Shown: positions 1 through 36,570 of the stretch, one piece after another | Layout of the letters: each line of letters opens with the position of its first letter | How positions within the stretch are numbered: the stretch's first letter is position 1 | Source of the DNA: Candidatus Neomarinimicrobiota bacterium | GTDB lineage: Bacteria > Fidelibacterota > Marinisomatia > Marinisomatales > S15-B10 | DNA length: 36,570 nt | Assembly: GCA_012964825.1 (NCBI GenBank) | Contig: DTTI01000026.1 | Location: 4,453 to 41,022 of the forward strand | Reading direction: 5' to 3' | Program-made: the position numbers and the translations under genes | The notes under the pieces: generated by a model | Seen by the model: the letters and a program-made list of their open reading frames with translations, nothing else | Told to the model about the DNA's origin: nothing | The model's database searches: none

Positions 1-1352
1 CAGCGTATGAGGCGTGGGAAGCCGGAACGATTGGAGAAGAGGGACGGAAAGCAAAGAAAGACCTTTTTAAGCCCCACCGGGAAATGATTGATTCTTTTAC
101 TAAGGATCGACCGGTTTTTATACAACGATTTGATGGTAATGTATTTTTCGCAAATGGTAAAGGATTGGAGTTAGCGGGTATTGGCAGAGACCTTCCCAAT
201 CCTGTGGGCATTACGGTTGATAGAGACAGGAAAGGGAATCCTACCGGAATTCTCACAGGTGCCAATGTTAATACCTACTTCCAGAAAATCATCCCTAAAA
301 GGTCATGGGACCAGCGTTTACTGGAAACACAAGCGGTTTTGGATCGATGCAAAATGTTCGGCGTCACGAGCCTCTCTGATATGTCTGATCCGCTTCAACG
401 GGAAATCTTTTACACCCTTCGAAACCAAGAGGCGCTCACTGTCCGAGTCCACTCCCGAGGATATCTGGATCAATGGGATAAACTGGCGGCACTGGGAATC
501 AAGGTAGGCGCGGGGGATGAGATGATTCGGCTCGGCTCGGTGAAGGCGTGGATTGATGGAATTATGGGAAATTCGAGCGCCAGGTTCTACGAACCTTACT
601 CCCACATGCCGGGAGAGCGAGGCCGCTGGCGATCCATAATGTTTCCGTGGACAGCCGCCAATGACGGTCGGGAAATGGTAAGTAATCTGGAGAACCTTGC
701 TATGAAAGCTGACTCTGCCGGCATACAGCTTTCTGTACATGCTATTGGTGACGAAGGCAATGGCTATCTACTGGATATGATGGAACGAATGATTGCAAAA
801 AATGGTCAAAGAGACCGTCGTTTCCGGCTTGTCCATGCCCAAGTGATTAATCCGGATCACTTCAAACGTTTTAATAGGCTCGGCATTGTGGCTGAAGTTC
901 AGCCATATCACTGTACCGATGATATGCGTTGGATGGAAGAGCGGATCGGTCAGGACCGGTGCGTGGGTGCTTATGCCTTTCGGTCGTTGTGGGATAACGG
1001 TGCTGTGGTCTGCTTCGGCTCTGACTCACCCGGTACCAACGCTGCTCGGTATCCCCTTAATCCCATGTTGGGACTCTACGCAGCCGTCACGCGGCAGACA
1101 CTCACCGGTGAACCTGATGAAGGATGGTTCCCAGAACAAAAACTGACCATGAAAGAAGCCATTCAGGCCTACACCCTTAATTCTGCCTATGCCTCATTCG
1201 AAGAGAGTATCAAAGGCTCTATTACCGTGGGAAAACTAGCCGACATGGCTGTTCTATCAGACAATCTGTTGAAGATAGAACCTGAAAAGATCAAGGATGT
1301 GGAAAATGTGATGACTGTTCTGGGTGGAAAGGTCATCTATAAAAAAAGATAG
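1..1352 (+). CDS. Amidohydrolase family 3 (YtcJ-like), 5' partial
   Basis: A metal-dependent hydrolase of the amidohydrolase superfamily, closest in pattern to the YtcJ/amidohydrolase_3 group, whose members cleave amide or related C-N bonds in varied substrates. The reading frame is already open at base 3 and runs without a stop to TAG at 1350-1352, so the ATG at 84 is internal and the true start, with any signal peptide and the N-terminal HxH metal motif, lies left of the window. Visible family marks are RFDGNVFFAN near the left end, VHAIGDEGN (about 736), LVHAQV (about 831) and the late acidic motif GSDSPG (about 1018). The C-terminus has the usual 'GKLADMAVL' closing strand of composite-domain amidohydrolases. 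The next gene follows within 5-17 nt, which suggests co-transcription. The substrate cannot be read from the sequence; given the neighbours, an N-acyl amino acid or peptide derivative is possible. Confidence 0.88.
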   Translation, partial: AYEAWEAGTIGEEGRKAKKDLFKPHREMIDSFTKDRPVFIQRFDGNVFFANGKGLELAGIGRDLPNPVGITVDRDRKGNPTGILTGANVNTYFQKIIPKRSWDQRLLETQAVLDRCKMFGVTSLSDMSDPLQREIFYTLRNQEALTVRVHSRGYLDQWDKLAALGIKVGAGDEMIRLGSVKAWIDGIMGNSSARFYEPYSHMPGERGRWRSIMFPWTAANDGREMVSNLENLAMKADSAGIQLSVHAIGDEGNGYLLDMMERMIAKNGQRDRRFRLVHAQVINPDHFKRFNRLGIVAEVQPYHCTDDMRWMEERIGQDRCVGAYAFRSLWDNGAVVCFGSDSPGTNAARYPLNPMLGLYAAVTRQTLTGEPDEGWFPEQKLTMKEAIQAYTLNSAYASFEESIKGSITVGKLADMAVLSDNLLKIEPEKIKDVENVMTVLGGKVIYKKR

Positions 1353-1369
1353 GTTAATTGCATCACTCT

Positions 1370-2923
1370 ATGTTCAGACTAAAGTGTTGGGGACTTTTTA
1401 TTATCCTTTTCGTTTCATGTACTCCAAAGGAAAGCTCAAAAAAATTAACTGAACCGCTTAAAGCTGACCTTTGGATTCAAGGTGGCACCGTTGTAGATGG
1501 TGGTGGCGGTCCAGCCATTCGCGCCGATGTTTTTGTTAACGGGGACTCTATACTTTTTGTAGGAACAGCCTCCGCAGATGTTATTGCTAAAGATATCCTG
1601 GATGCCACGGATCTGATCATAACGCCGGGCTTTATTGATGCGCACGCTCATGGTGATCCTTTTGACACGCCGGGTTTCACCAACTTTTTATCCATGGGAG
1701 TTACCACCCTCAGCCTGGGGCAGGATGGATTTAGCCCGGACACGGAAGATCTTGCAAACTGGATGAAGTCAGTTGACACACTCCCTTTGGGACCTAACAT
1801 TGCCATGTTCGTGGGTCATAGCACGCTCAGGAAGCTCAGCGGGGTGAATTTTATAACTGATCCGTCAGAGGCTGATCTGGAACAAATGGGGAAACTGCTT
1901 GAGGAAGCTTTGACCGCAGGAGCCTTCGGTATGACCACAGGACTTGAATATACCCCCGGTACATATGCGAACCAGCATGAGTTGGACTATCTGGCCCGCA
2001 TTGTGGGTACTCACGAGGGCCTTATTATGAGCCATGTTCGAAAAGAACAGGACGATACTATAGAAGATGATCTTGCGGAATTGTTCAGCCAAGGTAGATA
2101 CGCGAACATTCATGTATCTCACATGAAAGTGGTTTTCGGTAAAGGAGTACAACGGGCGGAAGAAATTTTGATGCTAATGACCAAACAAAGAAATAAAAAC
2201 TTACGTTTTACCGTTACTGCAGATGTCTACCCCTACCTTGCGAGTTATACTACTATCGGAATCCTTTTCCCCGACTGGGCTAAACCACCACACGATTATG
2301 AAAAAATCAGAAATGAAAGACGTGAAGAACTCCTCTCTTATGTAATAGAGCTTGTTTTGAAACGCAACGGTCCGGTGGCAACACTTTTTGGTACAGAACC
2401 ATACAGAGGAAAAACCTTGGCAGAGGTTTCTGAAGAGATGGATCTCTCCTTTGAACAGGTGCTTGTGGATTCCATCGGACCGGCCGGTGCCGATGCTGCT
2501 TACTTCACTATGGACAAAGAGTTGCAGGAGCGATTCCTCGCCGATCCTTATGTGATGGTTTCGTCGGATGGTTCACCTGCCATGTACCATCCCAGAGGCC
2601 ATGGCGCTTTTGCAAAGATGATCAGAAAATATGTGGTAGAAGATTCTTTACTAACCCTGGAAGAGGTGGTGAGGAAGATGACAGCTTTACCTGCTGAAAC
2701 TATCGGGTTAACGGACAGGGGGCTGGTTAGAAAAGGCTATAAAGCTGATCTTATTATTTTTAATCCCTTGAAGGTGAAAGACAATGCTACATTCGGAGAG
2801 CCACACCAGCTGGCTACGGGGTTTGAGACAGTCATTGTGAATGGCAATATAGCATGGCAAAGACCCAAGGGTTTTATAGAGGCTTATGGACGAATGTTAA
2901 CAAGAGGGGAAAATCATGAATAG
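1370..2923 (+). CDS. N-acyl-D-amino-acid deacylase-like lipoprotein
   Basis: Probable D-aminoacylase-family amidohydrolase, expected to remove the acyl group from N-acyl-D-amino acids (or related D-configured amides), anchored as a lipoprotein. A short hydrophobic stretch ends in FVSC, a plausible lipobox with the lipidated Cys about 17 residues from the ATG. Family motifs are DAHAHGD (HxH metal site), AGAFGMTTGLEYTPG, SHVRKE, HVSHMK, DVYPYLASYTT, SSDGSP and HPRGHGAFAKMI, followed by the usual late ADLIIFNP strand. An in-frame TTG at 1358 is the alternative start and lies 5 nt after the previous stop; neither start has a clear ribosome binding site, so the choice is uncertain. Odd point: where classical members read GNCGFSP, with a zinc-bridging Cys, this protein reads GQDGFSP. 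The last 8 nt overlap the next gene. The family call is strong; activity and D-specificity are inferred. Confidence 0.87.
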   Translation: MFRLKCWGLFIILFVSCTPKESSKKLTEPLKADLWIQGGTVVDGGGGPAIRADVFVNGDSILFVGTASADVIAKDILDATDLIITPGFIDAHAHGDPFDTPGFTNFLSMGVTTLSLGQDGFSPDTEDLANWMKSVDTLPLGPNIAMFVGHSTLRKLSGVNFITDPSEADLEQMGKLLEEALTAGAFGMTTGLEYTPGTYANQHELDYLARIVGTHEGLIMSHVRKEQDDTIEDDLAELFSQGRYANIHVSHMKVVFGKGVQRAEEILMLMTKQRNKNLRFTVTADVYPYLASYTTIGILFPDWAKPPHDYEKIRNERREELLSYVIELVLKRNGPVATLFGTEPYRGKTLAEVSEEMDLSFEQVLVDSIGPAGADAAYFTMDKELQERFLADPYVMVSSDGSPAMYHPRGHGAFAKMIRKYVVEDSLLTLEEVVRKMTALPAETIGLTDRGLVRKGYKADLIIFNPLKVKDNATFGEPHQLATGFETVIVNGNIAWQRPKGFIEAYGRMLTRGENHE

Positions 2924-4934
2924 AATAACAAACTACAAATCGCTCATTGTAATTGTCTTACTGCTTTTTTTACCATTGAACAGCCAAGATGCTAACCTGC
3001 TTGAACCCATGGATATTTTTGAGATGGAAGGTGTTTCAGATCCCCAGATGTCTCCTGACGGTTCCAAAATTCTCTATGTTCGATCTGGCAGTGATATAAT
3101 GACCGACAAGCGCTATTCCAATATCTGGATCATCAATTATGACGGAACAGATAATCGCCCCATTACCAGCGGTCATAACGGTAACAGTCAGCCCCGGTGG
3201 TCTCCCGATGGAAAGCAGATGATTTATATCTCCGGCGCCTCAGGTTCTGGCCAGATCCACAAGCGGTGGATGGATACGGGTGAGACCACGACCCTGACGA
3301 ATGTCCAGACAGGGCCCCACGGGATCAGCTGGTCAACTGATGGTAAACATGTTGCCTTTTATGGTACGGTGCCGACCGATGCTGAGTTTAAGGTGGATCT
3401 GCCAACTGCCCCAGAGGGCGCTGAATGGGCAGCACCTGCAAAAGTGATTGACCGCCTGGTCTACCGGTTTGATCGGGTTGGATATTTAAAAGGATACAAA
3501 CACCTTTTTGTAGTCCCCTCTGAAGGGGGCACAGCTCGGCAACTGACTTCCGGAAGGTTTAACTTTGCCAGTTACCGAGGTGGTCAGACAGCATGGTCCA
3601 GAGACAGTAAATATGTATATGTCTCTACCAACCTTAGTGATGAGTGGGAAGCAGAAGGGTACCGGCAGAGTGATATTTATCAGGTAAATATTGTAGATGG
3701 AAGAATGGATAGACTCACAGATCGGGATGGACCGGATGGGGACCCCAAGCCGTCCCCAGACGGCAAGTGGCTGGCCTATACGGGTTATGACAACAAGAAA
3801 ATGGCCACACAGATATCACGCATATATTTGATGGACCTGAAAACGCAAAAGGTTCAGGAGGTCAAAACGAAATTGGATAGAGGGGTCTCCAGCCTCAGCT
3901 GGTCAGGGGACAGTAAAAACATCTTTTTTACCTATGCGGATAAGGGAAATACGAAACTGGCCCAAACAACACTTAAGGGTAAGAACAGCATCCTAGGTAA
4001 TAACCTGAGCCGTGGTTACTCGGTAGCGAAAGATGGACGGTTTGTGTTTATAACAACCAGACCCGATCTTCCTTCAGACTTGGCAGTAGGCAGAGCCAGT
4101 GGTGGCCAGACTAAGACCATTACCTCAGTTAATAGTGACCTTCTGACCCATAAAAAGCTTGGCAAGGTGGAAGAAATATGGTACAAGTCTTCCCACGATG
4201 GTCTTGACATCCAGGGGTGGATTATTAAACCACCTGGCTTTGATCCTTCAAAGAAGTATCCTCTTATAATAAAAATCCATGGTGGTCCTTTCGCTAACTA
4301 TGGTGATCGGTTTTATTTGGAGAAACAGCTTATGGCCGCTGAAGGCTATATTGTACTTTATACAAACCCCAGAGGCAGTACCAGCTATGGTGAAAAATTT
4401 GCCCAGCTGATTCACCATGATTATCCTGGTGATGACTTTTATGATCTGAATTCAGGTGTAGACGCTGCTATTAAAAGGGGTTATGTTGACGAAGACAATC
4501 TCTTTGTCACCGGTGGCAGTGGGGGTGGTGTTCTTACCTGTTGGATGATTGGTAGGACCACACGCTTCAAGGCGGCGGTGACGGTCTACCCCGTAATAAA
4601 CTGGTACAGCTTTGTATTGTATACTGACATTCCTTGGACAGCTAACTACTGGTTTCCTGGAATGCCCTGGGATAATGTGGAGAAATATGAGAGCAAGTCC
4701 TTGCTTTCAGTAGTAAAAAATGTAAAGACACCCACTATGGTACTTACAGGAGAGGCGGACTACCGCACCCCCATGCCTGATTCTGAGCAGTATTATGCAG
4801 CGCTTCAGCTGTTAGGTGTAGAATCTGTGCTGGTAAGGGTCCCTGATGAGCCCCATGGTATTTCTGTGAGGCCCAGTCATCACCTGAGTAAAATGAAACA
4901 CATAATGGGTTGGATCAATAAGTATAACAATTAA
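2916..4934 (+). CDS. S9 family prolyl oligopeptidase-type peptidase (exported)
   Basis: Exported serine peptidase of the S9 family (dipeptidyl-peptidase IV / acylaminoacyl-peptidase type), 672 residues. A signal peptide of about 24 residues (hydrophobic IVIVLLLFLPL) is followed by a beta-propeller with seven PD40-like strands of the form WSPDGK..Y, for example at MSPDGS, RWSPDGKQ, SWSTDGKH, AWSRDSKY, KPSPDGKW, SWSGDSKN and VAKDGRF. A C-terminal alpha/beta-hydrolase domain begins around residue 430 (HGGPFANYG). The catalytic triad is readable as Ser535 in GGSGGG, Asp615 in GEADYRTP and His647 in EPHGIS. The start is supported by AGAGGGG-like bases just upstream and by the 8-nt overlap with the preceding gene, which suggests translational coupling. 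It is one of two S9 peptidases here, separated by the beta-lactamase-like gene, and probably trims oligopeptides in the periplasm. Confidence 0.93.
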   Translation: MNRITNYKSLIVIVLLLFLPLNSQDANLLEPMDIFEMEGVSDPQMSPDGSKILYVRSGSDIMTDKRYSNIWIINYDGTDNRPITSGHNGNSQPRWSPDGKQMIYISGASGSGQIHKRWMDTGETTTLTNVQTGPHGISWSTDGKHVAFYGTVPTDAEFKVDLPTAPEGAEWAAPAKVIDRLVYRFDRVGYLKGYKHLFVVPSEGGTARQLTSGRFNFASYRGGQTAWSRDSKYVYVSTNLSDEWEAEGYRQSDIYQVNIVDGRMDRLTDRDGPDGDPKPSPDGKWLAYTGYDNKKMATQISRIYLMDLKTQKVQEVKTKLDRGVSSLSWSGDSKNIFFTYADKGNTKLAQTTLKGKNSILGNNLSRGYSVAKDGRFVFITTRPDLPSDLAVGRASGGQTKTITSVNSDLLTHKKLGKVEEIWYKSSHDGLDIQGWIIKPPGFDPSKKYPLIIKIHGGPFANYGDRFYLEKQLMAAEGYIVLYTNPRGSTSYGEKFAQLIHHDYPGDDFYDLNSGVDAAIKRGYVDEDNLFVTGGSGGGVLTCWMIGRTTRFKAAVTVYPVINWYSFVLYTDIPWTANYWFPGMPWDNVEKYESKSLLSVVKNVKTPTMVLTGEADYRTPMPDSEQYYAALQLLGVESVLVRVPDEPHGISVRPSHHLSKMKHIMGWINKYNN

Positions 4935-4947
4935 TAGGGTCATTTAA

Positions 4948-5955
4948 ATGAAAAAATCTAACTTTCAGCGAAAGCTCTACCTCTCCATGGTTATATATAT
5001 TTGTTTATTATTCAGTCCACGGCTGGCGGAGGCACAAGGAGGGCTCTCAACCCTTGAATTAGAGTTGACCCGCTTGGGAGAACTTTCAGGTGGAACCATG
5101 GGTGTGGGTGTTATACATATAGAATCCGGACAGAGGGTCTATATAAACAATGGTGAAAGCTATCCAATGGCCAGTACTTATAAAGTACCTATTGCTGTTC
5201 AGCTTTTAAAAAGAGTGGAAATGAAAGAAATAACGCTGGACCAGATGATTGAAGTGCAAAAATATGATCTTCACCCTGGCAGTGGTACTCTATCCCGACT
5301 TTTTGTTAATCCAGGTGTTATTCTTTCCGTGAGAAACCTCTTAGAACTAATGATGCTTATAAGTGATAACAGTGCCACTGACATAATGCTGGACACCGCT
5401 GGAGGTTCGAAGAGAATAAATAAAACACTGAAAAAAAATAAAATACGTGATATGCGCGTTAATCGACCCACTATTAAACTGATTGCTGACTGGGTTGGTG
5501 TTGATATTTCGGGTGGAAAAGAATTTTCAAATGAAGCTTTCATTGATAAATATGAATCACTTTCAGAAGAAGAAATAGAAAGCTCAAACCGAGCTTTTTC
5601 AACAGATCCACAGGACACTTCTACTCCGGAGGCCATGGCTGTTTTACTTGAGAAAATATGGAACAGGGAAATTTTGAGTCCTAAATACTCGGAACTTCTT
5701 ATTGATATTATGGGACGTTGCAAAACAGGCGAAGGTCGGCTGAAAGGTATGTTGCCTGAGGAAACTTTTGTGGCCCACAAGACAGGGACCATTGGCGCGA
5801 CCACCAACGATGTAGGTATCATAGAGCTGCCCCAGAACAAGGGACATGTAGTGGTGGTTGCTTTTGTTAAAGATTCAGAACTGGAAATACCAAAAAGAGA
5901 AAAGGCGATTGCCCACGTTGCTAGGGCTGCACATGATTACTTTTTGTTCAATTAA
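4948..5955 (+). CDS. Class A beta-lactamase-like serine hydrolase
   Basis: Exported serine hydrolase with the penicillin-binding/class A beta-lactamase fold, 335 residues with a signal peptide (cleavage plausible after AEA, near residue 29). All three active-site motifs are present: S76-T-Y-K79 (SxxK), S139-D-N141 (SDN) and K278-T-G280 (KTG). The Omega-loop end DTSTPEAMA also matches class A enzymes. Between SDN and that end there is about 30 residues more than in TEM-type enzymes, and no Glu sits at the position expected for the deacylating Glu166: the residues before the conserved Asn read EIESSN. It may therefore be a peptidase or esterase-like relative, or a slow lactamase, rather than a resistance enzyme. 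It lies 13 nt after one S9 peptidase and 19 nt before another, so a role in peptide or peptidoglycan-fragment turnover fits. Fold call strong, substrate unknown. Confidence 0.9.
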   Translation: MKKSNFQRKLYLSMVIYICLLFSPRLAEAQGGLSTLELELTRLGELSGGTMGVGVIHIESGQRVYINNGESYPMASTYKVPIAVQLLKRVEMKEITLDQMIEVQKYDLHPGSGTLSRLFVNPGVILSVRNLLELMMLISDNSATDIMLDTAGGSKRINKTLKKNKIRDMRVNRPTIKLIADWVGVDISGGKEFSNEAFIDKYESLSEEEIESSNRAFSTDPQDTSTPEAMAVLLEKIWNREILSPKYSELLIDIMGRCKTGEGRLKGMLPEETFVAHKTGTIGATTNDVGIIELPQNKGHVVVVAFVKDSELEIPKREKAIAHVARAAHDYFLFN

Positions 5956-5974
5956 TGAAAAAGGAAACACACCA

Positions 5975-7972
5975 ATGTCTTGGTTAAAACGAATCATTGC
6001 TACAGCATTCTTACTGTCTATAATTCTAAGTGGTCAATCTTCTGATAATTGGACATTAGATGTAAGTATTGAGCTGAAAAGTATTTCCCAACTGCGGTTT
6101 TCGCCTTCAGGGCACCGATTGGCTATGGTCGTGAGAGAAGCCCTTATAGAGGGAGACAAATCAGAGTATCTCAACCAGATTTGGATGTCTCGTTTAGAAG
6201 ATAATTCCCTACATCAATTTACTTATGGAGACAAATCTGCTTCCCGTCCTCGGTTTTCTCCAGATGGTAAATATCTCGCGTTTATTAGTGAAAGAACCGA
6301 AGAGGCCCAAGTCTGGGTCATGCGAACAGACGGCGGCGAAGCACAGCAGTTTTCATATGAAAAAGAGAGCGTGGGCAATTTTGAGTGGTCACCAGACGGA
6401 ACACAGATCGCTTTTCTCATGAAAGATCCGAAAACAGAAGAGGAAGAAGAACAAGAGAAAGAAAAGCGCGACGTTATTATTGTGGATGAAAACTTCAAGT
6501 ACAACCATGTTTACGTAAAACAATTTGCGACAGAGGTTGACACTAATAAAGCAGACAGAATAACTGAGGGTAATTTCACTGTCAACTCCTTCAATTGGAG
6601 TCCTGACGGTAGACGAATTGTTTTTGCCCACAGTTTTGAACCGACGTTTAATAGCAGATCAATATCCGGTGATATTTCTGTGGTTAGTTTGTCTGATAAA
6701 ACGGTGACCTTCCTCGTGGAATGGCCAGGTGTGGACGCTGACCCTGTTTTTTCACCAGATGGAAAGTGGGTTGCCTTTGCATCCGATGGGGGAAAAACTG
6801 AGAGAATAGGCTTGGCGGATTGTTTTGTTGTTTCGTCCAAGGGGGGAAACCCCAAGAAACTCGCCGAAACGCCTAATAGAGATGTTGGTATTTATGGGGT
6901 ACCGGGTGTTATGAGATGGTCCCGCGATGGAAAATATGTTTATGCGGCAGACTTTGAAAAAACAAAAACCCAAGTTTATAAGCTTTCTGTAACAGGACAA
7001 AAAATTTCAGGAATAACATCTTATGATGGCGTTATCTCGGCACCAGTAATAAGTCCCGATGAAAAGCAGATGGCTTTTGTTGGAGAATCAATGGACGTGC
7101 CGGACGAGGTTTATATTAGTGAACTTAGAAAATTCAGACCCAGGGTTATATCATCTTTTAATTCAACAAAGAAATGGCCAGAAGTGTCGAAAACAGAACT
7201 TTTGAGTTGGAAGTCAAAAGACGGATTACAAGTTGAAGGTCTGTTAACCTATCCATCGGGTTATAAAAAAGGAGAAAAATATCCCTTGGCTCTAATGATC
7301 CATGGTGGCCCAGCCGGGGTTTACACCCAAACTTTCACTGGCAGTCCAAGTATCTACGTTATTCAGTTTTTTGCAGATAATGGTTATGCTGTTCTCCGAT
7401 CTAATCCTAGAGGTAGTACTGGGTATGGAAAAGATTTTCGCTATGCCAATTTCAAGGATTGGGGTTTCGGTGATTATGAGGATATTATGGCCGGCGTGGA
7501 TAAAGTAATAGATATGGGGATTGCTGACCCAGAAAGATTGGCGGCAATGGGTTGGAGTTACGGCGGCTATATGACTTCATTTTTAGTTACGCGAACAGGT
7601 CGTTTCAAAGCAGCCAGTATGGGAGCAGGACTTCCCAATCTTGTTAGTATGGTCACCACTACTGACATTCCTGACTATCTTGCGGCACATATGGGAGGAG
7701 AGTTTTGGGAAGATTATGAGACCTATGAAAAACATTCAGCTATTTACCGAATAGCCAATGTGACAACCCCTACTCAGGTAATTCATGGCGCCAATGATTT
7801 GCGTGTACCTTTTACACAGGGTCAAGAATTCTATGTTGCTTTGAAACGTAGAGGGATAGACACAGAAATGATTGTTTACCCTCGAACCCCCCACGGTCCT
7901 AGAGAGCCCAAACTGCTTATGGATGTGTCTCCAAGAATCTTAAACTGGTTCGACAAATATATCCAGCGGTGA
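5975..7972 (+). CDS. S9 family peptidase (acylaminoacyl-peptidase/DPP-like, exported)
   Basis: Second S9 serine peptidase, 665 residues. The frame is open further upstream to 5858, but the ATG at 5975 is chosen because it begins a normal signal peptide (SWLKRIIATAFLLSIILSG), follows an AAAAAGGA ribosome binding site, and avoids overlapping the preceding gene. Seven PD40-like strands (RFSPSGHR, RFSPDGKY, EWSPDGTQ, NWSPDGRR, VFSPDGKW, RWSRDGKY, ISPDEKQ) make a propeller. The alpha/beta-hydrolase domain begins near HGGPAGVYTQ. The triad reads Ser528 in GWSYGGY, Asp608 in GANDLRVPF and His640 in RTPHGPRE. A short acidic/basic run (TEEEEEQEKEKRD) sits in a propeller loop. The GWSYGGY and NDLRVP motifs are nearer to acylaminoacyl peptidases and DPP-like enzymes than the first copy's GGSGGG, so the two probably differ in specificity rather than being a recent duplication. 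Confidence 0.92.
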   Translation: MSWLKRIIATAFLLSIILSGQSSDNWTLDVSIELKSISQLRFSPSGHRLAMVVREALIEGDKSEYLNQIWMSRLEDNSLHQFTYGDKSASRPRFSPDGKYLAFISERTEEAQVWVMRTDGGEAQQFSYEKESVGNFEWSPDGTQIAFLMKDPKTEEEEEQEKEKRDVIIVDENFKYNHVYVKQFATEVDTNKADRITEGNFTVNSFNWSPDGRRIVFAHSFEPTFNSRSISGDISVVSLSDKTVTFLVEWPGVDADPVFSPDGKWVAFASDGGKTERIGLADCFVVSSKGGNPKKLAETPNRDVGIYGVPGVMRWSRDGKYVYAADFEKTKTQVYKLSVTGQKISGITSYDGVISAPVISPDEKQMAFVGESMDVPDEVYISELRKFRPRVISSFNSTKKWPEVSKTELLSWKSKDGLQVEGLLTYPSGYKKGEKYPLALMIHGGPAGVYTQTFTGSPSIYVIQFFADNGYAVLRSNPRGSTGYGKDFRYANFKDWGFGDYEDIMAGVDKVIDMGIADPERLAAMGWSYGGYMTSFLVTRTGRFKAASMGAGLPNLVSMVTTTDIPDYLAAHMGGEFWEDYETYEKHSAIYRIANVTTPTQVIHGANDLRVPFTQGQEFYVALKRRGIDTEMIVYPRTPHGPREPKLLMDVSPRILNWFDKYIQR

Positions 7973-8000
7973 TACAGGCTCGATAATTAGAGGTATAAGT

Positions 8001-8021
8001 ATGAGAGATGAGTGGCAATGA
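8001..8021 (+). other. Possible 6-codon leader ORF overlapping the next start
   Basis: A minimal ORF (M-R-D-E-W-Q-stop) starts at ATG 8001, seven bases after an AGAGG ribosome-binding-like site (7989-7993), and ends in TGA at 8019-8021. That stop overlaps the ATG of the epimerase gene (8018-8020) in an ATGA arrangement. The main gene's own upstream site (GATGAG) is weaker. This layout would permit termination-reinitiation coupling. It is very short and could be chance. Confidence 0.25.
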
Positions 8022-9151
8022 AATCATCAAGAAGGAAATTTATTAGATCAACTGCTGTTACCACAGCGGGCCTTGGATTCGGCTTAAGCACTTTTGGTCG
8101 TTCAGAACAAAAGGAGACCAAAAACATTTCTCCATCATTACGCATCCTAATTCTTGGTGGAACCGCTTTTACAGGACCACACCAGATCAAATATGCTCTG
8201 TCTCGGGGGCACAAAATTTCCATTTTTAATAGAGGAAAAACTGAGCCGACAGTTCATAAAGGTCTGTTTGATAAAGTTGAACATCTTCTAGGCGATCGAA
8301 ATGATAATTTGACCGCCTTGGAAGGTCGAGAATGGGATGCTGTAATTGATAATTCTGCTACTTATCCCCGTTGGGTTAGACAGACAACAGACATTTTGAA
8401 GGGTAACGTCAACACCTATCTTTTTACTTCCTCTCTTTCTGTTCATGCGAGCTTTGACAAACGTGGGTTAACAGAGGAAGACCAGGTGGCTACTACGGAC
8501 GACCCTGCCGAGGAAGACATGAGTGCGTATGGGGCGCTTAAAGCATTATCAGAAAATGTTACCAGGAGAGCTTTTGGAAATGGGGCTATTATTGTAAGGC
8601 CTCACTTAATTGTTGGCCCGGGAGATCGCACAGATCGGTGGACTTACTGGCCCGTAAGAATTGAACGCGGTGGGGAAGTTTTGTCTCCCGGAACCCCTAG
8701 TCACCAGGTACAGTATATTGATGCTCGGGATTTGGCAGAATTTGACATTCATTTAATTGAAAAGGGTGCAACAGGTACTTATAGTGCAGTTGGTCCGATG
8801 GCAAAATACAGCATGGCGGAAATGCTGTATGGTATACGTGCTGTGGTAAACGGTAAAGTGTCATTCACTTGGGTTGACCAGGAATTTCTGGCGGAGAATG
8901 AAGTTGCTCCTTGGCGTGAAATGACAGCCTGGATGCCTTCGGGTGGGGAATACGATGGTTTTTCTTCGTTTGACAACAGTAAAGCCGTTTCGGCAGGTTT
9001 AACCTATAGACCTTTAGCCCAAACGGCACGTGACACTTTAGACTGGTGGCATACCCTGCCCGAAGAACGGAAGCACAACCTTAAAGCCGGGCTTGCACCA
9101 GATAAAGAGAAAGAAGTATTGAAAAAATGGAAAAAAAATTTGCAAAACTGA
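8018..9151 (+). CDS. Tat-exported NAD(P)-dependent epimerase/reductase-like protein
   Basis: Extended short-chain dehydrogenase / NAD-dependent epimerase family protein, 377 residues. The N-terminus carries SRRKFIRS followed by a weakly hydrophobic segment (AVTTAGLGFGLSTFG), a twin-arginine-type signal, so it is probably exported folded, perhaps with its cofactor. The mature part opens with the Rossmann motif LILGGTAFTG. An active-site-like YGALK (YxxxK) and the RPHLIVGPGD strand typical of epimerases follow. ATG 8018 is chosen; a GTG two codons upstream (8012) is the alternative. It sits 45 nt after the S9 peptidase and before the propeller gene in the same operon. Substrate unknown: similar Tat-type epimerase-like proteins are common in FCB genomes, and a sugar or amino-sugar derivative is a guess. 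An export signal on a dinucleotide-binding protein is unusual but has precedent in glucose-fructose oxidoreductase. Confidence 0.85.
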   Translation: MKSSRRKFIRSTAVTTAGLGFGLSTFGRSEQKETKNISPSLRILILGGTAFTGPHQIKYALSRGHKISIFNRGKTEPTVHKGLFDKVEHLLGDRNDNLTALEGREWDAVIDNSATYPRWVRQTTDILKGNVNTYLFTSSLSVHASFDKRGLTEEDQVATTDDPAEEDMSAYGALKALSENVTRRAFGNGAIIVRPHLIVGPGDRTDRWTYWPVRIERGGEVLSPGTPSHQVQYIDARDLAEFDIHLIEKGATGTYSAVGPMAKYSMAEMLYGIRAVVNGKVSFTWVDQEFLAENEVAPWREMTAWMPSGGEYDGFSSFDNSKAVSAGLTYRPLAQTARDTLDWWHTLPEERKHNLKAGLAPDKEKEVLKKWKKNLQN

Positions 9152-9183
9152 TGATTTATACGACCAATAAATTGAGGTGTGAA

Positions 9184-12100
9184 ATGAAAAGAATAGCAGT
9201 CTCGGTTTGGATTTTGGCAACAGGCATAACCTTTGGTCAGCTTGATATAAATAAGCTGAAAAATATGAAAGCGAGAAGCATTGGCCCTGCCGGCATGAGT
9301 GGCCGGGTTACAGCCATCGATGTGGTTCTTTCAAATCCTGATATTATATATGTTGGTACGGCCTCAGGCGGATTGTGGAAATCAGAGAGTGGGGGTATTG
9401 ACTGGACTCCTATTTTTGATGATCAAAAAGCAGCATCTATAGGAGATGTTACAATCGATCAATCAAATCCTGACGTTGTGTGGGTGGGCTCAGGAGAAGG
9501 GAATCCCAGAAACAGTCAAACCAGCGGATATGGTGTCTACAGAAGTTTGGATGGAGGAAAAAACTGGGACTATATGGGGCTTGGTGAAACAAGGAATATT
9601 CACCGAGTCATTCTTGATCCCAGGGATTCAGATGTTATCTATGTGGGCGCTCAAGGGTCTGCCTGGGGTGACAGTAAAGACCGGGGTGTTTTCAAAACTC
9701 TTGACGGTGGTAAAACCTGGGAAAAAATTCTATATGTGAATGAAAAGACGGGTATTGGAGAGTTAGTTGTAGACCCCTTCAATCCCAATAAGCTTATCGC
9801 TGGGATGTGGGAGTTTCGCAGGTCTCCATGGTTCTTTAAGTCTGGTGGGGAAGGCTCTGGTATGTATGTCACTTTCGATGGCGGTAAAAACTGGGAAAAA
9901 CGGACAAGCAAAAATGGCCTACCCAAAGGAGAGCTGGGACGTATGGGAATTGCCATCGCCCGCAGCAATCCTGACATTATTTATGCCCTTGTTGAATCAA
10001 AGAAAAATGCCCTCTACAAATCGGAAGACGGAGGCTTCAACTGGAAAAAAGTAACCGAAAAAAATGTTGGGGGCCGCCCCTTTTACTATGCTGAAATATA
10101 TGTAGATGTTGTAAATGAAAACCGACTCTATAATCTCCACAGTACTGTGACTGTTAGCAATGACGGTGGCAATACCTTCTCTCAGCTCATGACAGCATAC
10201 GGGGAGGCTGGTGTTCATCCGGATCACCATGCTTTCTGGGGCCATCCCGAAAACCCCAATTTCCTTATGGAGGGCAATGATGGTGGACTCAATATTTCCA
10301 GAGACCGGGGTAAAACATGGCGTTTTGTTGAAAATTTGCCGCTGGCGCAGTTCTATCATATTAATTATGACATGGAATGGCCATATAATGTTTACGGTGG
10401 AATGCAGGACAACGGTTCTTGGCGTGGGCCTGCATATGTGTGGCGTTCAGGAGGCATCAGGAATGCCTACTGGGAGGAGTTGTTTTTTGGTGACGGGTTC
10501 GATGTGGTGCCCCATCCGGGGAATTCCCGATTCGGCTATGCCATGAGCCAGGGTGGCAACGTGGGCCGGTACGACCTTATTACCGGCCATACCCAGACCA
10601 TCAAGCCTGTTCATCCCGAAATGGAAAAACTCCGGTTTAACTGGAACGCCGGAATTGCTCAGGACCCATTCGATGAAAACACTATTTATTATGGAAGTCA
10701 GTATTTGCATAAAAGCCGTGATAGGGGTGAGAACTGGGAAGTCATTTCCTCTGATTTGACTACAAATGATCAAGAAAAACAAAAGCAACTTGAGTCAGGT
10801 GGTCTTACCTATGATGTAACAGGTGCAGAGAATTTCACAACCATTATTGCTATTGCACCCAGCCCTGTTGAAGAAGGCATTATTTGGGTGGGGACGGACG
10901 ATGGAAACGTTCAGTTGACACAGGATGGTGGCAAAACATGGACAGATCTCACAAATAGATTCACGGGAGTTCCAAAGGGGAGCTGGGTGCCTCAGATTAC
11001 GGCATCCACCTATAATGCAGATGAAGCGTTTGTTGTAATAAACAATTATCGAAGAAATGACTGGAAACCCTACGTTTTCCGCACAACCAACTTCGGGAAA
11101 TCGTGGAGGAAGATTGTAGATGAAGATCAGGTGTGGGGGCATGCACTCAGTGTAGTTCAGGACCCGTTAGAACCCAACCTTATGTTCCTTGGCACAGAGT
11201 TTGGCCTTTATTTATCTATTGATGGTGCAAAGAATTGGACCAAGTGGACACATGGATATCCCACAGTTTCCACTATTGACCTGAAGATTCATCCCAGGGA
11301 ACATGACCTCATCATTGGCACATTTGGCCGGGCGGCATACATCCTTGATGATATTCGCCCTTTGAGAGCGTTAGCTTCAGAGGGGCCAGAAATTCTGAAT
11401 AAGCATCTTCGTTTCTTTAAACCGCCGACAGCCGTATTGGCCATTAACCGGCAGGCTAGCGGCACACGCTTTAACGCTAATGCTATGTTCAGCGGCGAAA
11501 ACCGAGACTGGGGAGCCATGCTCTCTTTTGTCTACAATCCTTCTCCGAAAAAGGAGAAGAAACAAGGAAGTAAAGGAAAAGATGAAGAGGAGTCAGAAAA
11601 AGGAAAAGGCCCCAGCGAGACAAAGAAAGACAAAGTGAAGGTAGAGGTGCTGAACTCTGAAGGCGACGTCATCAGAACACTGCATGCTGAAGTTGACACG
11701 GGACTTAACCGTATTACATGGGGTCTCCGCCGCAAAGGGGTACGTTCCCCTGGCCGTGGGGGTTGGGGGCCTCCCATGGCGAGAGACCGGGAACCGCCAG
11801 GCCCCCCCGTGCTCCCAAGTGACTATACAGTCAGGATCTCTCATGACAAGGATTCAGTAACTCAGGTGGTGAATGTCATCACTGATCCTCGCGTTGATAT
11901 CTATGTGAGAAATCTGGAAGAGCTCCAGCCTCTTCATGACCAGCAGATGAAACTAACGGAAGTCGTCGGGAAAGCAGTGAAACAGTTACAGGAAGCAAAG
12001 GAAGCCATCGACGCAATCAATAAACTCTTAGATCCGAAGGAGAATAAGTCTCATAAGGATTTGAAGAAACAAGGGAAGAAAGTTCAGGATCAGATTGAAG

Positions 12101-12384
12101 AGCTGGAGAGATTGATTATAAATCCGCGCGGCCGTCAAGGCATCGCTAGGAATCCTGACGTTCTTACAGCGCAGGTGGGGGTGTTGAGTCGCTACCTCTA
12201 CAGCAACATTACCGGACGGAACAAGACGCACGACATACTCTTGAAACATGCAGAGAGTGAGACGAAAAGGGTGTTGGAGAAGATAAACGCCTTTTTCGAT
12301 GAGGAGTGGATGGATTATGAAGATGCTGTGGAATCATCCCGGGTGAGTCACTTTAAGGAGTACGAACCTTTAAGAATCAAATAG
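9184..12384 (+). CDS. Large exported Asp-box/BNR propeller protein (VPS10/sortilin-like)
   Basis: Exported 1066-residue protein of the widespread 'WD40/YVTN/BNR-like repeat' family, often labelled glycosyl hydrolase without proof of activity. ATG 9184 is chosen over 9127 because GAGGTG lies 7 nt upstream, it begins a signal peptide (KRIAVSVWILATGITFG), and it avoids overlapping the previous gene. About eleven Asp-box turns (S-x-D-G-G-x-x-W and variants) are visible, e.g. SLDGGKNW, TLDGGKTW, TFDGGKNW, SEDGGFNW, SRDRGKTW, TQDGGKTW and SIDGAKNW, which together suggest two propellers as in VPS10/sortilin-type proteins. A Lys/Glu-rich linker (from about residue 785) leads into a FlgD-Ig-like segment (EVLNSEGDVIRTL), then a Pro/Gly-rich patch and a helical, probably coiled-coil tail from about residue 910. 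It probably binds a ligand or holds a complex in the periplasm or at the outer membrane; no catalytic motif is recognised. Confidence 0.88.
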   Translation: MKRIAVSVWILATGITFGQLDINKLKNMKARSIGPAGMSGRVTAIDVVLSNPDIIYVGTASGGLWKSESGGIDWTPIFDDQKAASIGDVTIDQSNPDVVWVGSGEGNPRNSQTSGYGVYRSLDGGKNWDYMGLGETRNIHRVILDPRDSDVIYVGAQGSAWGDSKDRGVFKTLDGGKTWEKILYVNEKTGIGELVVDPFNPNKLIAGMWEFRRSPWFFKSGGEGSGMYVTFDGGKNWEKRTSKNGLPKGELGRMGIAIARSNPDIIYALVESKKNALYKSEDGGFNWKKVTEKNVGGRPFYYAEIYVDVVNENRLYNLHSTVTVSNDGGNTFSQLMTAYGEAGVHPDHHAFWGHPENPNFLMEGNDGGLNISRDRGKTWRFVENLPLAQFYHINYDMEWPYNVYGGMQDNGSWRGPAYVWRSGGIRNAYWEELFFGDGFDVVPHPGNSRFGYAMSQGGNVGRYDLITGHTQTIKPVHPEMEKLRFNWNAGIAQDPFDENTIYYGSQYLHKSRDRGENWEVISSDLTTNDQEKQKQLESGGLTYDVTGAENFTTIIAIAPSPVEEGIIWVGTDDGNVQLTQDGGKTWTDLTNRFTGVPKGSWVPQITASTYNADEAFVVINNYRRNDWKPYVFRTTNFGKSWRKIVDEDQVWGHALSVVQDPLEPNLMFLGTEFGLYLSIDGAKNWTKWTHGYPTVSTIDLKIHPREHDLIIGTFGRAAYILDDIRPLRALASEGPEILNKHLRFFKPPTAVLAINRQASGTRFNANAMFSGENRDWGAMLSFVYNPSPKKEKKQGSKGKDEEESEKGKGPSETKKDKVKVEVLNSEGDVIRTLHAEVDTGLNRITWGLRRKGVRSPGRGGWGPPMARDREPPGPPVLPSDYTVRISHDKDSVTQVVNVITDPRVDIYVRNLEELQPLHDQQMKLTEVVGKAVKQLQEAKEAIDAINKLLDPKENKSHKDLKKQGKKVQDQIEELERLIINPRGRQGIARNPDVLTAQVGVLSRYLYSNITGRNKTHDILLKHAESETKRVLEKINAFFDEEWMDYEDAVESSRVSHFKEYEPLRIK

Positions 12385-12429
12385 AAAAAGGACAGATTCT
12401 ATTAGTCGACGAAGAGAAGGGAGACTATC

Positions 12430-13458
12430 ATGATTAACAGAAGGAAATTTATCAAAACGTTATCGGCCTTCGGTATCTCACTGCCTGTCATAGGCAGCGG
12501 CGCCGTGACGCCAAAGCCGGCAGCTCGGAAGAACAACCCTGTTATTCTATGCAGTAGGGGAGAGAGTTGGGGGAAGAAAGTGCTGACGCCTGGCTGGGAA
12601 ATTCTCTCCCAAAAAGGATCACTGCTGGATGCGGTGGAAAAATCAGCGAACGTTACCGAGTTGGATCCAGAAGACACCTCTGTGGGCTATGGTGGTCTCC
12701 CCAACGAGCGCGGCGTTGTTCAACTAGATTCCTCCATTATGTTTGGTCCCACCCATAACTGCGGTTCGGTGGCAGCGCTGGAGGGAATCAAAACGCCTTG
12801 CTCTGTAGCACGGTTGGTTATGGAAAGAACCGACCATATACACATAGTGGGAAAAGGCGCTCAGGATTTTGCTGTTGCTCATGGCTTCAAGGTGGAAAAT
12901 CTTCTCACGGAGAAATCGAGAAAGATCTGGTTGCGGTGGAAAGAGAACCTTTCAGACAAGGATGACTGGTTTCCACCCAAAGATGGGGATTATGACATAG
13001 ACAGAACTACTGGTACTATCAATGTTCTTGCCGTGGACAGTGCGGGTGATTTGGCAGGCATTACTACAACTAGCGGCCTTGCTTGGAAAATTCCTGGTCG
13101 GATTGGTGATTCACCCATAATAGGCGCAGGTCTCTTTGTAGATAATGAAGTAGGTGCCGTGGGTGCCACCGGCAGAGGTGAAGAACTGCTCCGTTCATGC
13201 GGTTCTTTTTATGGCGTGGAACAGATGCGAGCAGGCAAGTCACCGCAGGAAGCCTGCGAGGCGGTCTGTCAGCGGATTATTGATATTAATGGTGGTAAAG
13301 ACAAGGTCGATTTCAGCGATAAAATGGTTGCCATGAACAAGGACGGTGAGGTGGGCTGTGCCGCCATCCGCGGAAGCAAAGGGAAAGAGCCGGAAGTGGC
13401 TTACTGGTCAAAGAAAGGGTTTAAAGTTCTGAAGGGGACTTATCTTATAGAGAGTTAA
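12430..13458 (+). CDS. N4-(beta-N-acetylglucosaminyl)-L-asparaginase (glycosylasparaginase)
   Basis: Ntn-hydrolase of the glycosylasparaginase family, 342 residues, expected to split GlcNAc-Asn from N-linked glycoproteins into aspartate and a GlcNAc amine. The N-terminus NRRKFIKT plus a hydrophobic stretch is Tat-like and resembles that of the epimerase two genes upstream. The autocatalytic cleavage site is G195/T196 in TTGTINVLAVD, making Thr196 the nucleophile. Substrate-binding motifs GRIGDSPIIGAGLFVDN and ATGRGEE follow as in characterised enzymes. A GGGAG ribosome binding site precedes the ATG by about 7 nt. The residue before the nucleophile is Gly rather than the Asp of the human and Flavobacterium enzymes, which may affect autoprocessing. 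It fits a pathway that uses glycoprotein debris: peptidases first, this enzyme on the sugar-Asn stub, then permease uptake. Function confident, export probable. Confidence 0.92.
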   Translation: MINRRKFIKTLSAFGISLPVIGSGAVTPKPAARKNNPVILCSRGESWGKKVLTPGWEILSQKGSLLDAVEKSANVTELDPEDTSVGYGGLPNERGVVQLDSSIMFGPTHNCGSVAALEGIKTPCSVARLVMERTDHIHIVGKGAQDFAVAHGFKVENLLTEKSRKIWLRWKENLSDKDDWFPPKDGDYDIDRTTGTINVLAVDSAGDLAGITTTSGLAWKIPGRIGDSPIIGAGLFVDNEVGAVGATGRGEELLRSCGSFYGVEQMRAGKSPQEACEAVCQRIIDINGGKDKVDFSDKMVAMNKDGEVGCAAIRGSKGKEPEVAYWSKKGFKVLKGTYLIES

Positions 13459-13491
13459 TCTCTCTAAATTCTAGACATCCTTAATTATTCT

Positions 13492-13524
13492 AGGAGGTTT
13501 AAAGAAGACTTAAAGGAACCTCCT
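13492..13524 (+). other. Inverted repeat sequestering a Shine-Dalgarno-like sequence
   Basis: Between the asparaginase and permease genes AGGAGGTT (13492-13499) is perfectly complementary to AACCTCCT (13517-13524), with a 17-base loop. The left arm is a near-ideal ribosome binding sequence but has no start codon at normal distance; the permease TTG lies 43 nt further on. No T-run follows, so it is not an obvious intrinsic terminator. It could be an mRNA structure that stabilises the upstream message or controls permease translation. Confidence 0.45.
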
Positions 13525-13541
13525 CCACTGGCATAATCAAA

Positions 13542-15017
13542 TTGATCAACCAAGGGACAGGTCTTACTCGTGAAATAGGTCTAATAGGCCTCACAGCCAC
13601 AGGAATTTGCTCCATGATGGGTGCTGCCATTAATATAGTTCCTATCATGATCCAGCGGAATGTGCCGGGGATTGGTCCCTACGTTATCCATGCTTATCTA
13701 CTGGCAGCTGTTCCTGCTATACTTGCCGCCATGGCTTATGCCATTCTCGGTTCGGCTATGCCCCGGGCAGGAGGCAGTTACATCTATGCTAGTCGAGGGT
13801 TGAATCCTTATCTTGGATTTATAGCAAGTTTTTCTCAATGGTTCGGTCTCTCCATAGCTATCGGGGTGGTTTCTTATGTTATGATACCGTTTATACGGGA
13901 CATTGTAGAAGCCCTGGGCTTGGACGGGGTTGCTCAAACTCTTGACAAGGGTGTGGTTCGAGTGACACTGTCACTGCTCTTTCTTTGGGTTTTCGTCTTT
14001 ATTAACCTACGGGGTGTTCAGCTATATGAGCGAACACTCATCCCTCTCATGTTTCTCATGTTTGCTCTGGGCAGTATTGTTATCGTGGCGGGATTCTCAT
14101 TTAATCACAGTGATTTTGCTGCAGCCACATCTGCTCCTTTAAGAGCGGAAACCGAGACGCAGCCACTTAGAATGAACGTTCTGTTACCTGCAGCTGCAGT
14201 GCTGTTCTCCACTTTCATCGGGTTCGATTCCATTGCACAGGCCGGGGGAGAAGCGAAGGATCCTGGTCGCAATATTCCACTGGCTACGGGGATAGCGGTC
14301 CTTATAGTGGGGTCATTTTATATGTTGTTCACCGCCGCCGTGTATCACGCGGTTCCGTGGACTTATATTGCTCAAAATGCCCAGCAACGTGACCTGACAG
14401 CCCCAGGGCTATTAGGAATTCTTTTGTCACCGGGCTGGACGGTTGCAATCGTGGCTGGGGCGGCCATTGCTCTTATTAATGATCTTCCCGCCATGCTGTT
14501 GGCGGTATCAAGGCTCATGTTTGCCTGGGCTGAAGATGGGGTATTTCCCAAAGCTGTGGCAACTGTGCACCATCGCTGGCACACACCCCACCTTGCTATT
14601 TTCCTCAGTGGTGCTATGGCCACAATGGGCATCCTTGGCAGTCATCTTGCTGGTGATTTTTTCATTGGTGTTGATATACTTGTCACATCCATGCTGGTTA
14701 ATTTTCTATTGATGTGTTTTACTGTTTTTACCCTGCCACACCGGAATAAAACTTTGGCAGGGGAGGTAAAGGTTTTCCCTTCAAGACATGTTCAAATCCC
14801 TCTAGCTTTCGCAGGCGTGTTGACATTGTTTCTTTTTCTGGTGGTTCATATTTGGAAGGACCTGTCATCGCAAGTGGAAGCGTGGTATTTTCATTCCACT
14901 TATATCTGGATCATCGTATTGGCTGTTGCTTCCCTTATTTATTTTCGTGAGCTTTCCTCTCTTGGTCGCAAGGGTGTGGATGTGAAAGAACTCTTCTCAA
15001 CTCTTCCCCCGGAGTAG
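13542..15017 (+). CDS. APC superfamily amino-acid permease
   Basis: Inner-membrane amino-acid/polyamine/organocation transporter, 491 residues with about 12 to 13 hydrophobic segments. The first segment opens with LTREIGLIGLTATGICSMMGAA, the usual unwound helix-1 region of APC carriers, and AMPRAGGSYIYASRGL matches the conserved loop after helix 2. EAKDPGRNIPLA in the middle is another family mark. The only reasonable start is TTG at 13542: the frame is closed by TAA at 13500 and no ATG lies between. It lacks a good ribosome binding site at normal spacing; a hairpin with a sequestered GGAGG lies upstream. As the only transporter of the operon it probably imports amino acids released outside by the peptidases, deacylase and asparaginase. 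Exact substrate cannot be read. The next gene begins 8 nt after the stop. Confidence 0.92.
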   Translation: MINQGTGLTREIGLIGLTATGICSMMGAAINIVPIMIQRNVPGIGPYVIHAYLLAAVPAILAAMAYAILGSAMPRAGGSYIYASRGLNPYLGFIASFSQWFGLSIAIGVVSYVMIPFIRDIVEALGLDGVAQTLDKGVVRVTLSLLFLWVFVFINLRGVQLYERTLIPLMFLMFALGSIVIVAGFSFNHSDFAAATSAPLRAETETQPLRMNVLLPAAAVLFSTFIGFDSIAQAGGEAKDPGRNIPLATGIAVLIVGSFYMLFTAAVYHAVPWTYIAQNAQQRDLTAPGLLGILLSPGWTVAIVAGAAIALINDLPAMLLAVSRLMFAWAEDGVFPKAVATVHHRWHTPHLAIFLSGAMATMGILGSHLAGDFFIGVDILVTSMLVNFLLMCFTVFTLPHRNKTLAGEVKVFPSRHVQIPLAFAGVLTLFLFLVVHIWKDLSSQVEAWYFHSTYIWIIVLAVASLIYFRELSSLGRKGVDVKELFSTLPPE

Positions 15018-15025
15018 GAGGTTGA

Positions 15026-16480
15026 ATGTCTGGACAGGTTGAACAATGTGAACTGGCGTCCGGTTTCTCCATTTCGCGCATTATCACAGGCATGTGGCAG
15101 GTAGCCGACATGGAAAGAGACGGTGCTATCTTGGATCTCCGCAAAACTATCGAAGCCATGAAACCCTATCTGGACGCTGGCTTGTCCACTTTTGATATGG
15201 CCGATCACTACGGATCGGCGGAAGAAATTGCCGGTACTTTTGCCCATGACACGGAAGGAATCCAGTTGCTAACAAAATGGGTACCTGAACCGGGGCCTTT
15301 AAAAGAGCAAGATGTTCGTAATGCAGTGGGAAAAGCCCTGATTCGGACAAAACGTGAAACCATAGACCTCTTTCAATTTCACGCTTGGAATTATGCAGAT
15401 CCGGCCTGGCTTGAAGCCTTGTTCTTTCTGAACGATTTGAAACAAGAGGGTCTTATCAGTCATCTCGGCCTAACCAATTTTGATGGCGCTCATTTGGGTA
15501 TGGTTCTTCATTCGGGAATCCAGGTGGTGTCCAACCAGGTTTCTTATTCTTTAATTGATCAGCGGCCCGTCTTGGATATGACTGAACTTTGTCAGGAGCA
15601 AAGCGTCCGATTGCTGGCGTACGGAACCCTGGCTGGGGGCTTTCTGAGTGAGCGTTGGTTGGATAAGCCAGAACCTAAGATGAGAGATCTCAAAACTTGG
15701 TCTCAAATGAAATATAAACGATTTATTGATGCAGCTGGCGGTTGGGACAAGTTTCAGCAACTGCTTCAGGTTGTCAAAAATGTGGCGATTAAAAGTAATG
15801 TTTCCATCGCCAATGTGGCTTGCCGTTTCGTACTTGATCAGCCTGAAGTCGGAGGCATTATTGTTGGAGCACGTCTTGGGGAAAGTGAACACATTCAGGA
15901 GAATCTCCGAGTTTTTCAATTTTCGCTGGATGATGAAAGTCGAGCAGTCCTAGAGGAGGCAACCAGTCTTTTGACACCCATTCCCGGTAATTGTGGGGAT
16001 GAGTACCGTAAACCTCCTTTCCTTACAGCTTCGGGAGACCTTTCACATCACGTTGAGGCAATCCCTCCGCCTTACGAAACGAGGTCAGGAGGGGATGGTA
16101 GAACCCTAGCCTTGTCCGGTACAGCCTGGGAGTCCATGGCAGGCTACAGCAGGGCTGTGCGGAAAGGTGACAGAATATGGGTATCTGGAACCACGGCGGC
16201 TCACGGCGAGCGTCTCATCGGTGGCAAGGACCCCGCCTCTCAGACACATTTCATTATAGATAAGATTGGAGGGGCCATCCAATCTTTAGGGGGAACCTTG
16301 GCTAATGTGGTGAGGACCCGGGTGTTTATCTCCAATATAGAGCAGTGGGAGGCAGTGGCTCGTGCCCACGGCGAACGGTTCAGGGAAATCCTTCCTGCTA
16401 ATACCTTAGTTCAGGCTTCACTTGTAGGAGAAAAGTATCTTGTGGAGATGGAGGCCGAAGCTCATATCCGGTCAGATTAA
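15026..16480 (+). CDS. Aldo/keto reductase-Rid domain fusion protein
   Basis: Two-domain cytoplasmic protein, 484 residues, with a very strong TAGGAGG ribosome binding site. Residues 1 to about 330 are an aldo/keto reductase with the full catalytic tetrad: Asp57 and Tyr62 (TFDMADHYG), Lys84 (LLTKW) and His119 (FQFHAW). The later GLTNFD strand and the IIVGAR segment, which would bind NADP(H), fit the family. Residues about 355-484 are a RidA/YjgF/UK114 domain (KGDRIWVSGTTAAHG, VVRTRVFISN, VEMEAEAHI). RidA proteins hydrolyse reactive 2-aminoacrylate-type enamines/imines using an Arg near the C-terminus; here that site reads PANTLVQ, so Asn459 replaces it. The domain therefore probably does not act as a classical deaminase and may bind a small amine or imine. 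The location after a permease suggests a step in amino-acid catabolism in which a carbonyl or imine is handled by both domains. Confidence 0.9.
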   Translation: MSGQVEQCELASGFSISRIITGMWQVADMERDGAILDLRKTIEAMKPYLDAGLSTFDMADHYGSAEEIAGTFAHDTEGIQLLTKWVPEPGPLKEQDVRNAVGKALIRTKRETIDLFQFHAWNYADPAWLEALFFLNDLKQEGLISHLGLTNFDGAHLGMVLHSGIQVVSNQVSYSLIDQRPVLDMTELCQEQSVRLLAYGTLAGGFLSERWLDKPEPKMRDLKTWSQMKYKRFIDAAGGWDKFQQLLQVVKNVAIKSNVSIANVACRFVLDQPEVGGIIVGARLGESEHIQENLRVFQFSLDDESRAVLEEATSLLTPIPGNCGDEYRKPPFLTASGDLSHHVEAIPPPYETRSGGDGRTLALSGTAWESMAGYSRAVRKGDRIWVSGTTAAHGERLIGGKDPASQTHFIIDKIGGAIQSLGGTLANVVRTRVFISNIEQWEAVARAHGERFREILPANTLVQASLVGEKYLVEMEAEAHIRSD

Positions 16481-16519
16481 CTGTCTACCACTCCAAAAGG
16501 AGTTTATGACATCAATTTT

Positions 16520-16560
16520 GTGTAAGTGTTTTAAGTAAGAAATACTTCTTGCTTTTACAC
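16520..16560 (+). other. Inverted-repeat structure in the long intergenic gap
   Basis: The 232-nt gap between the reductase-Rid gene and the TonB receptor holds a nested inverted repeat: GTGTAA (16520-16525) with TTACAC (16555-16560) outside, and AAGTA (16533-16537) with TACTT (16543-16547) inside. A smaller ACTCC-AAAA-GGAGT hairpin lies just upstream, near 16491-16502. These could end the first operon or be an operator for the next. I see no convincing -35/-10 pair. Confidence 0.3.
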
Positions 16561-16712
16561 TAGGCTTGGCATCAGATTGCTCTGCTGTGAGATGGAGTCA
16601 GTTTGTATTAACGGCTGTTTCTTGTTTGCTTGACATCAAAAGTTGAATAAGCTTGAGTATTTCATCTCCAGAGGATCATCATTTACCACAAATTAAAAAA
16701 AGAGGTAGAGTC

Positions 16713-19700
16713 ATGAGGAAAAGTATGAGACTTGGCTTTATTATTGTATTAACCCCACTATTGATCTTAGCACAAGGGGGAAGAGGCAAGATACGAGGTG
16801 TCGTTACTGACCAGGAAACTGGCGAGGCACTCGTAGGTGCGAACGTGTCCATTGAGGGCACGTCTCTTGGTGCATCGACCGATTTGAACGGTGTGTATGT
16901 CGTACTGGCAATTCCTACTGGTACGTACGCGGTGCGAGTTGGCTACATTGGTTATCGGGAGGTTGTACTTTCAAACATACGCGTCAGTGAGAACCTGACT
17001 ACGTCGCAGGATTTCCAGCTCTCGCCCTCAGCAATTGAGGTGGATGCACTCCAAATTGTTGCTGAACGTCCTCTTATCCAGCGAAATACCACTAACACAG
17101 TCCGAATAACGACTCAAGAAGATATTAAGAACATGCCCGTTCGCGGACTGCAAAATCTTATTGCCTTGGAGGCAGGTACTGTACTGCAAGATGGCGAATT
17201 GCACATCCGTGGTGGACGAACCGGTGAGGTAGCCTATTTCATTGATGGTGTTTCAGCAATGAACCCTATGTACAACAGTGAAAATGTTACAGTTATCCAA
17301 GAAGCGTTAGAAGAAGTTCAGATGCAGGCTGGTGGTTATACTGCAGAATTTGGAGGTGGGAACTCAGGAATTGTACGTTCAACACTACGTAGCGGTGGCC
17401 GACAAATAAGAGGGTCAGTTGACTTTCGTACGGATGGGTTTGCGGACCCAGGTGAACAATTTCTCGGAACGTCCTCCTATGGTTACTCAAATGGCGTGTT
17501 CACCTTGAGTGGTCCTGTAGCAACGCCTAAGCTCAGGTTCTTTGTGGCTGGACAGTTTAATAATATGGACAACCGAAGCCCGAGTTACGTAGTGCCTTTC
17601 GATACTAGAGATTTCATTGATCCAGTTACCGGCCAGGCACTTGGAACTCTTGATTCCTTAGGCTGGTTGCGTGATGACGGATATGAAGGGAGAGAGGCTG
17701 GTGAAGCGCTTCCTGGTAATTCTCACATTGCCTATCTACTTAACGATCTTCCTGATTCTTGGAGAAAATCCAATATGTTTCAAGGAACCTTGACGTATGA
17801 CCTGACGAACAATATCAAATTACGTTTTACAGGAACCGTTGATGGCTCAGAAAATCCGGCATCGGGATCCACTTTTTATACGAACTTACAGAATTCGTAC
17901 TTCAATAGTGATAGAACATCCATGGTATCAAGAGACCATACTATGATGGGCTTCCGGGCCACCCATATTTTGAATGAGAAAACGTTTTATGAACTGGGCC
18001 TCTTCTACACTAGTCGGGATTACAAGAACTACGACAAGGATTTTGGCGATGACTGGAAGTCTTATGCCGATAGTGTTGCAAACTTTGAAAAATTCGGGGC
18101 TACAGGATGGCGCAGTAGATATCTTGGTCCCGGATGGATCAGTACTATCAATAATTTTGAAATGGAACCACCCGGTTATCCGAACAATGGTTATTCAAAG
18201 AACAATCAAACTGACTTGGGTGCCTCTTTCGATTTTACTAGCCAGTTGAGGCCGAGGTGGGAGGTAAAAGTCGGTGGCCGATATGAGGCTTGGGAAATGC
18301 GTAGATTCTCTAGCGGGAATATCAGGCAGTGGTTACAAACTGAGTATGGTGTTACCGGTGACGACCCATATCAATGGGAGTCTATATACGGGAGTGATTG
18401 GGAATATCAGCGGCAGGTGGAACTCTCAAAGGCAAGTGGTGCTACGTATTATGGATATGATATTGACGGTGAAGAGACAGATGAGTTTCCTTATGGTCCA
18501 AACACACCCCAGTTTGCCTCAGGTTACTTGCAGAACAAAATTGAGTACCCAGACCTTGTTATGAACTTTGGACTACGGTTTGAATATATTGATAATCAAT
18601 CTTTGAAGCCCGCAGATCCAGAGAAACCTGTGATGGACACTCAAAGGGACTGGCTTGATCCATCTGGTGTAGAAAGAACAGAGCCCTATACTTATATTCT
18701 GCCCCGTTTCAACTTTTCATTCCCGGTGACGGACCGGACTGTGTTTTATGCTCAGTACGGTAAATATATGCAGATGCCATCTTTGAACCAGGTTTATACG
18801 GGTTACACTCAGTTAAGTAATACAGTGAGCCCGATGACCCGATCACCCTATGGTTGGTGGGGTGGTGGCGCCGGATGGACAGCCAAGCCAGAGGAGATCA
18901 CCCAATATGAGTTGGGCCTCCGCATTTTAGTCAGTGAGAATTTTGCTCTCACAACGACTGGATTCTACAAAAACTATAACAATCAACTTCGAATTGATGA
19001 AATCCGTGCCTCAGGCCTGCATCCAGAAGAAATTGCAGCAGGTGCCACACTTTTTGCTGGGAATGTAAATGAGGACTTTAGCACCAATAAAGGTGTGGAG
19101 TTTACTCTGGAGCTTAGACGCACCAAGCGTGTGGCAGCGAAGCTTAATTACACCCTGTCAGATACGCGAGGAACAGGTGCTAGTTCTAGATCAGGGGATG
19201 TTGTAGTGAGTGACGTGGTTACACGGTACCCGGTTCTCATGTTCCCGCTCGATTATCACCAGCCTCATCGCGGGAGCGCCATGTTAGACTACCGCTTTGC
19301 CCAGGGTGAGGGTGGAATGTTACAAGGTGCTGGTGTGAATTTGCTAATGACTTTCAACAGCGGCCATGCATATACGAAGATTGTAGAACCGCAAGAATTG
19401 GGTCAGGCAGATCCCTGGGATATTGGTGTGCGAGCTACACGTGACCCGCGTGGCCGGCGACCGGCTGAGCCACTTAATCATTCTATGACACCCTGGAATT
19501 TCAATATTGACCTTAATGTGGATAAGGTATTTTATCTTGGTGGAATCTCAGTAGATGTATATATGCATGTTTTGAATCTTCTTGACCGCAAGAACGTTAT
19601 CAATGTCCATCCTACCACTGGAACGCCGGAAGATGACGGTTGGTTAAGAAGTGCACATGCCGTGTCGTTTAAAAAGATTCCTCAATACGAGGATTTTTAC

Positions 19701-19805
19701 CGTGCCATCAATCTGGATAACCGCTGGGCCTGGCAGATGGCTTCGGGGAAAGATTTTTACGGAATGCCCCGTCAGATTCGCTTCGGCGCAAGGGTGGAAT
19801 TCTAA
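16713..19805 (+). CDS. TonB-dependent receptor with carboxypeptidase-regulatory-like domain
   Basis: Outer-membrane TonB-dependent receptor, 1030 residues. ATG 16713 is chosen over an in-frame TTG at 16653 because it begins a signal peptide (LGFIIVLTPLLILAQG) and has AGAGGTAG upstream. After the signal comes a carboxypeptidase-regulatory-like beta-sandwich (GKIRGVVTDQETGEALVGAN ... LNGVYVVLAIPTGTYAVRVG, about residues 25-110). A plug domain follows (VRGLQNLIALEAG, LHIRGGRTGEVAYFIDGV), then a beta-barrel rich in aromatic strands ending at GARVEF, with the C-terminal Phe typical of outer-membrane barrels. It is not SusC-like: there is no SusD next to it. Instead it precedes a large secreted cargo-like protein and a PorV-family barrel, so it may work with their export or bind the same ligand. 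Substrate not readable. The gap before it suggests its own promoter. Confidence 0.92.
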   Translation: MRKSMRLGFIIVLTPLLILAQGGRGKIRGVVTDQETGEALVGANVSIEGTSLGASTDLNGVYVVLAIPTGTYAVRVGYIGYREVVLSNIRVSENLTTSQDFQLSPSAIEVDALQIVAERPLIQRNTTNTVRITTQEDIKNMPVRGLQNLIALEAGTVLQDGELHIRGGRTGEVAYFIDGVSAMNPMYNSENVTVIQEALEEVQMQAGGYTAEFGGGNSGIVRSTLRSGGRQIRGSVDFRTDGFADPGEQFLGTSSYGYSNGVFTLSGPVATPKLRFFVAGQFNNMDNRSPSYVVPFDTRDFIDPVTGQALGTLDSLGWLRDDGYEGREAGEALPGNSHIAYLLNDLPDSWRKSNMFQGTLTYDLTNNIKLRFTGTVDGSENPASGSTFYTNLQNSYFNSDRTSMVSRDHTMMGFRATHILNEKTFYELGLFYTSRDYKNYDKDFGDDWKSYADSVANFEKFGATGWRSRYLGPGWISTINNFEMEPPGYPNNGYSKNNQTDLGASFDFTSQLRPRWEVKVGGRYEAWEMRRFSSGNIRQWLQTEYGVTGDDPYQWESIYGSDWEYQRQVELSKASGATYYGYDIDGEETDEFPYGPNTPQFASGYLQNKIEYPDLVMNFGLRFEYIDNQSLKPADPEKPVMDTQRDWLDPSGVERTEPYTYILPRFNFSFPVTDRTVFYAQYGKYMQMPSLNQVYTGYTQLSNTVSPMTRSPYGWWGGGAGWTAKPEEITQYELGLRILVSENFALTTTGFYKNYNNQLRIDEIRASGLHPEEIAAGATLFAGNVNEDFSTNKGVEFTLELRRTKRVAAKLNYTLSDTRGTGASSRSGDVVVSDVVTRYPVLMFPLDYHQPHRGSAMLDYRFAQGEGGMLQGAGVNLLMTFNSGHAYTKIVEPQELGQADPWDIGVRATRDPRGRRPAEPLNHSMTPWNFNIDLNVDKVFYLGGISVDVYMHVLNLLDRKNVINVHPTTGTPEDDGWLRSAHAVSFKKIPQYEDFYRAINLDNRWAWQMASGKDFYGMPRQIRFGARVEF

Positions 19806-19836
19806 TACTTTGTTATTTTAATGACCGATTGAATGA

Positions 19837-19854
19837 TTTGAACTGAGGTTCAAA
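19837..19854 (+). other. Stem-loop just upstream of the cargo gene ribosome binding site
   Basis: TTTGAAC (19837-19843) pairs perfectly with GTTCAAA (19848-19854) around the tetraloop TGAG. An A-run and the AAGGAG ribosome binding site of the next gene follow within three bases. It could affect translation of the cargo protein or protect mRNA ends. On the opposite strand a T-run would follow such a stem, but no minus-strand gene ends here. Confidence 0.35.
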
Positions 19855-19871
19855 AAAAGGAGTCGCTGACT

Positions 19872-22800
19872 ATGAGGAAAATCACATTTTTATCCTTCGC
19901 GGTGCTCACAGCTTTTGTAGTACCTATTACTTTTGCTAAAGAGGCACCAAAGGATATTTCAGTGCGGGATAACGCACTGTTCGGTGGAGGAAGGGGCAAC
20001 CCGCAATGGAGCCTGCTTAATATCAACAATCTCTGGTTCTGGCTTGAGAATAATGGCGAAGCGAACCATTCTCCTAACGGTGACAACGGTACATACTTCC
20101 CGCGCGGCATGGTATGGGCTATTTACAAGGATGGTATGAAATGGGGTGGCAAGGCTTATCTGGACGCTGCTCATACTGAACCGGCTCCTTATGGACAGAC
20201 TATCCGAATTGGTGGAAGTGATTATGGTAATGGGACCAACGCGGGGCGGATTATCGGTTCCGGTGCAACGGCTGCTCGGCAAGACCCAGGTGATGCTGAT
20301 GTTCGAGTTTACAGGATTCGCCGCGACTATTACACCATGTCCGAAGGGGAATTGAATCTCGACGCAGCTGAAACTTATGAAAAGAGTTTAGGTTCGGCCA
20401 CTGACGCAGAAGTGCAACTCGTTTATGATCGCTACGTGCTGGATTGGAATGAGTGGCCCATTGGTTACGGAGCGCCATATATCGATAGAAATGGAGACGG
20501 GGTTTACACTGCACCGCCCCCATTCAGTGCAACCTTCAACGCGGACAGTCTTATCAGCCAGGGTTACGATGAACCTGGAGTTGCTGGTGGAGATCCAAAC
20601 TCGCCGGCAGATCAGGTACTCTGGAATGTTTATAATGACCTTGACAGGACCCGGACACTTGCCATGGAAGGTTCTGAACCGATGGGTCTTGAAATTCAAC
20701 GTACTGTATGGGGCTATAAACGTTCTGACGCGCTGGGAAACAGCTATTTCAAAAGGGTAAAGATTATTAATAAGGGAGGCATTGACGTTGGTGGGGATGG
20801 TACCACCCTAGGTAGTTTTTATATTGATAGTATGTATGTTGGCCAGTGGTCGGATCCGGATTTAGGTGCATATTCGGATGACCTTCTGGGATGCGACACC
20901 ACGCTGGGTGTCGGCTATGTATATAATGGTAATCCCAGTGATTTTGAATATGCCAGGCATGGTCAGGTTGTGCCAGCAGCAGGGTACGATTTTCTGGCAG
21001 GCCCGATGGTTCCTTCACCGGGAGATGTAGCAGTCTTTGATCTCAAGTATAAACAAGATCATAAGAATTTACCCATGACTGGTTTTTCATGGTTTTCCGC
21101 TGGTAGCCCCATCTCTGATCCGCCCAGTGATTATACGGGAGGACTGCGATGGCACAAAATGTTACGGGGTTTTGCTCCAATAGATGGACCCGACCAATAT
21201 TATCCCTTCCCTGAAGGGACACCAAAGAGTTCATTTCCCTATGCCGGTGACCCGGTTACACAAACCGGCATGGTGGATGGTTTGGGAAATGACTGGTCGT
21301 TTCCTATGGGTGACCGACGAATGTTTTTGGTCAGTGGACCGTTCTCTTTAAATCCCGGGGATACTACGGAAGTTACTATAGGTTTTGTTGCTGGACAGGG
21401 AGCGGACAGGTATTCCAGCATTTCAGTTATGAAGTTCAACGACCGTTTCACTCAGTTGACTTATGACGCGCTCTTCCAAGTTACAAAAGCGCCGGCCAGG
21501 CCAGATGTGCAGGTTACAGAGTTGGATGAAGAAATAATCATAGAATGGAGCAGTAACCTGACGAGAGTCAATGATGTAGAAAACAAGGTTAGTGAACCTG
21601 GCGGCTATGCTTTCGAGGGATACAATGTATACCAGATGCCCAGAGGGAATTCCACTATTGGCGATGCGAAACGTATTGTGACCTATGATCTTGCAACCGA
21701 TCCCACCGTCATTCTTGATGAGGGATTCGACGCTACGTCTGGACTGATTCTGCTTAAGCCTGTTCAATTTGGGTCCAACGCCGGTGTAAAGCGGTTCTTT
21801 GTCTTTGATCGAGATCATGTTAAAGACGTAGATAAACTGAACAACGGCCAGGAGTATTATATAGCTGTAACGGCATACTCGGCAGCATCGGAAGCGGGAT
21901 ATATCCCGGCATCTCTGGAGTCGTCTCCGGAGATCATTACTGTTGTCCCACAGAAGCCGTTTGGAACAGTCTTTAATACCTCATATGGCGATATCCTCGA
22001 TGTAGTACAGGCTGCGGGTTCGAGCGACGGTGTTATTATTCCCACAGTTGTTGATCCCGGAGCGAGTACGGGCTCTACATACGAGATTACTTTTACAGAC
22101 TCTTCAGGGGGTGGCGTTGCGAACGTATATAAGATCACAAATACGACAGACAACGAGGTTGTCTTGTCTGATCAAAAGAACTTTACCGGTGACAGTGATT
22201 ATGCCCTTGCTGATGGTGTTTTCGTGCAGGTATCCGGCCCAGCTCTTCAAGGAAAAGATTGGGATTACACCGGTGGATCGGGAACGGGAGTTCGCTGGAT
22301 TTCGGGAGCCGGAGGTGGTGAACTGTTATACGGAGGTGCCTATCTGGGCCCCATGTTCACTGGCTCTAATGTTCCACCGGCAAATTTCGTGCAGGTAGAG
22401 TTTCGATTGGCGAATATCCTTGAGGGGACGGTGGGGCCTGGTGAGGACTACACTGTGGATACATCTCACCCAAATGCTTCAAAAGCTGCTACATATACAA
22501 CATGGGGCGCCGGGAATTTTAATGGTATTATTGATGTTCCCTTCTCAGCCTATGATGTCAATGGTCGGCAACTCAACACTGTCGTCCGCGATAGAGACGG
22601 TAATGGTCTCTGGAATATGCACTATTCCGACGCCGATGCAGATCCCCCCATTGATCACAACTGGAACTATATCTGGATTCTCGATTCAGATTATGATGAG
22701 GGTGCTTCATGGGATGCTGACACGGATGCCGAGGATTTCATGGCTCAGGTCGATATAGATGGTGGGCCAGTCCTGTGGGCTCTCTGGTTAAAAGATCGTG

Positions 22801-23255
22801 GAGGTCGTCCGTTTTTCTCGGACGATGGCATATTAACGCTTATACCCAATCTTGTTATCACAACCAGTGATATTTACAGCTTCGCCTCTCCAGCTCCAAC
22901 AACAGGTGGAGGAGAGGAAAAAATCAGCGCAGAGCGGGTAAATGTATTTCCGAACCCGTACTATGCTTTTAACCCTGCAGAGGTTACTCGTATGGCTAGA
23001 TTTGTTACTTTTAATAATCTGCCGCCCAAAGCGACCATTAGAATTTTTAATCTGGGCGGTCAGTTAGTGGCGAAACTGGACAAGGACGATGAATCTCAGT
23101 TCCTGCAGTGGCCTCTACTGAATTTCCAGAACATTCCTGTGGCCAGCGGTATGTACCTTGCACATGTTGAAATGGTAATGCCTTCTGGTGGAGAGGTTGC
23201 CAAGATACTGAAAATAGCAATCATTCAGGAGAAAGAGATGCTTGATATTTATTAA
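19872..23255 (+). CDS. Secreted multidomain protein with T9SS-like C-terminal domain
   Basis: Exported 1127-residue protein of a family seen in FCB bacteria but without known activity. Signal peptide about residues 1-22 (FLSFAVLTAFVVPITFA). The N-terminal half carries a calcium-loop-like DRNGDGVYT and the recognisable string DDLLGCDTTLGVGYVYNG (about residues 336-353). A fibronectin-III-like segment starts near residue 540 (DEEIIIEWSSN ... FEGYNVYQMPRG). From about residue 1020 the tail reads NVFPNPYYAFNP, ATIRIFNLGGQLVAKL and VASGMYLAHVE, the pattern of FlgD-like / type IX secretion C-terminal sorting domains. An AAGGAG site lies about 10 nt before the ATG. It is therefore probably carried across the outer membrane and attached at the surface or released. 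Position between a TonB receptor and a PorV-like shuttle supports this. No catalytic motif is recognised; a structural or binding role is likely. Confidence 0.85.
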   Translation: MRKITFLSFAVLTAFVVPITFAKEAPKDISVRDNALFGGGRGNPQWSLLNINNLWFWLENNGEANHSPNGDNGTYFPRGMVWAIYKDGMKWGGKAYLDAAHTEPAPYGQTIRIGGSDYGNGTNAGRIIGSGATAARQDPGDADVRVYRIRRDYYTMSEGELNLDAAETYEKSLGSATDAEVQLVYDRYVLDWNEWPIGYGAPYIDRNGDGVYTAPPPFSATFNADSLISQGYDEPGVAGGDPNSPADQVLWNVYNDLDRTRTLAMEGSEPMGLEIQRTVWGYKRSDALGNSYFKRVKIINKGGIDVGGDGTTLGSFYIDSMYVGQWSDPDLGAYSDDLLGCDTTLGVGYVYNGNPSDFEYARHGQVVPAAGYDFLAGPMVPSPGDVAVFDLKYKQDHKNLPMTGFSWFSAGSPISDPPSDYTGGLRWHKMLRGFAPIDGPDQYYPFPEGTPKSSFPYAGDPVTQTGMVDGLGNDWSFPMGDRRMFLVSGPFSLNPGDTTEVTIGFVAGQGADRYSSISVMKFNDRFTQLTYDALFQVTKAPARPDVQVTELDEEIIIEWSSNLTRVNDVENKVSEPGGYAFEGYNVYQMPRGNSTIGDAKRIVTYDLATDPTVILDEGFDATSGLILLKPVQFGSNAGVKRFFVFDRDHVKDVDKLNNGQEYYIAVTAYSAASEAGYIPASLESSPEIITVVPQKPFGTVFNTSYGDILDVVQAAGSSDGVIIPTVVDPGASTGSTYEITFTDSSGGGVANVYKITNTTDNEVVLSDQKNFTGDSDYALADGVFVQVSGPALQGKDWDYTGGSGTGVRWISGAGGGELLYGGAYLGPMFTGSNVPPANFVQVEFRLANILEGTVGPGEDYTVDTSHPNASKAATYTTWGAGNFNGIIDVPFSAYDVNGRQLNTVVRDRDGNGLWNMHYSDADADPPIDHNWNYIWILDSDYDEGASWDADTDAEDFMAQVDIDGGPVLWALWLKDRGGRPFFSDDGILTLIPNLVITTSDIYSFASPAPTTGGGEEKISAERVNVFPNPYYAFNPAEVTRMARFVTFNNLPPKATIRIFNLGGQLVAKLDKDDESQFLQWPLLNFQNIPVASGMYLAHVEMVMPSGGEVAKILKIAIIQEKEMLDIY

Positions 23256-23308
23256 TACCATGCTGAAGCGTCTTAAGATTTATCTAGAGAATTGAAAAGG
23301 AGAGCACG

Positions 23309-24400
23309 ATGAAAAATAGATTTAGATTCCTTCCAGCGGTCTTCCTCTTGGTAGCGTTGGTTATGGTCAGTAGCCTTGATGCGCAGGTGACCGAGGTTGG
23401 TAGAACCATGGACGAGGATCAGGATATTAGTAACAGAAGGATCGGTAGTTCAGCTGCAACAGAGCTTTTGATCCCTGTTGGGGCGCGGGACATGGCCTTG
23501 GGAGGTGCGAGCATCGCAGTCACTCAAGGTGTTGAAGCCATTCACTGGAATCCCGCCGGTCTTGCTCGTCTTGGCAGTTCTGCCGAGGCAATCTTTTCCT
23601 CTTTGTCCTACCTTGCTGACATCAATCTAAACTACGGTGCTATAGGGGCCTCCTTTGGCCGCTTGGGCGTAGTGGCTGTCAGCATCAGATCTTTGGATTT
23701 CGGTGATATCTCCATGACTTCACATGACGATCCTGAAGGTGATGGAGGTAGAACATTCTCACCTGCCTTTATTACTGCGGGACTGAGCTATGCTATAGCG
23801 TTCAGCGACCGGGCGAATGCTGGTGCCACCATTAAAGTAGTCTCAGAGAAAATGGGTAGGGTACAAGGCTCGGCAGTTGCCGTGGATCTTGGCGTGCAAT
23901 ATCATTCCATCGGTGGGATTTCTGGTCTTGACATGGGTGTTGCCATGAAAAACTTCGGTCCCGAGGTTGCCTTTAAAGGTACTGGTCTATTGCGCAGAGC
24001 CACTTCCTCCGAAGGACGACGCGCGGAACAGTACTACAGTCTTGAACCGGCATCCTTTCAGTTACCATCCGTGGTCGAAATTGGCGTAACATACGACATG
24101 TCACTAGGTGAGGGTATGGGCTTGACCACTAGCGGTGCTTTTGTAAACAATAACTTGGCTCTCAATTCCTTCCGCGTAGGCAGTGAAATTAGCATGAACG
24201 TTCAGAAGGCATCTTTGTTTGGTCGTGGTGGCATGGAGTTTGCCACAAAAGGTGCGCTGGATGAGCATATTTTTGGTCCTACTGTTGGGTTTGGTTTATA
24301 CTACGAGTTGGTTGGGATCAATTTTATGCTGGATTATGCCTGGAGATCGGTCGAGTACTTTGATAATAACTCGGTTATTTCCTTAAGACTCGGATTCTAA
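23309..24400 (+). CDS. PorV/PorQ family outer-membrane protein
   Basis: Outer-membrane barrel of the PorV/PorQ (UPF0164-like) family, 363 residues with a signal peptide (FLPAVFLLVALVMVSSLDA). The signature is near the mature N-terminus: GARDMALGGASIAVTQGVEAIHWNPAGLA, about residues 57-85, followed by alternating amphipathic strands ending SLRLGF with a C-terminal Phe. In Bacteroidota, PorV shuttles type IX secretion cargo to the cell-surface attachment complex and PorQ is a related component. Here the gene directly follows a cargo-like protein bearing a sorting-type tail, a suggestive partner. It has a strong AAAAGGAG ribosome binding site and is followed by an intrinsic terminator, so it ends the transcription unit. 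Which of PorV, PorQ or another family member it is cannot be decided; core secretion genes (porK, porL, porM, porN, sov) are not in this window. Confidence 0.88.
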   Translation: MKNRFRFLPAVFLLVALVMVSSLDAQVTEVGRTMDEDQDISNRRIGSSAATELLIPVGARDMALGGASIAVTQGVEAIHWNPAGLARLGSSAEAIFSSLSYLADINLNYGAIGASFGRLGVVAVSIRSLDFGDISMTSHDDPEGDGGRTFSPAFITAGLSYAIAFSDRANAGATIKVVSEKMGRVQGSAVAVDLGVQYHSIGGISGLDMGVAMKNFGPEVAFKGTGLLRRATSSEGRRAEQYYSLEPASFQLPSVVEIGVTYDMSLGEGMGLTTSGAFVNNNLALNSFRVGSEISMNVQKASLFGRGGMEFATKGALDEHIFGPTVGFGLYYELVGINFMLDYAWRSVEYFDNNSVISLRLGF

Positions 24401-24427
24401 GTCTCCAACTAGAGGTTATTTATGAGT

Positions 24428-24462
24428 GAAAAGCTGTCTCTTTAGAGGCAGCTTTTCTTTTG
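24428..24462 (+). terminator. Rho-independent terminator after the PorV-like gene
   Basis: A 13-bp stem (GAAAAGCTGTCTC with GAGGCAGCTTTTC, one G-U pair) closes a TTTA loop and is followed by a T-rich stretch. It lies 28 nt after the PorV-family stop codon and should separate the receptor-cargo-PorV unit from the PIG-L-like gene. Confidence 0.85.
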
Positions 24463-24484
24463 TGACCTAGGCAAACATACGCTT

Positions 24485-26788
24485 ATGTTTAAATGTTTAA
24501 TGAGTGCTCGAAAATCTATATATTTTTCTCTTCTCATTATCTTACTATTTTTTCTTTCTTGTCAGAAAGATGTGGCTAGTAAGTCCTACTTTCCGGAAAC
24601 AGGTCGAAATGCGATTTACCAGAGCTCCATTGACCTGCGCAGAAATCTCAAAGTTCTATCCATTTCGATGCAACCTGGCCAGGAAGATCTTTCTGGTTTA
24701 GCATATTTCCGTCTTGGACTAGGAGCAAAAATTATGGGTGCCTATATCACAAATGGGGAGGGGGGAGAAAGCGATATCCGGGGTGAATACCCCCCCTATC
24801 TTGCTAAGACTCGAAGAGAAGAAGCAGCAGATGTGTTGGCATATCTGGGAGGTCAAGTACATTTTCTTAATATGCCTCATATTGCGTCAGCCAGGGATTC
24901 AACAAGAGTTAGGGAATTATGGCCTGCCGATCAACTCCAGGCGGGTCTTGTGGAGCTTTTTTCTCAATTTAGGCCCGACGTAGTGCTCTTAGCTCGCGAT
25001 TGGGCAGGTGACAGAAAAAACCATCAGTGGGAGATACTGTATGCCGATTTGATCACGACAGCAAAGAAAAGTCCATTTGTAGAGCACCTTTTTGTAGATA
25101 GTGGTAAAGAAAATGGGGTCTTAATTCCAGCTGATGAGCGTCACAAGTTTTGGAAAAAAACATATCGTAAAGTTGGGAAAGAAGCTGCAGCCAAATACAG
25201 ATCTTTGGCCATTCAGCGAAATACCTGGCTGAGAGGCTACGAACCATCATACCACCTTGCATATACAACTTCACCCCAACAAATTAAGAAACTTGATGAG
25301 GGGTTATCAACGTCCCCTTCAAAACGTCTTAGCCGGACAGGTCACGCAATACGAAAACTGACGGAAGCAACAGCCCAAGGAGACCGTGGTGACGTATTAA
25401 AATCACTGGTAGCCGTCTTGGACTCAGTCAGTTTTTATCTTACGCGTACTTATGATTTGAAGGTCCGTGAACAAGAAACTTTGTTGCGTTGGAAAAAGGG
25501 GCTTGAAAGACTTCGATGTGCCCTGCTGGGAGTGGAGGTGGAGTATTCCATCAGCGATAGAATGCTTACAGACCGGCAGTTGACCTTTCTCACAATAAAC
25601 AGTTTGAAAGGCGTGGCTGATGATGGGGAGACACATATATATTTCCCTAGTGCTGATAAAGGGTGGATTATTAATGAAGATGTGGCATCAAGGATTCCTT
25701 TGGAATTGGAAAAAAAATATCCGTTAGTTACCCCTGAAGGCATTGACTATACCTACCCGCCTGGACGCTATGAGTTCAACTCTTCGACCGTGGGGGAACC
25801 TTTTAAATTTTTCATACTTCATCAAGGACTGACAAAAGAAGAAAGTTTTATATACAGCAGTACTGTAGAGTTTACTTTTTCCCCGAAGGTGGCGATCGAG
25901 ATTTTATCACCCATCGTTAGGATGACACCTGGTGAGATCGTTGTTTTTCGTTTAACGAACATTTCTAGAGATGGGGTGGCAGATGTGATCAAAGCCGACG
26001 GTCCACTTGCTTATTCAAATGAGAGCAGATTTAGATTAAGCAATAAAAATGACTCACATCTTGACACACTTCGCATTTTCTGGACCGGCAGGCCTGACGT
26101 TGGAACATATCTAATCCCACTAAAGATTGGTTATACTCAGGTGGGGAATTTTGCTGCAAGAAAATTCGATGCAAAGGTTGATACGTCCAAGAGAATTGGA
26201 TTCATCACAGGATTACAGAACAGCCCGTTAGCTAATGCGCTTCGGCGATTGAACATCAATTTTTCCTCTATTCGCTTGGACAAATCATTTTCAAGGCAAA
26301 CTGCTTTACTCGATGTTCTCTTAGTTGACAGGCGAGCACTATCTTTGAAGCCCAAAATAAAGGATTTGAAGAAAGATATGGTTAATTTTGTGAAAAAGGG
26401 AGGTCATTTAATTGTTTTTGCGCAAGATGCTGTTACTTGGAATGATGCACCACTTTGGTCTGGGATGAACTTGACTCCAACAGTACAATACGACGAGAAG
26501 ATTGAACTTAAATTGAGCTCAACGCACACACTTCTAAAACAACCCAATCTGATTGCTTCACAAGATTGGAATGGATGGCTTTACTCAAGGGGTTACAATA
26601 TTGTTTCTGGCAGCGCCCTGAAGAGCGCTGAGCTTCCGGTGCGGGTAGCTGATTCGGGAGAAGCACTTATTGTTGTGTCAGCAGATGGTAAGGGTAAACA
26701 GACTTATGTTGATTTAGCTCTTGGCCATCAGTGGATGAACATTCATCCTGGGGCGTATCGACTGCTGGCAAACCTCATTTCAAATTAG
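24485..26788 (+). CDS. PIG-L-like lipoprotein with degenerate metal site
   Basis: Probable lipoprotein (lipobox FLSC, Cys26), 767 residues, of the long PIG-L/LmbE deacetylase group. Residues about 54-200 follow the PIG-L pattern: VLSIS, then a hydrophobic helix, ITNGEGGES, TRREEAADVLAYLG, RPDVVLLARDW and NHQW. True PIG-L enzymes bind zinc with an HPDDE-type motif; here the same place reads Q63-P-G-Q-E-D, so the His and Asp ligands are lost, and deacetylase activity is unlikely. The middle is beta-rich, and the last about 200 residues look like a class-I glutamine-amidotransferase/ThuA-type alpha/beta domain (RIGFITGLQNSPLANALRRL, FVKKGGHLIVFAQDA). A second in-frame ATG at 24500 is the alternative start; neither has a clear ribosome binding site. 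The next gene starts 15 nt after the stop, so the two are probably co-transcribed. It may bind rather than cleave an acetylated sugar. Confidence 0.82.
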   Translation: MFKCLMSARKSIYFSLLIILLFFLSCQKDVASKSYFPETGRNAIYQSSIDLRRNLKVLSISMQPGQEDLSGLAYFRLGLGAKIMGAYITNGEGGESDIRGEYPPYLAKTRREEAADVLAYLGGQVHFLNMPHIASARDSTRVRELWPADQLQAGLVELFSQFRPDVVLLARDWAGDRKNHQWEILYADLITTAKKSPFVEHLFVDSGKENGVLIPADERHKFWKKTYRKVGKEAAAKYRSLAIQRNTWLRGYEPSYHLAYTTSPQQIKKLDEGLSTSPSKRLSRTGHAIRKLTEATAQGDRGDVLKSLVAVLDSVSFYLTRTYDLKVREQETLLRWKKGLERLRCALLGVEVEYSISDRMLTDRQLTFLTINSLKGVADDGETHIYFPSADKGWIINEDVASRIPLELEKKYPLVTPEGIDYTYPPGRYEFNSSTVGEPFKFFILHQGLTKEESFIYSSTVEFTFSPKVAIEILSPIVRMTPGEIVVFRLTNISRDGVADVIKADGPLAYSNESRFRLSNKNDSHLDTLRIFWTGRPDVGTYLIPLKIGYTQVGNFAARKFDAKVDTSKRIGFITGLQNSPLANALRRLNINFSSIRLDKSFSRQTALLDVLLVDRRALSLKPKIKDLKKDMVNFVKKGGHLIVFAQDAVTWNDAPLWSGMNLTPTVQYDEKIELKLSSTHTLLKQPNLIASQDWNGWLYSRGYNIVSGSALKSAELPVRVADSGEALIVVSADGKGKQTYVDLALGHQWMNIHPGAYRLLANLISN

Positions 26789-26803
26789 CGGAAAGGACAA
26801 CGA

Positions 26804-28177
26804 TTGACTGTTAAGAAACTTATTTTTTCGTTTGTTTTTGCTGGGTTCTCCATTGGTGAAATTCTGGCTCAGGACATCACCCCGCCCAAATCCTTCAGAT
26901 TGAACCTGGACTACGCAAAATTCCGGTACGATAATGAGAATGCTTACCTGGAAATCTACTATGCGTTTTATCCATACCTCCTTACTTACCGCTGGTTGGG
27001 AGAAAAATATAGTACCGGTGTGCAACTTCGGATGCGCTTGAAAAACAATGAGACGAACACCTATCTATTTGATGAACGATCATCGTTACAAGTCGATGCA
27101 GCGGATAGTACAGAGGCAACATCTCGCTTTTCGTTTGTTACCCAGGCTGGGTATGCTGTCCCATTTGGCGATTATACCCTGGAAGTAGTTGCTAATGACT
27201 CACTTGCTCCATCGCGCCGGGACAGTGTTAGTTTCAATATCAGTGCGAATCCTTATCCGGCTGGGGCGTGGTGTAGCGATTTGGAACTTTGCAGCACCAT
27301 TAAATCATCTCAAAAGAGAGACGATCCTTTCTTTAAAAACTCATTAGAAGTTGTCCCAAATCCTACGCTGGTTTTTGGAGTTACAGCCCGCCCGGTGGTT
27401 TTTCACTATGTGGAACTGTACAATTTGGACCCGGTAAAAACGTACACGGTTAAGCAACTTATCATAGATCCTGATGGAGAAGTGATACGCGAGGCATCAA
27501 AGAGACGTAATTTTGGTGCCAGAGATGCTATAGAAGTCGGTACAACAAACGTGACATCGATTTTCTCTGGGCGATATCAGTTTCATGTTTTGGTTTTAGA
27601 TGATAGTTCACAGGAAATAGCCAAGGCAGAGAAAACGTTCTATGTATATAATCCACATTTACAGGTGCCATCTTTAACTGACCCTGTTTTCCAGGAGATG
27701 GAGTTGGCTGGGCTGTCCGAGGAGCGGCTTACTGAAGAATTTCAGCAAGCAAGATATCTCGCAACCGAAGGAGAAATTGAAGCCTTTGCAGAAATCATCT
27801 CTGAAGATGAAAAGCGTAAGTTTCTAGCAGAATTTTGGGTTAATGTGGAAAATGGAGAGAGCAGGCACGGACCAATCAGGCGTGCGGATTATTTGGAACG
27901 GGTGGAGAAAACTAACGAGCGATACCAATCAATGGGGAAGAAAGGATGGCGTTCAGATCGGGGTCGCATCTATATTTTGTATGGTCCACCAGACGAAATT
28001 GATAGGTATCCCAGCGCTGGGGAAAGTAAGCCATATGAAATTTGGCGTTATCATTCAATTGAGAGTGGGGTGGAATTTATTTATATAAACCGTTTTGGCT
28101 TTGGGGACTATGAATTAGTTCACTCTACCAAAAGGGATGAGCTCCGCAATGAGCAATGGCGGGGCTATTTAAGATAA
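26804..28177 (+). CDS. GWxTD domain-containing exported protein
   Basis: Exported protein of 457 residues with a signal peptide (LIFSFVFAGFSIGEILAQ) and a C-terminal GWxTD domain, a family of unknown function typical of FCB bacteria and Acidobacteria. The namesake motif is GWRSD (residues 381-385), with Ser for Thr, followed by the conserved GRIYILYGPPDEI. The central part is beta-rich, with immunoglobulin-like strands, and is followed by helices (EERLTEEFQQARYLATEGEIEAF). TTG 26804 is the only sensible start; GGAAAGGA lies about 7 nt upstream. It follows the degenerate PIG-L gene closely and meets the minus-strand hydrolase gene convergently, with only 18 nt between stops and no clear terminator. 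Function unknown; a periplasmic or outer-membrane-associated assembly role is a guess. Confidence 0.9.
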   Translation: MTVKKLIFSFVFAGFSIGEILAQDITPPKSFRLNLDYAKFRYDNENAYLEIYYAFYPYLLTYRWLGEKYSTGVQLRMRLKNNETNTYLFDERSSLQVDAADSTEATSRFSFVTQAGYAVPFGDYTLEVVANDSLAPSRRDSVSFNISANPYPAGAWCSDLELCSTIKSSQKRDDPFFKNSLEVVPNPTLVFGVTARPVVFHYVELYNLDPVKTYTVKQLIIDPDGEVIREASKRRNFGARDAIEVGTTNVTSIFSGRYQFHVLVLDDSSQEIAKAEKTFYVYNPHLQVPSLTDPVFQEMELAGLSEERLTEEFQQARYLATEGEIEAFAEIISEDEKRKFLAEFWVNVENGESRHGPIRRADYLERVEKTNERYQSMGKKGWRSDRGRIYILYGPPDEIDRYPSAGESKPYEIWRYHSIESGVEFIYINRFGFGDYELVHSTKRDELRNEQWRGYLR

Positions 28178-28195
28178 CAACAGTCTTTAGGTTGC

Positions 28196-29206
28196 TTATT
28201 CATTGTCCTTTAGGAAGGAGATAATTCCCTTGGCATAGGAATCCGGGTCATCCCACATTGCCAAATGGCTACCATTTGTGCAAAGCAGGAATGAACCATT
28301 TGGCAATTCTTTTGACATCCATTCCATATGGTCTGGGTCCATCGTATCATGGGTTGCACCAATTACCAATGTTGGCGTTTTAATCTCAGCCAGACGATCT
28401 TTAACATCCCAAAATTCCAGTAAACCTGAAGCACCAAATTCACTGGGACCCTGCATGGCGACATACATGTCTTGGTTAATGTTTGCAAAAGCCTCGTTCA
28501 CTTCCTCAGGCCAATCATTAACCGGAATCCGGAGAACATGGTGCTCATAATGGTGTGGGATGAGGAGTTCCATATAGCGGGGATTGTCGTACTCTTTATT
28601 GGCCTCCAGCTCCTTTATCTCTGAAAGGATCTCAGGGGGCATTTGCGGTCCCAACACTTTTTCAGCATAATCGTTATAATCAGGAATGCTTGCCATCATA
28701 TTTGAAATGATGAGTCCCTTTAGGTTTTCTTGGTATTTCAGAGCATACTCCATGGCCAAGATTCCTCCCCATGAGTGACCCAACAGGAAAAAGTTTGATG
28801 GGTCCAGACCCAATTTTTTTCGCACCGTCTCCACTTCCTCTACAAAACGTTCTATCGTCCAGTCCACTGGATTTGTTGACGAATCGCTGTTATGAGATCC
28901 AAACTGATCGTAGTAGTAATATTCCAGTCTTTCCTGCGGAAAATATTTATCCAGAGATTTGAAATAATCGTGGGATGCCCCGGGGCCGCCGTGCAGTAAA
29001 AGCAGTTTTATGTTCTCGTTATCACCCACTTTCTTGGTCCACACCTTGTGTCCACCGGCAATCTCAATCATTTTTACACCCACATCTGCTTCTTGCGTTG
29101 GTTTTGCTTTTTGTTCAACGGGGACTGGTGTGGTTACTGATGTGGTGGCACAGCCACATAAAAATAAAAGGCTTACAGTGAAAATGATGGACATTGTCTT
29201 GCGCAT
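28196..29206 (-). CDS. Proline iminopeptidase-like alpha/beta-hydrolase lipoprotein
   Basis: Lipoprotein (lipobox LCGC, Cys19) of the proline iminopeptidase / tricorn-interacting-factor-F1 alpha/beta-hydrolase family, 336 residues. The family oxyanion motif HGGPG (72-76), YYDQFG (the usual DQRG region) and nucleophile Ser145 in GHSWGG are clear; Asp287 (GATHDTMD) and His314 (NGSHLAMWDD) complete the triad. A cap of helices lies between about residues 175 and 265. Expected to remove N-terminal proline or other residues from short peptides, but anchored to a membrane rather than cytoplasmic like most relatives. Read on the minus strand the ATG has an AAAGGAG site about 6 nt upstream. It is the only minus-strand gene, divergent from the SusC-like gene and convergent with the GWxTD gene, so it has its own promoter. 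It fits the peptide-scavenging theme of the left operon. Confidence 0.92.
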   Translation of the reverse strand: MRKTMSIIFTVSLLFLCGCATTSVTTPVPVEQKAKPTQEADVGVKMIEIAGGHKVWTKKVGDNENIKLLLLHGGPGASHDYFKSLDKYFPQERLEYYYYDQFGSHNSDSSTNPVDWTIERFVEEVETVRKKLGLDPSNFFLLGHSWGGILAMEYALKYQENLKGLIISNMMASIPDYNDYAEKVLGPQMPPEILSEIKELEANKEYDNPRYMELLIPHHYEHHVLRIPVNDWPEEVNEAFANINQDMYVAMQGPSEFGASGLLEFWDVKDRLAEIKTPTLVIGATHDTMDPDHMEWMSKELPNGSFLLCTNGSHLAMWDDPDSYAKGIISFLKDNE

Positions 29207-29485
29207 ATTAACTCCTTTATTTTTCTTTCATTTTCTTAAAACAAATTGACTCTTCGCATTCATTATAAGCTATTTTAGGGCAGCTCACAACATCAAGAGA
29301 TTATTTCTTCATGGAGATTGAGATAACGGAAAATATTTTCTCTGAAATCTCTCCGAATACACTAAAGTTATAAGAAAAATAAAAAAATCATTGCCATCAA
29401 ATTAAACAACCCTAAATTCACTAGTCTTACGATTTGTGGAGAACTTGTGTATAATTGCAAACATTTGAAGACTAAGGAGTCGATT
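29207..29485. promoter_or_regulatory. Divergent AT-rich intergenic region with dyad
   Basis: A 279-nt AT-rich gap separates the divergent starts of the iminopeptidase-like and SusC-like genes and must hold both promoters. A perfect 12-bp palindrome, GAAAATATTTTC, lies at 29329-29340, loosely flanked by GAGATT (29314-29319) and AATCTC (29346-29351). This is a candidate operator. A TTGACT at about 29246 has a TATAAG only 12 nt away, too close for a standard promoter, so no promoter box is assigned. Confidence 0.4.
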
Positions 29486-32400
29486 ATGAATCAATCTCGA
29501 TTGGTATCATCATTATTTTTAACAGTCTTTCTTGTGGCCGGTCTGTCGGCGCAGGATGCTGTCATTTCGGGTAATATCACGGATGCGCAGTCTGGCGATC
29601 CTCTGCCGGGTGCTAACGTAGTTGTTGAAAATACTAACTATGGTGGTGCAACGGATATAGATGGTAACTACAGCTTTACCGTCCCTGCTTCCGGTCAGGA
29701 GGCAGAGGTAACAGCCCGGTTCATTGGTTACTTTGCTAATACCGCGAGTGTTACTCTTTCCGCTGGTTCCATAACCCAAGATTTCTCTCTTGATGAAGAT
29801 GTCCTTGAAATGGAGGCTGTGATTGTAACGGGCTTGGTGGATGCCACGCCTCGTACCAAATCTCCCCTCTCAACGGGTCAGATAAGTGGTGAAATGCTTG
29901 AGCGTGTACCTGCTAGCTCTCCGGCCTCAGCACTCTATGGAAAAGTTTCCGGTGTAAAAGTTGTTCAGGGTGGTGGCCAACCTGGTGACTCTCCTTCAGT
30001 TCTTTTGAGAGGCCCCACAAGCATTAATGCTTCTGGCCGGTCTCAGGACCCACTTTATATTGTAGATGGTGTTATTGTTGATCCATCTGTGAGTGGTTCT
30101 CCCCTGGCAGATATTCCTGGTGATAACATTGAAAGTATTGAGGTTGTTAAAGGAGCGGCCGGTGCCTCCATGTACGGTGCCCGAGCTGCAAACGGCGTAA
30201 TCCAGATCAGAACAAGACGTGGCAGTGGACTGGCCCTGAACCAGACCAAGATCAAGTTTCGTAGCGAATATGGTAGGAATGATCTCCCCAAAGCTTTGGA
30301 TGTAAATCGCTCTCATGCCTATCTACAGAACTCTTCCGGTGAATTCATTGATGGAAACGGTGATGTTGTAGATCCCCGTGCAACTTCTGGGCGCCAGTCG
30401 GACGTTTGGAACAATGTTCCGGGTATTGAATTCTATGACAATCCATATAAATATGTAGCTACAGGTGAAGTCGGCGACGCAAAGATATCGCTGTCTGGAG
30501 ACGGCTTTGACAATATGAGACGTTTCTTCAGGGAGAATAATGAAGTTAATCAGACACTTACTGTCAGCCGAAATATGGAGAGCACAAACTTCTCAGTTGC
30601 CATTGGCAACCTGAATAAGGAAGGCATCCTTTCTGATATAGGTGGATATGGTCGCCAGAGTGTTACGGTGAATGTTGATCACAAATTCAAAAATAGCCTG
30701 GATATCGGTTTTAGTACTATGGTTAGTCAATCAGAGCGAGATGCTGTTGGCAGTACTTTTGGCGGGTTTTATGCCATTACGTTTATGGCGCCGGATGCTG
30801 ATCTAACTATGATCGATCCTGAAACAGACAGAGTCTACATCCAGCCTGACCCTGCGTCTGTGGAAGAGAATCCTCTCTACTTTTTGAAATACAATGATAG
30901 AGACAATTTCAATCGCAGAGTTATGAGTAGCTTTAGTCTTCGTTGGAATCCCGTGGATTGGGCCCACGTGACAGGTAGTCTCAGTTACGATCGGGCAAAC
31001 CAGAATTACGACTCCTTCTATCCTATCGGCTTTACAAATATCAGTGGTGGTGGGACAGCCGTAGACGGCCGTTACATTAAAACCACTTCTGCCGACATGG
31101 GATTGAACGGTGACCTAAAGTTCATGGCCACCCGGGAATTTGGTAACATTACGGCAAAGGTTACGGGGTCCACCCTGTTTGAACAGACGGAGTCCGATGG
31201 CTTTGATGCTGACGGTCGCAAATTTGCTGTAGGTGGTGTCCGAAGTCTCGGAGTTGCTGCCAGTGATAAAGTTTATATTGGCTCCTGGAAACAGGATGTT
31301 CGAGGTATCAGTAATATGGGCGGTGTCATGCTTGATTACAATGACGCTGTAATTGTTGATGCCTTTTTCAGGAAAGAAGGAAGTTCGCTTTTTGGTGGGG
31401 AAGAGCGGTGGCACAATTACAGCAGAATTGCTACAGCTGTGCGGCTTACAGAATTAGTACCTCTCCCAATGTTCAACGAATTCAAGCTTCGTTTTACAAC
31501 GGGGACAGCCGGATCGCGCCCAAACTTTAGCGCAAGGTTTGAAACCTGGAGCGTCTCTGGTGGTGTTGTGTCTAAGGGGAACCTGGGTAACAAAGGCCTT
31601 ATCCCCGAATTATCGACTGAGACAGAAATGGGCTTTGATGCCATCCTTATGGACAGGTTTAGCATCTCAGCCACGTACGTAAATTCAACCACTGAGAATC
31701 AGATTCTTTATGTTCCTCTACCTGGATATGCCGGATACAGCAATCAGTGGCAGAATGCCGGGACTTTGGATAATGAGTCTTTTGAAGCTGAAGTGAGTGC
31801 GTCACTTGTGAACACGCCGTCATTCAGCTGGGAAATGGGTCTGACATATTACACTCAAATAAAGTCAGTGATTTCAAAGCTGGACATTGCTCCCTACACT
31901 AGAAATCCTTTCTATATTAAAGAGGGTGAAACTATGGGAGCCCTGTGGGGTGCCAAGTGGGTCGAAAACACAGCTGATCTTCCTGATGAATCTAACGCCG
32001 GTGAGTTTGTTACCAACGATGACGGTTATGTTGTCTGGGTCGGCTCCGGCAACACCTGGCAGGACGGTATATCCAAGGAACTGTGGGGAACGACCTCAGA
32101 TGATGGTTACAAATGGGGCATCCCAATAAAACAGATTGATAAGAGTGCGGATGATACTGGTATTTTCGTCAAATTGGGTGAAACCATTCCTGATTTCGAT
32201 ATGGGTATTTCCAACACGCTCCGTTTCGGCGGGTTCGAGGTGTACGCCCTTCTTGATGGCCAGGTTGGAGGAAACATTTATAACAATACAGTCCAGTGGG
32301 GCCTTCGTGAGCTGAAGTTGGGTATTGTGGATCAGGCTGGAAAGAGCGAAGGCGACAAAAAACCCGGCCTCTATTATGCCACGCTTTATGATGTGGATGC

Positions 32401-32692
32401 GACCAATAGCCACTTTGTAGAAGACGGTTCATTCTTCAAGCTCCGGGAGCTTTCTGTGACGTATTCGCTAAACAGGAATCAGTTGCAGAATATGCTCGGT
32501 GGGGCCATTAGTAAGGTTTCTGTGGGTGTCATTGGTCGGAACCTGTTGACTTGGACTAACTACTCAGGTTATGACCCTGAAGTTGGCCGTAGTGGCGATT
32601 TCGATCTTGGCTCGGCTGTAATAGCCCGTTATGACGGTTTCGGCTATCCGAACTTCCGGACCATCACCGGTGTTTTTACAATTGAATTCTAA
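29486..32692 (+). CDS. SusC/RagA-type TonB-linked outer-membrane receptor
   Basis: Outer-membrane TonB-dependent transporter of the SusC/RagA group, 1068 residues. ATG 29486 is chosen (TAAGGAG about 6-7 nt upstream; it begins a signal peptide ending near GLSAQ), not the in-frame ATG-like start 13 codons earlier. A carboxypeptidase-regulatory-like domain (ISGNITDAQSGDPLPGANVV, about 25-110) comes first. The plug carries RVPASSPASALYGKVSGVKV, the RGPTSINASG strand, DPLYIVDGVIVD and the family signature ESIEVVKGAAGASMYGARAANGVI. A long beta-barrel ends in FTIEF, with C-terminal Phe. Its SusD partner begins 22 nt downstream. SusC/D complexes import oligomers, commonly glycans, and RagAB-type pairs import peptides; nothing here distinguishes glycan from peptide, but no glycan-degrading enzyme is nearby while peptidases are, so peptide uptake is a reasonable inference. 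Confidence 0.93.
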   Translation: MNQSRLVSSLFLTVFLVAGLSAQDAVISGNITDAQSGDPLPGANVVVENTNYGGATDIDGNYSFTVPASGQEAEVTARFIGYFANTASVTLSAGSITQDFSLDEDVLEMEAVIVTGLVDATPRTKSPLSTGQISGEMLERVPASSPASALYGKVSGVKVVQGGGQPGDSPSVLLRGPTSINASGRSQDPLYIVDGVIVDPSVSGSPLADIPGDNIESIEVVKGAAGASMYGARAANGVIQIRTRRGSGLALNQTKIKFRSEYGRNDLPKALDVNRSHAYLQNSSGEFIDGNGDVVDPRATSGRQSDVWNNVPGIEFYDNPYKYVATGEVGDAKISLSGDGFDNMRRFFRENNEVNQTLTVSRNMESTNFSVAIGNLNKEGILSDIGGYGRQSVTVNVDHKFKNSLDIGFSTMVSQSERDAVGSTFGGFYAITFMAPDADLTMIDPETDRVYIQPDPASVEENPLYFLKYNDRDNFNRRVMSSFSLRWNPVDWAHVTGSLSYDRANQNYDSFYPIGFTNISGGGTAVDGRYIKTTSADMGLNGDLKFMATREFGNITAKVTGSTLFEQTESDGFDADGRKFAVGGVRSLGVAASDKVYIGSWKQDVRGISNMGGVMLDYNDAVIVDAFFRKEGSSLFGGEERWHNYSRIATAVRLTELVPLPMFNEFKLRFTTGTAGSRPNFSARFETWSVSGGVVSKGNLGNKGLIPELSTETEMGFDAILMDRFSISATYVNSTTENQILYVPLPGYAGYSNQWQNAGTLDNESFEAEVSASLVNTPSFSWEMGLTYYTQIKSVISKLDIAPYTRNPFYIKEGETMGALWGAKWVENTADLPDESNAGEFVTNDDGYVVWVGSGNTWQDGISKELWGTTSDDGYKWGIPIKQIDKSADDTGIFVKLGETIPDFDMGISNTLRFGGFEVYALLDGQVGGNIYNNTVQWGLRELKLGIVDQAGKSEGDKKPGLYYATLYDVDATNSHFVEDGSFFKLRELSVTYSLNRNQLQNMLGGAISKVSVGVIGRNLLTWTNYSGYDPEVGRSGDFDLGSAVIARYDGFGYPNFRTITGVFTIEF

Positions 32693-32714
32693 TTCTGAGT
32701 TAAAGGAGAATAAT

Positions 32715-34364
32715 ATGAAATTCAATAACAATTTTAATAGCGCCCTAACAGCATCGTTGGTGCTGAGCATGTTGTTGTTCACAGCTTGCCAGGATGAGAG
32801 TTTCCTGGATACTGAGAACTTAAACCAGCCTGACCAGGTACGTGCTTTGGGAAGCCCTTCTGATGTGGAAGCATTGGTTAGAGGGGCTGCTGTCAGTTAT
32901 TTCGCGGCCCATGATTATGGCGGTTATGAGCATTTGCTCGTTTCATCAGATGTTATGAGCTGTTCGTGGGGTAACGCGATGATGAAACTTAGCTCCTCGG
33001 AGCCCCGTGTAGCAATTCCGAACACAACAAGTTATACATACTCCTATGCTGTCGAAAACAACTGGTATCGCATGTACAGGGCAATTTCATCAGCCAATGA
33101 TGGTTTGAATGCCCTGGCTGATGGCATGCAGGTTGGAGATGGCGGTGCTGACAATAAAAGAATGGAAACATTCGCTAAACTAATCCAGGGGATGGCCCAT
33201 GGTCTGTTGGCATGCTTCTATGATCAGGCATTCATTTATGATGAGACAGTGGACTTGGCCACGGATGTATTGGAATTGAAACCTTACAGTGAAGTTATGG
33301 CTGCGGCTATTTCTCAACTGGAAGCTGCTGCTGCCCTTGCCGATGCCAACTCATTTACCATGGACGGCTGGTGGAACGGCATTACCCAGACCAATGAGGA
33401 CGTTTCCAAACTGGCTCATTCTTTCATAGCCCGCTATCTTGCCCAGGTGGCAAGAACTCCGGCTGAGCGTACTGCCGTTAGTTGGTCTTCCGTGAAGAAC
33501 CATGTTTCCAAGGGTATTACTGAAACTTTTGCGCCACATGGTGATGGTTATAATAACTGGGTTCACTCTGGCCAGGAATTCCACAATGATCGCGGTGGTT
33601 CCTGGGCACGGATGGATTACAAATTTATCGGTGGCGCTGATGCTTCTGATGGATATAAGGACTGGTTGGCCACAGATGTTCAGTTGAGAGCTGAGTTCAT
33701 TATGGATATCAGTGATAAACGCGTAGCTGCGGGCAACGTAACTTTTGCCGAAAAGCAGGAAACAGGTTACAAGGATGATGCTGAGGAGGAAGGTCTTTAT
33801 GCTGGGACACGGGGTGGTTCACCCTTCCGTGCGAACCGAGGGACCTATCATTTCTCACGGTATTCTTTTCATCGTTATGCTGGTTTTGCATCCGGTGGAT
33901 ATACGGATCCCATTCCTATTATGACCCTTGCTGAGATGGACATGCTTCGTGCCGAGGCTGAGCTTCATGCTGGTAATGGCGATGCTGCCGCAGCTATTAT
34001 TGATAAATATCATGCGGATTTGGGTGGATATCCCTCTTCTGTTGGAACAGCGGTAGGTAGTATCAGTGATGTTATGGGCCCAATTGATGGTCCTGTCTCC
34101 GATGGTACTCTTTGGGCAATGCTTAAGTACAATAAAATGATGGAAATTGCCTTGAGCGGTGCTGGTGTTGAATTCTACGATATTCGGGGCTGGGGCGATC
34201 TCACAAAAAATACAGCTTATGATCACCCGGTTCCGGCCAAAGAGTTAGGTGTTCTTCAATTGGAACTCTATTCCTTTGGCGGATGCGCAACAGCTGACTG
34301 CCACGGTGCACCTGGTAATCCGAAAACTCCTCGTGAATACTATGGGCCTCATGTGCCTCGTTAA
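32715..34364 (+). CDS. SusD/RagB-type substrate-binding lipoprotein
   Basis: Surface lipoprotein of the SusD/RagB family, 549 residues, the lid of the SusC-like transporter encoded 22 nt upstream. ATG 32715 has AAAGGAGA about 7 nt before it; the frame is open further upstream, but inside the SusC gene. Lipobox FTAC gives a lipidated Cys near residue 22, followed by DESFLDTENLNQPDQ, a typical early SusD segment. NNWYRMYRAISSANDGLNAL and MAHGLLACFYDQAFIYDE are the conserved TPR-like helices. The C-terminal MTLAEMDMLRAEAELHAGNGDAAA and VEFYDIRGWGDL parts are also characteristic. The last residues hold a short Cys pair (CATADC) of unknown meaning. A perfect-stem terminator begins 46 nt after the stop, so the pair forms its own operon. 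Ligand not readable. Confidence 0.92.
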   Translation: MKFNNNFNSALTASLVLSMLLFTACQDESFLDTENLNQPDQVRALGSPSDVEALVRGAAVSYFAAHDYGGYEHLLVSSDVMSCSWGNAMMKLSSSEPRVAIPNTTSYTYSYAVENNWYRMYRAISSANDGLNALADGMQVGDGGADNKRMETFAKLIQGMAHGLLACFYDQAFIYDETVDLATDVLELKPYSEVMAAAISQLEAAAALADANSFTMDGWWNGITQTNEDVSKLAHSFIARYLAQVARTPAERTAVSWSSVKNHVSKGITETFAPHGDGYNNWVHSGQEFHNDRGGSWARMDYKFIGGADASDGYKDWLATDVQLRAEFIMDISDKRVAAGNVTFAEKQETGYKDDAEEEGLYAGTRGGSPFRANRGTYHFSRYSFHRYAGFASGGYTDPIPIMTLAEMDMLRAEAELHAGNGDAAAAIIDKYHADLGGYPSSVGTAVGSISDVMGPIDGPVSDGTLWAMLKYNKMMEIALSGAGVEFYDIRGWGDLTKNTAYDHPVPAKELGVLQLELYSFGGCATADCHGAPGNPKTPREYYGPHVPR

Positions 34365-34366
34365 AA

Positions 34367-34393
34367 CTGTATAGGCGTAGAAGCCTTTTACAG
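34367..34393 (+). other. Small hairpin after the SusD-like gene
   Basis: CTGTA (34367-34371) pairs with TACAG (34389-34393) and AGGC (34373-34376) with GCCT (34383-34386), with a small internal loop. It lies directly after the SusD stop and before the stronger terminator, and might protect the mRNA end or be chance. Confidence 0.25.
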
Positions 34394-34410
34394 ATCTTAT
34401 ATTTAAATTG

Positions 34411-34443
34411 GAGAGGGGTCATAGGACCCCTCTCTTCATTTTA
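34411..34443 (+). terminator. Rho-independent terminator after the SusC/SusD pair
   Basis: GAGAGGGGTC (34411-34420) and GACCCCTCTC (34425-34434) form a perfect 10-bp GC-rich stem with an ATAG loop, followed by TTCATTTT. It ends the SusC/SusD operon 46 nt after the stop codon and 12 nt before the next start, so the following small gene probably depends on readthrough or a promoter not visible here. Confidence 0.85.
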
Positions 34444-34455
34444 TGGGGAAATAAG

Positions 34456-34956
34456 ATGATTAATAATGGTGAGCCTCTGAAAATAATATTGATCTCCCTG
34501 ATTTGTCTTGTTATAAGCACCTGCGCCGGTTCGGGGGGGCTTACAAAACCAAACAGGCACATGGCGGTTGTTGGAGAAGGGTCATCCGTCAACTTTCAAA
34601 GTAGTGCTAGAAGAATCCTGAACAGGTATCATTACATAGTTTATAGATATGAAGATTATGGCACACGACTTTACATTGAGACTGAATGGAAAGACCACAA
34701 ACCACTGGATGATGAAATGGACCTGGAAATTTCAAATGTTCAAACACGTCTTATTTTAGAGGCGAGACCGAAAATGCGTGACGAAAGTTCTAATCGTGTT
34801 ATGAATACTGTAAAATTTTCAGGCGAAGTTCTTGTTAGGCTTGGCCCAATGAGTGATTGGAAAAAACTGGCCATGACGCCCTCGCGAAAGAAATATTTCA
34901 AGCAGTGTGCCGACGACTTGAAATTTGACTTGCAAGCTTCCATACAAAAATTTTAG
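34456..34956 (+). CDS. Small exported protein of unknown function, probable lipoprotein
   Basis: Not recognised. A 166-residue protein starting at ATG 34456, with GGGGAAA upstream; an in-frame TTG at 34408 is rejected because it would put the terminator hairpin inside the gene. The N-terminus has one hydrophobic segment (IILISLICLVISTCAG) that ends at a Cys and could be a lipobox, although Thr before Cys is not the usual residue. The rest is a compact alpha/beta pattern rich in charged residues (RRILNRYHYIVYRYEDYGTR, LYIETEWKDH, TRLILEARPKM), without catalytic signatures. Its last residues are KFDLQASIQKF. It lies between the SusC/SusD operon and the VCBS lipoprotein, 37 nt before the latter, and may be co-transcribed with it. 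Reality as a gene is supported by a good start site, export signal and even codon use; function unknown. Confidence 0.72.
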   Translation: MINNGEPLKIILISLICLVISTCAGSGGLTKPNRHMAVVGEGSSVNFQSSARRILNRYHYIVYRYEDYGTRLYIETEWKDHKPLDDEMDLEISNVQTRLILEARPKMRDESSNRVMNTVKFSGEVLVRLGPMSDWKKLAMTPSRKKYFKQCADDLKFDLQASIQKF

Positions 34957-34993
34957 TACTGAAAAGTCGTGTTCCTTTCCTTGGAAGATAGAA

Positions 34994-36570
34994 ATGAATA
35001 AGGTTAAACGAGGGATATTCTTTGTTCTCCCTATTTTTTTTCATTTTCAATGTAATAGTGTCTCATGGTATTCAGATGAAGGTTTCCGCTGGAAACGGCT
35101 TTCACCAAAAGGGGTGCATTCGGGTCTGGAAAAAATATCCGGGGATTTAACAGGAATCGAGTTTCAAAATTTCGTTAGTAAGGAAAACATTACAAAAAAC
35201 AGGCATTTACTTAATGGAGCAGGTGTTGCAACTGGTGATGTAGATGGTGATGGATTTACCGATGTTTATTTTTGCAGGACAGAGGGTCCCAACGTCCTTT
35301 ACCGCAACCTGGGCGGGTGGACGTTTGAAGATATTACTGAGAGAGCTGGTGTCGCTTGTGCGGATCAGTTTTCCACTGGTGCTGTTTTTGCGGACATTGA
35401 TGGCGACAGTGATCTCGATCTGCTGGTGACGGCACTGGGAGGCCCGAATGCGGCGTTTTTAAACGATGGGTCAGGCCGATTCGATGAAGTGACCAAAGAG
35501 GTGGGATTCATGACGAATACTGGTGCCACCACCATGGCGCTGGCTGATGTGGACGGGGACGGTGATCTTGATTTGTATATGGCCAATGACAAGACACGCT
35601 CTGTGCGGGATATTTATCCTGCAAATGAAAGAACCTTCGATATGACTGTCCGTCAAACTGAAGATGGCTGGGAGATACTACCTGAGTTCAGGAATCATTT
35701 TATCCTGAACGTCCGGGGAGGTCGATTAGAACGTTTCGAGTATGCTGAAGCGGATTTATTCTTTTCTAACGATGGCACTGGCCGGTTTATTCGGGAACAA
35801 CTCACCGATGGTCGATTTACGGATGGTAACGGTGATCCCATTGAAGAAAATTATACAGACTGGGGTTTAACGGCTCGCTTTCAGGATTTTGATAATGACG
35901 GAGATCCTGATTTATATGTCTGTAATGATTTTGAAAGCCCTGACCGAATCTGGATTAATAACGGTGAAGGCCAATTTTCCTTGATGCCTAAGTTGGCTAT
36001 CAGGAATACCAGTGCCGCCTCCATGGGAATCGATTTCGCCGATATTGACCGAAACGGAACCATGGACTTTTTTGTGGTGGAAATGCTTAGCCGGAGCCAT
36101 AAACGCCGGAAAACCCAGATGGGTCCCATGCTGACGACGCCAGTCTCTGTAGGAGAAATAGATAACCGTCCCCAGTATATGCGGAACACCCTGTTTTTAA
36201 ATCGCGGGGACAACAGTTACTCAGAAATTGCACAGTATGGGAATGTACAAGCTTCGGAATGGTCCTGGTCGCCTCATTTTTTGGATGTTGACCTGGACGG
36301 TTACGAAGATATTTTAGTGGTGACAGGGCACTATTATGATGCCATGGATGCGGATGTGCAGCTGGGTCTGAAAACAATGATCCAGACAAGATACAGTCAA
36401 CTCCAGAGCGAGGTGTTTGCCTATGGGCGCTTAGCAACAAGGGATTTCATTTTCAGGAACAGCGGTGATTTGACATTTGAGGAGGTTGGAGAAGAGTGGG
36501 GTTTCACCTCAGAAAACATTTCACACGGTATGGCGCTGGCGGATTTTGATAATGACGGTGATCTGGACGT
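34994..36570 (+). CDS. FG-GAP/VCBS-repeat (CRTAC1-like) lipoprotein, 3' partial
   Basis: A frame opening at ATG 34994 (GGAAGATAG just upstream) runs 525 codons without a stop to the right edge, so the gene is cut there. The N-terminus (IFFVLPIFFHFQC) looks like a lipoprotein signal. At least seven calcium-loop motifs of FG-GAP/VCBS propeller type follow: DVDGDGFTD, DIDGDSDLD, DVDGDGDLD, DFDNDGDPD, DIDRNGTMD, DVDLDGYED and DFDNDGDLD at the end. Between them are strands such as VLYRNLGGWTFEDIT and AAFLNDGSGRFDEVT. The order of motifs and the spacing are those of CRTAC1/ASPIC-UnbV proteins, common next to SusC/D pairs in FCB bacteria; the UnbV part would be outside the window. Probably a surface-exposed, calcium-stabilised binding protein. 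Minus-strand frames over this region are the antisense of the repeats. Confidence 0.9.
   Translation, partial: MNKVKRGIFFVLPIFFHFQCNSVSWYSDEGFRWKRLSPKGVHSGLEKISGDLTGIEFQNFVSKENITKNRHLLNGAGVATGDVDGDGFTDVYFCRTEGPNVLYRNLGGWTFEDITERAGVACADQFSTGAVFADIDGDSDLDLLVTALGGPNAAFLNDGSGRFDEVTKEVGFMTNTGATTMALADVDGDGDLDLYMANDKTRSVRDIYPANERTFDMTVRQTEDGWEILPEFRNHFILNVRGGRLERFEYAEADLFFSNDGTGRFIREQLTDGRFTDGNGDPIEENYTDWGLTARFQDFDNDGDPDLYVCNDFESPDRIWINNGEGQFSLMPKLAIRNTSAASMGIDFADIDRNGTMDFFVVEMLSRSHKRRKTQMGPMLTTPVSVGEIDNRPQYMRNTLFLNRGDNSYSEIAQYGNVQASEWSWSPHFLDVDLDGYEDILVVTGHYYDAMDADVQLGLKTMIQTRYSQLQSEVFAYGRLATRDFIFRNSGDLTFEEVGEEWGFTSENISHGMALADFDNDGDLD

Follow-up and report, generated by a model that had tools for sequence, protein, structure and literature searches.

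The window analysed here, a stretch of 36,570 nucleotides from a Candidatus Neomarinimicrobiota bacterium, contains a run of three genes on the plus strand. The first encodes a TonB-dependent receptor (16713..19805), the second a secreted protein of 1127 residues (19872..23255), hereafter the cargo, and the third a 14-strand barrel of the PorV/PorQ family (23309..24400). The run is closed by an intrinsic terminator (24428..24457, +) with a 13-bp stem, a 4-nt loop and a T-run (z = -3.27 relative to shuffled sequences). A PIG-L-like lipoprotein whose metal motif is lost (24485..26788) and a GWxTD-domain protein (26804..28177; TIGR04514, 92 bits) are encoded next, again on the plus strand. An earlier note, made from the DNA letters alone, had described these parts, with the receptor lacking a SusD, and open reading frame and domain scans of the window recovered all of them in place.

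The receptor lies in an open reading frame spanning 16653-19805, with the ATG at 16713, which opens a signal peptide, as its most likely start. It carries the Pfam domains CarbopepD_reg_2 (6.5e-17), Plug (2.7e-7) and barrel (7.7e-24), and its C-terminal end is PRQIRFGARVEF. Because domain scans of the set and its neighbourhoods detected no SusD inside the three-gene set, and because the receptor scores only 43.7 bits against the SusC equivalog TIGR04056 (cut-off 368), we rejected a SusC/SusD system for the set. A separate SusC/SusD pair does occur further along the window, followed by an unknown protein of 182 aa and an FG-GAP protein (29447-34364, +).

To what extent the three genes belong together was judged from homologous loci found with the cargo alone. 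Within the order, 40 of 41 genomes contain homologues of the cargo, and a collection with a single genome for each species yields no fewer than 569 loci; the cargo of locus L101 is 93% identical to that of the window. The best 78 named loci belong to Neomarinimicrobiota, Ignavibacteriota, candidate division KSB1, Calditrichota, Gemmatimonadota, Latescibacterota and Handelsmanbacteria, and also include records named as Bacteroidetes or Chlorobi. The set was found across the first six of these groups. Among 103 full-length homologues with both neighbours visible, 84 show the order receptor, cargo and PorV on the same strand; four others have the receptor only, so that it stands 5' of the cargo in 88 of 103, 15 have neither neighbour and none has PorV only. 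Median intergenic gaps are 28 bases between receptor and cargo and 26 bases between cargo and PorV. Profiles derived from the proteins of the window served to classify the neighbours, and all but a few of the genomes compared are metagenome-assembled. Since the same order was found in dozens of genomes with the cargo as the only query, it is more than chance. Lack of conservation would have refuted the earlier note's suggestion of a set; the order is instead conserved both within the order and across phyla of the FCB group.

The cargo consists of a signal-peptide-like N-terminus, a large domain, fibronectin-like beta domains and a type-A-like sorting domain at about residues 1021-1117 (22932..23222, +). 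No Pfam family was matched by any part of the 1127 residues, and a sequence profile search returned PorZ as its sole match, at E = 0.29. The tail scores 21.2 bits against the sorting model TIGR04183, just below the curated 23-bit cut-off, and thus misses the type A criterion on this measure; the C-terminus matches that of PorZ at 4.7e-5. Across the cargo family, 10 of 13 members match the sorting domain (TIGR04183/PF18962) at E<=0.01, the best at 1.9e-7. The AlphaFold2 model, built from an alignment of homologues (mean pLDDT 86.0), places a sorting-type beta-sandwich at the C-terminus, with strands at 1024-1117, the last of them at 1108-1117 and about ten residues after it. Fold matches of this domain include PorZ (5m11) and PorU (6za2), so that the tail does resemble sorting domains, a point on which the suggested set could have failed. 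Lys1114, within the last strand, is invariant in 59 sequences. We equate it with the published near-terminal lysine by position only, not by structure overlay. A C-terminal beta-sandwich with a conserved near-terminal lysine, the structural criterion for type A cargo, is met. Residues 1118-1127 (23223..23252, +) form an extension of the QEKEMLDIY type, which follows the last strand and has an aromatic end. When the full-length cargo was used in a fold search, only individual beta domains found local matches; no solved structure was close to the protein as a whole or to its large N-terminal part, and therefore we claim no enzymatic role. Neither the type B domain TIGR04131 nor the PorP/SprF barrel TIGR03519 was matched in an NCBIfam scan of cargo and barrel, and a type B cargo with a PorP/SprF partner was rejected for this reason.

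The barrel is a member of the PorV/PorQ family (NF033709, 134 bits, cut-off 90) and falls well short of the equivalog for type IX PorV (NF033710, 55.5 bits, cut-off 250). Its AlphaFold2 model, also from an alignment of homologues, has 14 strands and a pLDDT of 86.9. Among PDB folds it most resembles the two translocon PorV chains 8gl6_F and 6h3i_F of type IX secretion, with FadL channels ranking next. In the tree, the barrel groups with the PorVs of other loci whose cargoes have the extended tail, and this cluster is separate from canonical PorV, from PorQ and from PorVs that accompany cargoes with a short tail.

The window's genome (2.2 Mb, 97.6% complete) was searched for type IX machinery, the lack of which would have counted against the earlier note. 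It encodes a Sov/SprA of 2107 aa, identified with a curated model, and a PorU sortase (687 bits), and the presence of both meets the genomic criterion for type IX cargo. SprA was found in 40 of 41 genomes searched alongside the window's own and in each of 18 genomes with the three genes that were sampled from other phyla. A separate PorV of canonical type adjoins an M6 protease with a sorting domain. It scores 200.8 bits against NF033710, under the cut-off of 250, and shares one starred clade of the tree with the top-scoring PorVs from seven other genomes; two of these seven PorVs score above that threshold. A PorQ-like barrel is also encoded. The earlier note had proposed a search for porK/L/M/N along with sov; the latter was found, and the GldL, GldM and GldN models gave no match in the window's genome or in several other genomes bearing the three genes. 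Because no control genome gave a positive signal for these models either, absence of GldL, GldM and GldN is not shown. With SprA and PorU present and these components undetected without a positive control, the energy source of export remains open.

The extension is closely linked to the PorV gene. Its consensus in full-length homologues is K-L-A-I-I-Q-E-Q-E-v-L-D-v-Y, that is, an 'IIQEQEvLDvY' end with about ten extra residues. Of 93 homologues followed by a PorV gene, 92 carry it, against 6 of the 20 that have no PorV gene behind them (Fisher p = 2e-12); the single PorV-linked homologue that lacks it, L140, is a truncated frame. Beyond cases at contig ends and with frameshifts, four homologues with the extended tail have no adjacent PorV, and the link is therefore strong but not absolute. 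In a tree built without the sorting domain, extension and PorV changed together in 8 of 10 phylogenetically independent pairs and in opposite directions in none (p = 0.008), a test with only 8 informative pairs. Genome G032 holds both states, a PorV-linked copy that ends KLAIIQPEQRLDVY and an unlinked paralogue that ends KLAVIQPQF. No PorV gene follows any of the 32 proteins whose sorting domain has the canonical KM end ('KKMvLLK'). Part of the tail classification was drawn up or refined only after inspection, and the homologues are related rather than independent. The idea of a dedicated set, as first put forward, gains from this association of cargo tail and PorV gene; that the one binds the other is inferred.

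The arrangement, which we refer to as a cassette, is not confined to this cargo family. In each of eight sampled genomes, 10 to 18 matches to the PorV family were counted, and most of the sampled non-canonical PorVs are the last gene of another cassette of receptor, cargo and PorV. The cargoes of these other cassettes end in GKFAIIK-like strands and never in the canonical KKMvLLK. A prediction was written in advance and twenty further loci were then inspected; it held in the 16 of them that were new. Four turned out to be extended-tail cassettes already seen. In 13 of the other 16 a sorting-domain protein precedes PorV, once with a small frame between, and none of the 13 has a KM end. A receptor gene precedes the others in 12 of 15 loci that could be judged; three loci (L232, L244 and L248) have neither sorting-domain protein nor receptor. 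The earlier note had singled out the set as a candidate for an undescribed system. As a cassette it holds up; as a lone oddity it does not, since many receptor-cargo-PorV cassettes occur in each genome. Beside sprA on contig C71 of genome G000 (L025 and L026), together with two small PorV-like genes, lies a cassette of another type, consisting of a sorting-domain protein, an unknown protein of 532 aa, a TonB receptor, a PorV and an NHL-repeat protein. This order was found again in genomes G003, G016, G052 and G054. The order seen in the window also occurs in a cultured species. On plasmid pRMAR01 of Rhodothermus marinus, RMAR_RS14120-14115-14110 are annotated as a TonB-dependent receptor, a hypothetical protein and a PorV/PorQ family protein; this cargo is only distantly homologous (25% identity) and ends in the short cassette tail GKFAVIK.

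The two genes behind the terminator had been described as neighbours. Their presence and the lost metal site were confirmed, but their adjacency is not chance, both being a conserved extension of the set. Out of 82 loci in which the gene after PorV is visible, that gene encodes PIG-L in 14 and GWxTD in another 13. The PIG-L protein matches PF02585 at 40.8 bits, and its HPDDE metal motif has become QPGQED. Since the motif is lost in all 21 cassette PIG-Ls examined, which read xPGxED throughout, the pseudoenzyme state is a family trait, and identity as a PIG-L deacetylase was rejected. We found no description of GWxTD proteins in the open-licence literature, subscription journals being outside our scope. 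Other lineages have other followers. In Latescibacterota and Gemmatimonadota (L139, L147, L148, L149 and L159) a TPR protein and OppB/OppC-type permeases come after the cassette PorV, a hint towards peptide uptake. In Stygiobacter (L169, 13841-15726) the genes after GWxTD encode a lipid A acyltransferase and a heptosyltransferase, and the following frames in L125, L158, L164, L167 and L174 are similar in size and order; for Ignavibacteria this hints at a link to LPS. Because the followers differ between lineages, we name no ligand.

PorV is known to collect type A cargoes from SprA (PMC10994853), and motif E at the C-terminal end of the type A domain governs the contact with PorV (PMC10202324). 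For type B cargoes the shuttles are dedicated PorP/SprF proteins with genes beside those of the cargo, and the prior view has been that all type A cargoes use one PorV, private shuttles being reserved for type B (PMC12618676). On balance, we think it probable, without being certain of it, that the three genes form one export-and-display cassette, which has its own PorV paralogue and works through the shared type IX translocon. Such a cassette would apply the published shuttle logic to PorV paralogues and to sorting domains resembling type A. The signal peptide would take the cargo across the inner membrane, after which it would enter the Sov/SprA translocon of the genome. There, the adjacent PorV-like barrel, and not the housekeeping PorV, would pick it up, with the last strand of the sorting domain and the ten-residue extension as the address label, and would carry it to the cell surface or hold it there. 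Recognition of the tail by the barrel, export and surface location are all inferred, as we have no binding, export or localisation data. The sub-threshold type A score of the window's cargo and the failure to detect GldL, GldM and GldN (without a positive control) also weigh against this account. At the surface the cargo may work with the TonB receptor, most likely as an extracellular ligand-binding partner, in a role comparable to that of the SusD or BtuG lipoproteins but reached via type IX export. This partnership rests on gene order alone, and whether the receptor acts in uptake or in assembly, the two roles first suggested for it, is likewise a matter of inference. The PIG-L pseudoenzyme and the GWxTD protein would be accessory parts of this subtype.

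The same observations can be read in other ways. Rather than shuttling the cargo, the cassette PorV could tether it to the surface permanently, as has been proposed for PorP and type B; the extension would then keep the two together and might spare the cargo from cleavage. In type B, cleavage probably does not take place and the cargo remains with its PorP partner (PMC10202324). Canonical tails of the cleaved type have no extension, and one PorV gene per cargo gene would fit a stoichiometric anchor. Yet nothing separates shuttle from anchor, the PorV fold being common to both roles, and we regard a permanent anchor as unlikely, though not to be dismissed.

Another reading starts from the barrel's wider relationships. 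PorV belongs to the FadL superfamily, whose channels are the next structural matches, and BamG, a FadL relative, is found in the BAM complex (PMC12578637). The PorV-like protein might accordingly act as a channel of the FadL type or, like BamG, as a factor in receptor assembly, with the cargo using the housekeeping PorV and the genes kept together only as one uptake pathway. We find this quite improbable, as neither the change of the cargo tail with the presence of the PorV gene nor the ranking of two translocon PorV chains as first structural matches would be explained. It is also conceivable that an ordinary type A cargo simply sits beside an unrelated receptor, and that conservation reflects slow rearrangement of an old operon; the tail scores near the type A model and the followers differ between lineages, as this would have it. 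However, the order is kept across phyla despite differing flanks, its occurrence is all-or-none, and many parallel cassettes with diverged members exist in the same genomes, which leaves very little room for such an account.

If the cassette is a private export route, it combines features of several known systems. With type A export through a housekeeping PorV, as in Porphyromonas and Flavobacterium, it shares Sov/SprA, PorU, a PorV-fold barrel, and a cargo with a signal peptide and a C-terminal beta-sandwich with a near-terminal lysine. It differs in the separate PorV paralogue encoded with each cargo, in the tail with its changed last strand and extension, and in the TonB receptor in the operon, as well as in GldL/M/N going undetected (without a positive control). 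Like the type B PorP/SprF pairs of F. johnsoniae (PMC12618676), it has a shuttle-like barrel gene directly downstream of the cargo, occurs several times per genome and pairs a barrel with a class of sorting domain, but the sorting domain is type-A-like, the barrel belongs to the PorV/PorQ family rather than PorP, and a TonB receptor stands in front. SusC/SusD and BtuB/BtuG likewise encode a TonB barrel with a CarboxypepD_reg-like domain beside a large extracellular protein; the cassette, in contrast, has no SusD homologue or surface lipoprotein, and its partner carries a type IX sorting domain and comes with its own PorV. Type IX systems have been noted before in other FCB phyla (PMC11285876), and the translocon outside Bacteroidota is therefore not the new part. 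What we consider new is the cassette of receptor, cargo and private PorV together with its tail classes, for which no description was found in the open-licence literature; subscription journals were not covered.

Should this reading hold, the principle of private shuttles would extend to the main cargo class, with a readable address code at the cargo C-terminus and a connection between type IX export and TonB-dependent uptake. Many 'PorV/PorQ family proteins' would also gain a function, as would a large unnamed secreted family that lacks a Pfam entry. The same arrangement in cultured Rhodothermus marinus makes it testable. A broader idea, which we put forward only tentatively and which may well prove wrong, is that outside Bacteroidota proper type IX export amounts to many private address channels, in which the PorV paralogue of each cassette reads a last strand and tail specific to that cassette. 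The exported proteins would serve TonB transporters as subunits outside the cell, in systems that may lack the known GldLM motor.

Upstream of the cassette, a secreted-looking, peptide-handling run on the plus strand (2916-15017) contains two S9 peptidases, a beta-lactamase-like enzyme, a sortilin-type propeller, an asparaginase and an amino acid permease, and gives the region a context of peptide use. Between this run and the receptor, a single frame of 484 aa (15026-16480, +) unites an aldo/keto reductase with a Rid-family (L-PSP) domain, an unusual fusion. On the other side, and facing the cassette, lies a gene for a hydrolase of the proline iminopeptidase family with a lipoprotein-like N-terminus (28196-29206, -).
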